64,000 bases of DNA from Chloroflexus sp. Y-396-1 (lineage in GTDB: Bacteria > Chloroflexota > Chloroflexia > Chloroflexales > Chloroflexaceae): contig NZ_KI911784.1 of the NCBI RefSeq assembly GCF_000516515.1, forward strand, positions 3,324,633-3,388,632. Direction: 5' to 3'. Shown piece after piece: positions 1-64,000 of the stretch. The translations under genes and the position numbers were made by a program. Within the stretch, counting starts at the first letter, position 1, and each line of letters begins with the position of its first letter. A model generated the notes under the pieces. The model did not search any database, had not been told where the DNA came from, and worked only from the letters and a program-made list of their open reading frames with translations.

Positions 1-89
1 GGGGGTGGGGGCGAAGCGAACCCAAACTCGCGCTACAATAAGGTTGCTGCACTGAATGCGCGAGTTGCGGAAAGGATATTACTACCGTT

Positions 90-926
90 ATGACGCCTGA
101 CATCGCCATTGTCTCCTCTAACGAGTGGCCAGAACTGATAGCGCTCTTCGAGCGCTGCAATCGTACCGATAGTATCGAATTGCCTCTCTATCTCAATACC
201 GATCTGGCGCCGACGATGGCAGCGGCGCGGTTCGGTGATACCCTGGTCGGCGGGATTGTGATGTACGGCTATTTTGCGATTGAGGCGGTGATTGCCGTTG
301 ATCCGGCGTGGCGTCGGCGGGGGATAGGTCGCCAGTTGGTCGAGCAGGTTGCGCGTTGGGCGCAGGCTCGTGGTGGGAGCTGGTTGGCGCTTGCCGATGA
401 AGCCGGTGCGTGTGTCGCACCCTTTGCGGCTGCACTCGATTTGCGGCGGTTGAATGTTGAAGTGCTGTTGCGTCTCGATCCGGCTCAGGTACCGCCGCTA
501 CCGGTTTTACCGCCGAACTGGCACGTGCGCCTAGCTGAAACGGATGATGCAGCAATTGTTACCGCGATCATTGCTGATGCATTCGGCGATCCGGTTGAAA
601 AAGTAGAGGCTTTTGTTGCTGATTGCATTACAAATCCCGTTCATCGCTTTGTAATCGGTGAGATAGCCGGTATCCCGGTTGCGGTGTTACGGCTGCTGAG
701 GGATGAACAGCGTGTTATGGTTGCTACCTTTGGTGTTCGTCGCGAGCAACAGGGGCGTGGGTATGGTCGGCTGTTACTGCTAACGACATTGCACCGGTTG
801 TTGACCACCGGTTATACCGACATTCGGATTGAGGTTGAAGAGCATAATACCCCTGCTTACCATCTTTATCAGGCTTGTGGGTTTGTACCGTATCGCCGGT
901 ACGGCCAGTACGGTAGGCTGGGTTGA
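90..926 (+). CDS. Tandem GNAT-domain acetyltransferase
   Basis: 278-residue protein made of two GNAT folds. The acetyl-CoA loop (R/Q-x-x-G-x-G) is visible twice: RRRGIG around residues 75-80 and QQGRGYG around residues 220-226. Each is preceded by a beta-strand motif, AVIAVDPAW and VATFGVRRE. Two-domain GNAT proteins include mycothiol synthase-like enzymes and many uncharacterised N-acetyltransferases; the substrate cannot be read from sequence. The ATG at 90 is the first in frame, with a modest purine-rich stretch (ggaaagg) upstream. It is a stand-alone gene whose promoter probably lies in the first 89 bases, where I see no convincing -35/-10 pair. Family assignment is secure, function is not. 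Confidence 0.85.
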   Translation: MTPDIAIVSSNEWPELIALFERCNRTDSIELPLYLNTDLAPTMAAARFGDTLVGGIVMYGYFAIEAVIAVDPAWRRRGIGRQLVEQVARWAQARGGSWLALADEAGACVAPFAAALDLRRLNVEVLLRLDPAQVPPLPVLPPNWHVRLAETDDAAIVTAIIADAFGDPVEKVEAFVADCITNPVHRFVIGEIAGIPVAVLRLLRDEQRVMVATFGVRREQQGRGYGRLLLLTTLHRLLTTGYTDIRIEVEEHNTPAYHLYQACGFVPYRRYGQYGRLG

Positions 927-1261
927 GCAGGTGCCGGGGTTGTCTGGCCGGTGTGATCGGTATAGTAACGTCTCTTTGCCTGTGAATGAACGACGAGACT
1001 CTCGTGATGCATGTTCTCCAAACCTTCAGAACACCCCTCAACCACACAGTTTTCCGGCGGTGAGCACGGGCTGGCAGTCCGCGTCGTAGGGGCATTCCGA
1101 AGAAGAACACTGTAGAGGCCGGTTCGTAATCCGTCCCTGTCGCATGCTGACAGGCATGAGGAAAGAGGGGGGCGTGGCAGGAATAGATTCTCTCACCCTT
1201 CCGTTCACTCTCTCCGACAACTCCTGCCGGCAGGAACCACCTGCTTTTCTCATTTTCCCAC
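927..1261. other. Intergenic stretch, no gene seen
   Basis: Open frames here are short, overlap on both strands and lack ribosome binding sites. No RNA gene or repeat was recognised. The right end runs into the CueR-type promoter. Confidence 0.6.
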
Positions 1262-1292
1262 TTGACCTTCCAGCAACTGGAAGGTGTATGCT
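1262..1292 (+). promoter_or_regulatory. MerR/CueR-type metal-responsive promoter with 19-bp spacer
   Basis: A -35 box TTGACC (1262-1267) and a -10 box TATGCT (1287-1292) are separated by 19 bp. A perfect dyad, ACCTTCCAG-CAA-CTGGAAGGT (1265-1285), fills the spacer. Over-long 19-bp spacers with a dyad between the boxes are the hallmark of MerR-family activators, and the CCTTCC-N7-GGAAGG core closely matches operators of the copper sensor CueR as I remember them. The next gene encodes a CopZ-like protein, which fits copper control. No merR-family gene is in this window. Confidence 0.85.
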
Positions 1293-1361
1293 CAGCGGAG
1301 AGAAACAGGGTTGAGGAGGTTACTGCTCTTTCGATGCTTTCACTTCAGAGGAGGCCAATCT

Positions 1362-1847
1362 ATGGCAACAGAATGTTCGGTATCGGTCGCCGATCCACCA
1401 ACGTGTGAACCACATCCTCATTCACCCCAATCCGCTGTTTGTCCAATGTGTGGCATGCGTGGTAAGGCGGTAACGCTCCAAACCGTGAAGGCTCAGGCAG
1501 CGATCAGTTTACGCCGGCTTCAGTTGCAGCCGTTCTGGTTTTGTCGTTCGGCTGCCTGTCCGGTAGTCTATTTTAGCCCGGTTAGTGGTCAAACGCTGAC
1601 CGTTGATCAAGTCCGTGAGCGGGTGTATCAAAAAGAACCTGGTTGCCCTGATGTGCTGGTGTGTTACTGTTTTCAATACCGAGTTGGTGATATTCAGTTA
1701 GTTTCTGCTGCGGAACGTGCCGCCGTGATTGCCGACATCAAGGCCGGTATTGCTGCTGATCAGTGTGCGTGTGAATTGCGTAATCCACAGGGCGCCTGCT
1801 GTCTGGGTAATGTGCAACGTATCGCCAAACAAGCCCTCTCTCCTTGA
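1362..1847 (+). CDS. CopZ-type zinc/[2Fe-2S]-binding protein (no HMA domain)
   Basis: 161 residues, cysteine-rich. C27-P-M-C30 and C61...C66 form a zinc-ribbon-like half. C101-Y-C103, C135-A-C137 and C146-C147 near the end resemble the cluster-binding half of the N-terminal domain of archaeal CopZ. CopZ chaperones hand Cu(I) to P-type ATPases and normally carry a C-terminal heavy-metal-associated (HMA) domain; here the protein ends right after the CCLGNV motif, so the HMA domain is absent. The start is ATG 1362: it has a GAGGAGG ribosome site 7 bases upstream, and an upstream in-frame GTG (1284) would fall inside the promoter. The CueR-type promoter supports a role in copper homeostasis. Direct copper binding is inference. 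Confidence 0.8.
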   Translation: MATECSVSVADPPTCEPHPHSPQSAVCPMCGMRGKAVTLQTVKAQAAISLRRLQLQPFWFCRSAACPVVYFSPVSGQTLTVDQVRERVYQKEPGCPDVLVCYCFQYRVGDIQLVSAAERAAVIADIKAGIAADQCACELRNPQGACCLGNVQRIAKQALSP

Positions 1848-1942
1848 GAACATCTTTATTCTTCGCGCAGCCCTCCTGGAACTTCTGACAGCTCATCTAC
1901 GTCAATGCTCCAGGGCATATTACAGATGTTCAGGAGGGTTTT

Positions 1943-2878
1943 ATGATTAGCCTATCACGTCGGGGCGTCAAAATTGGCATCGGGCTGGTTGTATTACTCG
2001 TTAGTGTGGGCATCGTTTTGTTCAGTCAGGCGGAAATGGCGCCAGAAACAGTAGCCCCTATCGCTTGGCCGGCGGCGCCTACCGCTATGCCAATGGCAAG
2101 TAGGGGCGTTAGTGGCGCACCGGCAATCGAACAGCGTTCTGCCGGTTACTCCACCGGTGGTATGCCTGTGGAACAAGCGACCGGTGATGCAACTGCGGTT
2201 GATCGCTTGATCATTAAGACGGCATCACTTGCGCTGGAAGTCCCCGATGTTGCCGCTGCTGAACGTGCGTTGCGACAACGGGTTGAGGCACTTGGTGGTT
2301 TTGTTGTGAGCGTTCAGACATACGGAACGGGGGCTGAACAAAGTTCTACGGTTGTGTTGCGTGTACCGGTTGAGCGTTTTGAGGCGTTATTAAGCGATAT
2401 TGAAGGTCTTGCCCGCAAAGTATTGCGACGAAGTATAAGTGGCGAGGATGTGACCGAAGAATACGTTGATCTTGAGTCGCGCTTGCGTAACCTCGAAGCG
2501 ACAAATACCCGTCTGCTTGATCTGCTTGCCCGTGCACAAACGGTGGAAGAAGCACTTAAGGTAAATCAGGCGCTAACCGATATTCAAGGTCAGATTGAGT
2601 GGACAAAGGGGCGGATGCAGTATCTGGAACAGAGTGCGGCAATGTCAACGATTACCGTCGAATTGGTACCAGTACCACCACCGACACCGGTTATTGCAGA
2701 GGATGGATGGCAGCCACTTGAGGTCGCTCGTATTGCTCTGCGTCGACTCATTGAACTCGGGCAGAATCTGGCGAACGTTGTGATTGTGCTGCTGGTCTGG
2801 ACACCGGTCTGGTTGCCCGTTGTGCTGTTTGGTTTCTGGGCCTGGCGACGGGTTGGTCGGCGGAGTACTGCGGCGTGA
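1943..2878 (+). CDS. DUF4349-family membrane protein
   Basis: 311 residues. A hydrophobic segment at residues 8-28 looks like a signal anchor, followed by a low-complexity Ala/Pro linker. From about residue 85 to 245 there is a charged, partly coiled-coil region beginning IIKTASLALEVPDVAAAERAL, typical of DUF4349. A second membrane segment (around 275-300) ends in a basic tail. The architecture implies an extracytoplasmic helical domain held by both ends in the membrane. The start is well set: ggaggg lies just before ATG 1943. Members of this family are widespread in Gram-positives and Chloroflexota; no biochemical role is established that I can name. It is 95 bp after the copZ-like gene and may share its transcript. 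Confidence 0.75.
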   Translation: MISLSRRGVKIGIGLVVLLVSVGIVLFSQAEMAPETVAPIAWPAAPTAMPMASRGVSGAPAIEQRSAGYSTGGMPVEQATGDATAVDRLIIKTASLALEVPDVAAAERALRQRVEALGGFVVSVQTYGTGAEQSSTVVLRVPVERFEALLSDIEGLARKVLRRSISGEDVTEEYVDLESRLRNLEATNTRLLDLLARAQTVEEALKVNQALTDIQGQIEWTKGRMQYLEQSAAMSTITVELVPVPPPTPVIAEDGWQPLEVARIALRRLIELGQNLANVVIVLLVWTPVWLPVVLFGFWAWRRVGRRSTAA

Positions 2879-2899
2879 CCATCGACGTGGACATCTGTC

Positions 2900-2922
2900 G
2901 GGGCGAGGCGTCGCCTCGCCCC
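2900..2922. terminator. GC-rich hairpin after the DUF4349 gene
   Basis: GGGGCGAGGCG-t-CGCCTCGCCCC is an 11-bp perfect palindrome with no T-run behind it. It could act as a factor-dependent terminator, but it also resembles other short GC palindromes scattered through the window (15658, 33756). Confidence 0.5.
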
Positions 2923-3082
2923 TCCTCGTGAGTCGTCTTGCATCCATCGGCGAGATTCATCCATCGTAATGTATCAAGCTTCGTTTTGCATCGGTGGGTT
3001 GTATATCTGCTCCCTCTGCCTGCTTGTTGATAACCCAGAGTTATGCTATCGTTACCGTAACTGGCATCTGGCGAGGGACGGT

Positions 3083-3988
3083 ATGACTGCTGGTACCACA
3101 CCGTTGTTCGTGATAACAACCGATGGTACGCTCTTCGCACAACTCGGTAGCGTACTGGAGTCGGCGTGGCAGATAACACCAGCCGCCTCGGTAACAGAAG
3201 CGCAGATACATCTATTCGATCTTCGCGAACATATACCGCCTGATCTGGCAGCCGCTGCCGAGCAAGCGCCAATCGTTGGTCTGGTGCGTGATCCTGCCGA
3301 CGCAGTTGCTGCATTGCAGGCAGGAGTGCACGAGGCACTGACAATGGCTGAGCTGCTGCCACTGTGCCTGACACGGGTACTTACTGCGGCTCAGATACGC
3401 TGGCAGATCGAATACCGTCGCCGTCAGCAGTTGGCTGAAGCACGTGCCCAGGTCCAAGCCCTGACAGTACGTTTGCAAAACGAGCAAATTCGAGATCCAC
3501 TGACCGGTTTGTACACACGCCGCTATCTGCAAGAAACGCTTGAGCGTGAATTACGTCGTGCGGATCGTGAGCAGATAGTCCTCAGTGTTGCCCTGCTCGA
3601 TATCGATCAGCTTGAGCAGGTCAACTGGCAGTTTGGTCGTGCACTCGGTGATGTGGTGATTCAGCATGTGGCTGGCTTAATCGGACGGCAAGTGCGTGGT
3701 GGTGACATCTTTTGTCGCTACGGCGGGGATGAACTCTTGCTCGTGTTGCCGCGGGTCACGCCTGAAACAATCTTGCATCGAGCTGAACAATGGCGTATGG
3801 CGATCTCTCATTCGGTGATCCGTCCTGGTACGCTTGATCTGCAAGTGACGATTTCAATAGGGACGGCAACGTTTCCGCGTGATGCCCGTCATGCGGCTGA
3901 TCTTTTGCAGTGTGTTGGTGAGGCTTTGTATGCCGCCAAGATGGCCGGTGGGAATTGTATTCGCCCATGGCCTGGTGCTCATAAGTAG
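3083..3988 (+). CDS. Diguanylate cyclase with degenerate receiver-like N-terminus
   Basis: 301 residues from ATG 3083, which has gaggga upstream; earlier in-frame starts would add a non-conserved stretch. The C-terminal half is a GGDEF domain: DPLTGLYTRRYL opens it, then LLDIDQLEQVN and the active-site loop RYGGDEL. An RGGD motif five residues before GGDEL fits the RxxD inhibitory I-site, so product inhibition by c-di-GMP is likely. The N-terminal 110 residues resemble a receiver fold (VITTDGTLF..., IVGLVRDPADAVAALQAG) but lack a clear phospho-acceptor Asp, followed by a helical linker. It probably makes c-di-GMP in response to an unknown input. Confidence 0.88.
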   Translation: MTAGTTPLFVITTDGTLFAQLGSVLESAWQITPAASVTEAQIHLFDLREHIPPDLAAAAEQAPIVGLVRDPADAVAALQAGVHEALTMAELLPLCLTRVLTAAQIRWQIEYRRRQQLAEARAQVQALTVRLQNEQIRDPLTGLYTRRYLQETLERELRRADREQIVLSVALLDIDQLEQVNWQFGRALGDVVIQHVAGLIGRQVRGGDIFCRYGGDELLLVLPRVTPETILHRAEQWRMAISHSVIRPGTLDLQVTISIGTATFPRDARHAADLLQCVGEALYAAKMAGGNCIRPWPGAHK

Positions 3989-4031
3989 GCCGTGATGATA
4001 CTGTAGTAATGTCTGAGTAAGGAGAAAAGCA

Positions 4032-4556
4032 ATGCGATTGGCGGGTAAGCGGATAGCTATTCTGCTGGCAGAAGGGGTCGAAGACCTTGAGTTCTATGTA
4101 CCGATGATGCGATTGCAGGAAGAGGGGGCAGAAGTGCTGGCCGCCGGCCTCGATCTCCGGCCAGTACGAGGTAAAAATGGTCTGGAAATAGCGCCGACGA
4201 CAACCATTGCCGAATTGCGTGCAGATGATCTCTTCGGGCTTGTGTTGCCCGGCGGTTGGGCGCCCGATAAATTGCGACGATACCAGGTTGTCACCGATCT
4301 AGTGCGGGCGATGGATGCTGCTGGAAAAGTGATAGGCATTATCTGTCACGGTGGTTCAATTGCTATTTCTGCCGGCATCGTTCGTGGTCGACCGGCAACC
4401 GGATCAACCGGTATCAAAGACGATCTCATCAACGCTGGTGCACTGTGGGTTGATGAAGCCGCGTTCCGCGATGGGCATCTGGTCTGGGGACGTGTGGTAG
4501 CCGATATTCCGGCATTCTGTCGTGAATTGGTGGCGGCATTGGTGGAACGAGCATGA
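4032..4556 (+). CDS. DJ-1/PfpI superfamily protein
   Basis: 174 residues, the full length for PfpI proteins. It starts KRIAILLAEGVEDLEFYVP, with the conserved early acidic residue, and contains the nucleophile elbow IICHGG with C105-H106. PfpI/DJ-1 members are described as glyoxalases, deglycases or intracellular proteases, and sequence alone does not separate these. ATG 4032 follows aaggag at good spacing. The stop overlaps the start of the next gene (ATGA, 4553-4556), so it is translationally coupled to a glycosyltransferase. That partnership might mean protection of sugars or proteins from carbonyl damage, which is speculation. Confidence 0.88.
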   Translation: MRLAGKRIAILLAEGVEDLEFYVPMMRLQEEGAEVLAAGLDLRPVRGKNGLEIAPTTTIAELRADDLFGLVLPGGWAPDKLRRYQVVTDLVRAMDAAGKVIGIICHGGSIAISAGIVRGRPATGSTGIKDDLINAGALWVDEAAFRDGHLVWGRVVADIPAFCRELVAALVERA

Positions 4557-5983
4557 CGTTACGAATTGCGTACTGTTCGCCGGTCAATCCGGCGCCGTCG
4601 GGAATTTCTGACTATAGTGAGGAGCTGCTACCGTATCTCGCGCAATACGCTGAGATCACCCTCTTCATCGAAGAAGGGTTACGCCCGACAAATCCGCAAT
4701 TAATCAAACACCTTACGATCAAACCCATTCGTCAGCTCGAGCGGTTGGCCCGACGTGGGGTGTTCGATGCAATCGTATACCACATCGGGAATAGTCCGGC
4801 GCATGCCGGTATCTGGCGGGTGGCCCAGCGCTTACCAGGTGTCATTGTGCTGCACGATTTCGTGCTGCACCATTTTATGCTCTGGTATGCGGCGAATGTG
4901 CAACGTGATGTCCAGAAGTATGTCACAATGATGCGCACTCGCTATGGCGCTGAAGGTGAACACATTGCGCAATTAATGATTCGCTCGCGCTTTAGCGAAG
5001 CAGCGTTTGCCTTTCCCTGCAACGAAGAGGTGTTAGCCGCTGCTAGAGCCGTGATTGGTCATAGTCACTACCTGCTACAACGAGTGGCTACATTGCGTCC
5101 TGATCTGCCGTGTGGCTATGTCCCGATGGGGGTGCCATTGCCATCACTCATTGATCGTAATGAGGCTCGCCTCCGTCTGGGTCTGCCGCTTGATCGACCG
5201 TTGCTGGCCAGTTTTGGTCATATCAATGCCTGGAAGCGGATCGAACCGACGTTGCGCGCAGTGGCTGAGTTGCGTCGTGAAGGTTTTGATGTTCATTGTG
5301 TACTGGTCGGGTCGGTGTCGCCCAACTATGATCTCAAGCGCGTGATTGAACGTCTCGGTCTACAAGCGGTTGTGACCGTCACCGGTTATGTATCGCGAAC
5401 ACAGTTCGAGGATTATGTGGCGGCCACCGATGTCTGTCTCAACTTACGGTATCCGACTGCCGGTGAAACGAGCGCCAGTCTGTTGCGCTTACTCGGTGCT
5501 GGGAAGCCAACCCTGGTGAGCGCGGTAGATGCCTTTTGTGAATTGCCATCCGACGTAGTTGCCCACGTTGATGTTGACGCGAGCGAGACGGATCTGATCG
5601 TTGCTTACTGTCGGCGATTATTGACCGATCCGGCGCTGGCAACTGCGCTCGGTCAGCGGGCACGGCAGTATGTTGCAACAGAACACACGTTAGACGGTGC
5701 TGCGCAGGCGATGATGCAGTTTCTAGCTCAGGTCTACGGTTGGCCTTCACCGCAACGTATTCGCTCAGCACCACTCTGGGACCCAACGCAGGTTGTTGAG
5801 CCGAAGCCTGTACAATCTCTATCACTTCCCGCGCAATCCGGGTTATCGCCATCGCTGCTGGTGCAGTCGCTGGCCCAGGCAATAGCCGAAATTGGGCTGA
5901 CGGAGGACGATACCATTGTTTTGCATTCGGTGGCGACACGCATTGCCGAGCTTGAAGGTGGTCCGGTACGCACTCAGAGATAG
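4553..5983 (+). CDS. GT4-family glycosyltransferase
   Basis: 476 residues. The N-terminal Rossmann half starts RIAYCSPVNPAPSGISDYSEEL, typical of GT-B enzymes whose acceptor half opens with a glycine loop. The C-terminal half has the nucleotide-sugar side: GHINAWKRIEP, VTVTGYVS and an E-x7-E-like region (GETSASLLRLLGAGKP). The last 80 residues are low-complexity and unlike other GT4 proteins, perhaps a membrane- or partner-binding tail. Such enzymes act on the cytoplasmic face on lipids or exopolysaccharide. Donor and acceptor are unknown. It is coupled to the PfpI gene by a 4-base overlap. Confidence 0.85.
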   Translation: MTLRIAYCSPVNPAPSGISDYSEELLPYLAQYAEITLFIEEGLRPTNPQLIKHLTIKPIRQLERLARRGVFDAIVYHIGNSPAHAGIWRVAQRLPGVIVLHDFVLHHFMLWYAANVQRDVQKYVTMMRTRYGAEGEHIAQLMIRSRFSEAAFAFPCNEEVLAAARAVIGHSHYLLQRVATLRPDLPCGYVPMGVPLPSLIDRNEARLRLGLPLDRPLLASFGHINAWKRIEPTLRAVAELRREGFDVHCVLVGSVSPNYDLKRVIERLGLQAVVTVTGYVSRTQFEDYVAATDVCLNLRYPTAGETSASLLRLLGAGKPTLVSAVDAFCELPSDVVAHVDVDASETDLIVAYCRRLLTDPALATALGQRARQYVATEHTLDGAAQAMMQFLAQVYGWPSPQRIRSAPLWDPTQVVEPKPVQSLSLPAQSGLSPSLLVQSLAQAIAEIGLTEDDTIVLHSVATRIAELEGGPVRTQR

Positions 5984-6080
5984 GAGCGAGAAGATAGAAC
6001 AGGGATCAGGTGAGAGAAGGAGATTTGGAAGTTGGTCTTCCCCTTCTGTCTCTTAGCCGGTTCTCTTTTTGGGGTTTGCC

Positions 6081-6109
6081 TTGACAAAATAGAACATCTG
6101 TACTATAAT
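6081..6109 (+). promoter_or_regulatory. Consensus sigma-70-type promoter, TTGACA-17-TATAAT
   Basis: TTGACA at 6081-6086 and TATAAT at 6104-6109 with a 17-bp spacer: every consensus base is present. The repeat element at 6110 begins immediately after the -10 box, and the last five bases of the box (ATAAT) are duplicated at the far side of the element. The likely target is the uvsE-like gene at 6372. Confidence 0.85.
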
Positions 6110-6298
6110 GAGCGCACTGTAAAAACTCACCACGGAGCACACAGAGTACACAGAGCGTGTAAGGTTTATGAAAAAAGGATAATTTTTGGCCATTGGGCGT
6201 ATGGAAAATCCTATGTTCAATGAACGATAAGATCATCTTTAGTCTCTGTGATCTCCGTGGTCTCTGTGGTGGAAAGATCACCTTTTTGCAGTGGAGTC
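6110..6298 (+). repeat. Family-1 inverted-terminal-repeat element, copy 1
   Basis: 189 bp, the shortest and one of the more diverged copies. Left end GAGCGCACTGTAAAAA; right end, read inward on the other strand, GACTCCACTGCAAAAA (12 of 16 match). Inside both ends are ctcaccacggagcacacag-like and ctctgtggtgg-like tracts. It is flanked by direct repeats ATAAT (6105-6109 and 6299-6303). It has no coding potential. Confidence 0.85.
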
Positions 6299-6371
6299 AT
6301 AATCTATCCTATTGTAGTATCATCCCTTCTTCACCATCCACCCTGGCAATGGGAAGTAAACGGGATACCAG

Positions 6372-7427
6372 ATGAGCCGAACGAGAGCCGCGACCGCTAT
6401 GGCAACCATTCGCTGGGCCACATCAACCAACACCGCCACTCAGTCTATGTTCGACCGTTATCGGTTGGTGCAACGTGCAAGCACCTTTATCAGATGTCCC
6501 GATGAACGCTATCAGGCAGCGACTCCCCACATCCGTCTGGGGTTCGCAGTTCGGACTGTCAACCAACCTGGTCTGGCCGGCGGCGCGTCACCGCATCTGA
6601 GCAAGCTCCTGGTTCATCTGGGTGATGTGCTCGGCTACCTCGAACGTAAGGCGATCCACTTCTATCGCTTTGCCCTCCCCCGCCACTTCACCATCGCTGA
6701 TCTGGCCGATTGTCAGGCGCATCTGGGTCTACTTGCTCAGCGTATCAGTCTTCAACGTGTGCGTTTGGGAATACATCTCGATCCCTATCTTACCCTTGCC
6801 CACCCCGACGACCGTATCGCAGCCGAGACAATCAGCACTGTTGAGGCGGCCTGTCAGTTTCTCGCTGCTCTCGATCAGCGTGATACTGTTCAGCACACCC
6901 TGGTGATGCACATCGGTGTTCATGACGCTGAAGCACTCCAGCGCTTCCGGCAACGCTGGGCAGGGCTATCGGCTCATGCCCGTCGCCGTACTACGCTGGA
7001 ATATACCGGTAACGGCTCGTCGCTCAGTTCGTTGCTCGGTCTGGCTGCTGCTACCGGTGTCCCTATCGTTTTTGACCATCTGCACTTTCAGTTGCACAAT
7101 CCCGAACGATGGAGCTTACCATTGGCATTGGGGTTAACCCTGGCAACCTGGCCCGACTACCTCCGCCCTGAAGTTCATCTGAGCAGTCAACGCAGCGAAG
7201 CGCACCTGCTGCCGGGACGCAATGGCGATAGCCGTATCCTCCCACCGCGCCCCGGCCAGCACGCCGATTTCATTGTCGTTCACGATGCGATTGCGCTACT
7301 CGAAGCCAGTCGTGGTCTGCCACCGTTCGATCTAATGCTGGAAGCGAAAGCTGGCGATCTAGCGCTCTTCCGGCTACGTCACGAATTGGCCCAGTATGCG
7401 CCGACATTGGTCGGGCGGGTCGGTTGA
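6372..7427 (+). CDS. uvsE: UV damage endonuclease (UvsE/UVDE)-like
   Basis: 351 residues. From residue 54 (IRLGFAV) it follows the UVDE TIM-barrel pattern. Candidate metal ligands occur in order: H135 (GIHLDP), H180 (VMHIG), E210 (LEYTG), D235 and H238 (VFDHLH), H269 (VHLSS), H297 and E324 in DLMLEAKAGDLALFRLR, which is the family's C-terminal signature. UVDE nicks DNA 5' of UV photoproducts independently of UvrABC, useful in a light-grown organism. The usual HPGQ motif reads HLDP here, so it is a divergent member. The first 50 residues have no match I know and the start is uncertain; a later ATG at 6447 is possible. It is transcribed through the repeat element. Confidence 0.75.
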   Translation: MSRTRAATAMATIRWATSTNTATQSMFDRYRLVQRASTFIRCPDERYQAATPHIRLGFAVRTVNQPGLAGGASPHLSKLLVHLGDVLGYLERKAIHFYRFALPRHFTIADLADCQAHLGLLAQRISLQRVRLGIHLDPYLTLAHPDDRIAAETISTVEAACQFLAALDQRDTVQHTLVMHIGVHDAEALQRFRQRWAGLSAHARRRTTLEYTGNGSSLSSLLGLAAATGVPIVFDHLHFQLHNPERWSLPLALGLTLATWPDYLRPEVHLSSQRSEAHLLPGRNGDSRILPPRPGQHADFIVVHDAIALLEASRGLPPFDLMLEAKAGDLALFRLRHELAQYAPTLVGRVG

Positions 7428-7508
7428 ACCTGAGCGGTAGTCTGACCGTATGTATCAGTCTGTGGCTGTGTTGTTTCCCTGACTGCGCCTATCTGTTCCC
7501 GTGAGAAC

Positions 7509-7799
7509 AGCGTGATCAAAAACGTTTCATCGGGTATGTACGGTGCCCGTGCGACTATTGCGTGAGGGGTTTCCAGCGTCCTCTCTCTCAGCCCCACCTT
7601 CCCCCTTCTGCTCCCCGTGGAGGAGAGGAAGGGGGAAAGTGAGGGTGGCTAGGCGTGCGCCGCAGCACCGGCGCGATACCGATGCAACCCTGTTCCGGCG
7701 TGTCGCGGAGACGCATGCATTGCTCGCCGGCGTTCCCCGAAACACTCTATTGTGTACCATTGTTAAGTCTCATCAAAAGCCCAGATTTTTGATCACGCT
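7509..7799. repeat. Family-2 inverted-terminal-repeat element, copy A (most complete)
   Basis: 291 bp bounded by perfect 14-bp inverted ends AGCGTGATCAAAAA (7509-7522) and TTTTTGATCACGCT (7786-7799). The interior holds a catcggg..gtac..tgccc segment, a polypurine/polypyrimidine hairpin (ccccaccttcccccttct... with its mirror aggaagggggaaa) and a gcaaccctgttc...gagacgc segment. Related copies occur at 21929, 39872 and 48531. It is non-coding. Confidence 0.75.
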
Positions 7800-7947
7800 C
7801 TTAGAGCGTGTCTGAGCCATTCGCCTATTTCCTGGGAACGTGGGCCACTGACCGGTGTCAAGAGAAGCGGGTGAGCCGACCTCTCTGTTTCACGTTCGTA
7901 CGCCCTCAAGGGGGAAGTCGTCCTCATCAATAATCTCTCACTTCCAT

Positions 7948-7977
7948 TTGTCACTGATTACCCTTCACCAGTATAAT
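7948..7977 (+). promoter_or_regulatory. Promoter for the cyclophilin gene
   Basis: TTGTCA (7948-7953), 18-bp spacer, TATAAT (7972-7977). The predicted start lies about 28 bases before the gene's GTG at 8012. Confidence 0.7.
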
Positions 7978-8011
7978 AGCCGTGAAATGGTCTTAACTAT
8001 TGAGGTGTCCT

Positions 8012-8782
8012 GTGAGTAATCAACGTCTACCATCGTCGAACCCACTGGCCGGTATTGTGGCTATTGCGATCTTACTGCTTATTTTGGGATTTGTGGCCGG
8101 TCTTCTAATCAGCCGATCCGGTCCACCGGTTGTCATTGTCACGCCGGTTCCGGCTACAGAGCTTGTCACACCAGTTCCGACCTCCGAGTCTGTCGCGCCA
8201 ACTGAACCACCGGCGATACCAACACCAGCCGGTAGCAATCTGCCGGTTATGCCAACAGCGACTACATACCAGTACAATAGCCCACCACCGATGACCATCG
8301 ATCCGGCAAAGAAGTATACCGCGACCATCTACACTCCACGCGGCGAAATTGTCATTGAGCTGTTGCCCGACATTGCTCCGCAAACGGTGAACAACTTCGT
8401 CTTTCTTGCCCGTCAAAATTTCTACAACGGTTTGACCTGGCATCGGGTACTGCCCAATTTTATGGCTCAGGGTGGCGATCCGCGCGGCGATGGAACGGGT
8501 GGCCCTGGCTATACCATCCCAGCCGAGTTTACCGATAAGATATTGTTTGATCGACCCGGCATCGTTGCCATGGCCCGTTCTTCTGATCCCAATAGTGCCG
8601 GTTCCCAGTTTTTCATCACCACGGCGCCAGCTCCCTGGCTGAATGAGCAATACACCATCTTTGGACGAGTTATTCGCGGTCAGGAAATCGTTGATGGCAT
8701 TCCGCTGCGCGATCCCAGTAATCCGGCTGACCTGACCAGACCTGGCGAGACGATCCTGGGCATTACTATTAGCGAGGAGTGA
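8012..8782 (+). CDS. Membrane-anchored peptidyl-prolyl isomerase, cyclophilin type
   Basis: 256 residues. A single hydrophobic helix near residues 14-33 (IVAIAILLLILGFVAGLLI) is followed by a Pro/Thr-rich linker and then a bacterial cyclophilin domain: WHRVLPNFMAQGGDPRG with the catalytic Arg, AMARSSDPNSAGSQFFI, and YTIFGRVIRG. It probably assists folding outside the membrane. The GTG at 8012 is chosen because gaggtg precedes it by 4-5 bases; an in-frame TTG at 8000 overlaps that site and is less likely. Domain assignment is secure. Whether it is a lipoprotein or signal-anchored is unclear; I see no lipobox cysteine after the helix, so anchoring by the helix is preferred. Confidence 0.9.
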   Translation: MSNQRLPSSNPLAGIVAIAILLLILGFVAGLLISRSGPPVVIVTPVPATELVTPVPTSESVAPTEPPAIPTPAGSNLPVMPTATTYQYNSPPPMTIDPAKKYTATIYTPRGEIVIELLPDIAPQTVNNFVFLARQNFYNGLTWHRVLPNFMAQGGDPRGDGTGGPGYTIPAEFTDKILFDRPGIVAMARSSDPNSAGSQFFITTAPAPWLNEQYTIFGRVIRGQEIVDGIPLRDPSNPADLTRPGETILGITISEE

Positions 8783-8825
8783 GGCACTGTTTGGAGTTTT
8801 GCATGAGGATGGCCCGTATCTTTCC

Positions 8826-8875
8826 CCTCTCCCTTTCTCTTCACTCGTGGCAGAGGAAGAGAAAGGGTGGAGAGG
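8826..8875. terminator. Long imperfect hairpin after the cyclophilin gene
   Basis: CCTCTCCCTTTCTCTTC (8826-8842) pairs with GAAGAGAAAGGGTGGAGAGG (8856-8875) around a 13-base loop, with one bulge. It lacks a terminal T-run and resembles the purine/pyrimidine core of family-2 repeats, so it may be a remnant that serves as a terminator. Confidence 0.5.
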
Positions 8876-8896
8876 AATCAATCCCTCTTTCCTTTG

Positions 8897-8925
8897 TTGA
8901 CGATCATTCACGGCACTGCTATAAT
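8897..8925 (+). promoter_or_regulatory. Promoter, TTGACG-17-TATAAT
   Basis: TTGACG at 8897-8902 and TATAAT at 8920-8925, 17-bp spacer, about 58 bases before the next coding start. Confidence 0.75.
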
Positions 8926-8982
8926 CGCCGCCACAATCAATCGTGATCGACGCTCTGCGACCGTGAGGAGAGGCTTGTTGCT

Positions 8983-9441
8983 ATGGGGTTCTTTGAATAC
9001 TTTCTAACCGTTAGCCCTCAATTTGGTTCATACGCCTGGACATTCTTCATTGTGCAGATTCTGCTGGTCGCGGGCGGCGCCTACTTCATCTGGCTGCACA
9101 CGGATCGGAACGTTGTCCGTGCAACGTTCTTCCGTCAGTTGGGGATCGCGTTGCTGATTGTGGGTGGGTTTGGTGTGGCATTGGGTGTCGTTCGCATGCT
9201 CAACGTGCCCCCCTTCAACCAACGTTTCTGGTTTTACATTCAGTTGGTGATCGAGCTGATCTTGGGCGGTTATGTCGTCTACTACATGCGTAATGTCTTG
9301 CCCGAACTAGTACGAAATGCTCGCACACGCACCCCGGCTCCCCGCCAGACCCCAGCCGCCGCTGCTCCGGCAACACCGCGACCGGTCGCTACCACCGGTC
9401 GGCGCGAAGCTCGACGCGAACGCAAACGGAAGAACAAATAA
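8983..9441 (+). CDS. Small membrane protein of unknown function
   Basis: 152 residues, not recognised. Three hydrophobic helices are visible (about 18-37, 50-67 and 79-98), followed by a cytoplasmic-looking tail that begins ARTRTPAPRQTPAA, is rich in Ala/Pro/Thr, and ends in a strongly basic run (RREARRERKRKNK). The positive tail predicts an inside C-terminus and possible nucleic-acid or ribosome contact. It has its own good promoter and a gaggag sequence about 14 bases before ATG 8983. No neighbour suggests a pathway. Confidence 0.7.
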   Translation: MGFFEYFLTVSPQFGSYAWTFFIVQILLVAGGAYFIWLHTDRNVVRATFFRQLGIALLIVGGFGVALGVVRMLNVPPFNQRFWFYIQLVIELILGGYVVYYMRNVLPELVRNARTRTPAPRQTPAAAAPATPRPVATTGRREARRERKRKNK

Positions 9442-9491
9442 ACCGAGCTGGTTGGCACAAGAATGATCCGGATCGACGGTCGGGGATACTT

Positions 9492-9554
9492 ACCGGTAGC
9501 GCAGAGCACTACTGCACGCTCTAGCGGGCGGGTTTCTAGCCCGCCCCTACCGGT
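9492..9554. terminator. Nested inverted repeats between convergent genes
   Basis: Outer arms ACCGGTAG (9492-9499) and CTACCGGT (9547-9554) enclose an inner GGGCGGG/CCCGCCC hairpin (9526-9532, 9540-9546). It lies between the + gene ending at 9441 and the - gene ending at 9708, so it may terminate both. It resembles the gggcgggtttc unit near 29131. Confidence 0.5.
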
Positions 9555-9707
9555 TTAGTGATGGGGACAATAACCGGAGTATGCTGGCCCTGGTCGCATT
9601 GACGAATGCGCTGTCTTTGGACGTAGCCAACCTCCTTCCATCTGCTCTCGTTCAAACCACAGCAACCGGTAGTAGGATGTTCATCAACATATCAAACTCA
9701 ACCGAAG

Positions 9708-10304
9708 TTACCATACCGCACGCACTGTTAATGCTTGCCGCAAGAGCCGGTGATATTCAGATCGAGGAATTTCTATCGTACCGAATTGCAACATGTGTGG
9801 CCCAACAATAAATTGCGAGTCGAGCAAGACAAACCCACCGCGTCGCAGACGCTCAACAAGATGTACCAGCGCGACTTTGCTAGCATCACGTACACGATGG
9901 AACATGCTTTCGCCGGCGAAGAGACCGCCGATTGCGACGCCGTATAGGCCCCCGGCCAATTGACCGTCACGCCAGCACTCGACACTGTGGGCGTATCCTA
10001 GATAGTGTAATTCAGTGTAAGCACGGATAATTTCAGGCGAAATCCAGGTTGTTTCACGGCCAGGAGCCGGTTCAGCGCAACCCCGAATGACTTCTTCAAA
10101 TGCGGTGTCAAAGGTGACGGTAAAAACACCTGCACGAACGGTACGGGCCAGCCGTCGGGGAACGTGAAACCGTTCGTCAAGCGGGATAATCGCACGCCGT
10201 AGCGGTTCGTACCAACCGATTTCACCACGTTCATCCGCCATTGGGAAAATACCCTGACGATAGGCGGCTAGGAGCAATTCAGGAGAAAGGATTGTTCTGG
10301 TCAT
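9708..10304 (-). CDS. aat: Leucyl/phenylalanyl-tRNA--protein transferase
   Basis: 198 residues. It opens TRTILSPELLLAAYRQGIFPMADERGEIGWYEP, with the family's YRQGIFPM signature, and continues with the conserved WIS, ELHYLGYAHSVECW, LAGGLYGVAIGGLFAGESMF and LLDSQF motifs. Aat attaches Leu or Phe to N-terminal Arg/Lys and so feeds proteins to ClpS/ClpAP. The start is ATG 10304, behind a gaggcg site; earlier codons in frame belong to the neighbouring gene's DNA. The upstream membrane-protein gene stops two bases before this start, so the two are almost certainly co-transcribed. Confidence 0.95.
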   Translation of the reverse strand: MTRTILSPELLLAAYRQGIFPMADERGEIGWYEPLRRAIIPLDERFHVPRRLARTVRAGVFTVTFDTAFEEVIRGCAEPAPGRETTWISPEIIRAYTELHYLGYAHSVECWRDGQLAGGLYGVAIGGLFAGESMFHRVRDASKVALVHLVERLRRGGFVLLDSQFIVGPHMLQFGTIEIPRSEYHRLLRQALTVRAVW

Positions 10305-10306
10305 TG

Positions 10307-11002
10307 CTAACGCCTCAAGCGAGCCAAACCGGTACTGATTATAGCGACGCACCAACCTAACAGAATCAGCGTCAAGATCAGACCAATTCGTAGTGGCCAT
10401 TCGCTATCAGGCAGAAGCCGGGCAATGAGCAGCGGTGCACCAATGATACCATAGATGAACACCTGAAAGAGCAGCGGCATCGGTAAGATTGCAATGGTCA
10501 TGCTAGGCCAGGAATACCGATGAACGGTGATGAACACGTAACATAAACCGTAGGTAATGGTTGCATTCATCAGCGCCGCAAGCAGGTCAATAGGTAGACC
10601 AAAGGGCAATGGCGCGAGGAACAACGGTGGTGTCGGTAGTCGCAAACCGAGCAAACCGATCAACAACTGAAAACTGGTGAAAACCAGAAAGGTAAAGAGA
10701 CCGCTCCCTAATCCTGGGGTCCACCAACGGTACCAGTACAGACCAACGATGATCAGCGCTGGCAGCGCATCGGGCCAGGCCGCAGGCAGTGAACGAATCG
10801 GGTCAAACGGCGTCGTCAGCACTGCCCACAGCGAACCGAGAGCTGGCGCCGTTTGCAGCGTGTAAAGGAACCGCCAGAACGGTTCGAGTATTGTGCCTAA
10901 CTGACCGGCGACTAACGCCAGCAAGTAGAGTGGAGTACGTTGCCACCACCACAGCCAACACGCAAGTACGTAGAGTACCAGTGAAATGATAATCGCAAGC
11001 AG
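10307..11002 (-). CDS. Polytopic membrane protein with unusual start (CTG?)
   Basis: About 231 residues, mostly hydrophobic, with five or six likely membrane helices; not recognised beyond that. The start is a puzzle. The first ordinary start codon in frame is TTG 10924, but the 26 codons above it read as a clean hydrophobic helix (LLAIIISLVLYVLACWLWWWQ) and are clearly coding in style. Above them an AGGAGG site lies 7 bases before a CTG at 11002-11000. An ATG at 11007 sits 2 bases after the same site but is one frame off. Either CTG initiates, or a one-base error or frameshift separates ATG from the gene. It precedes aat by two bases. Confidence 0.6.
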   Translation of the reverse strand: MLAIIISLVLYVLACWLWWWQRTPLYLLALVAGQLGTILEPFWRFLYTLQTAPALGSLWAVLTTPFDPIRSLPAAWPDALPALIIVGLYWYRWWTPGLGSGLFTFLVFTSFQLLIGLLGLRLPTPPLFLAPLPFGLPIDLLAALMNATITYGLCYVFITVHRYSWPSMTIAILPMPLLFQVFIYGIIGAPLLIARLLPDSEWPLRIGLILTLILLGWCVAIISTGLARLRR

Positions 11003-11027
11003 AGCATTTCCTCCTCATCCCATCATT

Positions 11028-11230
11028 GACTTCACTGCAAAAAGGCAATCGTCTCACCACAGAGACTACAGAGATCACAGAGACTACAGATAGATTTATC
11101 TTCTGTCCAAAATAGAGCGTAAAAATTTTTCTTATATGCCTTAAGGGGTTGAAAAAATACCCTTTTACTCATAAATCTTGCACGCTCTACGCACCCTATG
11201 TGCTCCATGATGAGTTTTTGCAGTAGACTC
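11028..11230 (-). repeat. Family-1 element, copy 4 (inverted orientation)
   Basis: 203 bp on the minus strand relative to the other copies. In element orientation the ends are GAGTCTACTGCAAAAA and, inward from the other side, GACTTCACTGCAAAAA (13 of 16 match). It is flanked by perfect direct repeats ATCATT (11022-11027 and 11231-11236). The interior is the most diverged of the four. It sits 24 bp beyond the stop of the YtpQ-like gene and just upstream of the membrane-protein gene. Confidence 0.85.
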
Positions 11231-11254
11231 ATCATTGTTTCATGATGGGCACTG

Positions 11255-12064
11255 CTATACCCATTGGTATTCTCGCACCTGACCATCTTCGATAGTGAAG
11301 AGTTGATCGGTTAAGCCGTATTCACGCTGGACTGAGTCGAGCTGAATCTGATGGGCAATGCTGGTGAGAATGCTCTCATCGGCATCACTGAAGGCGATCA
11401 GAAAATCGCGATTGGGAATACCGATGACCATATTGCCCGGAAAATGCGGTTGCCAGCTCGCCAGCAGATCAGGTAATAACAACCGTGTTGCATCATAACC
11501 ATCTTGTGAATGGGCGATAATTAAGCGCTGCGGCCCCTCGCCACTGATCAGGAACTTTGCCCGTTCTTTCGTTCGTACTGCCAGATTGGCAATTGCATGC
11601 TCATGGAGCTGATGTTCACCGACCTGCCATCGTTCAAGATGGCGTTCGTTGATGTAGGCTACGCTTTGCGGTTCATCGATAACGTAGGTAATGATCAGAT
11701 CGGCCAGAAACGGTCGATAGGCAAGCATCGGTAATTTCTTTTCAAAGACAGCATTGAGTAAGACAATCGGTTTGAGCATTGGCATCACACGATGGGCCAC
11801 TTCGCTGAAGGTGCGCGCTTCGCGAACCGGTATTTGATCATGGAGGGTGCGCAAGAGCGTTGCATACACCAGTTCAAAGTGCTCTGGCGCCTGACGGTAC
11901 GCATTATAGAACGCCGTCAAATCGACTCGTAGGTGACGTTGACCGACCCGCACCTGTACCACGTCACCTTCACGACTAAGCACCTCGATGGTAGGTTCAT
12001 CTCGCAATCGTTGCTCGATGGTAGCGGCAAAATCAGACCGACTGAGCGGAGGTTGTTCAGTCAT
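11255..12064 (-). CDS. DUF1444 (YtpQ-like) protein
   Basis: 269 residues. The C-terminal part LPDLLASWQPHFPGNMVIGIPNRDFLIAFSDAD matches the conserved core of the DUF1444/YtpQ family, as does PIVLLNAVFEKKLPMLAYRPFLADLIITYVID. No enzymatic motif is visible and the family has no established activity that I know. The start ATG at 12064 overlaps the purL stop by four bases (ATGA), so it is translationally coupled to purine synthesis here. A family-1 repeat lies directly after it. Family call is good, role unknown. Confidence 0.8.
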   Translation of the reverse strand: MTEQPPLSRSDFAATIEQRLRDEPTIEVLSREGDVVQVRVGQRHLRVDLTAFYNAYRQAPEHFELVYATLLRTLHDQIPVREARTFSEVAHRVMPMLKPIVLLNAVFEKKLPMLAYRPFLADLIITYVIDEPQSVAYINERHLERWQVGEHQLHEHAIANLAVRTKERAKFLISGEGPQRLIIAHSQDGYDATRLLLPDLLASWQPHFPGNMVIGIPNRDFLIAFSDADESILTSIAHQIQLDSVQREYGLTDQLFTIEDGQVREYQWV

Positions 12065-14985
12065 AGATCGGTATCCTTCACGTTGATAACCTCAAGAGGT
12101 TGTTGCCAGACCGTGCGCAGGGTAGTGACCGGTAGATTGATCAATGTTTGTTGCTGCCAGGTGATGTGTAGCGTTGGGGTCGCCGTTACCACTCCCAACC
12201 GAAATAGTGGTAATCCACTCAGGAACGCCTCAAATGCTTCGGTGTGTGCCGGATCAACCGCGATCAGGAAGCGGCTAGGCGTCTCGCTGAACAACGCCGT
12301 TATAAAATCACTGTGTATCTCGTAAAGCACAAGGTGTAAGCCCAATTCACCGGCAATTGCCATTTCTGCCGCCGCGACCGCCAGGCCACCCTCGCTGAGA
12401 TCATGACAGGAGCGTACCAGCCCAGCCCGTATCGCCCGGTGAAGGGCGCGGAATATTGCCGGCGCCATTGCCAGATCGACCTTGGGCAATGCCCCACCAT
12501 CTTCAATCATACCGATAGCGGCCAGATGGCTCCCGGCAAATTCAGATCGTGTGTTCCCTAGCAGATAAACCACGTCACCAGCCTGTTTCAGATCCATGGT
12601 AACACACTGTCGCACATCGGGTACCTGGGCTAGCGCAGAGATCAGCAGTGTGGGCGGAATAGCTACTCGCCGACCATCGGCATCACGATATTCGTTATTC
12701 AGCGAGTCTTTGCCGCTAATGAAGGGGGTCCCAAACGCGACTGCGCCGTCATAACATCCGGCGGCAGCCCGCACTAAGCCGGCCATCCGATCAGGTTGCT
12801 TCGGGTCGCCCCAACAGAAGTTATCGAGAATGGCCGTCTGATCAGGGTCACCGCCGACAGCTACGACATTCCGCAGTGCCTCGTCGATAGCGGCTAGCGC
12901 CATCCAGTACGGATCATGCAGACCGTACCGCGGGCAGATACCAAAACCCAACGCCAGACCGGTTGGTTCGGTGGGCAGGGGCTGGATCACCGCAGCATCG
13001 GAGGGGCCAGCCAGATTGATCCCTACCAGTGGTTTGATAATCGTTCCCCCGCCAACTTCGTGGTCGTAGGTACGAATAATGCGCTCTTTTGAGGCAATCG
13101 ATGGATGGGCCAGCAAACGCAGGAGTGCCTGGTCAGGTACTACCGTTGTCAGTTGCGGCGACCGGGATAGCGCTGGAGAAGGCTGCCATACCGCAGTCAG
13201 CACCCGTTGCGGACGGCCATTGTGGAGAAATTGCATATCGAGATCGACGACGCGCAGATCGCGGTAAAAGACCCGCAGTCGTCCATCGCTGGTAAACCGT
13301 CCAATTGGCGTTGCCTCGACCTCTTCAGCCGTGCAGAGGGTGAGCAGAGCGATCAGACGATCAGGCGGCACTGCAAGTACCATCCGTTCCTGAGCTTCAG
13401 AGAGCCATATCTCCCAGGGTTGCAGACCGGCATACTTACACGGTACGTGCTCGAGGTGTACTTCTGCACCCAATTCTGCTCCCATCTCACCGATAGCCGA
13501 TGAAAGACCACCTGCCCCACAATCGGTAATTGCAGAATAGAGACCGGCATCACGAGCTTGCAAAAGCACATCTAGCATCTTCTTCTCGGTGATCGGATCA
13601 CCGATCTGCACGGCACTCCCTACCTCGCTTGCAGTGGTATGGGTAAGCTCGATACTGGAAAAGGTTGCTCCATGAATTCCATCGCGCCCGGTACGACCGC
13701 CCATTACGACGATAATGTCGCCCGGACGCACATTGCGCGGGTGGAGACCGCGCGGCGCCAGGCCAACAGTACCACAGTAGACGAGTGGGTTGGCCGTATA
13801 GCCGGGGTCAAACAACACTGCCCCGCCAACAGTTGGAATGCCTAGCTTATTACCGTAATCACGGATACCGGCGACCACACCGCTGGCGATCCGTCGCGGA
13901 TGGAGGATACCCGGAGGAGGCGGTGGTGCATCGGGCATACCAAAGCAAAGGACATCGATGTTTGCAATCGGTCGTGCCGACACACCAAGCACATCACGAA
14001 TCACGCCGCCAACACCAGTATTGGCGCCGCCGAATGGTTCGAGCGCGCTGGGGTGGTTGTGAGTTTCGACTTTATATGAAACCTCGAAATGATCCCCAAA
14101 CGCGAGAATACCGGCATTATCAACAAAGGCACTCAACACCCATTGATCATTGCGCCTAGACAGCACCTGCTCAGTTGCACGCATCAGGTACGTGCGGATA
14201 AGGCTATCGATGGTGCACTCGCCACCGGCAAGCTGCGTCAACATCGGATATAGATCAGGCTGCGCAGGTGGTTCTTCGGGCGGTTGCGTATACCGTACTC
14301 GCGCCTTGAATGTCTTGTGGGAACAGTGTTCGCTCCAGGTTTGCGCAATCGTTTCAAGCTCACCATCGGTTGGGTCGCGTCCCTGAGCGACGAAGTAAGC
14401 CTGAATTGCACGCATTTCGGCGAGATCGAGTGCCAACACGCCACGCTGACTGATGGCGATCAACGCAGTATCATCGGCGGATCGGAGGGGTATCGTTGCT
14501 ACCACTGGCGTGGTTGGCGTTGGCTCAGCAACCAACATTGTGTAAAATGCAGCTCGTGCCGTTGCCTGTTCACCGGGATGGTAAGCGATTGTGGTTTGCA
14601 CAATATCAATCGCCAGATCAGCCGCTGCCTGCACCGGGTCAGCGGTAGCCGGTAAGAAATACCGACGTAGCGATCGGGCATGTTCAAGACTACGCACACC
14701 GAGCCGACGTGCGCCCTCAACTACACTCTCACCCTCGCTATCGGTGACACCGGGCCGATACGCTACTTCTATGACCAGGAGATCAGCCTCAGGGAAGAAG
14801 GGATCGGTCAATGGCTGATCAGAAGTCACCTCCTGCCAGTGGACCTGTTGCACGACCGGATCGTGGAGCAAATGTTCAGCCAACGACTTCACTGCCGTCG
14901 GAGTAAGTTCGGTGCCTGCCAACAGATAGAGATGCTGCGGCCCGTCAATGCCTCGTGAGGCAACGGTCACAAGATAGAGCGGCAT
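12061..14985 (-). CDS. purL: Phosphoribosylformylglycinamidine synthase, PurS-PurL fusion without PurQ
   Basis: 974 residues, longer than small PurL (about 740) and shorter than the large type (about 1300). Residues 70-140 (VAYRPGVTDSEGESVVEGARRLG...) read as PurS, and the preceding 60 residues look like a second PurS-like half, as in the N-domain of large FGAM synthases. The PurL part follows: WSEHCSHKTFKA, then KVETHNHPSALEPFGGANTG with the ATP/FGAR-binding core, and a second AIRS-like half with GTPFISGKDSLNNEY. The C-terminal glutaminase is missing, so ammonia must come from a separate PurQ not in this window. ATG 14985 has ggag upstream. It catalyses step 4 of purine synthesis. Confidence 0.93.
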   Translation of the reverse strand: MPLYLVTVASRGIDGPQHLYLLAGTELTPTAVKSLAEHLLHDPVVQQVHWQEVTSDQPLTDPFFPEADLLVIEVAYRPGVTDSEGESVVEGARRLGVRSLEHARSLRRYFLPATADPVQAAADLAIDIVQTTIAYHPGEQATARAAFYTMLVAEPTPTTPVVATIPLRSADDTALIAISQRGVLALDLAEMRAIQAYFVAQGRDPTDGELETIAQTWSEHCSHKTFKARVRYTQPPEEPPAQPDLYPMLTQLAGGECTIDSLIRTYLMRATEQVLSRRNDQWVLSAFVDNAGILAFGDHFEVSYKVETHNHPSALEPFGGANTGVGGVIRDVLGVSARPIANIDVLCFGMPDAPPPPPGILHPRRIASGVVAGIRDYGNKLGIPTVGGAVLFDPGYTANPLVYCGTVGLAPRGLHPRNVRPGDIIVVMGGRTGRDGIHGATFSSIELTHTTASEVGSAVQIGDPITEKKMLDVLLQARDAGLYSAITDCGAGGLSSAIGEMGAELGAEVHLEHVPCKYAGLQPWEIWLSEAQERMVLAVPPDRLIALLTLCTAEEVEATPIGRFTSDGRLRVFYRDLRVVDLDMQFLHNGRPQRVLTAVWQPSPALSRSPQLTTVVPDQALLRLLAHPSIASKERIIRTYDHEVGGGTIIKPLVGINLAGPSDAAVIQPLPTEPTGLALGFGICPRYGLHDPYWMALAAIDEALRNVVAVGGDPDQTAILDNFCWGDPKQPDRMAGLVRAAAGCYDGAVAFGTPFISGKDSLNNEYRDADGRRVAIPPTLLISALAQVPDVRQCVTMDLKQAGDVVYLLGNTRSEFAGSHLAAIGMIEDGGALPKVDLAMAPAIFRALHRAIRAGLVRSCHDLSEGGLAVAAAEMAIAGELGLHLVLYEIHSDFITALFSETPSRFLIAVDPAHTEAFEAFLSGLPLFRLGVVTATPTLHITWQQQTLINLPVTTLRTVWQQPLEVINVKDTDL

Positions 14986-15121
14986 AGCTTCTCCAGAACA
15001 ATCGATGATGAAAGAACAGTGATACGCAGCCGTCCCATACCGGCAACTTTTGCGCACCCACATCGTTTATAATCTTGAGTATACCATCTTCTCTCGTCTG
15101 TTTTGCAGTGTGGAGCACAAT

Positions 15122-15649
15122 ATGTTGTTGCCAAGACCCCAGATAATATACCTTGTCATTGGATTGCTTTTAACGATGGTACCGACAATAACCATTGCCC
15201 AGCCTACCGCGACCCTGAGTGGGATTATCACTTACCGTGAACAGATAACCCTTCCTGCCGATGCTCTGGTCACACTCCAGATTGCCGAGGTGACCGCTCA
15301 GGGTACCGGCGGTCGGGTGATTACCGAGCAGACCTTCAGCACCGGTGGCGCGCAACCACCATTCCGCTTCAATCTCGCTTACAATCCGGCTATTATCGAT
15401 GCCGGTCGAGTGTATACCCTCCAGGGACGCATTCAGTCGGGTGGGCGAATCCTCTTTACTACCTACACCCTCATTCCGGTCATTACCGGTAGTGCACCGC
15501 GGAGCGACATTCAAGTTGTCATGTCGTCGGTGCGGGGAAGTAGCCTACCAGCCGCCGGTAGTCACCTGTGGCTGGTAGGATTGGCGATAGGGTTAGGCGG
15601 GCTTGGGGGATTGGTGCACGGAATAAGGTGCAGAAGACGAGCGTGGTAG
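15122..15649 (+). CDS. YbaY-like secreted/membrane protein
   Basis: 175 residues from ATG 15122 (tggag upstream). A signal peptide (IIYLVIGLLLTMVPTITIAQ) leads into a domain TATLSGIITYREQITLPADALVTLQIAEV... that matches the YbaY/YscW beta-sandwich pattern. A Gly/Leu-rich C-terminal helix (LWLVGLAIGLGGLGGLV) followed by arginines suggests anchoring by the C-terminus. YbaY-type domains occur in envelope lipoproteins of unknown task; no lipobox Cys is visible here. It is divergent from purL, with the shared control region at 14986-15121. Confidence 0.75.
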   Translation: MLLPRPQIIYLVIGLLLTMVPTITIAQPTATLSGIITYREQITLPADALVTLQIAEVTAQGTGGRVITEQTFSTGGAQPPFRFNLAYNPAIIDAGRVYTLQGRIQSGGRILFTTYTLIPVITGSAPRSDIQVVMSSVRGSSLPAAGSHLWLVGLAIGLGGLGGLVHGIRCRRRAW

Positions 15650-15657
15650 ACAGTCGA

Positions 15658-15676
15658 GGCGCAGCAATGCTGCGCC
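15658..15676. terminator. Short palindrome GGCGCAGCA-a-TGCTGCGCC
   Basis: A 9-bp perfect hairpin placed right after the YbaY-like gene and before the convergent GNAT gene. It is probably a bidirectional terminator and belongs to the window's set of short GC palindromes. Confidence 0.5.
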
Positions 15677-15735
15677 CCTATTTAGGATTCCCGATATATC
15701 TCGATCATCAACGTCGGCTCAGCCAAGTGCTGCGC

Positions 15736-16341
15736 TTACGGTTCCCACACAATCAATGCCGCATGCGGTACCAATTCATCGCGAATATGATTGTAGAGAA
15801 TACCGCGCACCGTAAAACCATTACGCAATTGCGGAGTAAGCGTCGGATCGGCCAATTGCCCAGCGACCACAGCAGCAACATACTCTTCCACCGACATGCG
15901 GTCGCGATGGGCAACATAGCCGGGCAACATACCACCCGCTACCATCCCACGCAGCCCTAGGCGTCGGATTAAGGCCTTCCGGGCATCGTACAGCATCCGG
16001 CTGATCCCACGTCCACGATACGCGGGATGCACACTCATATCGGCGCCGTAAAGCCATTCACCGTCTGGATCATGGTGCCCAAAATTACCATAATCGACAA
16101 TCTCTTCAAACGTGTGCTGTTGAAAGACCTTTTCACCGCGAATGCGGAAGGTACTGCTCTGACCGACCACCCGGTCATTATCAAGTGCCACATGTTGACC
16201 TTCGGGAAAAATGCGCAAATGCGTGGCAAAGTTTTCTGCACTAAAGTGATCTTCCGGATCAAGCGTAGGAAAACAGATTTGCTGATGGATCACCAATTGC
16301 GGAATATGTTCGGGCCTGGTTTGCACAACGACAATCGTCAT
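15736..16341 (-). CDS. GNAT-family acetyltransferase
   Basis: 201 residues. The acetyl-CoA-binding motif VHPAYRGRGISRMLYDARK lies at about residues 103-121, after the WLYGADM strand. The N-terminal half (VVVQTRPEHIPQLVIHQQICFP) is the usual GNAT opening. An insertion (FQQHTFEEIVDYGNFGHHDPDGEW) between strands is unusual and may shape the substrate pocket. A strong AGGAGAGG site precedes ATG 16341. It lies 88 bp after the aminotransferase gene on the same strand and could be co-transcribed, possibly acetylating an amine product, but that is inference. Confidence 0.85.
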   Translation of the reverse strand: MTIVVVQTRPEHIPQLVIHQQICFPTLDPEDHFSAENFATHLRIFPEGQHVALDNDRVVGQSSTFRIRGEKVFQQHTFEEIVDYGNFGHHDPDGEWLYGADMSVHPAYRGRGISRMLYDARKALIRRLGLRGMVAGGMLPGYVAHRDRMSVEEYVAAVVAGQLADPTLTPQLRNGFTVRGILYNHIRDELVPHAALIVWEP

Positions 16342-16429
16342 AGACCTCTCCTGAGGGGATAGGCAGGCTACATATCAATCTGCCCATGCTGCGGTAGATA
16401 CCTGCCCACCAGGTAATAGCAAAGAACTG

Positions 16430-17773
<1,344 letters not shown>

Positions 17774-18162
17774 GATATGCACTCCTTTGTGTATTCACTA
17801 CGATCTTCGCTCGATGACGAATATTATACCACTATCGTATTCCACAAGTTGAACGACGTCATCGTTCAGCCTACAGGACAGAGAGATGAGCGGGTATTGA
17901 CATACTCCCTCCTTTGCTCAACAAGAACGGTAAGAGTCGGCAACCATAAATGCAGGTGGGTGCTCAAGAATATCGTTTTGGGCGCGTATTGAGAGGGTAG
18001 ATTCCACTGGTATCGATACGATCAAAAATGCCGTTATGTTCAAATCACAACGGACATGAGGAGCGGCAAACCGCTCTTTAGTTCCTGAAATGGAAGGAGA
18101 AGAAAGTTGGTCATCGGTTACGCATTGTTTTGATTATTCTGCCAAAAGAAACAGCGACAAGC
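17774..18162. other. Intergenic stretch with one small hairpin
   Basis: No gene is supported. It holds the gabT promoter region (TATAAT on the minus strand near 17828) and a GAGCGG-caaa-CCGCTC hairpin followed by TTT near 18061-18077. No repeat family was recognised. Confidence 0.5.
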
Positions 18163-18936
18163 CTATACGTTGATGCGACGTACCATTGCACACACTTGTG
18201 CAACCTGTTGGGGATGACCGATCACTACTGGATTCGGCAATCGAATCGTCTGAAGTAGCGTTATCCAATCGGGTAAGGTACCCTCAAGAGGACAGATAAT
18301 GCCTCCGGCGGCCTGAACAATTGTCCAACCGGCGGCAACATCCCATACTTTTGCCCGCCCAATAATGGCCGCTCTGGCCTGACCGCGAGCCACATAGCAG
18401 CAATCGGCTGCCACCGATCCTAACACGCGCACCTTACCGGGGTAGTGAATGGTGTAGGAACGGTGAAAAGTAGAAGGAATAGCAATCCAGTCGTTTGGAC
18501 CAGGTGGCTGAGGAGGTGCTACCTGAATGGGAAGATCATTCCAAAATGCCTTGCCACCAGCAACTGCCCAATAACAATCACCTAACACCGGAAGATAGAT
18601 GACGCCGACTTGTGGCTCGCCACGCCGGATCAATCCAATGGAAACCGCCCACATCGGCAAGCCGGACACAAATGAGCTAGTACCGTCTATCGGATCAATG
18701 ACCCAGATATACTCGCGGTCGAGACCAACCGGATCGCGTTCTTCACCCATCACACCGTGATCAGGAAAGTGAAAATGGATCGTATCGCGCAACCAGTCTT
18801 CAATCGCCCGATCAGCAGCCGTTACTAGACTCCGATCAAGCTTCCGTTCCGGCGACACTTGATTGAAGTACGAACGCAAAAGCATATTGCCAGCTTGCTG
18901 AGCCCATGCGCGCACAAGCGCAATGTCTATCTCCAC
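18163..18936 (-). CDS. Inositol-monophosphatase-family phosphatase
   Basis: 257 residues from GTG 18936 (GGAGG five bases upstream); a further in-frame GTG at 18969 would add 11 residues. Motifs of the Mg/Li-dependent phosphatase fold are clear: GEE (metal), WVIDPIDGTSSFVSGLP (motif A, where most members have T-x-N-F) and WDVAAGWTIVQAAGG (motif B). Substrates in the family include inositol phosphates, fructose bisphosphate, histidinol phosphate and PAP; sequence does not decide. It is a single gene with no visible operon partner. Confidence 0.88.
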   Translation of the reverse strand: MEIDIALVRAWAQQAGNMLLRSYFNQVSPERKLDRSLVTAADRAIEDWLRDTIHFHFPDHGVMGEERDPVGLDREYIWVIDPIDGTSSFVSGLPMWAVSIGLIRRGEPQVGVIYLPVLGDCYWAVAGGKAFWNDLPIQVAPPQPPGPNDWIAIPSTFHRSYTIHYPGKVRVLGSVAADCCYVARGQARAAIIGRAKVWDVAAGWTIVQAAGGIICPLEGTLPDWITLLQTIRLPNPVVIGHPQQVAQVCAMVRRINV

Positions 18937-19822
18937 CCAAGCCTCCGCCGATAATAGGCCGCAACTCACGCCTGCTGCGGCGCGTTATTTTATTGTACTA
19001 CTAATTTGGAGACGGATATTGTGATGGCCTGGGATGTTTCTTGAAATTCTTCCCAAAGAGTATCTGCTGTAATGGCTTCGCGAAAGAGTGAGTTGGTCAG
19101 TCAGGGTGACTGTGCGCGGCCACGCCCTGATCAGAATTGTCAGGCAACTGTTGAGGCAAAGCGATACCGCCGCCAACCTGCCTGTAGCTTGTGCGGAGAC
19201 ACACTGCTTCTCATGCCAACAGCGTTCTGTCGCTCACCGACACACTAGGGCGGGCGCACAAGACCCGTTAGTCGTAGCGCCGCTCCCCGCCATCCTGAGG
19301 CAGGATCGGCCAATGAGGGACAGTTGACCCAGTTTCGCGCTGCGGGGAACACAGCGGTGCTGAAGGGGGAGGCTAGCCGCAGTGCGAAGGATGCTCCATT
19401 GTGGTAACCACCGCCTGCCACGGTTATAGCACCTCTGAACAATGCAACGTACCCATATCCGCCAATGGTGGCGGGGCGACAGGTACGGGTCGTAGAGGCA
19501 CGGTGCCGGTCTAAATAGACGCCGCGCCTTACCGGGTGATGCCGTCGGCATCCGACGGGTCGGCCATCGGGAGCTATCCATCGATAGGAAGCATCCGTCT
19601 TGTGCTGACGCCAAAGATGTGGATAGGCGCTCCTCTAGCACTGGCAAGCAGCACCGGTTCTCATCGTGCAGCACTTTCAGGTCAGTTCACCGTGTTCCGC
19701 TCGCTGACGCATTCTCATATAGGAGTAATGATACCCGGTCGTCGCAAACAGAATTTGGTATAAGGTATGATGAACGTACTATAAATGACTCTCGCGCTTG
19801 ACTTGGGTAAGAAATAAGAAAT
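18937..19822. other. Long gene-poor stretch with decayed-looking coding fragments
   Basis: About 890 bp without a supported gene. A 146-codon minus-strand frame (19234-19674) and an interrupted plus-strand frame (about 19150-19510, with a C-x2-C pair in ACSLCGD and stops at 19249 and 19408) compete over the same DNA, and neither has a ribosome site. GC content is higher than in the flanks. A relic of a mobile element or lost gene is possible, but I could not match it. The last 90 bases are AT-richer and hold the ASCH gene's promoter region. Confidence 0.4.
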
Positions 19823-20329
19823 ATGCAGATATTATTCCCAACCTGGCAGGCCATCGTATCTGCGACGCAAACACAACCACAATGGCACGAACGACTGCTG
19901 AAGTGGTATCACCACCGGCTTGAGACGACGCTACACCTCGTCATTCTGCGCGAACCGTACTTGAGCCGTATCCTCACCGGGCAAAAACGGATCGAAAGCC
20001 GATTTGCATGTGATCGCCGACCGCCGTTTGCTCGTGTCAACCTTGGCGACATACTTCTGCTCAAACGTGCTGGTGGGCCGCTCGTTGGACTAGCGCTGGT
20101 GAAACATGTGATCAGTCGCGCATTGACGCCTGATGTGCTCGATGAGATTCGCTACAATTACGCTGCCGATCTCGCCATTGATGATGATCACTTTTGGGAG
20201 CGACAGACCCAGAAACGTTTCGTTACCCTGGTCTGGATAGGCGAAGTCTGTCCGCTGCCCCCGATTCCAATTCCCCATCGCGATCGTCGCGGATGGATTC
20301 TCATTAGGCAGTATGTGCGTCGTCTCTGA
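19823..20329 (+). CDS. ASCH-domain protein
   Basis: 168 residues. After 40 non-conserved residues comes VILREPYLSRILTGQKRIESRF, the ASCH/PUA-like motif (I-x-K-x-I-E-x-R), and then VNLGDILLLKRAGGPLVGLALVKHV. ASCH proteins are small beta-barrels thought to bind RNA, and some hydrolyse N4-acetylcytidine; the catalytic set is not conserved clearly enough to claim that. ATG 19823 has a weak purine-rich leader (aagaaataagaaat). The gene stands alone after a long non-coding region. Confidence 0.8.
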   Translation: MQILFPTWQAIVSATQTQPQWHERLLKWYHHRLETTLHLVILREPYLSRILTGQKRIESRFACDRRPPFARVNLGDILLLKRAGGPLVGLALVKHVISRALTPDVLDEIRYNYAADLAIDDDHFWERQTQKRFVTLVWIGEVCPLPPIPIPHRDRRGWILIRQYVRRL

Positions 20330-20463
20330 CCTGCGGGTTTTCAAAGTTTTCGGTACCCGTGCTGCGGAACGCACCTGACACTTTTCACGTTCCCTAAATC
20401 CCCGCTTTATTGCTGCCGGTCAGGAATCGACGTTGCCAGATCCTACCTCGTACCAACGATGGA

Positions 20464-20492
20464 TTGACGCACCCTTTGATCTGTGGTATTTT
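20464..20492 (+). promoter_or_regulatory. Promoter of the NDH-2 gene
   Basis: TTGACG (20464-20469), 17-bp spacer, TATTTT (20487-20492). It lies 30 bases before the ATG, with aaagga as ribosome site. Confidence 0.65.
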
Positions 20493-20522
20493 GTGAATGG
20501 TTTCACAGAAAGGATGTAAAGA

Positions 20523-21848
20523 ATGACATCGCTATCATTGGATGCTCAACCGGCACGGCGCCCCCGAATTGTGATTGTTGGCGCGGGTTTTGGTGGTCTT
20601 GCTGCTGCACGTACTCTGGCAAAGGCTCCGGTTGATGTTTTGCTGATTAATCGCACAAATTACCATGGCTTTTGGCCGCTTCTCTATCAGGTTGCGACTG
20701 CCGGTCTTGAACCTGAATCGATTGCGTACCCGGTACGGGCGATCTTGCGTCGGTACCGAAATGCCGATTTTCTGCTGGCTGAAGTGCGCGGAATTGATGT
20801 TCAGCGCCGGTTCGTGCAGACCGATCTCGGCGACGTTACCTACGACTACGTGATCCTGGCAGCCGGTAGCACAACGAATTTCTTCGGCAATGAACGAATC
20901 GCCCACTACACCATGGGGATGAAAGACCTTAACGAGGCCCAAAGGTTGCGCAATCACGTGTTACTGTGTTGTGAACGAGCCGCCGCCGAAACCGATCCGG
21001 ACAAGCGGGCAGCATTATTGACCTTCGCCGTGGTTGGGGGTGGTCCTACCGGCGTCGAGCTGGCTGGTGCGTTTGTCGAGCTGATCCGACACGTCATTCG
21101 TCATGACTATCCAATGCTCGATGTCCGTCAGGCGCGCGTCGTGCTGATTGAAGCCACCGACCGCATTCTTGCCTCGTTCCCCGATTCTTTGCAGCGTGCA
21201 GCGCTAAGGCGTTTGCAGCGCATGGGGGTCGAAGTGCGGCTAAATACACCGGTAGCCGATGCTGATGCGACCGGATTGCGTTTTCACAATGGCGAGCAGC
21301 TCGTTGCTAAAACGGTCGTCTGGGCGGCAGGAGTACGCGGGGCGCCGTTGGCCGATGCGCTTGGCATGCCACTGAGTCGGGGGGCGCGAGTACCTGTGAC
21401 CCCGATGCTTACCCTTCCCGCAGACGAGCGCGTCTTTGTGATTGGCGATATGGCATATCTTGAAGGCTATCGCCCTGGGGTTGCGTATCCGATGGTAGCG
21501 CCGGTAGCTATCCAGATGGGTGAACAGGCAGCGCGCAATATTCTCGCTCACATCAATGGTCAGCCAATGCAACCGTTTCGTTACGTCGACAAAGGGCAAA
21601 TGGCGACGATCGGACGCAGTGCTGCTGTGCTTGATGCGTTTGGCATTCGCCTGAGTGGTTGGCTGGCCTGGGTTGGCTGGTTGTTTGTGCACTTGATGGC
21701 CCTGGTTGGGTTTCGTAATCGGGCACTGGTTCTGCTCAATTGGGCCTATAGCTACTTTACCTATGACCGTGGGGTGCGCTTGATTTTTGGTCTTGGCGCC
21801 GAGGAGCAGACAGAAGAGCTGCTACGTAAACAAGATGTGTCACGTTGA
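20523..21848 (+). CDS. ndh: Type II NADH dehydrogenase (NDH-2)
   Basis: 441 residues. The first dinucleotide fold RIVIVGAGFGGLAAARTL binds FAD; the second, TFAVVGGGPTGVELAGAF, binds NAD(P)H. Also typical are YHGFWPLLYQVATAGLEP near the flavin, VWAAGVRGAPLADALG, and VIGDMAYLEG, the second FAD-binding motif. The C-terminal 70 residues hold a hydrophobic stretch (LSGWLAWVGWLFVHLMALVGF) that attaches the enzyme to the inner membrane. It oxidises NADH and reduces quinone without pumping protons, feeding respiration or keeping redox balance in the light. It has its own promoter. Confidence 0.93.
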   Translation: MTSLSLDAQPARRPRIVIVGAGFGGLAAARTLAKAPVDVLLINRTNYHGFWPLLYQVATAGLEPESIAYPVRAILRRYRNADFLLAEVRGIDVQRRFVQTDLGDVTYDYVILAAGSTTNFFGNERIAHYTMGMKDLNEAQRLRNHVLLCCERAAAETDPDKRAALLTFAVVGGGPTGVELAGAFVELIRHVIRHDYPMLDVRQARVVLIEATDRILASFPDSLQRAALRRLQRMGVEVRLNTPVADADATGLRFHNGEQLVAKTVVWAAGVRGAPLADALGMPLSRGARVPVTPMLTLPADERVFVIGDMAYLEGYRPGVAYPMVAPVAIQMGEQAARNILAHINGQPMQPFRYVDKGQMATIGRSAAVLDAFGIRLSGWLAWVGWLFVHLMALVGFRNRALVLLNWAYSYFTYDRGVRLIFGLGAEEQTEELLRKQDVSR

Positions 21849-21928
21849 TGGTGTGTTCTCAGTGAAGATGTCACCCGTTCACATCACGATTTGAACCACT
21901 GTAGGGGTGCGGCGCTACTGCGCCCTAA

Positions 21929-22080
21929 GAGCCTGATCAAACACCCGGCTTTCTCATTAGGCACGCACCGAACCCGTGCGACCATTGCGTGAGGGGTGTT
22001 CAGCATTCGTTCGCTCCCGCCCACCCTCCCCCTGCCACTCCCCATGGGAGAGAGGAAGGGGGCTGGGGGGAAGGTGAGGG
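21929..22080. repeat. Family-2 repeat, copy B (one end only)
   Basis: It begins GAGCCTGATCAAA (21929-21941), followed by the shared cattaggcacg..cgaacccgtgc segment, a ccattgcgtgagggg tract and the purine/pyrimidine hairpin core ending in ggtgaggg. The matching right terminal repeat is not seen, so the copy is truncated. Confidence 0.65.
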
Positions 22081-22096
22081 CCGCCCTCACCCCCGG

Positions 22097-22123
22097 CCCC
22101 GCTCCCGCACTGCGGGAGCGGGG
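22097..22123. repeat. 12-bp GC hairpin within the repeat-rich gap
   Basis: CCCCGCTCCCGC-act-GCGGGAGCGGGG, a perfect 12-bp stem with a 3-base loop. A second, weaker one (cctctcccgcagcgtgggagagg) lies near 22196. Both resemble the family-2 core and may terminate the ndh transcript. Confidence 0.6.
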
Positions 22124-22395
22124 TGATCTGAGGACATGGTATCGTTGACAGATGCCAGCGCAGAATCGCCCCTGCTCCGCTTATCTCCCCCTTCCTCTCC
22201 CGCAGCGTGGGAGAGGAAAGAGCTGGGGGAAGGTGAGGGGGCATAATTCCCGCTCCCATTTTTCCATCTTGTGTTATATTTGGACATATCAACAACATTG
22301 TATGTAAACCAAACAGGCGCGCTGCAACCTTATTCATCAGATGCGAGTCATAATATTATGCAGCTTGCGACTGTTGTAAGAGGTGGAGGAACGCA

Positions 22396-23157
22396 GTGCC
22401 ATTCTGTCCCCAATGTGGTGTTGCCAACCCGGATAGTGCTCGCTTTTGCGATCAATGTGGCGCCCAACTCATTCCGGTTCCATCAAAACCTGCATCACCG
22501 TCAGTTCAACCCGTCACCTCATCAGGGTCGACGACCGGAGCTCCTGTCAGCGCCGGGCCGTCGAGTTGCCCACAATGCGGCGCTGGTGTCATTCCAGGTG
22601 AAGCATTCTGCGACAATTGTGGCGCACCGCTACTCAACTATTCCCGGACTGCTCCGCCAGTAGCGCCCGATCTGCCCTTTCCTGGCGCCCCACCTCAGCC
22701 CGTTTACCCACCACCGCAACCGGCAACAATCCAGGGGGGGAAGCCGACCCCAGTGCCACCACCAAAACCATCAATACCATCTACGGCGCCAGTCACGCCA
22801 TCTCCACCGGTTGCTCCACCAATTCGCAATTCACTGGCCGGAATCCGTCTTCGACTGCGGAGCGGGGCAGTGTTGACATTGCCCGCAACAACACAAGCTT
22901 TCATTGGTCGTGCCGATCCGGTCAGTAACTTCTACCCTGATATTGATCTAACCGCTTATGGTGGTCTTGAACACGGCGTTGGTCGGCGCCATGGTCGTTT
23001 CATAATCCAACAGGGTCTGGTCTATTACGAAGACCTTGATAGTACAAACGGCAGTTTCCGTAATGGTATTAAACTATTACCACGTCAACCACAACTGCTC
23101 CAGTATGGTGATGAACTACGTCTGGGCTTGCTCTCGTTCGTTGTTGAGATACCATAA
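22396..23157 (+). CDS. Double zinc-ribbon FHA-domain protein
   Basis: 253 residues. Two zinc ribbons open it: CPQCG...FCDQCG (residues 4-22) and CPQCG...FCDNCG (about 58-76). A long Pro-rich linker (to about 145) leads into an FHA domain with GRADPVSNFYPDIDL, RRHGRF and DLDSTNGSFRNG, which reads phosphothreonine peptides. Proteins of this layout report Ser/Thr kinase signals. The only kinase gene in the window is at 38221, so its partner is unknown. The start is GTG 22396, behind ggagg. Confidence 0.88.
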   Translation: MPFCPQCGVANPDSARFCDQCGAQLIPVPSKPASPSVQPVTSSGSTTGAPVSAGPSSCPQCGAGVIPGEAFCDNCGAPLLNYSRTAPPVAPDLPFPGAPPQPVYPPPQPATIQGGKPTPVPPPKPSIPSTAPVTPSPPVAPPIRNSLAGIRLRLRSGAVLTLPATTQAFIGRADPVSNFYPDIDLTAYGGLEHGVGRRHGRFIIQQGLVYYEDLDSTNGSFRNGIKLLPRQPQLLQYGDELRLGLLSFVVEIP

Positions 23158-23172
23158 TCGAGTACAAGATGT

Positions 23173-24135
23173 ATGAAAACGACAGAATCTTTGCGAATTG
23201 CAATCGTCGGTGTTGGCGGCGTTGGCGGTTATTTTGGCGGCCGTCTGGCTCAAGCTGGCCATGATGTGTTCTTCATTGCCCGCGGTGCGCATTTGGCTGC
23301 GATGCAACGGCATGGTCTGCGGGTGCAAAGTATCGCCGATGATTTTATATTACCGGAGGTCAAAGCCACTGATGATCCGGCAACAGTAGGGCCAGTTGAT
23401 CTCGTGATCGTAGCGGTAAAAGGGTGGCAGGTGCGTGAAGTAGCTATAGCCATGCGCCCCATGATTGGGCCACAAACGGTTGTTCTCCCGCTGCTGAATG
23501 GGGTCGATGCCCCAACCGAACTGGCAGAGGTTCTCGGCGCTGATCACATCCTAGCTGGATTATGTCGGATTATTGCCTATCGCGCCGCTCCAGGAGTGAT
23601 AGTTCACGCTGGTGTCAATCCGCCATCCATCGACTTTGGCGAACTAGACAACCGACGCACCCCCCGACTGGAATGGATCAGGGCGGCGTTTGAAAGAGCT
23701 GGTATTCAGGCGCACATTCCTGACGATATTCACGTGGCGCTTTGGCAAAAATTTATGCTCGTCTGTACCTGGAGCGGCTTTGGGGCAGCAACCCGTGCCC
23801 CGATTGGGGTCTGGCGTTCGTTGCCTGAAACCCGACCGCTAGTCGAGCGTTGTCTGCAAGAGGTCGTGGATGTCGCTGTGGCCCGTGGTGTTATGATGCC
23901 GGAACAGGCAGTCGCTTCGATGATGGCATTCATTGATAGTATGCCATACGATGGAACGGCTTCGCTCCAACGCGATGTCATGGCCGGACAACCCTCAGAA
24001 CTGTCTAGCCAGAATGGCGCACTGGTACGGTTGGCCCGTGAAGCTGGCGTGTCTGTTCCGGTGAATGAGATGCTATATGCGATCTTGCTGCCGCAAGAGC
24101 TGGCAGCACGTGGCCAATTACCAGAACGACGTTGA
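23173..24135 (+). CDS. panE: 2-dehydropantoate 2-reductase family
   Basis: 320 residues. The NADPH-binding fold starts RIAIVGVGGVGGYFGGRLAQAGHDV, and VDLVIVAVKGWQ and LPLLNGVD are the next family markers. The C-terminal helical domain has the lysine in ALWQKFMLVCTWSG and the later S-L-Q-R-D-V-x-A-G-Q-P-S-E-L motif of ketopantoate reductases. It reduces ketopantoate to pantoate in CoA synthesis; paralogues act on other 2-oxoacids, so the symbol is tentative. It starts 15 bp after the FHA gene and its stop overlaps the region before the peptidase gene, making a likely three-gene unit. Confidence 0.85.
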   Translation: MKTTESLRIAIVGVGGVGGYFGGRLAQAGHDVFFIARGAHLAAMQRHGLRVQSIADDFILPEVKATDDPATVGPVDLVIVAVKGWQVREVAIAMRPMIGPQTVVLPLLNGVDAPTELAEVLGADHILAGLCRIIAYRAAPGVIVHAGVNPPSIDFGELDNRRTPRLEWIRAAFERAGIQAHIPDDIHVALWQKFMLVCTWSGFGAATRAPIGVWRSLPETRPLVERCLQEVVDVAVARGVMMPEQAVASMMAFIDSMPYDGTASLQRDVMAGQPSELSSQNGALVRLAREAGVSVPVNEMLYAILLPQELAARGQLPERR

Positions 24136-24155
24136 ATACGAGTGAGGATTTCCAG

Positions 24156-25265
24156 ATGTCTGCACGTCTTGAGTACTTGCGCGAGCGTCTGCAAACCGAC
24201 GGCTGGGCTGGCGCGGTGCTGATGCCAGCGATCAACCTGACCTATCTGACCGGTCTGCGATTTCATCCCGGCAAACGGCTAACCCTGCTGCTGCTATCAG
24301 CCAGTGACACGCCGCCGGTTATGGTGTTGCCCCAGCTCGAACTTGAACGAGTACGAGCCAGCATGACGTTTGCGGCGCGTTTTTTTGCCTGGAGCGATGC
24401 TGAAGGGCCCTTAAAGGCACTGACCACCGGTATGGAAGCGGCTTTCGGCGCTGGTGTACCGGCCAAACCCATCGCGGTCGAGTATTCCGCCATGCGGGTC
24501 ATGGAATTACGTGCGCTCGAAGCGGTCGCTCCTGGTATACGAACCGGTGATCTTGATCCGCTGCTAAGCGAACTACGGATGGTGAAAGATGCCGAAGAGC
24601 TGTCACTTATGGAGCGGGCAGTGGCTATTGTGGAGCAGGCCTTGCAGACGTTTTTGCCTCATGTTCGTGCTGGAATGAGCGAACGTGCCCTCTCGCGGAT
24701 GCTCAGCGAGGCAATCCTGGCTGCTGGCGCCGATGGCGAGAGCTTTGCCAATATGATCGCCAGCGGCCCCAATGCTGCCAATCCTCATCACGAAAACAGT
24801 GATCGCTTGCTACAAACTGGTGATCTGGTCATTATCGATTGTGGTGCAGTCTACCGCGGATACCATTCAGACATTACGCGCACCATCGCGGTTGGTGAAC
24901 CTGATCCGGTCGCCCGTCATATTTATGACATCGTATTAGCAGCAAACACAGCCGGACGCGATGCGTGCCGCCCTGGTGTCAGCGGTGCGGCTATCGATGC
25001 TGCAGCCCGCTCGGTCATCGAAGCTGCCGGGTATGGTGCGGCGTTCGTCCATCGTACCGGTCATGGTCTTGGGCTTGAGACGCACGAATTACCCAACATT
25101 GTTGCTGGCAGTGACACGCCACTCCGACCAGGAACAACCTTCACCGTTGAACCCGGTATCTACTTGCCCGGTCAATATGGTGTGCGGATCGAGGATGATG
25201 TGGTGATTACTGAGGATGGAAGCCGTTCTTTAACGACCTTTCCCCGTGAACTTATCGTTGTTTAA
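24156..25265 (+). CDS. M24-family Xaa-Pro peptidase
   Basis: 369 residues from ATG 24156, which has gagg eight bases upstream; the in-frame TTG at 24132 lies inside the previous gene. An N-terminal creatinase-like domain (about 1-120) precedes the pita-bread catalytic domain. Metal ligands are visible: D in IIDCGAVYRGY, D in HSDITRT, H in HRTGHGLGLETHE, E in TVEPGIYLPGQ and E in RIEDDVVIT. This fits proline dipeptidase or aminopeptidase P, cytoplasmic, using two divalent metals. Cleavage specificity is not readable. Confidence 0.9.
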   Translation: MSARLEYLRERLQTDGWAGAVLMPAINLTYLTGLRFHPGKRLTLLLLSASDTPPVMVLPQLELERVRASMTFAARFFAWSDAEGPLKALTTGMEAAFGAGVPAKPIAVEYSAMRVMELRALEAVAPGIRTGDLDPLLSELRMVKDAEELSLMERAVAIVEQALQTFLPHVRAGMSERALSRMLSEAILAAGADGESFANMIASGPNAANPHHENSDRLLQTGDLVIIDCGAVYRGYHSDITRTIAVGEPDPVARHIYDIVLAANTAGRDACRPGVSGAAIDAAARSVIEAAGYGAAFVHRTGHGLGLETHELPNIVAGSDTPLRPGTTFTVEPGIYLPGQYGVRIEDDVVITEDGSRSLTTFPRELIVV

Positions 25266-25476
25266 CTCGTAGAGACGACCGGCCAGGCAAGCTCGTCATT
25301 CTGCGTTCGGGTGTGCCGGGCACGTCGGTGCTTCAACATAACCACTTGTGTATAACGACAGCTCATCATCTGCTGTGATACAGCCTATTCCATACCGCAT
25401 CAGAATGCTATGCAGGTGGGTTAGGTCCCACCTCTGCCAGGGGTAGGCAAGACTGTTGAGATACGCTGTGTTCTCA

Positions 25477-25596
25477 GAGTGTGTCTGAAAACCATTCCTC
25501 TCTCTTGAGCTGTGTCGAGGTAATATGCACTGCTGAAGCCGCGCTTCAGCAGTGCAAGACAACCAATTCCTGAAGAGAATATTCAGACACACCCTC
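25477..25596. repeat. Inverted-repeat unit with inner 14-bp hairpin
   Basis: Outer arms TGTGTCTGAA (25480-25489) and TTCAGACACA (25582-25591), extended by GAG on the left and CC-CTC on the right, enclose a perfect hairpin TGCACTGCTGAAGC-cgc-GCTTCAGCAGTGCA (25526-25556). It lies between convergent genes and may terminate both. A related GAGCGTGTCTGA string occurs at 7804-7815. Confidence 0.7.
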
Positions 25597-25613
25597 ATGT
25601 GTTGCAGCAGACC

Positions 25614-26639
25614 CTACTCTTCGCCGAGCAATTCGGCCATTACCGCCGCAAAAGCTTCACGCGATGGACGCAGACGATCTTCGGCGAGTGCAGCAATAGG
25701 CGTATTCCCGATACCCAACGTTTCAGCCAGGGTTGGCCGATGTTCGTTGAGATAGATGAGACCGGTCACAAACTCATTGGTGGATCGAGCCTGCTCGAGC
25801 AGTAAGAGCGCTGCACTGCGATCGGTCGGATCGTAATCACGGTTCAGTTTACGTAATCGAATGACCGGCCCATCGTGGAGCTGTACATCACGCACTTCAC
25901 CCGGTTCGTACTCCACAGAAACCTCTTCGTAGTGAGGAATGAAGCTAATATCGTGGAGCGGTGATTCGTGCGTTTTCCCGTAGGTATAGCTTTTCGTTGA
26001 ACGGTCGTGGTTGTTGAATGTCACACACGGACTGATAATATCGATTACAGCCGCACCGTGAAAATGGAATGCAGCTTTAATCAGTTCGCGAACCTGCTTT
26101 GCGTCACCGGCAAACGAACGGGCGACAAAACCACATCCGGCCAGAATAGCCTCTGCGCAAATATCAATTGGCGGAAAATGATTCATCCCGGCGTGTTTCA
26201 ACTCCTGACCTTCATCGGCCGTAGCCGAAAATTGGCCTTTCGTCAGCCCATAAACACCGTTATTTTCAACAATGTAGACAACAGGTACATTCCGGCGCAA
26301 CAAGTGAATGAATTGCCCCAAACCAATACTGGCAGTATCACCATCACCACTAACAGCCAACGGGCGCAGGGTATGGTTAGCAAGATGAGCACCGGTGGTC
26401 ACCGATGGCATCCGTCCGTGCAGCGAATTGAAGCCGTGCGAGCGGCCCAGAAAGTAGGCGGCTGATTTGCTTGAACAGCCGATACCACTCATACGGATGA
26501 CTGTGTGTGGTGGGAGCGACAACTCAAAAGCGGCGGCAATGATCTGGCTGGCGATTGAGTCGTGACCACAGCCAGCACAGAGGGTCGAAGGCGCACCGCG
26601 ATAATCGGCTTTGGTTAAGCCAATAGCATTTTGTGTCAT
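25614..26639 (-). CDS. korB: 2-oxoacid:ferredoxin oxidoreductase, beta subunit (2-oxoglutarate type)
   Basis: 341 residues. The thiamine-pyrophosphate site is clear: CAGCGHDSIASQI near the N-terminus, SGIGCSSKSAAYFLGR, GDGDTASIGLGQFIHLLRRN, and VVYIVENNGVYGLTKGQFSAT. Together with KorA it oxidises or, running reductively, makes a 2-oxoacid with ferredoxin. Family resemblance is to 2-oxoglutarate enzymes, but 2-oxoisovalerate or pyruvate activity cannot be ruled out. ATG 26639 is preceded by caggagg. A family-1 repeat lies between it and korA, so its expression may depend on read-through of that element. Confidence 0.92.
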   Translation of the reverse strand: MTQNAIGLTKADYRGAPSTLCAGCGHDSIASQIIAAAFELSLPPHTVIRMSGIGCSSKSAAYFLGRSHGFNSLHGRMPSVTTGAHLANHTLRPLAVSGDGDTASIGLGQFIHLLRRNVPVVYIVENNGVYGLTKGQFSATADEGQELKHAGMNHFPPIDICAEAILAGCGFVARSFAGDAKQVRELIKAAFHFHGAAVIDIISPCVTFNNHDRSTKSYTYGKTHESPLHDISFIPHYEEVSVEYEPGEVRDVQLHDGPVIRLRKLNRDYDPTDRSAALLLLEQARSTNEFVTGLIYLNEHRPTLAETLGIGNTPIAALAEDRLRPSREAFAAVMAELLGEE

Positions 26640-26674
26640 AGTTCCTCCTGCCGGTCAGGATATTCAGCATTACA

Positions 26675-26879
<205 letters not shown>

Positions 26880-26952
26880 ATTACATCTTTCACCGAATAA
26901 CCTCAGAGCGTATCCCTTTGACGACGAGGTTCATCATTGTCGCGAAACGCTC

Positions 26953-28782
26953 TCACATTCCGGTACCGACCAACAGTGATGACTCACGCATTTGTTCCAG
27001 GCAGTTGAGTACCTGATCGCGCACAAAGGGGGCTGTAAGCGGTAAACCATCACACCAGGCTACCGAACCGAGACGAGTGGCATAGGCCGGACAGTGCAGT
27101 TGTAGCAATTGCCGGAGTTGCCCATCGTGATTCTGCTCGACCACAACACAATGCTGGTGATGGGCGATAAACTCGGTGACCTCTGCACCAAACGGAAGGG
27201 CGCGTATACGCATACTGCTAGTCTGAATACCGGCAGCAGCCAGTAAGTCGCGCGCTTCGCTAATGGCTGGCGCCGTAGAGCCAAATCCGATCAGACCAAT
27301 AGTCGCCTGCGGGTTGATCTCGATCACCGGACGAGGCACAAGCCGCCGTGCTGTTTCATGTTTGCGCCAGAGTCGAGCCATATTGCGTTGCCAGTCGTCA
27401 GGGCGTTCACTGTAAACATTGCGCTCATTGTGTCCCGTTCCACGGCTAAGCGTGGCTGCCAGTGGGTGGGGATTTCCCGGCAGAGTCCGATACCCGATAC
27501 CATCACCGTCAATGTCGGCAAAGCGAGCATAGGTCTTTAACCGTGCCAAATCCTCAGCGCTCAACACTTTACCGCGTTGGAGTGATTGTTCGGGGTAGGG
27601 AAAGGGATGACTCATCCAGATGTTCATTCCCAGATCGAGATCACTCAGCACGAAGACCGGAGTTTGTAACTGTTCGGCCAGATCGAAGGCCATCTGCGCA
27701 TCGCTGAAGCACTCTTCCATCGTACCCGGCAACAGGATAACATGTCGGGTATCACCGTGACCGAGATAGTAGACGGAAAGCAAATCACTTTGAGCGGTGC
27801 GGGTTGGCAAGCCGGTTGACGGCCCAACACGCTGGACATCCCAGATAACAGCAGGTATTTCGGCAAAGAAACCTAACCCGGCAAATTCGGTCATCAGCGA
27901 AATACCCGGCCCAGACGTGGCCGTCATCGCACGGGCGCCAGCCCAGCCAGCACCGATCACGATCCCAAGAGCTGCGATCTCGTCTTCAGCCTGAACAATC
28001 GCACAGGTTGCGCCGTCGGACGCTGGACGTAGGCGTGGTAAGTAGCTCTCTAAGGCCTCGATCAGGCTGCTCGACGGTGTAATCGGATACCAGGCAACCA
28101 CACCAACACCGCCGGTCAACGCACCAATGGCAGCCGCGGTATTACCGTCGATCAGCATCATCCCGCGTGTTGCTTGCATCCGGTGCACGCGGTACCTGCC
28201 GTGGGCGGGTGAAGGTTCGGCAGCAGCCCACGACTGCGCCGCCCGGATCACCGCTAGATTCAGCTCAACTGCCGATGGCCGACCACGAAACTGTTGCCGC
28301 AAAGCAGTCAGTAAAGCTGTTTCCTCGATGCCGAGCAATGCCGCCAGCACACCCACATAAACCATGTTGGTCGCGTAAGGACGCAGCCGTTGGTTGACAC
28401 CTACCTGATCCAGAATGTGCCGCACCGGAATCGCGAGTGGGATGATGTCCGAGCGTTGCGGCTGCCATGGGCCGTCAGCAGGATAGAGACAGATACCATC
28501 GGTCGGTAGTTGTGCCAGATCTTCATTGGCAGTGCGTGGATTAAACGCAACCAGAATCGGGGTAACCGCAGGTCGAGCGATATAGCCAGCCTGACTGACC
28601 CGTAGTGTGTACCAGGTCGGTTCACCCTGAATGTTGGAGGGGAAGAGGTTCTTCCCAGAGACGGGCACACCCATCTGAAAGATGGCCCGCATGAGTACCA
28701 TGTTGGCCGTTTGACTGCCAGAGCCATTCACGGTAGCCGCAGTGATGGCAAACTCATTTACAACTGGTTGGGGGGATTGCAT
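26953..28782 (-). CDS. korA: 2-oxoacid:ferredoxin oxidoreductase, fused gamma-alpha subunit
   Basis: 609 residues. Residues 1-185 form the gamma domain (FAITAATVNGSGSQTANMVLMRAIFQMGVPV...), joined to the alpha domain, which carries GNTAAAIGALTGGVGVVAWYPITPSSSLIEALE, EDEIAALGIVIGAGWAGARAMTATSGPGISLM and the C-terminal VVVEQNHDGQLRQLL. This gamma-alpha order is that of KorA-type enzymes. ATG 28782 follows gagga; an upstream in-frame start would add six residues only. Its promoter is visible at 28823-28852. It supplies or consumes reduced ferredoxin around the TCA cycle or in anaplerosis. Confidence 0.92.
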   Translation of the reverse strand: MQSPQPVVNEFAITAATVNGSGSQTANMVLMRAIFQMGVPVSGKNLFPSNIQGEPTWYTLRVSQAGYIARPAVTPILVAFNPRTANEDLAQLPTDGICLYPADGPWQPQRSDIIPLAIPVRHILDQVGVNQRLRPYATNMVYVGVLAALLGIEETALLTALRQQFRGRPSAVELNLAVIRAAQSWAAAEPSPAHGRYRVHRMQATRGMMLIDGNTAAAIGALTGGVGVVAWYPITPSSSLIEALESYLPRLRPASDGATCAIVQAEDEIAALGIVIGAGWAGARAMTATSGPGISLMTEFAGLGFFAEIPAVIWDVQRVGPSTGLPTRTAQSDLLSVYYLGHGDTRHVILLPGTMEECFSDAQMAFDLAEQLQTPVFVLSDLDLGMNIWMSHPFPYPEQSLQRGKVLSAEDLARLKTYARFADIDGDGIGYRTLPGNPHPLAATLSRGTGHNERNVYSERPDDWQRNMARLWRKHETARRLVPRPVIEINPQATIGLIGFGSTAPAISEARDLLAAAGIQTSSMRIRALPFGAEVTEFIAHHQHCVVVEQNHDGQLRQLLQLHCPAYATRLGSVAWCDGLPLTAPFVRDQVLNCLEQMRESSLLVGTGM

Positions 28783-28822
28783 AGCTTCCTCGCAAGACAC
28801 TCGACGTTGAGCGATAGTGTCT

Positions 28823-28852
28823 ATTATACGAGTGAAGGGTAGTTTGTGGCAA
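28823..28852 (-). promoter_or_regulatory. korA promoter
   Basis: On the minus strand TTGCCA (28852-28847), an 18-bp spacer and TATAAT (28828-28823), about 40 bases before the korA ATG. Confidence 0.7.
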
Positions 28853-29318
28853 GGGGAGGAAAGAGGCTTTAGGGGTTTTCAGAGTTTTCACCTTACCCGT
28901 TGGCGGGATATTAGAGGGGGGAGGAGTATGGCGTGAGTGCGATGGATAGACTCCAAAATTGTCTGCCGTGCGTGCGGCGATGCGCAGCTTCCCGTTCCAA
29001 CGGTGGCCTGCGGCTGCGATCCGGTTGTCTCGCCGATCATATCCGTTACAGTGCTGGAGGTCAATGGCTCTCTCTGAACCAGATCGGCAAGGACGAGTTG
29101 TCTCGCCGATCATGCCTGTCACCACATTGTAGGGCGGGTTTCAAGCCGGCCCCAATGGCGCGGCCATGCCGCGCCCGATACGATGTCGCACCCCAGCACG
29201 CGAGTCTCTAGCCCGCGCTTACAAACCACCGCATATTACGGACGCCCTCTGTGCGTAGTGCTGATCTGACGTAGTACTGATCTGACAGTGTGAAACTCAT
29301 TTGTGAACTCCTTTTCGC
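28853..29318. other. Intergenic stretch with short direct repeats
   Basis: No gene supported. It contains two copies of gttgtctcgccgatcat (about 29023 and 29097), a gggcgggtttc...-type palindromic tract around 29131-29215, and two copies of a gtagt-ctgatctgac unit (29257-29290). It looks like decayed repeat DNA. Confidence 0.5.
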
Positions 29319-29347
29319 TAGACATATACAGCAAAAGTATGTATAAT
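29319..29347 (+). promoter_or_regulatory. Promoter of the SpoIIAA-like gene
   Basis: TAGACA (29319-29324), 17-bp spacer, TATAAT (29342-29347), about 39 bases before ATG 29386. Confidence 0.75.
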
Positions 29348-29385
29348 GTGCAAAAGGTTGCAAGTAATGTCTAAGGGAGCATGCT

Positions 29386-29745
29386 ATGCCCTACCGCATT
29401 CGTCGCCGGGCCCATGATCTGATCTGGGTGGTGATGGAGGATCATTTACATTTGTCTGAAGCGGAACGGTACTACCATGAAATGTGGCGCTTGCTCGATC
29501 AGTGTCCGAAGCCAACCGATTTGCTTGTCGATGGCCGACGTATCTCTGGTGCTGACCGTGGGGCCCGGCAGCGTACTGAGGCAATTGTGCATCATAAGCA
29601 TTTAGGTCGGATCGCCTTCATTGTTGCCGAACACCATTTGCTTATCTTTGCGCCGCTCGTTCGCTTTGTCAGTGGCATTGGTTTATTTGCTACCGAACAG
29701 GAAGCACTGCGCTTTCTCGGTACCGTAATGGAGTACGGTGATTGA
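29386..29745 (+). CDS. SpoIIAA/STAS-like small protein
   Basis: 119 residues. The pattern of alternating strands and helices (HDLIWVVMEDHLHLSEAERYYHEMWRLLDQC...DLLVDGRRISGADRGARQR...RIAFIVAEHHLLIFAPLVRFVSG...FATEQEALRFL) fits the SpoIIAA-like (STAS-type) fold that often acts as a binding or anti-sigma-partner module. No phosphorylatable Ser is obvious in the usual place. It is a single-gene unit with its own promoter and a strong terminator, 139 bp ahead of bchH. A link to pigment synthesis would rest on position only. Confidence 0.6.
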   Translation: MPYRIRRRAHDLIWVVMEDHLHLSEAERYYHEMWRLLDQCPKPTDLLVDGRRISGADRGARQRTEAIVHHKHLGRIAFIVAEHHLLIFAPLVRFVSGIGLFATEQEALRFLGTVMEYGD

Positions 29746-29768
29746 CATTTGTTTGTCTCGATGGCGAT

Positions 29769-29792
29769 AGCCTGTGCTTTTATGCACAGGCT
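29769..29792 (+). terminator. Hairpin terminator after the SpoIIAA-like gene
   Basis: AGCCTGTGC (29769-29777), loop ttttat, GCACAGGCT (29784-29792), then TTGTTCGTTT. This isolates bchH from the gene before it. Confidence 0.85.
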
Positions 29793-29812
29793 TTGTTCGT
29801 TTCATGTTCAGA

Positions 29813-29841
29813 TTGTATTTTGTGTCATATAATTGCATAAT
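29813..29841 (+). promoter_or_regulatory. Probable bchH promoter
   Basis: TTGTAT (29813-29818), 17-bp spacer, CATAAT (29836-29841). A TATAAT at 29828-29833 is an alternative -10 with a poorer -35. AAGGAG precedes the ATG at 29885 by 10 bases. Confidence 0.5.
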
Positions 29842-29884
29842 ATATTCAGGACATCCGGGTCTATAGGCAAGGAGCAATGACGCT

Positions 29885-32800
29885 ATGGGCCAGCCACTTG
29901 AGTTTGTGATGATACTCGGCTTACAGCGCTACAGTCAGGATTTTTTTCGTCGCGCTGAAGCTGAGGTTCGCAAAGAGGTTCCCGATTTTCGATTGCATAT
30001 CTTTGAGGATCGTGATGTAACCGCCCGTTCGGCAGAGGTGGAAGCGGCGATTGCCCGCTGCCGTTGTCTGATTCTCTCACTGATCACCCTGAATGAAACG
30101 GCGGAGGTGCTGATACCGATGGTCGAACGTCACGATCCGCCAGTTGTCTTTTCGTTCGAGGGGCTGCCGGAGGTGATGCGGCTGAACAAGGTTGGTTCGT
30201 ACAACCTGAAGGCCGGTAAGGGGATGCCCAAACCGGTTCAGAACGTTGCCCGGCTGCTCGTCGGTGGTCGCGAAGAAGACGCTCTGTATGGCTACGTAAA
30301 ATTGCAGAAGATTACTTCAAAGCTAATCAATTTTCTGCCCGGCAAGCGATTAAACGATTTTCGGAACTGGACAAATGTCAATAACTACTGGAATCATCGC
30401 AGTATTGCCAATGCAGCCAATATGTTTAAGCTCATTTTGCGTGAATATTGCGCAATGAGCCATCTGCATGTTGATCCGGTCGTTGAAATGCCAAATATGG
30501 GTTTTGCCCATCCTGATGCACCACGACTCTTTGCCAGTCCTGCCGAATATGAACGTTGGGAGAAGGAGCGCAACCGTGCGCGCAAAGGAGTGTCGCCACC
30601 ATTGGGGACGGTGGCGCTCTTGTCATTCCGCGCTCATATCTTGTCCGGTGCTGATTATCATTACAAGATCGTGCACGCATTGGAAGCTGCCGGCTTGCGC
30701 GTCTTGCCGATCTTCGTGATGGGGATCGAGAGCCACATTGTGGTACGTGAGTGGCTCACCCGTATGAATGTTGATCTGGTGATCAATACAATGGGCTTCC
30801 CCCTCGTAGGCGGACCTGCCGGTTCAACGAAGGCCGGATTGACGGTTGATGTTGCCCGTGAGTTGCTAAGTAAACTCGATACGCCGTATATTGTGGCGCA
30901 GCCGTTATTCGTGCAAGATGAGGATGACTGGCGTGAGCGTGGGGTTGGTCCTCTACAGAGTACATTCCTCTTTAGTTTGCCCGAGATGGATGGTGCGGTA
31001 GCACCGGTTGTCCTCGGTGGGATGCGCGGTAGTACGATCACCACGGTGCCTGACCGCCTCGAACGGTTGGCCCGCATAGCTCGTGGTTTTGTGCAGCTAC
31101 GTAAGAAGCCGAATCGCGACAAGAAGGTGGCAATTATTGTTTACAATTATCCACCTGGTCAAGGAAAGGTGGCTACTGCTGCCCTGCTCGATGTACCGGC
31201 AAGTTTGATCGCCATTCTCGATCGCCTGGCTGCGGAAGGTTATCAGGTAGGGCGCTACCCGCGTGATCCGGCAACCTTTGCCCGCTGTCTCGAAGGGCTG
31301 GTCAGTGATCAGCCTTTGCCCCCCGGTCACCCGCCGGTAGTCGTTGGTACGAGTGCTGATCGGCAAGACTTCTATCGCTGGTTACGTCCGAGCGACCAAG
31401 AGCGGATTAATGCCCGTTGGGGTGAATTCCCCGGTGATATTGCACCGCTGGGACGCGATAAGGTGCGGCTGGCAGGTACCCAAATTGGTAATGTCTTCAT
31501 CGGCGTGCAGCCGGTGATTGGGATGCCCGGTGATCCAATGCGGTTGTTGTTTGATAAAGAGAACACACCTCACCACCAGTACGCGCTCTTCTATCGCTAC
31601 CTCAGTGAGAGTTTCGGCGCTGATGCTATTGTTCATCTTGGTATGCACGGCACTGCCGAATGGATGCCTGGCGTACAGTTAGGTGTTACCGACCGTTGCT
31701 GGCCCGACATTCTGCTCGGTGAGATCCCGAATTTCTACGTGTATCCGATTAATAATCCGGCGGAAGCCAATATTGCTAAGCGTCGTGGCTACAGCACGAT
31801 CATCGGTCACGCCATCCCTCCGTATGGCCGCGCCGGTCTGTACCGTGAGTTGCAGGCTTTGCACGACTTGTTGACCGAATATCGCGAGCGGCCACCTGCG
31901 CTTGCAGATGATGATCAAAGTCCAGAAGCCGTCGCGATTATGCAGAAGATTGCACTGCTCAATCTCGACCAGGAGCTAGCACGCCAGCCCGGTGAGTCGT
32001 TCAGTCGCTTTGCATCGCGGGCGTATGCCTATCTGCGCGATTTGGCAGCGACGATGATCACGGATCGTTTGCACATCTTAGGGAGTGCACCACCTCCTGA
32101 AGAGCAGTTGACATTAATCGTCGAAACGCTGAAGGTGCCGCGTGGTGAGCTGCCTGGTCTGGCCGATCTATTGTTGTCGGCGCGGAAATCTAGCCTGCGA
32201 TACAGTGAAGTACTCACAAAGGCTCGCCAGGGTGATCCCGATGCGTTCGCTTTGCGCGAAGAGATTGAAACCCGTTGTACCGAACTGGTCCAGCAAACGG
32301 TATTTGGTCATCTAACGCCTGAGCAGGCTGCGCGTCAGGTTGGTTTATCTTCCAGTAATGAGTTGGCCGCATTGGTGCAACATGGTCGGGCACTCCTGGC
32401 TGCACTTCGCGACAACACCCAGGAACTAGATTTTCTTATGCGCGGTCTGGCCGGGCGTTACGTCCCCGCTGCCCCAGGTGGCGATATTATCCGTGATGGC
32501 GTCACCGTCTTGCCCACCGGTCGCAACATCCACAGTATGGATCCGTTCCGGATACCGTCCGACAGCGCCTACGAGCGTGGCCTTCGGATTGCCGAAACAC
32601 TGATTGCTACCCATCGTGCCGAGACCGGCCAGTATCCAGAGACTATCGCGCAAGTGTTGTGGGGTCTCGATGCCATTAAAACGAAGGGCGAATCTATCGG
32701 GATTGTGCTGGGGTTGATCGGTGCCCGACCGATCAAGGATGGTCAGGGTAAAGTGGGCCGTTATGCGCTGATACCCCTAGCCGAATTGGGTCGGCCACGG

Positions 32801-33697
32801 ATCGATGTGCTGATGACGGCGTCCGGTATCTTCCGCGACGTCTTTGCAGGCACGATGGATATGCTTGATCGGTTGGTACGGGAAGCGGCTGCTGCCGATG
32901 AACCGCCGGAGATGAATTACATCCGCAAGCACGTCCAGGAGATGATGGCTGCCGGGAAGAGCTTCGATCAGGCAACGGCGCGCATCTTTACCCAGGCTGC
33001 CGGTACTTACGGTACCGATGTCGATGAAGCTATCGAAGGAAGTGCCTGGGAGAAACGCGAAGAGTTGGAGGAACTGTTCATCAAGCGTAATGCTTACGCC
33101 TTTGGCGGGCGCCAAAATGGCGAGGCCCGGCCAGAGGTCTTGCGGGCGCTCCTTGGTACGGTGAGCCGTGTTGCCCAGGAGATTGATAGCGTCGAATACG
33201 GTTTGACCGATATGCAGCACTATTATGGGTATTCGGGCGCATTGAAGGCGGCTGCCGAACGGGCGACCGGTCAGCGGGTGCCGCTCAATTTTGTCGAGAG
33301 CTTTACGGCTGAAACGAAATTGCAAACCCTGGAACAGACCCTACGGGTTGAATACCGCACGAAGTTCCTCAATCCGAAGTGGTACGAGGGGATGTTGCGC
33401 CACGGACATAATGGCGCTGCCGAAATTGCCAGCCGGTTTACTTATATGCTAGGCTGGAGCGCAACGACCGACGCTGTTGATCAATGGGTGTACGATGAAG
33501 CAGCGCGGACGTTTGTCCTTGATGATGCAATGCGTACTCGCATCGAAGCACTCAATCCGGCTGCGGCGCGGAATATGGTGGGTCGCTTACTCGAAGCGAA
33601 TGCGCGTGGTATGTGGCAGACCGACGAGGAGACATTGGAGCGGCTACGCGAACTACACGCCGATCTGGAAGATCGGTTGGAGGGCATTACCGGTTAA
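29885..33697 (+). CDS. bchH: Magnesium chelatase subunit H (BchH-type)
   Basis: 1270 residues, the expected size. It opens with the BchH-specific domain (LEFVMILGLQRYSQDFFRRAEAEV..., DFRLHIFEDRDV) that separates chlorophyll chelatases from CobN. The CobN/Mg-chelatase core follows: VALLSFRAHILSGADYHY, IVYNYPPGQGKVATAALLDVP, IVHLGMHGTAEWMPG with candidate porphyrin/metal-site His residues, and PEANIAKRRGYSTIIGH. BchH binds protoporphyrin IX and inserts Mg2+ with the ATPases BchI and BchD, the first committed step of bacteriochlorophyll synthesis. bchI and bchD are not here. I recall that Chloroflexus has several BchH paralogues; which one this is cannot be told. Confidence 0.93.
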   Translation: MGQPLEFVMILGLQRYSQDFFRRAEAEVRKEVPDFRLHIFEDRDVTARSAEVEAAIARCRCLILSLITLNETAEVLIPMVERHDPPVVFSFEGLPEVMRLNKVGSYNLKAGKGMPKPVQNVARLLVGGREEDALYGYVKLQKITSKLINFLPGKRLNDFRNWTNVNNYWNHRSIANAANMFKLILREYCAMSHLHVDPVVEMPNMGFAHPDAPRLFASPAEYERWEKERNRARKGVSPPLGTVALLSFRAHILSGADYHYKIVHALEAAGLRVLPIFVMGIESHIVVREWLTRMNVDLVINTMGFPLVGGPAGSTKAGLTVDVARELLSKLDTPYIVAQPLFVQDEDDWRERGVGPLQSTFLFSLPEMDGAVAPVVLGGMRGSTITTVPDRLERLARIARGFVQLRKKPNRDKKVAIIVYNYPPGQGKVATAALLDVPASLIAILDRLAAEGYQVGRYPRDPATFARCLEGLVSDQPLPPGHPPVVVGTSADRQDFYRWLRPSDQERINARWGEFPGDIAPLGRDKVRLAGTQIGNVFIGVQPVIGMPGDPMRLLFDKENTPHHQYALFYRYLSESFGADAIVHLGMHGTAEWMPGVQLGVTDRCWPDILLGEIPNFYVYPINNPAEANIAKRRGYSTIIGHAIPPYGRAGLYRELQALHDLLTEYRERPPALADDDQSPEAVAIMQKIALLNLDQELARQPGESFSRFASRAYAYLRDLAATMITDRLHILGSAPPPEEQLTLIVETLKVPRGELPGLADLLLSARKSSLRYSEVLTKARQGDPDAFALREEIETRCTELVQQTVFGHLTPEQAARQVGLSSSNELAALVQHGRALLAALRDNTQELDFLMRGLAGRYVPAAPGGDIIRDGVTVLPTGRNIHSMDPFRIPSDSAYERGLRIAETLIATHRAETGQYPETIAQVLWGLDAIKTKGESIGIVLGLIGARPIKDGQGKVGRYALIPLAELGRPRIDVLMTASGIFRDVFAGTMDMLDRLVREAAAADEPPEMNYIRKHVQEMMAAGKSFDQATARIFTQAAGTYGTDVDEAIEGSAWEKREELEELFIKRNAYAFGGRQNGEARPEVLRALLGTVSRVAQEIDSVEYGLTDMQHYYGYSGALKAAAERATGQRVPLNFVESFTAETKLQTLEQTLRVEYRTKFLNPKWYEGMLRHGHNGAAEIASRFTYMLGWSATTDAVDQWVYDEAARTFVLDDAMRTRIEALNPAAARNMVGRLLEANARGMWQTDEETLERLRELHADLEDRLEGITG

Positions 33698-33755
33698 CCG
33701 TGAACGTGTATTTGAAGCCGCTCGTCACGTCCACGATGGATGCACCTAGTCAGTA

Positions 33756-33776
33756 GAGCACGGCATCGCCGTGCTC
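33756..33776 (+). terminator. Hairpin after bchH
   Basis: GAGCACGGC-atc-GCCGTGCTC, a 9-bp perfect stem with flanking gtag/ctac, no T-run. Either the bchH terminator or one of the short GC palindromes. Confidence 0.55.
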
Positions 33777-34313
33777 CTACCGGTAGGCGCATCGACCATC
33801 CACCCCGAATCGCCACCATCAGGTGCATCCCATAGCTATCGTACTGGCTGAGAGGGGTGTAACGGATGCCGATCCGTCCGGTGTGGTCTGGATAGCGGTG
33901 CATCGTGTTGTCGTCCTGCGTGGTGACTGCTGTGTTCTATCTTGGCACAGTGACCGTCGCTACCCCCGGCGCTGCTGCGGTCGCATCAGGACAGTGAGGG
34001 ACGACCTTCATAGTTTGGACCGAGATACGTCGGATCGGCTTTTCAGAGCGAAAAGGGTAGGTTCCAGCTTCGCCTTACTATCCTCCTTCCGCTCTCGGTG
34101 TTGTAGCGGAAGGGGATATTAGAGGGGACGAATCCGTTCATCCTACCACCCCGCTTAGCTTTTCTCTTCCCTCATCATGCCCGTTAACCCACGGTAGAGA
34201 GCGTGTTTCCAACGCGCCCTCCGTGAGATGCTTCTTCCCAATGCCCACACGACGCGGGCTAGCAGCCTCGCGACAGAAACCGCTGAAAACTCATGCCTTC
34301 CGATGGTTCTCTC
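33777..34313. other. Intergenic stretch, no gene seen
   Basis: About 540 bp with only short overlapping frames. A ttccgctctcggtgttgtagcggaagg inverted pair near 34088-34114 could form a hairpin. No RNA gene recognised. Confidence 0.5.
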
Positions 34314-34377
34314 TTGACAGATCGGCAAAAAGGTTGTAACCTCCAAACAGTTTGGTTTTTCAAACTATTTGGAGGTT
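34314..34377 (+). promoter_or_regulatory. MarR promoter overlapped by a long palindromic operator
   Basis: TTGACA (34314-34319) is followed after 17 bp by TAACCT as a weak -10. From 34338 to 34377 runs a palindrome: AACCTCCAAACAGTTTG, 6-base loop, CAAACTATTTGGAGGTT, with 16 of 17 positions matching. It covers the -10 box, the start point and the gene's own GGAGG ribosome site. A bound MarR dimer would block the promoter, so autorepression is expected. Confidence 0.85.
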
Positions 34378-34381
34378 AAAA

Positions 34382-34849
34382 GTGTATCACGAACTCGATC
34401 CTCCCTACACTGCCGAAGATGTCGCTGTGCTGTTCAATCTGGTGCATAGCGAACTGATGGGTCAGAGTATGGAAACGCTCTTACAGTTTCTTCAGCGTTC
34501 CAATCTCTCAATGCCCCGTCTGGTGTCGTTAATGTACATTCAACGTCAAGGCGTGACAACTGTCACTGCATTGAGTGAACACCTCAATTTGGCGCTGGGT
34601 ACCACCAGTCAGATGATTGATCAACTAGTGCAAGATGGACTGGTTGAACGACGTGAAGCAGCGCATGATCGCCGTCAAAAACAGATTACCCTGACACCTG
34701 CTGGCGAGACACTTGTCGCCGAGGCACGTCAGATCAGGTTGGCAGAGGCAAGTCGTCATTTGCGACAGTTACCACCAGCATTGATTGAACAACTGGGACA
34801 GGCGCTCAGTGCTGCCTGTCGGGAATGGAATCTGATAACCAAATCTTGA
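34382..34849 (+). CDS. MarR-family transcriptional regulator
   Basis: 155 residues from GTG 34382, six bases after GGAGG; an in-frame TTG at 34352 lies inside the operator. The winged helix-turn-helix is plain: MPRLVSLMYIQRQGVTTVTALSEHLNLALGTTSQMIDQLVQDGLVERREAAHDRRQKQITLTPAGETLVAEA, with the DRR wing typical of MarR. Flanking helices form the dimer interface. The adjacent efflux pump gene starts 11 bp later, so this is the classic MarR-repressed drug-export pair, released by an unknown ligand. Confidence 0.92.
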   Translation: MYHELDPPYTAEDVAVLFNLVHSELMGQSMETLLQFLQRSNLSMPRLVSLMYIQRQGVTTVTALSEHLNLALGTTSQMIDQLVQDGLVERREAAHDRRQKQITLTPAGETLVAEARQIRLAEASRHLRQLPPALIEQLGQALSAACREWNLITKS

Positions 34850-34860
34850 GGGGCATCTTT

Positions 34861-36723
34861 ATGGCCACGACTACGACTCCCACAACGGTCACCACAACCC
34901 GCATTGATTACGCAGCTACGCTCGATCAACGGAGCAAAGTTCTCATCCTGGTTGGCGTATTACTCGGTCTGTTTCTCTCAGCGCTTGATCAAACCATTGT
35001 CTCTACGGCACTACCCCGTATCGTTGCCGATCTGAAAGGTATCGAGTTGATCGGCTGGGTCTCGACCAGTTATCTGCTGGCTTCCACGGCTATGGTGCCG
35101 ATCTACGGCAAACTGTCAGACATCTACGGACGTAAATATGTCTTACTGTTTGGGATCACGGTCTTTCTACTCGGTTCGTTGTTGTGCGGTCTCGCTGCCG
35201 ATATGACGCAGTTGGTGTTCTTTCGTGGTTTGCAAGGGTTTGGCGCCGCTGCGCTCACTTCGACGGCATTTGCCATCCCTGCCGATCTCTTCGCGCCGGC
35301 AGAGCGTGCACGGTACCTCGGCTTGTTTGGGGCCGTATTTGGCTTGTCGAGCGTCATCGGGCCATTTATCGGCGGTCTGCTCACCGACAATCTGAGCTGG
35401 CACTGGGTCTTTTTCGTCAACTTACCGTTAGGGATAGTTGCCCTTGGCTTTATTGTCGCTAAATTGCCACGTTTGCATAGTGGTCTCAAGCCTGCAATTG
35501 ACTATGCCGGTGCAGCAACGCTGCTGCTAACCGTGATTCCTTTCTTGCTGGCTCTCACGCTCGATAAGAATGACAATCCATGGACATCGCCGCTCATCTT
35601 GGGCCTGTTTGCGATCAGTGTGGTTGGGCTAATGTTCTTTCTGCTGATTGAGCGACGGGCCGAATCACCGATTTTGCCACTCCATCTGTTTCGGATTCGC
35701 ACGTTTACTTTGACTGCCCTGATTGGGGTGACAGTCGGTGCCACTCTTTTCGCGGCAATCTTCTTCCTTTCGCTCTATCTGGTTAATGTGTTAGGTGTCA
35801 GTGCCACGTCTGCCGGTACCACCCTTATCCCGCTCACCCTGAGTCTTGTGGTGGGGGCAATGGTCTCATCACAAATCGTGCAGCGCACCGGTCATTACAA
35901 GTGGGTCATCGTTGGTGGTATGGCCATTATCATTGGTGCCCTCTGGTGGTTGACAACCCTTACCCCCGACACGTCGATCTGGATGGTTCGGTTACGGATG
36001 ATTGTGCTGGGGCTGGGGTTGGGACCATCGATGCCTATCCTTAATCTGGCAATGCAAAATGCGGTTCCACGTACCGATTTGGGGGCAGCAACCGCTAGTC
36101 GCCAGTTCTTCCAGCAAATTGGACAAGTAGTCGGTTCGGCTGTCTTTGGTGCAATCTTGACCGGTGTTCTCACTACGACTCTGAGTGCGAATCTAGCGCC
36201 GATCCAGGCTCAATTGCCACCTGAACTGGCAGCTCGCTTTGACAGCAGTGCGTTACGTAATGGTATGAGCGCCGAGAACGCAGGTGGCGAGCCGGTTGAT
36301 CCGGCTGTCAAGATTGAGCAGGCAATTGCCGATCAATTTGCTGCCCGCCGCGAGGTGCTTTCACGGGCGTTGCGTGATGCCGATCCGGCAGCAATCGCAG
36401 CTTTGCGGAACGATCCGCAGTTCCCTGCGCAGCAAAAGGCGATGCTTGATATGATCAGCTCCCTACCAGTAGCAGCTCGCGAGCAGGCGTTGAGTCAGGT
36501 TTTAGCCCGCCTCGACGAGGCCGAGCAGACGGCACGTGCAGAAGGGCGGGCATTAGGGCAGCAAATCAGTGCGGCGTTGAAGGATGCCTTCACAACCAGT
36601 GTCACGACCATCTACTGGTACGCAGTCTGGATTGCACTGATTGGCTTCATCCTTTCCTTGTTCATTCCTGAATTGCCGCTCCAGCGTAGTTATGGTCAGG
36701 ATTTGCCACCGATAATGGAGTAA
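34861..36723 (+). CDS. DHA2-type (14-TM) MFS drug efflux transporter
   Basis: 620 residues from ATG 34861 (gaggggc upstream). Signature motifs of the EmrB/QacA group: LGLFLSALDQTIVSTALPRIVADL (TM1, motif D1), GKLSDIYGRKYVLL (motif A), RGLQGFGAAAL and the antiporter motif C region GAVFGLSSVIGPFIGGLL. Thirteen helices precede an unusually long soluble stretch (about 445-585) rich in Ala/Gln, which lies before the last helix; this exceeds the usual QacA layout. It probably exports hydrophobic compounds by proton antiport, under control of the MarR gene upstream, and the unit ends at a strong terminator. Confidence 0.92.
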   Translation: MATTTTPTTVTTTRIDYAATLDQRSKVLILVGVLLGLFLSALDQTIVSTALPRIVADLKGIELIGWVSTSYLLASTAMVPIYGKLSDIYGRKYVLLFGITVFLLGSLLCGLAADMTQLVFFRGLQGFGAAALTSTAFAIPADLFAPAERARYLGLFGAVFGLSSVIGPFIGGLLTDNLSWHWVFFVNLPLGIVALGFIVAKLPRLHSGLKPAIDYAGAATLLLTVIPFLLALTLDKNDNPWTSPLILGLFAISVVGLMFFLLIERRAESPILPLHLFRIRTFTLTALIGVTVGATLFAAIFFLSLYLVNVLGVSATSAGTTLIPLTLSLVVGAMVSSQIVQRTGHYKWVIVGGMAIIIGALWWLTTLTPDTSIWMVRLRMIVLGLGLGPSMPILNLAMQNAVPRTDLGAATASRQFFQQIGQVVGSAVFGAILTGVLTTTLSANLAPIQAQLPPELAARFDSSALRNGMSAENAGGEPVDPAVKIEQAIADQFAARREVLSRALRDADPAAIAALRNDPQFPAQQKAMLDMISSLPVAAREQALSQVLARLDEAEQTARAEGRALGQQISAALKDAFTTSVTTIYWYAVWIALIGFILSLFIPELPLQRSYGQDLPPIME

Positions 36724-36769
36724 GGCTGACCTGTTGGTATCCAGTTCTTCTTTCCTCACAACACAACCC

Positions 36770-36807
36770 TATTCGCCTCAACACTGTTTGAGGCGAATAT
36801 CTTTTTT
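36770..36807 (+). terminator. Intrinsic terminator of the marR-efflux operon
   Basis: TATTCGCCTCAA (36770-36781) pairs with TTGAGGCGAATA (36788-36799), loop of 6 bases, followed by six T (36802-36807). Confidence 0.92.
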
Positions 36808-36883
36808 CTTATAGTACCAATACTTGCCATATCAGGTATAATACGAACAAGGAATCGTATCCATATCTCTGTGAGGTGTCATC

Positions 36884-37885
36884 GTGACGACCCAGCGCAC
36901 TCGTCGTGGTCGTGGCCGTAAACGGAGTTCAGCATTGACGGTACAGCGTCGGCTATGGCTTGTCAGCCGCTTTATCCGTGGCCCAGCAACTCCAACAGAG
37001 CTGATCGCCGATGCTCGGCGGGTGTTCAGTGAGTCGATCTATCCATCCAATGCCCTGGTTGCGCTTCGTCACGATTTCCACGCACTGCGGAATGAGTTTC
37101 TCTGTACTATTGAACGTCAATCTGATGGTAGGTATGCCCTGACCGACGTAGGACGCCTGACGCTACTGAATCTACCAGACGAAGAGTTAGAGGCGCTGGC
37201 GTTCCTCATATCATTTTTCAGTGAAGGGAGTTGGCCAGCGGCATTTCACGTGCGTTCATTATTTGAGCGGATCGTTGCCCTGTTACCGTCTGAACAACGC
37301 TTGACGCTTCAGCAACGGCAGGTGTGGCAGATTGAGCTTCCCCAGAGTAGCACGACCATTGATCAAAAATTATTGACCCGCTTACGCCGGAATCTCCGAC
37401 GCCATGCCATCCAGTTTCGCTACCGATCAAACTACAGCGACGAACTCGAATCACACCGCGCGGCGCCGGTACGTCTGTTTGTGCGTGATGGTCATACCTA
37501 CCTTGAAGCCTACTGCTACAGTGCACCTCATCAATCGATCATTGGTCAGTACATTCCTTACCGCGTTGACCGGATCATTCCCGAATCGCTCCACGTTGAG
37601 CGGCGGGTGTTACCCCCTGAGCTACCACCGCGCCGAACCTGGACGTTGCGGTATCGTTTGTCGCCGCAGGTGGCCCGGAACCGTGACATTTCGCTCTGGT
37701 TTCCGCAAAGTACGGTGACATACCACCCTGACGGTAGTGCCGAAATATGTGCTCAGACAAGTGATCTCTGGCAAGCCGAACAGATACTCCTGCGTTACCG
37801 TGAGCATTGTCAGGTGCTTGAGCCAGTAGAGTTGATCGAGCAGATACGAAAGACCATTGCTCGCATGCAGGAACTCTATCCATAG
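36884..37885 (+). CDS. WYL-domain transcriptional regulator
   Basis: 333 residues. A basic N-terminus (RTRRGRGRKRSS) leads to a helix-turn-helix at about 20-100 (TVQRRLWLVSRFIRG...LRHDFHALRNEF). The central WYL domain includes IQFRYRSNYSDELESHRAAPVRLFVRDGHTYLEAYC, corresponding to the usual P-x-x-L-x-x-x-x-G-x-W-Y-L-x-A, with Y-L-E-A retained, and a C-terminal extension WCX-like. WYL proteins sense nucleotide ligands or act in DNA damage and phage defence control. GTG 36884 follows gaggtg. TATAAT at 36837-36842 is a good -10 but lacks a clear -35. No adjacent target operon is apparent. Confidence 0.82.
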   Translation: MTTQRTRRGRGRKRSSALTVQRRLWLVSRFIRGPATPTELIADARRVFSESIYPSNALVALRHDFHALRNEFLCTIERQSDGRYALTDVGRLTLLNLPDEELEALAFLISFFSEGSWPAAFHVRSLFERIVALLPSEQRLTLQQRQVWQIELPQSSTTIDQKLLTRLRRNLRRHAIQFRYRSNYSDELESHRAAPVRLFVRDGHTYLEAYCYSAPHQSIIGQYIPYRVDRIIPESLHVERRVLPPELPPRRTWTLRYRLSPQVARNRDISLWFPQSTVTYHPDGSAEICAQTSDLWQAEQILLRYREHCQVLEPVELIEQIRKTIARMQELYP

Positions 37886-37933
37886 CCGGCTGAAGCGTGT
37901 TGCCAGAGAGCGATGGTATCTCTTCCATGTGTC

Positions 37934-38136
<203 letters not shown>

Positions 38137-38220
38137 TTCCATTGTGCTTACCAGCCGCAATGCGCGAACAGATGATGCGAATGCTCCTTTTCGTTGCGGT
38201 AGGTACGATGCGCGTGTGAA

Positions 38221-39087
38221 CTATCGGCAGAGAAAGGCCAGGTAGAAGACAAGAATAATCACAATGCTTACTACAAGCAGGACTTTCGAGAAACGTGGCT
38301 GCAATTGCTGAAGCGACATACTACGTTGCAGCTCCGCAAGTTCAGCCTGAAGCGCAGCAAGATTTACCTGTCGACGTGCCACCAATGGTTCGCGCATCAT
38401 GTTGATGAGACGCTGGAGGCTTGGCGGCAGTGTTTCCACCGCCAACAGGTCGTCGAGTACCTGAGCGAGAGCGAAGAAATCACTCCGCTCATCAATGGCT
38501 CCACCTCCGAGTTGTTCGGGTGGGGTATATCCAGGTCGGCCAATATCGGCCAGCTCCGGAACAACCTGACCGCGACGACGGCTGAGGCCGAAGTCGATAA
38601 GAGAAACATTACCGTCGTTTTTAACGATAATGTTTCGCGGATGCAGATCACCATGAACGATCCCATTTGCGTGCAAGATGCGGAGCACGTGACACAGGTT
38701 GCGCGCAATTTGTAGCGCATCGGCTGGTCGACCGGCAGCCAGAATTGAGTCAAGTGTCTCACCGTCAAGGTAACTCTCCACGAAGAAGTATCTCGGTGGC
38801 TTTCCGGCTATCTTGCCCATAGTGATAAACTGCGGAAAGTATCGCTTTTTGTCGCTGTCTGGTGATAGTGCAGCGATCACCTTCGTCATCATGATCTCAT
38901 GCAAAAATGCCCGGGCAGCTTTGCGTAGCGAGACACCACGCGACGCAGGCGCCAGCCACTTAATGACAACGAGTCGTTCTGTATCGTGGTCGAAGGCCAA
39001 ATCGACGATACTGTGAGCGGTACGAGCCAACTGACGGATAACTTCGAACCGATCCCCAAATTGTTGGCTACTGGCGCGACAGTTCAT
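38221..39087 (-). CDS. Membrane-anchored Hanks-type Ser/Thr kinase, atypical
   Basis: 288 residues. The kinase core has VVIKW (ATP lysine), a HEI-type helix C, IVHGDLHPRNIIV (catalytic loop, HGD instead of HRD), SLIDFG (DFG) and a P-E activation segment end (GYTPPEQLGG). The glycine-rich loop is not recognisable: the place reads RQLARTAHSIVDLAF. A single C-terminal helix (VLLVVSIVIILVFYLAFLC) anchors it with no external domain. HGD kinases tend to be RIO/Bud32-like or lipopolysaccharide-kinase-like, so the substrate may not be protein. ATG 39087 follows ggaggg and overlaps the stop of the preceding gene, implying a two-gene unit. Confidence 0.82.
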   Translation of the reverse strand: MNCRASSQQFGDRFEVIRQLARTAHSIVDLAFDHDTERLVVIKWLAPASRGVSLRKAARAFLHEIMMTKVIAALSPDSDKKRYFPQFITMGKIAGKPPRYFFVESYLDGETLDSILAAGRPADALQIARNLCHVLRILHANGIVHGDLHPRNIIVKNDGNVSLIDFGLSRRRGQVVPELADIGRPGYTPPEQLGGGAIDERSDFFALAQVLDDLLAVETLPPSLQRLINMMREPLVARRQVNLAALQAELAELQRSMSLQQLQPRFSKVLLVVSIVIILVFYLAFLCR

Positions 39088-39539
39088 CACGATCCCTCCA
39101 GGAGTATGGCCAATCTGTGTAATGAGGTCAACCCGGTAAAGGTGTATGTCTCATTGCCTACAGTGATGGTTAACGTTCCACTATCGGCAAGGGCTTCCAA
39201 AGGGTGACGATGAAGGTGATACTGACTGATATACACACGCTCAATAATCTTGCGCGAGCCAAACGGAAATCCTTCATCGACAATAATGAGATGCGGGGTA
39301 ATAGTGAGCGCAAACTGATATTCTCGAAGCCCTATGATAATCGCTGTGATGAGTGCCAATAAGCTAGCGACCGTGAAGCCGATAGCTACGCCGGGGAACG
39401 CAAACGATGGCTTCGCTGCCTGAAATGCCAGTGCTAACAGGCTCCCATGGAGGGCGGCGAGGCCCATGTAGTGCGGCAGACGCCGCAGCGGATGGCGACG
39501 GAACGTGGTCGGGGGGTACAGATGGGGGATCATTGCCAT
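39087..39539 (-). CDS. Two-helix membrane protein, PH-like tail
   Basis: 150 residues. Two hydrophobic helices (about 25-43 and 48-69) precede a soluble beta-rich part: EYQFALTITPHLIIVDEGFPFGSRKIIERVYISQYHLHRHPLEALADSGTLTITVGNETYTFTGL. This resembles the bacterial PH-like domain (bPH/DUF304 style), where TITPHLIIVDEGFPFGSRKI fits strands 1-3. It is translated just before the kinase gene and overlaps its start (TGATG), so it is probably a partner. The start is firm: aaggaggg before ATG 39539. Family assignment is moderate. Confidence 0.65.
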   Translation of the reverse strand: MAMIPHLYPPTTFRRHPLRRLPHYMGLAALHGSLLALAFQAAKPSFAFPGVAIGFTVASLLALITAIIIGLREYQFALTITPHLIIVDEGFPFGSRKIIERVYISQYHLHRHPLEALADSGTLTITVGNETYTFTGLTSLHRLAILLEGS

Positions 39540-39871
39540 AGGTCCCTCCTTCGCCGATGGGCGCTGTATAAAGTGTGTTCTGCCATCCTGATGCTAACGA
39601 ATAACCTGCCTACTGCCGAGCCAGGTTGATTCTAAGGTGTAAATCACCTCTTTTTTGCCATCATCTTTTGGGTATATAAGGGTATTGGTATTCTTACGAG
39701 TAGTATACGTAGAGTGCAGTAGAAAGTCATCCATCAGAAGACTCATGATTCCTTAGGTTGTGATCGTCAAATGGATCGTGCTTCGTCCCCACGATTCATG
39801 ATGAAGAAATGCACGTAGATGCAGCAATTTGGCACTTGAAAACCGTAATAGCAGCTCCAAACGTTGGTAGG
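39540..39871. other. Intergenic stretch, no gene seen
   Basis: A gene-free 330 bp, AT-richer than average (tttttgccatcatcttttgggtatataagggtattgg region). No promoter pair, RNA or repeat recognised with confidence. Confidence 0.45.
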
Positions 39872-40083
39872 CAACACCGGCGTCTCCTCGATACGCTGAA
39901 ACAGGGTTGCAACGGGTTCAGCGTTGGTGCTGCGAAGCACGCCTGGTGGCCCTCACCTTTCCCCTCGCCCTACGGGGAGCGGAAGGGGGAACGTGGGGTG
40001 CGGGAGTGAACGAATATTGGCAAGCTCCCAAATGGTTGCACAGGTACGGTACGTGCCCGATGAGAAATCGTTTGATCAGGCTC
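39872..40083 (-). repeat. Family-2 repeat, copy C (inverted)
   Basis: Read on the minus strand it starts GAGCCTGATCAAAC (end at 40083), then gggcacgtaccgtacctgtgc, the purine/pyrimidine core, and ggcgtgcttcgcagcacc...gcaaccctgtttcagcgtatcgaggagacgc, matching copy A segment by segment. The far terminal repeat is lost. Confidence 0.65.
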
Positions 40084-40429
40084 TTAGCGCTATGTTTCTC
40101 GGGTTTGCATCCCTGGGTGTGTGGATACCATCCAGGACAGATCGTGTGGGAGTGCGCTATCACCGTGTCGTTCTTCGTCATGGTGAATCTATTGGTTCCC
40201 TCGCTGAAGTAGGTTGAGAACTCACTACTCCCAATATGGTGACGGGCACAGTGAGTAGGAGTCATCTTCCCCTGACAGTAGCCCGACTAGCCAGTTCGTC
40301 TGTACCTGCGCTCATAGGGCGCGAGATGTCTGGTCGTGACACAGAAGCACAAGCAAAGATACCGCATAGAGTATCGCTGCGGATCGGGCTACCGTATCAA
40401 GAGCAGGATCACGCTTGTTTCCCGATGAC

Positions 40430-40737
40430 AATAAGTTCTGATGTGAAAATATACACAAAATATATTCAAACAACATGATAAAAATATATGATAATTTTTT
40501 GTTGTGGTTTCTTAACTTCGCTATCCTAAATGTCTGTTATATTTCAAGCATAATACCTTCCCGTAATACATTTCATAACCAACAAGAACCATCGTGCTCA
40601 CATGTACATATCGGCTTGCCGATATTTCTCCATACCACACACGTTTCATACAGAGGTGCATCGGGTGAGGATGGAGAAGAGGGAGGGTATAGCGTGTGCA
40701 AGGTTGATCAAAATTAATCAAAAAGGAGTTATTGGCA
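40430..40737 (+). promoter_or_regulatory. AT-rich leader with an 8-bp palindrome before the Fe-S gene
   Basis: This 300-bp stretch is distinctly AT-rich compared with the window (e.g. aaaatatatgataatttttt). It contains ATATCGGC-tt-GCCGATAT (40608-40625), a perfect 8-bp dyad suitable as an operator. The gene's ribosome site AAGGAG lies nine bases before ATG 40738. No confident -35/-10 pair. Confidence 0.5.
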
Positions 40738-42261
40738 ATGGAAGCAGAGATGCAGGCATTTGTCGATTCGTTGCGTCACAATCTCACAGCCGAGGATGTG
40801 GTCAATCTCGAAGCGTGTATGAATTGTAAGATGTGCGGTGAGGCCTGTGCGTGGTATCTGGTTACCGGCGATGAAAAGCTGCATCCAACCCACAAAACCG
40901 GTTTGATCCGCCAGATTTACCGTCGGTACATGACCCTAGAGGGGCAGATCGGCGGTGCTCTCGGATTGGTGCCCACGCCAACCCTTGCCGATCTAAAGGA
41001 GAACATGCAGTACTTTTGGGCCTGTACTGCGTGTGGACGCTGTACCCTGGCCTGTCCTTCCGGGATCAGTATTCGCCGAATTGTGCGTCTTGCCCGTGCT
41101 GCTTATGCCGATTCCGGGTTGAGTTATGCTAATCCGACGATTCGTTCGATCATCGAAAATACCGATCGTCGTCGTCATAGTTTTGGCTTAACTGCCGCTC
41201 AAGTCCTCGGTCGAGTCGGTCTTTTTCTGCGTAGTGAGGGACTGGAAGCGCCGGTAAATGTTCAAAACGCCGAGTTTCTCTTTGTGTGTCCGGCAGCGGG
41301 CAATACAAAAATTCCCGATTACGGTATTAAACTTATCAAAATCCTTAACGCTGCTGGTGTGAGTTATACGATTTCACCCTACGTGATTGATACCGGCACT
41401 GAAATCGATCATATCGCTGTCCATCATAAACTTTCTAAGCAGATGTTAGAAGACTGGGAGCAAGAAGCGGATCGCCTGGGTGTTCAGAAGATTCTCCTGG
41501 TCGAATGTGGTTGTGATACTCGTACTCTCTATGCCGAGGCGTCTGAAACGCTTGGGCGCCCATTCCGCTATCCTATAGTGAGTGTTGACGCTTTAATGCT
41601 CGACCTGATCAAGCAGGGTCGATTGCCAATTGAGAAAACTCATCTGAAAGTAACGCTCCATGATCCATGTTATGCGACTCGTCTTTCTGGACTCGGTGAC
41701 CTGTTCCGTGAACTGTTGAACCTGGTGACCGATAACTTTATCGAGATGACCCCTAACCGTGAATACAACTATTGTTGCAACGGTGGGGCCGGTGGTATGC
41801 GTTTGCCCGAAAATACCGCTACCCGGCGTAAAATCTCGGTGTTGAAGGCCAATCAGATTCGTGCTACCGGCGCCGATTTTGTTACCTCTCCCTGTGTGGT
41901 CTGTACGTTGTCGCTGGAAGACACCTGCCAGACCTACCAGTTGTCACCATCGGGCGATCGTATGGCATTGGTGCTCTTTGAAGTAGTGTACGCCGCGATG
42001 GAACCGGCACTGGCTAAACTCGGTGAGCTGGATCGGATGCGGGTTCCGGCTGTGCTGCGTAACCGTGATCACGAATTCTTCATCGCGCACAGTGTCGAGG
42101 GGCAGATGATGCGGCTTATGCAGCAGCCAGATTTTCCAGAGCTGCTCGATTGGCTGGAACAAGACGACATTGTCAAGCGCTTTAGCAAAGACCATCCGCA
42201 AGTCTACGACGATATTCGGGCATTGCGCGAGATGGTGATGAATTGTGAGAATTGCGACTGA
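40738..42261 (+). CDS. HdrD/TmcB-like iron-sulfur oxidoreductase (CCG domains)
   Basis: 507 residues. Two [4Fe-4S] clusters are encoded near the N-terminus: CMNCKMCGEAC and CTACGRCTLACP. Two cysteine-rich CCG-type domains follow: VECGCDT...HDPCYATRL and YNYCCNGGAGG...SPCVVCTLSLEDTC, the latter the type that holds the special catalytic [4Fe-4S] cluster in heterodisulfide reductase subunit D. Such proteins (HdrD, DsrK, TmcB) pass electrons between a membrane cytochrome b and a disulfide or other soluble partner. A cytochrome-b-like gene follows 53 bp later, so the pair should form a membrane-linked complex. The true electron partner in this organism is unknown. Confidence 0.87.
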   Translation: MEAEMQAFVDSLRHNLTAEDVVNLEACMNCKMCGEACAWYLVTGDEKLHPTHKTGLIRQIYRRYMTLEGQIGGALGLVPTPTLADLKENMQYFWACTACGRCTLACPSGISIRRIVRLARAAYADSGLSYANPTIRSIIENTDRRRHSFGLTAAQVLGRVGLFLRSEGLEAPVNVQNAEFLFVCPAAGNTKIPDYGIKLIKILNAAGVSYTISPYVIDTGTEIDHIAVHHKLSKQMLEDWEQEADRLGVQKILLVECGCDTRTLYAEASETLGRPFRYPIVSVDALMLDLIKQGRLPIEKTHLKVTLHDPCYATRLSGLGDLFRELLNLVTDNFIEMTPNREYNYCCNGGAGGMRLPENTATRRKISVLKANQIRATGADFVTSPCVVCTLSLEDTCQTYQLSPSGDRMALVLFEVVYAAMEPALAKLGELDRMRVPAVLRNRDHEFFIAHSVEGQMMRLMQQPDFPELLDWLEQDDIVKRFSKDHPQVYDDIRALREMVMNCENCD

Positions 42262-42314
42262 AGCGGTACCTCAGTGGATGCTTGAGTAATGACCGGCTAC
42301 GGAAGGAGAGAGCT

Positions 42315-43133
42315 ATGATAGAGCTACTGAATATCGTTGCGCCGGTGGCGATGGCGATTTTCATTGTCGGTGTCGGGTTGCGTTTAGGGCGGTTTACGTG
42401 GGCTTTGGTGACGAAACGCCGTTTCCGTGGTGTATCGCCTACGTTTGAGTCACCACCACCGCGTATGGGGGTCATTCCCGCCCTCTATGCTGTGCTGTTT
42501 GGGCCGTTTAACCATTTCTACAAGCGTGCCAATCCGGTGTGGGGTCGAGGTTATCTCTTTTACCACGTCGCGATCATCACTGAAGTGATCGGCTATACTA
42601 TTTCGGCATTGATCGTTTTTGCTCATATCATTGTTGGTCGTCCGGTTCCTGATGTTTCATTACATCTTGCTGAAAGCTTTAACTATTCGCCAGCGAATCT
42701 GCTCGCGATCATCTTCGGTAATGGTGAGCACTTACAGGCTAACTTTCTCTTCGGTGAGTTTGGCTCTCTCTTCATCGGGGTTACATGGATCGCAGTGGGT
42801 TTTGCCGTGGTCGGTAATTTGCACTTAATGGTAGCTTTGGTGCGGAAGTGGAGTGGCGCGGTGGTCGGTGATATCGATCGGGCGGCGCAGGGGATTCGTA
42901 CCCCTGGTCGTTACGCCTGGGATCGGATCGTTGTGCGCACTATTATTTTCTGCATTATCTGGACAGAGCTGTTTGCCCGTTTACACCTCGTGCCCGGTAT
43001 TGTCTATCTGCATGCTCTCCTTGGGCTGACGCTGTTTGTGCTTTTGCCGTTCACTTACCTGTTCCACATGGTCTATAACTTTCTGGCCGTTTTCTATGCC
43101 GTGCGTCGGCGTATGGCGCGGACGATTGCCTGA
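42315..43133 (+). CDS. NarI/DsrM/TmcC-like cytochrome b membrane subunit
   Basis: 272 residues from ATG 42315, with aaggag just upstream. About five or six helices: LLNIVAPVAMAIFIVGVGLRLGRF, LFYHVAIITEVIGYTISALIVFAHIIVG, FIGVTWIAVGFAVVGNLHLMVALV, TIIFCIIWTELFARL, and LHALLGLTLFVLLPFTYLFHMVYNF. Histidines in the helices (YHVAI, HIIV, NLHLM, LHALL, FHMVY) are suitable heme-b ligands as in nitrate reductase gamma subunits. It anchors the HdrD-like partner and probably exchanges electrons with the quinone pool. The unit ends in a long hairpin. Confidence 0.82.
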   Translation: MIELLNIVAPVAMAIFIVGVGLRLGRFTWALVTKRRFRGVSPTFESPPPRMGVIPALYAVLFGPFNHFYKRANPVWGRGYLFYHVAIITEVIGYTISALIVFAHIIVGRPVPDVSLHLAESFNYSPANLLAIIFGNGEHLQANFLFGEFGSLFIGVTWIAVGFAVVGNLHLMVALVRKWSGAVVGDIDRAAQGIRTPGRYAWDRIVVRTIIFCIIWTELFARLHLVPGIVYLHALLGLTLFVLLPFTYLFHMVYNFLAVFYAVRRRMARTIA

Positions 43134-43138
43134 TAATC

Positions 43139-43175
43139 GCGGTACAGGTGCAGAAAATTTCTGTGCCTGTACCGC
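43139..43175. terminator. 18-bp hairpin between convergent genes
   Basis: gcggtacaggtgcagaaa (43139-43156), one-base loop, tttctgtgcctgtaccgc (43158-43175); 16 of 18 positions pair. It lies six bases after the redox-pair stop and before the convergent histidine kinase stop at 43335. Confidence 0.75.
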
Positions 43176-43334
43176 CTGTGGCAATAGCGCAGTGTCGGAA
43201 CGATGATATGCCTGCACGGGGTGAAGGTGATATGAACTCCTGAATCGCCATTTCGGCAGTCTAAGGGATGAATCTGACCTGCTCGCATCCTGGGTTTCGT
43301 ACAACTCTCTCCGCCTTCTCTGTAGCTCAGTGCG

Positions 43335-45506
43335 TTATACGGTGTTGTCCAGACTGGCAGAGTAGATTGGCAGGGTAAATGAAAAGCTGCTACCTCTCCC
43401 CACAACACTCTGCACCCAGATCCGTCCTCCGTGTAGTTCGACCAACAGGCGGGTGATGTACAGCCCCAGACCGATGCCACTTTTCTGGCGGGTATTGCTG
43501 TTATCAACGCGCTGAAATCGCTCAAAAAGCTTTACCTGATCTTCAGGCGCGATACCGATCCCTTCATCGCGCACCACGATCAGCATCCATTGTCCGGGAG
43601 GATGATTCGTTGGTAAGTCATCCGCAGCAGCTTGCCGTACCGTAAGCTGAATTTCACTTCCTTCGGGGCTATACTTGATCGCGTTGCTCAACAAATTGAA
43701 AATGATCTGTTTCACCTTGTCATAGTCGGCAAAGACCGGCGGCAATGGTGTACGAACATCGATTAACAGTTTGTGATTCACCAGTTGCGTATGGAGTTGC
43801 ATTGTTAGCTCTTCAATCACCTGCCAGAGGCCCACAGCATAGCGATTGAGCTTCACCACACCGGCTTCCAGTCGTGAAACATCGAGTAAGTCTTTCACCA
43901 GCTTGTACAGACGCTCAGCCTCGGTTGAAACCGTTATTAAGAATTCGCGCTGGCTTTCGCTGTCGAGGTCTTGCCGGTTCAAGAGGATTTCGGTGTAACC
44001 CAGAATTGAGGTGAGTGGGGTACGTAGTTCATGCGATACGATCCCGATAAACTCATTTTTGATCCGATCAGACTCTCGTTCCCGTGTGCGGTCGCTGACT
44101 ACCCATAAGCGTCCGGTCAGTTGTTGTTGGCTGTCACGGGTGGGAACCGATAGCACATGCAATTCCTGATACGGTTGTCGGAGTTGAAGGGTTGTTTCCA
44201 AGACCCGATCGGGGTTGTGCTGACCAAGATCGCAAAATTCGCTGAGCCGGAACGGATCGTTGAGTCGCGTTAGCAGGTGCTCAACCAGATCAATACCGAC
44301 GTAAAACGAAGGACGTTGTAGATGCTCGGTCATATTCCATACCTGATACCAGGCTGGATTGGCGCGAATCACGCGCCCATTGAGATCGAGCAGCGCCAGA
44401 CCGATTGGTAGGCTGCTGAAAACCTGTCCGAGGTGGTATGACGTTTCATAAGCAGTCTGGTAAGACATCGCACGGGCCAATGGTCGGGCGGTGCGTTCGC
44501 GCAGAGCGTCAATAAAAGCCAGAACTTCTTCGTTGAAGGTATTGGCCCGGTGGCTGTGGAGAATGAGCACCGCCAGCGCTCGGTCATCGGCAATGATCGG
44601 TGCTGCCAGCTCAGCGCGAAAGAGCATGGTGGGGGGCAAGCCCGGCTCACGTCCGGCATCGCGAACCAGTAACGGACGCCGCATCTGCACTGCCTGTCCG
44701 GCCAGTCCTGTCTCCCAACTCCATCGCTGGCGTGGTAATGTGGGTAGCGCAGCGCCAGAGCGCTCTGTTTCATAGCCCTCGCACAAATGGAGTATCAGCT
44801 CACGCCGGTCGTGATCGACCATGGCAATCGCTCCGGCTTCGGCGCCACTCCCCTCTAGCGCCCGGCGCAAGACGATCCCCGCCAATTCATGCAGGTTTAT
44901 TGTGCGATCAAGCTGTTCGTTCAGAGCGATAATTTTCTGGCGCAGCGATGGATTGAGGGTCAGGCCAGGTGGCGTCTCACCGGCAAAGCGTGGTGTCGGC
45001 AATTGCGGTGAGCGCATTCCTTCCTGGGCAATGGCCGCTGCCAGCAGTGGTTTGAGTGACTCGATAAGCTCGCCGATCCGCCCTCCAAAGTGTCGTTGAT
45101 CATTGCTTCGTAATTCGAGGATACCCCACAGCTTGCCTCCCCAGAAGATTGGTGCTCCTAGATAACCGGCGGAGATCACCGGCAGCCCTTCGAGAGATTG
45201 ACCGGCACTGCCAAGGGCAATCGTTTTAACAACCGTTTTTCCGCCCAGGGCAACCGAACGGGTCAGACTATCGTCCCAGGGATAGGCCCACGACTCCGGC
45301 GAGAAAATCTGCTGACGAGGTACTCCTGGTCGAGCCGCTTGTAACCAGCACGTCAACCGACCATCGCGGTAACGGGTAGCGATCCGCAATAATTCAAACA
45401 AACGATGAACACGCTGGGTTAGCGGCTGCTCCTCTTGCAAGAGACGAAAAGCCGCACTGAGCAGATGTAACAGACCGGTTGTCGGGTCATCAAGTTCGCG
45501 TGTCAT
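43335..45506 (-). CDS. Soluble hybrid-input sensor histidine kinase (GAF-GAF-PAS-HisKA-HATPase)
   Basis: 723 residues, no membrane helix. Two GAF domains (about 25-175 and 205-365, the second with GLAGQAVQMRRPLLVRDAG), a PAS domain (about 375-480, VFSSLPIGLALLDLNGRVIRANPAW), the phospho-acceptor region FIGIVSHELRTPLTSILGYTE, and the ATPase boxes: NLLSNAIKYSPEG (N), DEGIGIAPEDQ (G1), FERF (F), and SGIGLGLYITRLLVELHGG (G2). Ligands are unknown; no cysteine pattern for a bilin is evident. No response regulator gene adjoins it. Its promoter places transcription within about two bases of the ATG. Confidence 0.93.
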   Translation of the reverse strand: MTRELDDPTTGLLHLLSAAFRLLQEEQPLTQRVHRLFELLRIATRYRDGRLTCWLQAARPGVPRQQIFSPESWAYPWDDSLTRSVALGGKTVVKTIALGSAGQSLEGLPVISAGYLGAPIFWGGKLWGILELRSNDQRHFGGRIGELIESLKPLLAAAIAQEGMRSPQLPTPRFAGETPPGLTLNPSLRQKIIALNEQLDRTINLHELAGIVLRRALEGSGAEAGAIAMVDHDRRELILHLCEGYETERSGAALPTLPRQRWSWETGLAGQAVQMRRPLLVRDAGREPGLPPTMLFRAELAAPIIADDRALAVLILHSHRANTFNEEVLAFIDALRERTARPLARAMSYQTAYETSYHLGQVFSSLPIGLALLDLNGRVIRANPAWYQVWNMTEHLQRPSFYVGIDLVEHLLTRLNDPFRLSEFCDLGQHNPDRVLETTLQLRQPYQELHVLSVPTRDSQQQLTGRLWVVSDRTRERESDRIKNEFIGIVSHELRTPLTSILGYTEILLNRQDLDSESQREFLITVSTEAERLYKLVKDLLDVSRLEAGVVKLNRYAVGLWQVIEELTMQLHTQLVNHKLLIDVRTPLPPVFADYDKVKQIIFNLLSNAIKYSPEGSEIQLTVRQAAADDLPTNHPPGQWMLIVVRDEGIGIAPEDQVKLFERFQRVDNSNTRQKSGIGLGLYITRLLVELHGGRIWVQSVVGRGSSFSFTLPIYSASLDNTV

Positions 45507-45514
45507 TGTTGTGT

Positions 45515-45542
45515 ATTGTAGTCAACCCCGAGTAGCTGTCAA
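45515..45542 (-). promoter_or_regulatory. Promoter of the histidine kinase, suggesting a leaderless mRNA
   Basis: On the minus strand TTGACA (45542-45537), 16-bp spacer, TACAAT (45520-45515). Transcription would start near 45508, two bases before the ATG at 45506, with no ribosome site. Confidence 0.65.
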
Positions 45543-45616
45543 TTATCTCGTTATGTCCTTATGCTATGATATGCTATATCCATCGGCATAACGGTGGATT
45601 ACTAAGGAGTCTAGTC

Positions 45617-46030
45617 ATGTTTACGGCAATTGATCATATTGGCTTTGTCGTAGCCGATCTAGAAGCGGCCATCGATTTTTATCGTACTGCTTACGATGTG
45701 ACGGAATGGGAACGGATCGAATTGCCTGAACGACATGCGGCAATTGGGGTTGCGCGATTTGGTGATGTTCTTATCGAGCTGATCGCTCCAACGAGTGATC
45801 AGGCCAGCTTTGCCCGTTTCTTGCGTGAAAAAGGCCCAGGGATGCACCATATCGCATATCGAGTTGATGATATACAGGCTGCATTGGCTACGCTCCAGGC
45901 GCGTGGTTTACCACTGATTGACCGTGAACCGCGTCCTGGCATCCACAACACGCTGGTAGCATTTGTTCATCCGAAAGCCGGTGGTCAGGGTGTCTTAGTG
46001 GAGCTGGTGCAGCACCGCAGGCCAGAATAA
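45617..46030 (+). CDS. mce: Methylmalonyl-CoA epimerase
   Basis: 137 residues, a full-length vicinal-oxygen-chelate protein of two beta-alpha-beta-beta-beta modules. Metal ligands are seen at H in IDHIGFVV, E in LIELIAPT, H in GMHHIAYRV and E in VLVELVQ. It interconverts (R)- and (S)-methylmalonyl-CoA in the propionyl-CoA route, which fits the 3-hydroxypropionate metabolism of Chloroflexus and complements the decarboxylase set at the right end. ATG 45617 has aaggag upstream. Confidence 0.93.
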   Translation: MFTAIDHIGFVVADLEAAIDFYRTAYDVTEWERIELPERHAAIGVARFGDVLIELIAPTSDQASFARFLREKGPGMHHIAYRVDDIQAALATLQARGLPLIDREPRPGIHNTLVAFVHPKAGGQGVLVELVQHRRPE

Positions 46031-46124
46031 TGCAAAGGTTCCTCTGCGGGGATGGGTGAAGATGATGCGCTCGCCCACCCCGCCAAGAATAGGACGTTCA
46101 GCACTGATATTGGGAGCAGAATGT

Positions 46125-47105
46125 ATGACAGATAGCAGTAGCGAGGATCGCCGCCTGCTGGTGAGCATGAGCATCGGTCAGACAGCGTATGCAGCATGGG
46201 CCCGTCAGGCACGTCGCGAACGTTTCTTTAACATTGCACGGCTGCTAGAAGCTTCGGCAGCAGTGAAGCAGGTTCGAGCCGAGCACGCACTCCATCGTTT
46301 AGGAGAAGTATCCAGGACGATAGCTAACATTGATCGAGCGCTAGCCGGTCTAGAGCCGGAGGCTGTAGCGACCGGTCCGGTCACCGGTACCAGCCCATTT
46401 CAACGTGAGCTACTTGAACGAGCGGTGCGCGCACTTGCCGCCGGTTGTGATCTTACCTACACCGAATTAGGCGATCTCTTCGTGTGCAGCACATGCGGTC
46501 ATCTCATGGAAGGTGAGCCGCCACCATTCTGCCCCGAATGCGGTACAGTCCGTGAGGGTTTTCTCGGTTTCCGCATCGTTGATGGTATGGGAACATTAGG
46601 GCCATCTACGATTGTGCGTCGTCTGGAACAGGGGATGCGTACTGTTCAGGATTTGGTAGGTGGTCTGACGGAAGAGCAACTATCAACGCCGGTGAACGGT
46701 CTTCCTGCCTTTAAGGATCTGATCGGTCACCTGATCGATATGGATATCGTGTTTCGTGAACGGGCATGGATGATTCTCGAGACGAATCAGCCCAAACTAT
46801 CTTCTGCCCACCCGCCAACCCTCGGGCACGCGGTGAAATATCGTACCGTACCTATCGATGATCTCCTCGAACAGTACATTTCAAGCCGTCAGCAGACGTT
46901 AAATCTGTTGCGCGGTTTAACTCAGGCGGCGTGGCAGCGAATCGGCTTCCACGAAATCTTCGGCCCTATACCACTCTTACATCAGGGGAATTGGGTGGTT
47001 TCGCACGAGCAGGGGCACCTGATTGAATTAGCTCAGATGCGACACAATCTCTTGCACAAGGGTAATCAGGTGGCTACGGTAGTCTATGAGGTATTCAACT
47101 CGTAA
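46125..47105 (+). CDS. Rubrerythrin-like / zinc-ribbon / DinB fusion protein
   Basis: 326 residues. The N-terminal part (about 15-115) is an all-helical four-helix-bundle-like region (AYAAWARQARRERFFNIARLLEASAAVKQVRAEHALHRLG), followed by a rubredoxin-type ribbon CSTCG...CPECG (about 124-144): the rubrerythrin plan, with few of the diiron Glu residues obvious. The C-terminal half (about 165-325) is a DinB/YfiT-like bundle with the usual three His (IGHLIDMDIVF, HEIFG/SHEQGHLIEL) that bind metal. The fusion suggests a metal-dependent thiol or oxidative-stress function. ATG 46125 has only a weak ggag. Ends at a bidirectional terminator. Confidence 0.75.
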   Translation: MTDSSSEDRRLLVSMSIGQTAYAAWARQARRERFFNIARLLEASAAVKQVRAEHALHRLGEVSRTIANIDRALAGLEPEAVATGPVTGTSPFQRELLERAVRALAAGCDLTYTELGDLFVCSTCGHLMEGEPPPFCPECGTVREGFLGFRIVDGMGTLGPSTIVRRLEQGMRTVQDLVGGLTEEQLSTPVNGLPAFKDLIGHLIDMDIVFRERAWMILETNQPKLSSAHPPTLGHAVKYRTVPIDDLLEQYISSRQQTLNLLRGLTQAAWQRIGFHEIFGPIPLLHQGNWVVSHEQGHLIELAQMRHNLLHKGNQVATVVYEVFNS

Positions 47106-47109
47106 AAAT

Positions 47110-47139
47110 GGGAAGGGCAGATTCGTATCCGCCCTTCCC
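47110..47139. terminator. Bidirectional hairpin between convergent genes
   Basis: GGGAAGGGCAGAT (47110-47122) pairs with ATCCGCCCTTCCC (47127-47139) with one mismatch and a 4-base loop. Confidence 0.8.
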
Positions 47140-47151
47140 TGGGGCATCGTC

Positions 47152-48162
47152 TCACGTCAAATCCAGCCCACTCAGGCTATCGTAGAGCACATCGAGGTTC
47201 TCTAGCGCCAGACCGGTACCAATAGCAACACACGAAGCTGGTTGGTCGGCGACATAACAGGGTACGCCGGTGACCTCGGTTAGCAAATCGTTGATACGAC
47301 GCAGCATCGAACCACCACCAGTCATCACCATCCCTTTGTCGATAATATCCGAGCTTAATTCGGGTGGCGTTTCGACCAGCACCGCTCGCACCGCGTTCAC
47401 GATAGCCTCTAATGGCTCTTGGATCGCCTCGGTAATTTCGTTGCTATCGACCTGTATTGTGCGCGGGAGACCGGTTACTTGATCGCGACCGCGAACCTGC
47501 GTTACCAGTGGCTTATCGAGCGGTAGGGCTGAACCGATTTCGATCTTCACCGCTTCGGCAGTTCGTTCGCCGATCAACAAGTTGTACTTACGCTTGATAT
47601 ATGATGCAATCGCTTCATCGAATCGATTGCCGCCCACCCGCACCGATGTACTGACGACAATATCGTTTAGCGAGATGACTGCTACTTCCGTGGTACCACC
47701 ACCAATGTCAATGATAAGGTTTCCCGAGGGCTGGGCAATCGGAATATTAGCGCCAATCGCTGCGGCTAGTGGTTCGCGAATCAGATACGCTTTACCGGCT
47801 CCGGCTTCTAGCGCAGCATAGCGTACTGCACGCATTTCAACGCTAGTAACGCCGGCGGGAATACAGATCATCACTTCAGGTCGCGAGAAGCGAAACCTGC
47901 CGGCAGCACGGCCGATAAAATGGCGTAGCATCTCTTCGGTCACCACATAATCGGCGATCACACCGTTACGCATTGGGCGCACGACTTCGATACTCTCTGG
48001 TTCGCGGCCCAACATCGCCATCGCTTCCGCTCCCACTGCGCGCACACGCCCATCGCGCGTACTCAACGCGACGACCGATGGTTCCGAGAGAACGATACCC
48101 TTTCCTTTAACGTACACCAAGACATTGGCTGTGCCAAGATCAATCCCGATTTTGCGGGCCAT
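47152..48162 (-). CDS. mreB: Rod-shape/actin-like protein MreB
   Basis: 336 residues. Actin-fold nucleotide motifs are intact: [29 protein letters not shown] (phosphate 1), [17 protein letters not shown] (phosphate 2), and [15 protein letters not shown] (adenosine). MreB filaments direct wall growth along the cell body, consistent with long filamentous cells. ATG 48162 with aggaac upstream is chosen, and begins [10 protein letters not shown] as MreB proteins do. mreC and mreD are not adjacent, and the neighbour is unrelated, so this copy is a lone gene. A TATAAT occurs on the minus strand near 48243. Confidence 0.93.
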
Positions 48163-48249
48163 AATCGTTCCTACTGAAGAAATTGTGTTTATTACCGGCA
48201 ATGTGCATCAAGACATGCACATTACACATGATCGCGCCGTATTATAGCA

Positions 48250-48530
48250 AATTTAAGCACCCCTGTGTGAGCGCATGTCTGAGCGTCATGGGGGCAACGT
48301 TTCCAGACGTCTTCGATCTGGGAGCTTGGGCCTCTGGCCCCTGTCGTGCAGCACCTTACTAGAGGCGAGACTATACCTGTTCCAAGCGATGCAGTAATGG
48401 GCATAACCGGTGAACGATGCTCATTCTCAGTCTGTCTGACAGGGAAGGTTTGAGCGCAACGCATACGTTTCCCCTCCACGATGGCAGGGGTGTTCACCGT
48501 GTTCAGGACCCGTGACACCTAGCGGCCCTC
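48250..48530. other. Intergenic stretch, no gene seen
   Basis: No supported gene or RNA. A TATAAT on the minus strand near 48238-48243 probably serves mreB. The rest reads as non-coding, running into a family-2 repeat. Confidence 0.45.
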
Positions 48531-48672
48531 ACCTTCCCCCTGGCCCCTTCTGCTTCCCCACGGGAAGCGGAAGGGGTAAGGTGGGGGCGGGAGCGAAAGC
48601 ATATTGGTAACCTCCCACGCAATGGCTGCACAGGCACGGTACGTGCCCAATGAAAAGTTTTTGATCACGCTC
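48531..48672 (-). repeat. Family-2 repeat, copy D (inverted)
   Basis: The terminal TTTTTGATCACGCTC (48658-48672) preceded, reading leftwards, by gggcacgtaccgtgcctgtgc, a ccattgcgtgggagg tract, cgctcccgccccc and the purine/pyrimidine hairpin core. The other terminal repeat is absent. Confidence 0.65.
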
Positions 48673-48814
48673 TAAGACTGCTAAGGCCCTAATTGAACAG
48701 TCCAGAGAGATGCGGCAGAATGTGTCTGGCACCCTTCATATTCCTGGGTAGAAAAGAATGCGGTTGAAGCGGATTTTCAACCCCGGCTCTCGCGATGCGA
48801 TGAAAAACAGACAA

Positions 48815-48849
48815 TAAAAAAAACCCCTTCACATGCAACGTGGAAGGGG
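48815..48849 (-). terminator. Intrinsic terminator of the atp operon
   Basis: On the minus strand CCCCTTCCAC, a 7-base loop, GTGAAGGGG, with a single bulged base, then a run of eight T. It lies 36 bases after the atpC stop. Confidence 0.9.
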
Positions 48850-48884
48850 TAAGCTCAGTGGTATAAGCCCCGCACAATGGCCTG

Positions 48885-49304
48885 TTACGGTTGGCGTCGC
48901 TTTATTTTATGGAGTTGGGCCACTCGTAAGCGTACCATCTCCTTGCGGAGCTTGGCTTCGGCCAATGCCATATCGCGTTCGCTCTGCGCTTCACGCCGAC
49001 GTGCTTCAGCCTCGGCCCGGGCCTGCTCGGCTCGTGCTTCATCGATCTCGTCAGCTCGTTCAACGGTATCGGCCAGAATGGTTACTCGGTGCGGTAGCAC
49101 CTCCATAAATCCTCCCGATACTGCAAACGGCGTCCGTTCACCATTTTTAATGATGTCCAGCTCGCCCGGTTCGAGAATCGTCATCAGCGGAGCGTGGCGC
49201 GGCAAAATACCAACGCGCCCATCTTTGGTCGGTGCACTAATCATATCAACATCATCCGATAAGATGACACGCTCAGCGGTGACAATCTCCAGATGGATGG
49301 GCAT
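48885..49304 (-). CDS. atpC: ATP synthase F1 epsilon subunit
   Basis: 139 residues. N-terminal beta-sandwich (IHLEIVTAERVILSDDVDMISAPTKDGRVGILPRHAPLMTIL...) and a C-terminal helical hairpin (ADEIDEARAEQARAEAEARRREAQSERDMALAEAKLRKEM), the part that inhibits rotation in other species. It couples the gamma stalk to the c-ring. Last gene of the operon, 66 bp after atpD across a strong hairpin, with GGAG before ATG 49304. Confidence 0.96.
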   Translation of the reverse strand: MPIHLEIVTAERVILSDDVDMISAPTKDGRVGILPRHAPLMTILEPGELDIIKNGERTPFAVSGGFMEVLPHRVTILADTVERADEIDEARAEQARAEAEARRREAQSERDMALAEAKLRKEMVRLRVAQLHKIKRRQP

Positions 49305-49331
49305 AGATTGCTCCTTCTACCTGCCATACAT

Positions 49332-49368
49332 CGTCCTCGACGGCAGGAATCGACTGCCGTCGAGGACG
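49332..49368 (-). promoter_or_regulatory. 15-bp hairpin between atpD and atpC
   Basis: CGTCCTCGACGGCAG (49332-49346) and CTGCCGTCGAGGACG (49354-49368) form a perfect 15-bp stem with a 7-base loop and no T-run. It starts just after the atpD stop and could stabilise upstream mRNA ends or reduce read-through into atpC. Confidence 0.75.
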
Positions 49369-49370
49369 GC

Positions 49371-50798
<1,428 letters not shown>

Positions 50799-50804
50799 TT
50801 AGCA

Positions 50805-51677
50805 TCAACTGGTGAGAGCAGCGGCGCCCGAAGCAATCTCGCTGACCTCTTTCGTAATAGCAGCCTGCCGCGCTTTGTTAAATGACAGGGTCAAATCACG
50901 TACCAGATCTTTGGCGTTGTTGGTCGCATTGCGCATTGCAACCATTCGTGCACTGTGTTCACTGGCAATACTCTCAAGGACTGCCTGATAGATCTGGGTT
51001 TCGACGTACCGCGGCAGAATGGCATTGAGAACTTCTTCTTCCCCTGGCTCGTATGTGTAATCGACATTCGTCGTCGCTGAAATGTCAGGGCTTTCAACCG
51101 GCAGTAACTGCTTAATTGCCGGACGCTGTACCAGGGTATTAATGAACTCACTGTAAATGATGTAGAGTTCGTCGTACTTCCCCGACTGAAACCCGTTAAT
51201 GGCACTGATTGCCACGCCAAGAATGGCTTCGAGCTTTGGTGCATCGCCAAGCCGGGTTGCTTCACCAGCCGGGGCAAAACCGGCGCGCAGGAAGAAATCG
51301 CGTCCTTTGCGACCGAAGGTATAAACATCGACCGTACGCCCCATTGCGCGCTGCTCGGTAATAAAACGACCGGCGCGACGCAGGACATTAGCAACCAGGC
51401 TACCACACAGACCACGATCAGGGGTTACTACCAGTAACGCAACGCTCTTCACCGTCTCGCGTTTTTCGAGCAGCGTTCCACGGCGGGCTGCCCCTACCAC
51501 TCGGGCTGTCAGATTGGCCATCACCTCTCGCATTCGGTCGGCGTATGGCCGGGTAGCTAATACATTCCGTTGTGCACGCCGCATCTTTGATGCTGATACC
51601 ATCTCCATCGCTCGCGTAATCTGAGCGACATTCTTGACAGATCGGATGCGGCGCTTAATCTCGCGACTACTCGGCAT
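50805..51677 (-). CDS. atpG: ATP synthase F1 gamma subunit
   Basis: 290 residues. Begins [35 protein letters not shown] and ends [22 protein letters not shown], the two helices of the rotating coiled coil and the I-T-x-E-x-x-E-I signature. Central domain includes [16 protein letters not shown]. It lies 64 bp after atpA across a 13-bp hairpin. Confidence 0.96.
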
Positions 51678-51700
51678 ATCGAACCCTTTGCAGTCCAGAC

Positions 51701-51734
51701 ACTGGCGGGTAGATATTACGCTCTACCCGCCAGT
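51701..51734 (-). promoter_or_regulatory. 13-bp hairpin between atpA and atpG
   Basis: ACTGGCGGGTAGA (51701-51713), 8-base loop, TCTACCCGCCAGT (51722-51734): a perfect 13-bp stem seven bases after the atpA stop, with no T-run. Same placement logic as the atpD-atpC hairpin. Confidence 0.75.
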
Positions 51735-51741
51735 CTTTCTG

Positions 51742-53310
51742 CTAGCTATAGTTACTGGTTGCCTTAAATTCCTTGATTGCCGCTTCCAGCGCCTCCTTGA
51801 CTTCAGGTGACGGGAACTTACGATCAAGGCGATTGTCGTAGATCAGCTTCCGCACCTCTGGATGGGCGGTGCGCAGGAAGGTCAGGAAATCATCACGCCA
51901 CTTCGTGATCAGCGGCACCGGCACATCATCAAGGTAGTTGTTGATGGCCGCATACAGAATGGCAACCTGATCCTCCACCGGCAGAGGATGATACTGTGGC
52001 TGTTTCAGCAGCTCTTGCAAACGCTGACCACGCTCGATCTGCGCTTTGGTCGTTGCGTCGAGATCGCTGGCAAATTGGGCGAAGGCTGCCAGGTCACGGA
52101 ACTGAGCTAGCTCACCCTTCAACTTACCGGCTACTGCGCGCATTGCCCGCGTCTGAGCTGCACCACCGACACGCGACACCGAAATACCAACGTTCAGAGC
52201 CGGACGTTGACCGGCATTAAACAGGTCGGACTCAAGGTAAATCTGGCCGTCGGTAATCGAAATCACGTTGGTTGGAATATAGGCCGACACGTCGTTGGCC
52301 TGAGTTTCGATCACCGGCAGTGCGGTCAGTGAGCCACCACCATACTCCTCGCTCAGACGAGCTGCCCGTTCGAGCAACCGTGAGTGGAGATAGAAGACGT
52401 CACCGGGGTACGCCTCACGACCGGGCGGACGACGGAGCAAGAGCGACACTTGGCGGTAGGCAACGGCGTGTTTGCTCAAGTCGTCGTAGACGATCAGGGC
52501 ATCCTTCACCAGTTGCCCATTGAGCATCACACCGTTCTCCATAATCTCTTCACCCATCGCACAACCGGCGTAAGGGGCGATGTATTGCAATGCAGCACTC
52601 TCAGAAGCGGTTGCTGACACTACGATGGTATACTCCATCGCACCGAACCGTTCAAGGGTACCGACGACTTGCGCTACCTGTGCCCGGCGCTGACCAATCG
52701 CAACGTAGATACACACCATCCCCTGACCTTTCTGGTTGATGATGGTATCAACGGCGACTGCGGTCTTGCCGGTTTGACGGTCACCAATGATCAGCTCACG
52801 CTGCCCACGTCCAATAGGGATCAACGCATCAATTGCAATAATACCGGTCTGTACTGGCGTATCAACCGACTTGCGGGTAATCACGCCAGGAGCGATACGC
52901 TCAATTGGGCGTGTTTTCTCGTAGATGATTGGTCCCTTACCATCGATTGGTTGACCGAGCGGGTTCACCACTCGCCCCAACAATCCCTGCCCGACCGGCA
53001 CCGAAATAACGCGCCCGGTCGAGGTGACCATATCCCCTTCCTCGATCGTTTCATCATCGCCAAGAATAATAGCGGCGACACTATCTTGTTCGAGGTTCAG
53101 GGCAATACCATAAATCGATTCATTTCGACCGGCTTTCGGCGGAAATTCAACGATCTCAGAAGCGACGACCTGATCAAGGCCGGACAGCCGCGCGACGCCG
53201 TCTCCGACGGCAATCACCGTACCGACATTGACCTGACGCGGCTGAAGGTCGACGCCGCTTGTGATCCCCTGCTTCAGCCGGGCGATCAATTCCTCAGTAA
53301 TCGTCGTCAT
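51742..53310 (-). CDS. atpA: ATP synthase F1 alpha subunit
   Basis: 522 residues. Walker A GDRQTGKT, the [17 protein letters not shown] segment, and the signature [17 protein letters not shown] with the arginine finger are plain. It holds the regulatory, non-catalytic nucleotide sites. It follows atpH by 59 bp, in the canonical order. Confidence 0.97.
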
Positions 53311-53369
53311 GCTCTACTCCGTCGCGCTGGTAGCCGGCGACACCGGGCCAGCGAGCTGAGTTCTAACGG

Positions 53370-53846
53370 TTAACTTGCCTGCAAGACACGTTGGATGGCG
53401 CTCAGGCGTGTGCGGAGACTATTATCAAGCACCTGATCACCAACCCGAATAATCAAACCACCGATCAGGGTCGGATCAACATGATACGTTACATGTACCC
53501 TGCCGTAGCGTTGCTGCAACTCGCGGCTAATCCGCTCTTTCTGCTCATCGCTCAACTCAATCGCACTGGTGACACTGGCATCAATTGCCTGGCTACCGAC
53601 GGTATCGAGGTAACCTGGCAGCGCAGCAGCCACTGCGTTGAGTTCACCGGCCAGCCCCTCTTTTACCATAGCGAGCAAGAAGTTTCGCACTTGTGGCAGC
53701 AAATCAGCCGGCAATACCGCTGCTGCGTCATTAACCGACAGACCGGCAACACGCGGGGCAGCGGCCCGAATCTGCTCAGCAGCCGTTGTCAAGAGTGCTT
53801 CTACCAGCGGAGCAGCCAGTTCTCGTGCGTCAATGGTCGTTGCCAT
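53370..53846 (-). CDS. atpH: ATP synthase F1 delta subunit
   Basis: 158 residues, slightly short for the family (about 175). N-terminal helical bundle ([22 protein letters not shown]...) and C-terminal [29 protein letters not shown]...[29 protein letters not shown], the conserved stator-binding end. It links F1 to the b subunits. Position between atpF and atpA confirms the call. Confidence 0.93.
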
Positions 53847-53893
53847 ACCCTTCGTTTCCTCACGCAGACCAGGTCTTTACCGGAACTGCGACA

Positions 53894-54388
53894 TTAGTTA
53901 CGGCGATCAAGCGCTGCCAGCGACTCGGCAATCAATGCGTCGTGACCGCGAGCCTGGAGTTCTGCTCCCAAAACACGGCTGGCTGTCAAAGTTACCAGCT
54001 CGGCGATCTGGCTCTTTGCCTCGCTCAACATACGAGCGCGCTCCTGTTCGGCCTGGAGACGAGCTTCTTCCTTCAGACGCTCGGCCTCGCGACGTGCCTG
54101 CGCAATGATCTCTGCTTCCTGCTGCTTGGCCCGCTCCTGCGCCTGGGCAACGATGCGAGCCGCTTCCTGACGCGCCTTAGCAATTTCTGCCTCGTAATCA
54201 CGTCTGGCGTTAGCCAACTGCTCGCGTACCTTTTCCGCATCGCGGACACTCTCCTCAATCCGCTTGGTGCGCTCGTTCAGCAAGTTCATTATCGGTCGGT
54301 ACAAGAGCGCTCGCAGAATGAAGATGAGCAACAGAAAGTTGATCAGTTGCGCGATAAACAGGGTCGGATTAATACCTAATGCTTCCAC
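53894..54388 (-). CDS. atpF: ATP synthase Fo b subunit
   Basis: 164 residues. One membrane helix near the N-terminus ([28 protein letters not shown]) and a long charged coiled coil (residues 35-150) in the stator stalk. Only one b-type gene is present, so a homodimer is expected; phototrophs such as cyanobacteria often have two different b subunits. 30 bp after atpE. Confidence 0.94.
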
Positions 54389-54418
54389 CCTTCAAACCTC
54401 CCGTAACGCGCCAATATT

Positions 54419-54649
54419 TTACTGTAAGACGCCAAAACCGATCAAGAACGCAATGACCAGACCGAAAATTGCCAGTGCTTCGGTAAAGGCAATACCGATG
54501 AACATGTAGGTAACGACCCGGTTCTCGATTTCAGGATTGCGGCCAATCGCCTGCACCGCACCCGACACGATAATCCCAATGCCGACACCCGGCCCAATTG
54601 CGCCCAGACCCACAGCGAGCGCGGTTGCGACGAGATTCAGACCCTCCAT
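54419..54649 (-). CDS. atpE: ATP synthase Fo c subunit
   Basis: 76 residues, two helices with the loop GRNPEIENRV. The ion-binding carboxylate is the Glu in IAFTEALAIFGL. It is followed by Ala and lacks the E-S pair and the first-helix Gln typical of sodium-binding rings, so a proton ring is likely. The alanine/glycine-rich first helix (GLGAIGPGVGIGIIVSGA) sets ring size. Overall very standard. Confidence 0.96.
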   Translation of the reverse strand: MEGLNLVATALAVGLGAIGPGVGIGIIVSGAVQAIGRNPEIENRVVTYMFIGIAFTEALAIFGLVIAFLIGFGVLQ

Positions 54650-54738
54650 GATTGAGATGCCTCCTTAAAGCAAACTCTGCGACGAACCCAAATGTCTATT
54701 ACAAACAACTGCGGAATACTCCGCACGAACACAACATC

Positions 54739-55680
54739 TTAATGTGCATGCTCCTCGTCATGGCCGGTGACGGCGATATTGAGGAAAGCGTAGGTCAACA
54801 AGGCAAAGATCAAGGCCTGGATAAATCCGACGAACACCTCGAAACCGTAGAAGGGCAGTGGTAGCAAGAGTGGAACCAGGAATGCCATGACTACCAGCAA
54901 CACCTCACCTGCGAAGATGTTCCCAAAAAGACGGAAGGCCAGAGCGAAGGGCTTCACCAGTTCGGAGATGAACTCGATAATCCCCACGAACGACATGATA
55001 CCATTCGTGTTAAAGAACTTCTTCAGGTACCCTGGACCCAGCGCACGGAAGCCCCAGTACTCGATGAAGACGAACGAGATAGCTGCAATGGCAAAGGTAA
55101 AGTTGAGATCAGCGGCTGGCGCACGGAAGAGCGGGACTAGTTTCTTACCCTGCGCTGCGCAGGTGTCGTATGCCACTTCACTCTCAGCCGCTAAAACGTT
55201 GCCTAGCGGTGCGGCTGGCGCAGCTAATGCCACTCGCTCATCAGCCACGGCATGCTCGCCTTTGTGCTTCTCGTGGCACACACCAATGGAACCCACGCCG
55301 GGCAACAGACCAAACCAGTTCCCAAACAAGACGAAGAGAAAGATGGTTGCTACCAGTGGGAAGGCGGTCGCGACGTAGCGGGCATTGATGTTGCGAAAGA
55401 GATTGTACAACGACTCGAGCACGAATTCCATGACGTTCTGCAAACCACGTGGTACCATCTGTAAGTTGCGGGTTGCAGCAAACGCCAATGCAATGACAAA
55501 GATGTCGATGATGATCGAGACAAGAAATGAATTGGTGATGGGGAAACCTGGGATACCGTCAAAGATGACTTCAGCGGCAACTTCTACGTGTGGTTCACCA
55601 GTGTAGAGAAAAAAGCGACTGGCAATCGAAATCGCGAGTGCCCCCACAATGATCAAGATGTTTCGAGTCCTCGTTGACAA
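54739..55680 (-). CDS. atpB: ATP synthase Fo a subunit with inserted loop
   Basis: 313 residues, long for a subunit a (about 240-280). The essential arginine is in LVKPFALAFRLFGNIFAGEV, and helices are standard. Between the second and third helix groups is an extra hydrophilic loop of about 50 residues (GSIGVCHEKHKGEHAVADERVA... to ...DTCAAQGKK) with two Cys and several His. It should face the outside (periplasmic) side. The start is TTG 55680, with AGGAGG six bases upstream, which decides it. First gene of the operon; no atpI or atpZ is seen before it. Confidence 0.95.
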   Translation of the reverse strand: MSTRTRNILIIVGALAISIASRFFLYTGEPHVEVAAEVIFDGIPGFPITNSFLVSIIIDIFVIALAFAATRNLQMVPRGLQNVMEFVLESLYNLFRNINARYVATAFPLVATIFLFVLFGNWFGLLPGVGSIGVCHEKHKGEHAVADERVALAAPAAPLGNVLAAESEVAYDTCAAQGKKLVPLFRAPAADLNFTFAIAAISFVFIEYWGFRALGPGYLKKFFNTNGIMSFVGIIEFISELVKPFALAFRLFGNIFAGEVLLVVMAFLVPLLLPLPFYGFEVFVGFIQALIFALLTYAFLNIAVTGHDEEHAH

Positions 55681-55791
55681 CGCTTACCTCCTGCTCAACA
55701 ACGTCGGACATTGCCCAGCGCCACAAGATGCTTTCGTGAGCGCTGTCGCCCAGAGCACGAACAACTGCTTCCTTGTTCAGTCTTTCACAAT

Positions 55792-55820
55792 CAGTATAAC
55801 CCACCTCGCGAATTTTCGCA
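55792..55820 (-). promoter_or_regulatory. atp operon promoter
   Basis: On the minus strand TTGCGA (55820-55815), a 17-bp spacer and TATACT (55797-55792). Transcription would start near 55785, giving a leader of about 105 bases before the atpB TTG. Confidence 0.75.
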
Positions 55821-55976
55821 ACTCACCTGATCCGTAGTAGCGTTACAGTTCAGCGAGGCCGTCGCCGAGTATACCATAGCTGTGCGGGATGGGCAACTGA
55901 TGAGCGAGCGAGATGATATGGTTGGGGCGAACGATGATCTACCCCAACCAAACGTAGGGATATGATGACGGTAGCG

Positions 55977-57158
55977 CTATCGGGCTAGGGCCTCGCGAAG
56001 TTCTCGAATCGCCCGTTTGGCGTTGACCCATACTGCTCCGATCTTTGAGCTGGCTACGCGCTTGTTGAAGATCAACACAAGGAGAAACCGCTGTGCCACA
56101 TCGAAACAGTAGAGGTCAATATTTACCCCTTCGTGGATGTAGACGCTGGTTGCATCTTCTTCCCGAAGCTGGCGGGCGACTTCGCCGGTGGTTGAAAAAC
56201 CGGTTGAAAGCAGGGGAAGAACAACCATGAGCGGCAGGTTACCCTTGTCTCCGGTTTCAACCAGGATCATCCCGGCGCGATCAGTTAACATAATACTCTG
56301 TGTGCCGAGGTCTTGCCCCAACTGACTCATGATGCTGCGAATCGCAGCAATATTTTGCTCGGTAACAATTAGGTGTCCGCCGTCACTTCGCCAACCGGTC
56401 GGTGTAGCAGCCTGGGGGGGTGATGCTGATGCCTGACCTCGACGTTCAGCAGCGGCACGTGAGCGGGCTGCCAGCCCACCGCGTGCGGGCGATGGTTCAC
56501 GGGCGGCACGTTCAGCGGCTTCGCGCTCGGCGGCTTCACGGGCGGCACGTTCAGCGGCTTCGCGCTCGGCGGCTTCACGGGCGGCACGTTCAGCGGCTTC
56601 GCGCTCGGCCCGTGAGGGAAGGACGACACGTGCCGGTGTGAACTGTCGGCGCGGTGCCTGTTCTGCTGACGATGACGACCGTATCGTCTCGCTCTTTTCT
56701 GTTGGTGATGGTTCCACGTCAGTCATCGGTATCGCCTCGCGTACTCCCTCCGTAACGACCGCTGGGGAGGGTGATGGAGTAGGGGCAGGAGATGAGGCTG
56801 GCGCGTCGAGCACCCCACGAATCGTCGTGCGCACAATATCGAGATTGAGTTCGCCGGTCAACAATTTTGCGACGCCGGCCGTTTGTGCGCGATCGCGGTC
56901 AGCGTTACTCAATCTGTTCCCCCAAAGAATGACTCGTGTCTGTGGATCAAAATTCGGCACAATTTCGGCCAAATCAAGCCCACTCATTTCATCAAGTTCG
57001 ATCTCACTCAGGACGACATCGGGTGGTTCGGTGCTGATCGACCACAACGCATCATTTGCCGATTCAAAGATTTGTACTTCAGCGTCGCCGCTCAGCGCTC
57101 CTGGTAAACTACGGAGAACCGGGTTAGCGCGGGCGACCACGACGATACGATAAGTCAT
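55977..57158 (-). CDS. Receiver-like / roadblock (LC7) protein
   Basis: 393 residues. Residues 1-120 are a receiver fold (YRIVVVARANPVLRSLP..., PPDVVLSEIELDEMSGLDLAEIV), but the phospho-acceptor place reads S-E where D is usual, so phosphorylation is doubtful; Glu could mimic the phosphorylated form. A Pro/Ser linker and a highly charged Ala/Glu/Arg helical repeat (about 183-221) follow. The C-terminal 130 residues form a roadblock/LC7 domain (IRSIMSQLGQDLGTQSIMLTDRAGMILVETG...), as in MglB, the GTPase-activating partner of the Ras-like MglA, which runs polarity and gliding. No mglA gene is adjacent. Gliding filaments make this plausible. Confidence 0.82.
   Translation of the reverse strand: MTYRIVVVARANPVLRSLPGALSGDAEVQIFESANDALWSISTEPPDVVLSEIELDEMSGLDLAEIVPNFDPQTRVILWGNRLSNADRDRAQTAGVAKLLTGELNLDIVRTTIRGVLDAPASSPAPTPSPSPAVVTEGVREAIPMTDVEPSPTEKSETIRSSSSAEQAPRRQFTPARVVLPSRAEREAAERAAREAAEREAAERAAREAAEREAAERAAREPSPARGGLAARSRAAAERRGQASASPPQAATPTGWRSDGGHLIVTEQNIAAIRSIMSQLGQDLGTQSIMLTDRAGMILVETGDKGNLPLMVVLPLLSTGFSTTGEVARQLREEDATSVYIHEGVNIDLYCFDVAQRFLLVLIFNKRVASSKIGAVWVNAKRAIRELREALAR
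56496..56612. repeat. Three tandem 39-bp repeats inside the roadblock gene
   Basis: Units starting at 56496, 56535 and 56574, nearly identical, encode three 13-residue copies of EREAAERAAREAA in the linker helix. Such in-frame tandem repeats can change copy number by slippage without breaking the gene. Confidence 0.9.
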
Positions 57159-57265
57159 TGAATTCTCTCACTGTATCGTTCAGAGTGGTAACCGTCTACT
57201 ACTGTTCACTAGTATACTCGAAATAGCTACAGCTTGAAGCAGATTTTTGGCAGGATGCTTGCGCT

Positions 57266-58399
57266 CTAGGCAATGACTTCCACACAGCTACGCGGCAGCC
57301 AGATTGCCTCACCATTGTCGACCAGCACTTCAACGGCGGGCGTGCGTACTCCAGACGGTAGTCGTTGCGGGAGTGCCGGTAGGCTGCGCACTCGTCCGAG
57401 CGACCCAAGATGCTCGTGGTCGAGCAGTCGCACTGTGGCGCCAACGCGCAATAGAGGGCGTGGTGGTTCAAGTGATGTGCTACTGCTCCGCGACAGCGGG
57501 ATGATAACCCGCGGTCGGCGGTGGGGCTGACGGAGGCTTGTTTGGCTTTCGATGAAGATTTCGCGCCGATCATTGTTGGCAAGTAATTCAAAGATTGGTG
57601 CGGCCATCGGCGCATTCCCAATCCCTTCCGTCAACACAATTGTGAGTGGTGAAGTGATGTGACTCATCCACTGCCAGTTGCGACGACCAACGGCCCAGGG
57701 TAAGCGCTTGGTTAACTGGAAGAAGGTGCGCAGCTCATGTTCGTTAACACTACCGATGATGATGCCGCGAACCTGATGTTCGACCGCTTTGCGCAGAGCA
57801 GCAGCACTGATTCCGCTGCCGCCGATGATAACGGCATACATACTCTGCGCATCAATCATTGTTTCCGTAATTGGTTCCCCGGGATCGAGGGTTAGTAGCC
57901 GGGTAACACCGTTGGTATGAGCGCCGAAGCTAGCGATGCCGTAGATTTGCGCAGCGGGCGTTTCGATGATCACCTGTTGATTGTTGATGATGTCCATCAC
58001 GACTCCCCGCACGCCAGCCGTGAGGGTGATTGTTTGCGGTTCGGCGCAAATGATTGCGTAGCCCGTTGCCGGGTCTACCGTATGGAGAACTCCGTTGGCC
58101 GGACTCAACACTCGTCGACCAAACATGCCACGGCGTCGGGCCAGAACAGCTCCAGCGTTGATTGGTTGACCGATTGGGCTAACAACGGCACGGGCAGCTT
58201 GTTCGGGCGGCAGGTTGAGGGCCTGCGCCAGGTTAATGACGTATGGCGCTCTATCGCTTTTTCCCCGTGCCACCACATCATCTGGTTCCACTCTGCCTCC
58301 CTTTCTGACCAAAATTTCGCCTGGTTGAGGGAGGGTGCGTTCGATGCGGGCGAGAGTGCTTGCGATGATCGGCGGGACGCCATCCGGTATATACAGCAT
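57266..58399 (-). CDS. Conserved protein of unknown function with beta-barrel and KOW-like ends
   Basis: 377 residues from ATG 58399 (MLYIPDG), not recognised. The N-terminal part (PQPGEILVRKGGRVEPDDVVARG, SPANGVLHTVDPATGYAIICAEP, ITLTAGVRGVVMDIINNQQVIIETPAA) reads like barrel-sandwich repeats. A middle Rossmann-like piece (AVIIGGSGISAAALRKAVEHQVRGIIIGSVNEHEL, LTIVLTEGIGNAPMA) follows. The C-terminus (VGATVRLLDHEHLGSLGRVRSL) fits a KOW-type small barrel. No catalytic motif or helix is visible. A TATAAT lies on the minus strand near 58445-58440. I recall similar proteins in other Chloroflexota only. Confidence 0.6.
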   Translation of the reverse strand: MLYIPDGVPPIIASTLARIERTLPQPGEILVRKGGRVEPDDVVARGKSDRAPYVINLAQALNLPPEQAARAVVSPIGQPINAGAVLARRRGMFGRRVLSPANGVLHTVDPATGYAIICAEPQTITLTAGVRGVVMDIINNQQVIIETPAAQIYGIASFGAHTNGVTRLLTLDPGEPITETMIDAQSMYAVIIGGSGISAAALRKAVEHQVRGIIIGSVNEHELRTFFQLTKRLPWAVGRRNWQWMSHITSPLTIVLTEGIGNAPMAAPIFELLANNDRREIFIESQTSLRQPHRRPRVIIPLSRSSSTSLEPPRPLLRVGATVRLLDHEHLGSLGRVRSLPALPQRLPSGVRTPAVEVLVDNGEAIWLPRSCVEVIA

Positions 58400-58675
58400 A
58401 GCGGTTCCGTATTTCGTGTTGGGGTACGAACATACAACCATTATACCATGTGAACAGGGAGAGGATAGAGAAAGTGAGCGGAAGCGACAGGTGTCTAACC
58501 CGTCTGCAACTGCCCATTCTGGTACTAGTCTACCCCCCTGCAAGCGGAGGTGGGGGATTGGAGAGCTTGTAGGTGGATGGTGTGCTGATGCGCCAACCGA
58601 GGGCTTCCAGTCGCGCACTGCACGACGAACACCATCGGCCTGCGCTCCTATACCGGAGGTTTTTCAAACCCATTC

Positions 58676-59797
58676 TCAATAAATCTTGACCGGAACACCG
58701 AGGTCTGCCCATTCGTAGAGCCATTGAGCGTCGTCAATTCGTAAATTGATACACCCATGCGACATTCGTACCCCGCTCCCGTGAGCGTTATGCCAGTAGG
58801 TGCCGTGCAGCGCTACCCCGCCTACGACATACTGTACCCACGGAATGTTGGGTACATACCAGCATTCCCCACCGAGACAACCGGTCATTGTCTGTTCGGG
58901 TAAGCGGTAGTAAATAGCAAAGTCACCACGTGGTGTATTAAAGCCGTCGCGACCGGTGGCAACCGGTGCGGAAAAGACCAGCAGCTCATCTTCGTAGGCA
59001 AAAAGGTATTGGCGGGAGAGATCGACTTCAATGCGACGTGACCATAAGCTAGGACTCCAATCGACAGCACCAGGTAGACGCGCTACCGGTGCAGTGTTAA
59101 TCCCATGTAAAGAGGCAAGTTCACGTCCGAGATTATCGATTGTCACCTCGAAAAGGCTGTCGAGGTCTAAACCGTAGATCGCCTGTTGTTGGCGGAGGAA
59201 GGGAGAAAGCGCTTCTGAATGATAGCGGAAGCGGGCACGCTCGAAATATTGGACGAGCGTACCGTTTTCGTCAATCTGCTCACTCAGCGGGAAGCCAAAG
59301 ATCGGGAGGCCACCGTAGCGTTGCCAGAACTCGAGAAATTCACCTTGAAGTGAATAACCGGTTTCAGGAAAAAACGCACCGGTATCAGGATGACCGTTTG
59401 GTGGCAGGTTTAGCGAATGGTGTACCAGCCATTCACGACCGATCAGCCCAAGTTGCACCTGCTGCGATGTTTTGGCATACTCAGGATGATACTCGAAACG
59501 GGCACGCTCGAAGTATTGCACAATTCGCCCATCGATAACCAGTTCTTCACTGATCGGCATACCGAAGGTATGCAGTTGACCGTTTGCCCGCCAGAAGTTA
59601 AGGAAACCCACGCGATTCGAGAGGTGATGACCGGTTTGTGGGAAGTAGACGGTACGCACAACCGGGAGGTGTTGCAGATTATTCGGTCGTGCAGCAACCA
59701 GATTCATCTGCGAGGCAACAATTGCGATCAGGAAGCTCCATCCGAGCAGCCAGATGAGCGATAATTGAGGAGATAATGGGCGGAGAGGAGCAGACAT
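58676..59797 (-). CDS. L,D-transpeptidase (YkuD) with two LGFP-like repeats
   Basis: 373 residues. A signal helix (LIWLLGWSFLIAIVASQMNLVAA) is followed by two copies of a 55-residue repeat: FPQTGHHLSNRVGFLNFWRANGQL...QYFERARFEYHPE and FPETGYSLQGEFLEFWQRYGGL...QYFERARFRYHSE. These resemble wall-binding repeats. The C-terminal YkuD domain has HGTYWH and SHGCINLR with the catalytic cysteine. L,D-transpeptidases link peptidoglycan stem peptides or attach proteins outside the membrane. The start ATG 59797 lacks a strong ribosome site. Divergent from the flavoprotein gene. Confidence 0.9.
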   Translation of the reverse strand: MSAPLRPLSPQLSLIWLLGWSFLIAIVASQMNLVAARPNNLQHLPVVRTVYFPQTGHHLSNRVGFLNFWRANGQLHTFGMPISEELVIDGRIVQYFERARFEYHPEYAKTSQQVQLGLIGREWLVHHSLNLPPNGHPDTGAFFPETGYSLQGEFLEFWQRYGGLPIFGFPLSEQIDENGTLVQYFERARFRYHSEALSPFLRQQQAIYGLDLDSLFEVTIDNLGRELASLHGINTAPVARLPGAVDWSPSLWSRRIEVDLSRQYLFAYEDELLVFSAPVATGRDGFNTPRGDFAIYYRLPEQTMTGCLGGECWYVPNIPWVQYVVGGVALHGTYWHNAHGSGVRMSHGCINLRIDDAQWLYEWADLGVPVKIY

Positions 59798-60045
59798 TTC
59801 CAGACTCCATGCGCGTCCAGCGGGTCTTCAACGATGGATGCTTTGTTGCTAACCAAACACCAAACGATTCACTTTACGATGTACTGGTATCCTTTGTAAT
59901 ATTGATAGAGCTATTATATCAGTTAGAAACAACATTGTACGGGCTGAACACTCGTAGATAGCAGTCAGTTAACAAGGGTACTAAACCCTGTGGGATTGGG
60001 CATAAGTTTTGTGTCATCGTTGCGCAGCAGTGTAGAGAGTTTTGT

Positions 60046-60951
60046 ATGGCAGATCTCTTCACCCCGCTCCAGGTAGCCGGTCGGCAATTACGCAATCGCA
60101 TCGTGATGGCGCCGGCGCCCAGCGGTCTGGCTGGCCGTGATGGATTCTGCCATAGTGCATTGGTCAGTTACTACGAGCGGCGAGCTATGGGTGGCGTGGG
60201 TATGATTATCACCGAGTCAATGCTTATCGAGGAACCACTCACACCGACGGCGCATCTTGGTATCTGGCATGATTGCTATCTGCCCGCGTTACGCCGTCTC
60301 ACCGCAGCGGCTCACGCCTTTGGTAGTCGAATCGTCTTTTTGCTGGAAATGCCGCTGGGGACATCGACTCTGCACGATCTGGTCGAAAGTTATCTTCAGG
60401 CCGCTTGGCGAGCTTTAGCTTCCGGTGCTGATGGGGTCTTTATCTCGATTGCCGATCAGGGGGAATTGGCAGCCATCGTTGCAGCAGGATGTCAGAACGA
60501 CAAGCGTGTGCAACCGCCGATTGCTGAACGGATTCAGCCGGTGTTGACGATTCTTGAGCAGATACGTCTCCGTTTTGGCCGTCGGCTTTGGGTTGGTTTA
60601 CGCATGCCGGTGGCCGAGTTGGTACCGGGTGGTTTGACGCATCAGGATGCACGAATAATTGCCCGGCGAGCCGTTGCTGCGGGGGCGCAATTTCTGGATG
60701 TCACGCTCAACCGCTACACTCCCGATGTCGCTCGTTTTCCAGGTTGGACAATCCCGCTAATAATGGGAATTCGGCGCATTGCCAGCGAAGCCATCGTGAT
60801 CGGTTCAGGTCAGTTGAGCGACCCATGGCTGGCTGATGCAGTAATCCGGGAAGGAAGTGTCGATCTGGTCATGCTTTGCACGGCGTTACGTCTACTCCCT
60901 GAATGGCCGCAACTGGCGCGCCGGGCATTGTGGTCAGCTAACGCAAAATGA
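60046..60951 (+). CDS. Old-yellow-enzyme homologue with altered active site
   Basis: 301 residues, about 60 shorter than usual. It starts LFTPLQVAGRQLRNRIVMAPAPSGLAG, with the FMN-binding first strand, and has GGVGMIITESML. The barrel middle, which in this family carries the H-G-x-H/N-G-Y-L substrate/flavin motif and the N-x-R-x-D-x-Y-G-G-S segment, reads ADGVFISIADQGELAA and then jumps to a helix; neither is present. The last strands (GLRMPVAELVPGGL, IVIGSGQLSDPWLADAVIREGSVDLVML) are intact. It may have lost enoate-reductase activity and gained a new role. The stop overlaps the convergent gene by 14 bases. Confidence 0.8.
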   Translation: MADLFTPLQVAGRQLRNRIVMAPAPSGLAGRDGFCHSALVSYYERRAMGGVGMIITESMLIEEPLTPTAHLGIWHDCYLPALRRLTAAAHAFGSRIVFLLEMPLGTSTLHDLVESYLQAAWRALASGADGVFISIADQGELAAIVAAGCQNDKRVQPPIAERIQPVLTILEQIRLRFGRRLWVGLRMPVAELVPGGLTHQDARIIARRAVAAGAQFLDVTLNRYTPDVARFPGWTIPLIMGIRRIASEAIVIGSGQLSDPWLADAVIREGSVDLVMLCTALRLLPEWPQLARRALWSANAK

Positions 60952-62107
60952 CCAGCAACACACCGGCTGCCACTGCCGAACCAATCACACCAGCAACGTT
61001 CGGACACATTGCCTGCCAGATCAAAAAGTTTTGCGGGTCTTCAGCCTGGGCTACGGTATGGGCCACTCGCGCCGACATAGGCACTGCCGATACTCCAGCC
61101 GCGCCGATCAACGGGTTAATTTTGTTCCTGGTAAACAGATTGTACAGTTTAGCAAACAAGATACCACCAGCAGTGGAAATAGCGAAAGCGCAGGCGCCAA
61201 GTGCAAAGACGGCGATTGAGCGGGGAGTGAGAAAGTTACTGGCTTGCGTGCTGGCCCCAACCGTCAAGCCGAGCATAATGGTCACACTATCGATCAAGGC
61301 ACTGCGTGCGGTTCGGGCAAGTCGTTCGGTGACACCACTCTCCTTAAGCAAATTGCCAAAGAAGAGCATTCCGAGTAGAGGTAACGTATCGGGAACGATC
61401 AATACGCACACAATCAAACCTATGATTGGAAACAGGATACGCTGCGTTCGGCTAATCTCGGCTGGTGGCGGCATCCGAATGAGCCGTTCTTCGCGGCTGG
61501 TCAATAAGTACATGATGGGTGGTTGAATAACCGGCACCAGTGCCATGTACGAGTAGGCAGAAACGGCAATGGTGCCGAGAAGATCAGGCGCAAGACGAGA
61601 GGCGATAAAAATAGCCGTTGGTCCATCAGCCCCGCCGATAATGCCAATCGCGGCTGCGGCCCGAAGCAGGCGGAGTGGATCGTTGGGGTCAGCCAAATCG
61701 AGAAATGGGAAATACTGACCGAGCACGATGGCCATTATGAGGGTGAAGAAGATACCGAGTTGCGCCGCAGCACCGAGCAGGATCAAACGAGGCTGGGCAA
61801 TCAGTGCCGAGAAGTCGGTCATTGCCCCAATGCCAAGGAAGATGAGGGGAGGGAAAATACCGGTGATCACTCCGAAGTAGATATAATTCAAGACGCTGCC
61901 CTGATCGTAGACCCCCTGCCCCATACCCGGCTCAAAAGGCATGTTGCCAAGAATGATACCGAAGCCGATCGGTACCAGCAGCAGTGGCTCGAATCCGCGG
62001 GCAATGGCAAGATAGACGAACACGCATCCGACGACGATCATGAGCAGGTTCCCCCATGCCAGATGGGCGATCCCGCTTGCTTCAAAAAAGCCGATAAGCC
62101 ATTCCAT
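60938..62107 (-). CDS. oadB: Sodium-translocating decarboxylase beta subunit
   Basis: 389 residues, polytopic. The conserved GGADGPTAIF (the Asp of ion transport in OadB/MmdB/GcdB) and the paired GxxxGN-type helix near the C-terminus (WQAMCPNVAGVIGSAVAAGV) are present. It carries sodium outward while the biotin carrier is decarboxylated. ATG 62107 shares its first base with the stop of the biotin-carrier gene (TAATG), so they are coupled. The substrate subunit upstream resembles methylmalonyl-CoA carboxyltransferases, so methylmalonyl-CoA decarboxylase is the best guess. Confidence 0.92.
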   Translation of the reverse strand: MEWLIGFFEASGIAHLAWGNLLMIVVGCVFVYLAIARGFEPLLLVPIGFGIILGNMPFEPGMGQGVYDQGSVLNYIYFGVITGIFPPLIFLGIGAMTDFSALIAQPRLILLGAAAQLGIFFTLIMAIVLGQYFPFLDLADPNDPLRLLRAAAAIGIIGGADGPTAIFIASRLAPDLLGTIAVSAYSYMALVPVIQPPIMYLLTSREERLIRMPPPAEISRTQRILFPIIGLIVCVLIVPDTLPLLGMLFFGNLLKESGVTERLARTARSALIDSVTIMLGLTVGASTQASNFLTPRSIAVFALGACAFAISTAGGILFAKLYNLFTRNKINPLIGAAGVSAVPMSARVAHTVAQAEDPQNFLIWQAMCPNVAGVIGSAVAAGVLLVILR

Positions 62108-62496
62108 TAGGCAAACTCCAGTAGTGGTTGACCCTGACGCACCGAGTCGCCAACTTTGACGTTGATCGCACGAATGGTACCCGCAACGGGTGAACTGACG
62201 TTTGAATTCATCTTCATCGCTTCGATCACAACCAACGGATCGTTTTCTTTGACCTGATCGCCGACCTTAACTTTAATTTCGGCGACAATGCCGGCGATTG
62301 GTGATACCAGCACCCCAGGACCGGTTGAGCTTGGTGGTGGCGTGCTGGATGAAGCTGCAGGCGCAGCCGGAGCACGCGGTGGTGGTACGGCCTGGATACT
62401 GGTTGGAGCGTGCAACGCCGATTCTTCATCATCTTGTAGTATCTCGACCTCGACCTCGTAGGTCACACCGTTTACTGTTATGCGCAGGCGTTTCAT
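62107..62496 (-). CDS. Biotin carboxyl carrier protein of the decarboxylase
   Basis: 129 residues from ATG 62496 (ggagag upstream). After an N-terminal beta piece (MKRLRITVNGVTYEVEVEIL) and a Pro/Ala-rich flexible linker (about 40-60), the C-terminal 70 residues form the biotinyl domain with VIEAMKMNSNVSSPVAGTI, where K is biotinylated. It moves carboxyl groups between the carboxyltransferase and the membrane subunit. The linker style is that of GcdC/MmdC proteins. Confidence 0.93.
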   Translation of the reverse strand: MKRLRITVNGVTYEVEVEILQDDEESALHAPTSIQAVPPPRAPAAPAASSSTPPPSSTGPGVLVSPIAGIVAEIKVKVGDQVKENDPLVVIEAMKMNSNVSSPVAGTIRAINVKVGDSVRQGQPLLEFA

Positions 62497-62572
62497 AGTC
62501 TCTCCGTCATTCAACCTGAAATGCGGTGATACAACAATTACCATCCATCGTTTCCAAATTCCTGTCCATGAT

Positions 62573-62935
62573 CTACCGACGTAATTGACGGGCAGCCATC
62601 ACACTGACCCGTCCTAAACGTGCCCAGTTCACTGCCAGTTGTCGGTAGTAGCGTACCCGCAAGATACGTACCGGTTGGTCAAGAGCCGTGACCGCAGCGG
62701 CGGTAAGAATCGCAATTAACTGGGGATCGAGCTGGTCGGTAGTGGTTGAAGATGTGCTTCTTTGCGGTACGGCCGGTTTCGTGGCACTCGCTGTTTTTGC
62801 CTGGAATAAACCTTGACTGCGGTTTAGGATACTCAGTGCAAATGCAACGATGGTAAGCACAACGAACACGATGCTGATTCCCGTGATCGCGATTTGAAAG
62901 CCAATCAGCAATGGGTTAGTAGTGAGATCAATCAT
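62573..62935 (-). CDS. oadG: OadG-like small membrane subunit
   Basis: 120 residues from ATG 62935 with aagga upstream. A single helix (LIGFQIAITGISIVFVVLTIVAFALSIL) is followed by a low-complexity Ser/Thr linker and a tail DPQLIAILTAAAVTALDQPVRILRVRYYR that fits OadG/MmdD proteins, which hold the complex together and carry a histidine-rich or basic end. 76 bp before the biotin-carrier gene, same strand. Confidence 0.85.
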   Translation of the reverse strand: MIDLTTNPLLIGFQIAITGISIVFVVLTIVAFALSILNRSQGLFQAKTASATKPAVPQRSTSSTTTDQLDPQLIAILTAAAVTALDQPVRILRVRYYRQLAVNWARLGRVSVMAARQLRR

Positions 62936-63067
62936 AGCGTTTCCTTCAATCGTTTTCTGAGCGTGCACACTTGTTCTCGTGAACCTCATTATGCGAGGGG
63001 TGTTCACGCTCGGATTGGAGCTGGTGTAGATGTTGAGATAGGCGTGATCCGCTCTTTTGTGATCAGG

Positions 63068-64000
63068 CTATAGTGGCACCAGCCCGTGCTTCTTCTGTGG
63101 ACGGAACTCACGTTTGGTACGCAGTGATGCCAGTGCCAGACTGAGATAGCGACGGGTCTCACTCGGTACAATGATGCTATCGATCAGATTGCGACCGGCG
63201 CCAACGTAGGGTGAAGCAAATTCGGCGCGGTACAGTCTAACGAACTCGGCCCGTGCCGCTGCGGGATCATCGGCCTGCTTAATCTGGTCACGGTAGATAA
63301 TATTAACCGCTGCTTCCGGTCCCATGACGGCAATCTCAGCACTCGGCCAGGCGGCCACCCGGTCAGCGCCCAAGTCTTTCCCACACATCGCCAGATACGC
63401 ACCACCGTAAGCCTTGCGTAGAATAATGGAGATTTTCGGCGTTGTCGCTGCCGAGTAAGCAAACAACATCTTCGCACCGTGGCGAATAATGCCACCACGC
63501 TCCTGGGCCACACCCGGCAGGAAACCGGGCACGTCAATAAAGGTAATGAGTGGAATATTGAAAGCGTTGCAGAACCGAACGAAGCGTGCAATCTTGTCAG
63601 AGGCATCGATGTCGAGGACGCCGGCCATGACGGTGGGCTGATTGGCAACGATTCCTACCGTACTGCCATCGATACGAGCGAAGCCGATCACGGCATTATC
63701 GGCAAAACCGCGTTGTACTTCGAGAAAATCACCGTCATCGACAATTCGTTTGATGATCGGGATAACATCGTAAGGCTCACGCGGATCATCGGGGATCATG
63801 GTGTCGAGAACGGGATCATTGTAAAAGCGCAGTTCACCATCACCACGATCAGGTGGGTCTTCGAGATTGTTCGATGGCAAAAAGCTCAATAAACGCTTAC
63901 AAAGCGCAATCGCCTCGGCATCATTTTCAGCGATAAAGTGCGCAACTCCGCTTCGGATCTGAGCTTCCGGTCCACCAAGCTCTTCACCGGTTACCTGTTC
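63068..64000 (-). CDS. mmdA: Acyl-CoA carboxyltransferase subunit (partial, continues past the window)
   Basis: 310 codons present; the open frame runs off the right edge, so the N-terminal part is missing. Carboxyltransferase family motifs: VGIVANQPTVMAGVLDIDASDKIARFVRFCNAFNIPLITFIDVPGFLPG, GAKMLFAYSAATTPKISIILRKAYGGAYLAMC and WPSAEIAVMGPEAAVNIIYRD. It resembles methylmalonyl-CoA decarboxylase alpha and propionyl-CoA carboxylase beta. The downstream oadG, biotin carrier and oadB favour the decarboxylase. It uses carboxyl-biotin and an acyl-CoA in the cytoplasm. Confidence 0.9.
   Translation of the reverse strand, partial: EQVTGEELGGPEAQIRSGVAHFIAENDAEAIALCKRLLSFLPSNNLEDPPDRGDGELRFYNDPVLDTMIPDDPREPYDVIPIIKRIVDDGDFLEVQRGFADNAVIGFARIDGSTVGIVANQPTVMAGVLDIDASDKIARFVRFCNAFNIPLITFIDVPGFLPGVAQERGGIIRHGAKMLFAYSAATTPKISIILRKAYGGAYLAMCGKDLGADRVAAWPSAEIAVMGPEAAVNIIYRDQIKQADDPAAARAEFVRLYRAEFASPYVGAGRNLIDSIIVPSETRRYLSLALASLRTKREFRPQKKHGLVPL

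What the first reader, a model, noticed from the sequence alone, without database searches (positions are those of the whole stretch)
40430..43175. HdrD-like/NarI-like redox module behind an AT-rich, palindrome-bearing leader
A two-gene complex resembling TmcBC or DsrMK of sulfate reducers, but without their cytochrome c, DsrC or sulfite-reductase partners nearby, in a phototroph. The unusual AT-rich upstream region with ATATCGGC-tt-GCCGATAT suggests dedicated control or acquisition. The soluble partner may be a new electron carrier.
Basis: partly seen in the sequence, partly recalled or inferred. Interest (0 to 1): 0.6.

Follow-up and report, generated by a model that had tools for sequence, protein, structure and literature searches.

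The report
Orphan membrane redox gene pair
A two-gene membrane redox module in a green photosynthetic bacterium is real; in most of its close relatives it sits beside, and appears to have been transferred together with, genes of the 3-hydroxypropionate CO2-fixation cycle, and it forms its own branch of a known enzyme superfamily whose soluble partner here is still unknown.

Summary
Both genes are real: an HdrD/DsrK-like Fe-S protein (40738-42261) and a NarI-like cytochrome b (42315-43133). They form a clade apart from the DsrK, TmcB, HmcF, Isp2 and EtfD-type proteins tested, with a cysteine set of their own. DsrC is absent from all 16 pair-bearing Chloroflexales genomes tested. The closest solved structure is mycobacterial EtfD (ETF:menaquinone). 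Likely job: two-electron transfer between an unidentified cytoplasmic partner and menaquinone, direction unknown.

The finding missed the main context. In 6 of 8 Chloroflexus genomes and 5 of 6 Roseiflexus-type contigs the pair sits beside 3-hydroxypropionate bicycle genes. HdrD and Mct trees both unite Roseiflexus with Chloroflexus, which the ATP-synthase tree rejects, so pair and pathway genes apparently moved together. In the window's genome the pair lies 0.85 Mb from that cluster. Members also occur in Hydrothermarchaeota (about 70% identical), Altarchaeota, Leptospiraceae and a Peptococcaceae MAG without 3HP neighbours, so a 3HP role is inferred, not shown.

The AT-rich leader is real but not conserved. 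The dyad is single-copy and of a kind common in the window, so it is no evidence of regulation.

The parts
40738..42261 (+). HdrD/DsrK-like iron-sulfur subunit, 507 aa
   Evidence: Pfam Fer4_8 and CCG; NCBIfam best DsrK 176 bits, cut-off 400; AF2 pLDDT 88.9; best fold match EtfD 9ojn Z 26.0, 409 aligned, rmsd 3.3
42315..43133 (+). NarI/DsrM-like membrane cytochrome b subunit, 272 aa
   Evidence: Pfam Nitrate_red_gam 19.3 bits, sub-threshold; AF2 pLDDT 82.5; top 8 VIA matches all E. coli NarI, Z 9.0-9.6; Foldseek alone gave no match below E 0.3
40816..40848 (+). first CX2CX2CX3C cubane motif, C27-C37
   Evidence: invariant in 32 family and 17 TmcB-type outgroup rows
41023..41055 (+). second CX2CX2CX3C cubane motif, C96-C106
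   Evidence: invariant in 32 family and 17 TmcB-type outgroup rows
41287..41514 (+). N-terminal CCG domain, reduced site C184, C257, C259
   Evidence: all three invariant in 32 of 32 family rows; at these columns the DsrK has P, C, H, HmcF V, C, H, Isp2 F, C, H, TmcB V, C, H, and two EtfD-type proteins C, C, H plus a further cysteine
41668..41904 (+). C-terminal CCG domain with complete noncubane [4Fe-4S] motif C311, C346-C347, C386-x2-C389
   Evidence: invariant in 32 family and 17 TmcB-type outgroup rows
42564..43067 (+). span holding the invariant histidines H84, H233, H251 of the cytochrome b subunit (candidate heme ligands)
   Evidence: invariant in 23 of 23 aligned rows
40723..40728 (+). 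ribosome-binding site AAGGAG
   Evidence: sequence
40434..40600 (.). AT-rich leader, 28.7% G+C
   Evidence: no significant BLASTN counterpart in the relatives' loci searched
40608..40625 (.). inverted repeat ATATCGGC-TT-GCCGATAT, no evidence of function

Best explanation
A two-subunit, membrane-bound menaquinone-linked oxidoreductase, a clade of its own in the DsrMK/HdrDE/EtfD superfamily. Proposed path: a soluble two-electron partner meets the noncubane [4Fe-4S] cluster (C311, C346, C347, C386, C389) of the HdrD-like subunit; electrons pass the family-specific C184/C257/C259 site and two cubane clusters to heme b in the NarI-like subunit (H84 with H233 or H251) and so to or from menaquinone. 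In Chloroflexus and Roseiflexus it belongs to the gene set that travels with the 3-hydroxypropionate bicycle and probably balances the quinone pool during anaerobic, light-driven (auto- or mixotrophic) growth. Shown: gene structure, conserved ligands, predicted folds, separate clade, shared transfer history with Mct, linkage in relatives. Inferred: cofactors, menaquinone as partner, direction, physiological role. Unknown: the soluble partner.
For: Folds: EtfD Z 26.0, NarI Z 9.0-9.6. EtfD carries electrons from ETF through noncubane/linear and cubane clusters and one bis-His heme b to menaquinone (PMC13083937, passages). Ligands invariant. A NarI-like frame was found at 29 of 32 loci used as HdrD tree rows. 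Monophyly 100/100* against 17 TmcB-type rows and 99/99* against DsrK, TmcB, HmcF, Isp2 and EtfD-type rows; profile scores drop from 454 to 165 bits among complete frames. 3HP linkage: 6 of 8 Chloroflexus genomes, 5 of 6 Roseiflexus-type contigs, the sixth with Mct 15 kb away on the same contig. Shared history: HdrD tree joins the two genera 97/99*, Mct tree 98/93*, AtpA tree rejects it, p-AU 1e-47. Co-occurrence in 400 Chloroflexota, apparently the same draw twice: pair 20, Mct 24, both 18.
Against: Linkage to 3HP may be one inherited event: no 3HP gene was found on 20 of 20 other pair-bearing contigs (13 Chloroflexales, 7 other; several short), nor beside the pair in the window or in G004. 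meh and the pair are 377-1757 bp apart in the 8 loci measured, so probably not one operon. 3HP without the pair: 5 of 19 relatives (G009, G010, G015, G018, G039); pair without 3HP: G012, G024. The archaeal and Leptospiraceae members argue for a more general role. Genus-level association among phototrophs alone is weak (Fisher p 0.06), and no test was corrected for phylogeny. No cofactor, quinone or activity was measured. The HdrD copy at L091 and the member at L122 have no detected NarI-like frame, L090 ends too early to tell, and at L034/L076 and L080 only part of the NarI profile matches. Trees with single DsrK, HmcF and Isp2 rows carry long branches.
Confidence: 0.6

Rival explanations
1. 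A second ETF:menaquinone oxidoreductase (EtfD/EMO type), split into two genes, for acyl-CoA dehydrogenase electrons.
For: EtfD is the best structural match and the best PDB sequence match of the HdrD profile, 56 bits over profile positions 92-409 of 513.
Against: The genome has a separate 713-aa NarI-Fer4-CCG fusion (L051:9466-11607), and 34 of 41 relatives have a similarly weak match in an open frame of 650 aa or more (domains not checked in each). The EtfD-type rows fall outside the family, and the N-terminal CCG cysteines differ. No etf gene showed among the window neighbours scanned; other loci were not scanned for it.
Confidence: 0.15
2. A DsrMK-like module acting on a protein or small-molecule thiol/disulfide.
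For: Best NCBIfam model is DsrK (176 bits; 171-195 in three other members); complete noncubane motif.
Against: DsrC not found in 16 of 16 pair-bearing Chloroflexales nor in 5 of 7 outside genomes; score far below the 400-bit cut-off, whereas the DsrK of JdFR-16, an organism holding both, scores 553 and branches apart.
Confidence: 0.15
3. Quinone-reactive module of an uptake [NiFe] hydrogenase, like Isp1/Isp2 of Thiocapsa, encoded away from the hydrogenase genes.
For: G039, which lacks the pair, has a small subunit-Isp1-Isp2-large subunit hydrogenase operon, its Isp2 30% identical to this HdrD. In 191 kb of C. aggregans-like G005 that hold a hydrogenase large subunit, no Isp2-like hit was found and I saw no cytochrome b frame near it; that view covered 14 kb with a crude frame choice that also hid the small subunit, so it is weak.
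Against: Isp2 falls with DsrK and TmcB/HmcF, 95/92*, outside the family. No hydrogenase among the window neighbours scanned; other pair loci were not scanned for it. Co-occurrence with hydrogenases not tested.
Confidence: 0.12
4. Linkage to 3HP genes is hitch-hiking: a general ferredoxin- or flavodoxin-linked menaquinone module, transferred by chance next to the pathway genes. (Overlaps with the best explanation on mechanism, not on role.)
For: Linked only in Chloroflexus and Roseiflexus; family also in archaea and spirochaetes without 3HP neighbours.
Against: 18 of 20 pair-bearing Chloroflexota genomes have Mct, six of them with pair and Mct on different contigs of the draft assembly, outside the two genera where they are linked.
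Confidence: 0.35

Closest known systems
EtfD / EMO (M. smegmatis EtfD, PDB 9ojn)
   Same: Overall soluble fold (Z 26.0), CCG plus two cubane sites; a heme b membrane part and menaquinone are expected here by analogy
   Different: EtfD is one fused chain, here two genes; N-terminal CCG site has C184, C257, C259 where the genome's own EtfD-type protein has C, C, H and a further cysteine; the genome has that fusion besides the pair
DsrMK of sulfate reducers and sulfur oxidisers
   Same: NarI-like plus HdrD-like subunits; best NCBIfam model
   Different: 176 of 400 bits needed; no DsrC found; separate clade; C184 and C259 are P and H in the one DsrK aligned
TmcBC / HmcEF of sulfate reducers
   Same: HdrD-like plus cytochrome b subunit; noncubane motif
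   Different: 148 of 735 and 127 of 750 bits; separate clade; C184 and C259 are V and H; no CXXCH protein among 12 neighbours checked
Isp1/Isp2 of [NiFe] hydrogenases
   Same: Cytochrome b plus HdrD-like protein
   Different: Not between hydrogenase genes in the window; Isp1 of G039 is 225 aa with weak similarity; Isp2 30% identical and outside the clade
HdrDE of Methanosarcina
   Same: Two-subunit membrane heterodisulfide reductase architecture (as described in PMC13083937, passages)
   Different: Compared only through that paper's text; CoM-S-S-CoB not expected in this bacterium (recalled knowledge)

Membership tests
DsrMK(JOP) | DsrK equivalog score at or above curated cut-off | tested here: not met
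   176.2 bits against 400
DsrMK(JOP) | DsrC partner in the genome | tested here: not met
   PF04358: 0 of 16 pair-bearing Chloroflexales (control E. coli rings)
DsrMK(JOP) | groups with DsrK in a tree | tested here: not met
   one curated DsrK (L146, 553 bits) falls outside the 99/99* family clade; long branch
TmcABCD | TmcB equivalog score | tested here: not met
   148.1 against 735
TmcABCD | c-type cytochrome TmcA encoded alongside | tested here: not met
   no CXXCH in 14 ORFs from 34825 to 53310, pair included
Hmc complex | HmcF equivalog score | tested here: not met
   126.6 against 750
EtfD/EMO | fused NarI-HdrD single chain | tested here: not met
   two separate genes, 53 bp apart
EtfD/EMO | EtfD soluble fold | tested here: met
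   Z 26.0, rmsd 3.3, 409 aligned
EtfD/EMO | accepts electrons from ETF | not testable with these tools
   needs biochemistry
Isp1/Isp2 hydrogenase module | located between small and large [NiFe] subunits | tested here: not met
   window neighbours; seen instead for a different gene pair in G039
CCG noncubane superfamily | complete C..CC..CxxC motif | tested here: met
   32 of 32 family rows
NarI/DsrM-type cytochrome b | NarI fold | tested here: met
   top 8 of 861 VIA-aligned chains are E. coli NarI, Z 9.0-9.6, above the next at 6.8; Foldseek alone inconclusive
3HP bicycle gene set | physical linkage to 3HP genes | tested here: inconclusive
   6 of 8 Chloroflexus and 5 of 6 Roseiflexus-type contigs, not the window, not 20 other contigs
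3HP bicycle gene set | required for or regulated with the bicycle | not testable with these tools
   needs mutants or expression data

The most novel reading that the evidence does not exclude
A dedicated, previously unassigned redox component of 3-hydroxypropionate-type photoautotrophy or photomixotrophy: a menaquinone-linked noncubane Fe-S complex with its own second cluster site that couples quinone-pool redox state to the pathway (for example through glycolate/glyoxylate, thiol or low-potential carrier chemistry), horizontally transferred with the pathway, of a lineage shared with Hydrothermarchaeota and Altarchaeota and probably using an unrecognised soluble partner.
Probability: 0.27. 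Interest if true: 0.75.

Novelty: new variant of a known kind. Interest (0 to 1): 0.5.

Why it matters
The enzymes of the 3-hydroxypropionate bicycle are known, but how the quinone-based photosynthetic chain of Chloroflexus and Roseiflexus is tied to it is, in my own (recalled) view of the field, less clear. A conserved redox pair that apparently moved with the pathway is a concrete candidate, testable in cultured strains. The family also suggests gene transfer between phototrophic Chloroflexota and subsurface archaea.

Tried and rejected
Dyad as regulatory element: rejected as unsupported. The near match in G001 lies in an open coding frame, and its surroundings show no significant BLASTN similarity to the window's leader.

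AT-rich leader as conserved control region: no significant BLASTN hit in 14 loci of relatives or beside the sensor-kinase gene in five genus genomes (in G007 only 386 bp were available there). Rfam found nothing at 38-44 kb.

DsrC partner: rejected for Chloroflexales. It is present in G416 (JdFR-16), which also has its own DsrK (553 bits), and in G419 (Peptococcaceae).

Operon with meh: unlikely given gaps of 377-1757 bp in 8 loci.

FdhD plus FdhF/YdeP-type oxidoreductase as partner: next to the pair in Chloroflexus but convergent, not found at the Roseiflexus-type loci, and kept beside meh without the pair in G004; considered unlikely.

Mend made on checking: I had taken the 17 outgroup rows for mixed DsrK/Tmc/Hmc proteins. 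Of the 16 I then scored, 13 pass the TmcB cut-off and three fall just below it, 695-724 bits; L113's own row was not scored. A new tree with one curated DsrK and one curated HmcF was therefore run.

Literature: searches found no paper in the held library with Caur_0181 or Caur_0182. The listings showed none that I recognised as treating this pair; I did not open PMC3949148 (holds Chloroflexus and HdrD), PMC6338057 or PMC8076601 (Roseiflexus and DsrK). I read found passages, not whole texts, of PMC3150298, PMC8004040, PMC12542760, PMC13083937, PMC6775978, PMC5826079 and PMC10892978. The numbers 0181/0182 are my inference from order between meh (Caur_0180) and Caur_0184; that G003, G005 and G030 are C. 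aurantiacus, C. aggregans and Roseiflexus RS-1 is recalled from genome sizes. Zarzycki 2009, Klatt 2007 and Shih 2017 were not read.

Absences in structure lists: no DsrMK, Tmc, Hmc or HdrDE chain appeared in the PDB searches; this excludes nothing. The NarI profile found no PDB sequence at E 0.001.

Dropped rows: the tree left out L098/L049 (broken frames) and L099 (partial), duplicate contigs, and outgroup loci L107, L115, L117, L123, L124. Searches used 25 chosen rows each. One search used a wrong reading frame for G011 in both trees and was replaced.
Full report
WHAT IS THERE. The window is part of a 4.89-Mb single-contig genome of a Chloroflexus-type phototroph: it has two reaction-centre (PF00124) genes, and records of its nearest relatives by HdrD are titled Chloroflexus. 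dN is 0.07-0.10 for HdrD and 0.14-0.17 for NarI against saturated dS of 2.1-4.1 in three comparisons each. So both are functional genes.

ANATOMY. All eight cubane cysteines and the five cysteines of the C-terminal noncubane motif are invariant in 32 family rows and 17 TmcB-type outgroup rows. In the N-terminal CCG domain C184, C257 and C259 are invariant in the family, while the outgroup has V, C, H. A curated DsrK has P, C, H there, a curated HmcF V, C, H, an Isp2 F, C, H, and two EtfD-type proteins C, C, H plus a cysteine at the column of T219. The combination C184 plus C257-G-C259 is thus found only in this family among the proteins aligned. H84, H233 and H251 are the invariant histidines of the cytochrome subunit in 23 rows. 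AlphaFold models (HdrD pLDDT 88.9; NarI 82.5) match M. smegmatis EtfD (Foldseek E 4e-13; VIA Z 26.0, rmsd 3.3, 409 aligned) and E. coli NarI (Z 9.0-9.6; Foldseek alone not significant). EtfD's solved wire from ETF through Fe-S clusters and a bis-His heme b to menaquinone (PMC13083937, passages) is the best mechanistic template. That this pair binds heme b or menaquinone is inference.

A FAMILY OF ITS OWN. Against NCBIfam the protein scores 176 bits for DsrK (cut-off 400), 148 for TmcB (735), 127 for HmcF (750); three other members behave alike. Among frames in hand, complete family members score 454-1051 bits with the family profile and the next protein 165. The genome scan, made with two peptide patterns, found 52 loci: Chloroflexus, Roseiflexus, Oscillochloris and other Chloroflexales, one Hydrothermarchaeota MAG (Ca. 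Pyrohabitans jungbluthii JdFR-16, 69-70% identical), two Leptospiraceae MAGs, one Peptococcaceae MAG and three Altarchaeota-type MAGs (43-46%), then mostly Desulfobacterota-type proteins at 22-29%, which proved to be TmcB or close to it where scored. Being pattern-based, the scan can miss divergent members. The JdFR-16 pair lies two frames from an arginyl-tRNA synthetase and near an eRF1-type release-factor gene, which speaks for a truly archaeal contig. Trees: the family is separated from the 17 TmcB-type rows at 100/100* and, with DsrK, HmcF, Isp2 and EtfD-type rows added, at 99/99* (single long rows noted by the program). A NarI-like frame is found at 29 of 32 loci used as rows; L090 ends shortly after HdrD, and L091 and L122 show none.

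In 6 of 8 genus genomes the pair follows meh at the end of the 3HP cluster mch-mcl-mct-smtB-smtA/meh, and likewise in 5 of 6 distinct Roseiflexus-type contigs (outer genes are cut off on some contigs; Pfam identities of the cluster; gene names for C. aurantiacus from PMC3150298, passages). In the sixth, Mct is 15 kb off on the same contig. In the window's genome the mct-to-meh part lies at C1:4214536-4220232, 0.85 Mb away, and downstream of meh lie a frame with a sub-threshold AAA_16 match and a caspase-domain gene. In G004 the FdhD match ends about 90 bp from that of meh with no pair between. Most simply, adjacency was lost in these two genomes while the pair was kept. No 3HP gene was found around the pair on 13 other Chloroflexales contigs or 7 contigs outside the phylum; several are short.

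SHARED TRANSFER. Roseiflexus and Chloroflexus HdrD form one clade (97/99*), excluding Oscillochloris and other members of the group f1 to which Chloroflexus belongs. Mct does the same (98/93*), while AtpA puts Roseiflexus with its own group f4, G039 included, and rejects the joint clade (p-AU 1e-47). Identities agree: Roseiflexus HdrD is 85-86% identical to the window's against 59-70% for other f1 genera; Mct 91-93% to that of G005 (90-91% for three more) against 72-83%; AtpA 79-80% against 73-89%. One transfer of a block carrying 3HP genes and the pair is the simplest reading; its direction is not tested.

CO-OCCURRENCE. In 41 relatives the pair is in 16, 3HP genes (strong Meh or Mct) in 19, both in 14. 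All 16 have reaction-centre genes, as do 29 of 41; 13 phototrophs lack the pair and none of 12 genomes without reaction centre has it. In 400 Chloroflexota genomes, apparently the same draw twice: pair 20, Mct 24, both 18. Fisher p is 3e-24 by genome and 2e-7 by genus in that sample, 0.03 over 27 genera of relatives and 0.06 over 21 phototroph genera. These tests ignore phylogeny, so I treat the association as moderate. Exceptions: G012, G024 and G261 have the pair without Mct; G009, G010, G015, G018, G039, G276, G283 and G254 have Mct without the pair.

PARTNER. DsrC was found in none of 16 pair-bearing Chloroflexales. The EtfD role has its own fused paralogue. A hydrogenase partner is possible: G039, which lacks the pair, has a small subunit-Isp1-Isp2-large subunit operon, and I saw no cytochrome b frame near a hydrogenase gene of G005, though that view was crude. 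Isp1/Isp2 are described as a heme b membrane protein and a heterodisulfide-reductase-like protein in PMC10892978 (passages).

LEADER AND DYAD. The AT-rich leader is real and among the lowest-G+C stretches of the window but has no counterpart in the relatives' loci searched. The dyad is one of 42 comparable perfect repeats (nested ones counted apart), single-copy, and not found at relatives' loci. I set no weight on either.

VERDICT. A genuine, conserved redox module; a new clade of a known superfamily; the most likely action is menaquinone-linked two-electron transfer with an unknown soluble partner; plausibly part of the 3HP-associated gene set, not proven.

Noticed in passing
window 25614-33697: A 2-oxoacid:ferredoxin oxidoreductase pair (TPP_enzyme_C 25614-26639, POR_N/POR 26953-28800) lies beside a CobN/Mg-chelatase (BchH-like) gene (29885-33697), 7-15 kb upstream of the redox pair.
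   Followed up: no
L050:7192-14925 (G039): Isp-type [NiFe] hydrogenase operon (small subunit-Isp1-Isp2-large subunit), with a GcvH-like lipoyl-carrier gene and two DsrE-family genes upstream on the same strand, in a Roseiflexus-related phototroph that lacks the pair.
   Followed up: partly
L083 (JdFR-16, Hydrothermarchaeota): Archaeal HdrD about 70% identical to Chloroflexus, closer to it than Oscillochloris is (58-60%), and sister to the Chloroflexales rows: a bacterial-archaeal gene transfer of unresolved direction. The same genome has a separate curated DsrK (L146) and DsrC.
   Followed up: partly
L091 and L092 (G024): Two HdrD copies in one Chloroflexaceae MAG; only one has a detected NarI-like neighbour.
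   Followed up: no
L100:3135-3437 (Altarchaeum): A 100-aa N-terminal HdrD-like fragment lies upstream of a 462-aa protein with a sub-threshold ferredoxin match, 6 kb from the full-length copy.
   Followed up: no
L151:15241-19370 (own genome): Downstream of meh, where most other Chloroflexus carry the pair, lie a frame with a weak AAA_16 match and a caspase-domain (Peptidase_C14 plus TCAD2) gene, perhaps a conflict system.
   Followed up: no
L095:7237-9519 and L096:12791-15115: In Leptospiraceae an EtfD-type protein with ferredoxin and CCG domains lies directly after the pair on the same strand.
   Followed up: partly
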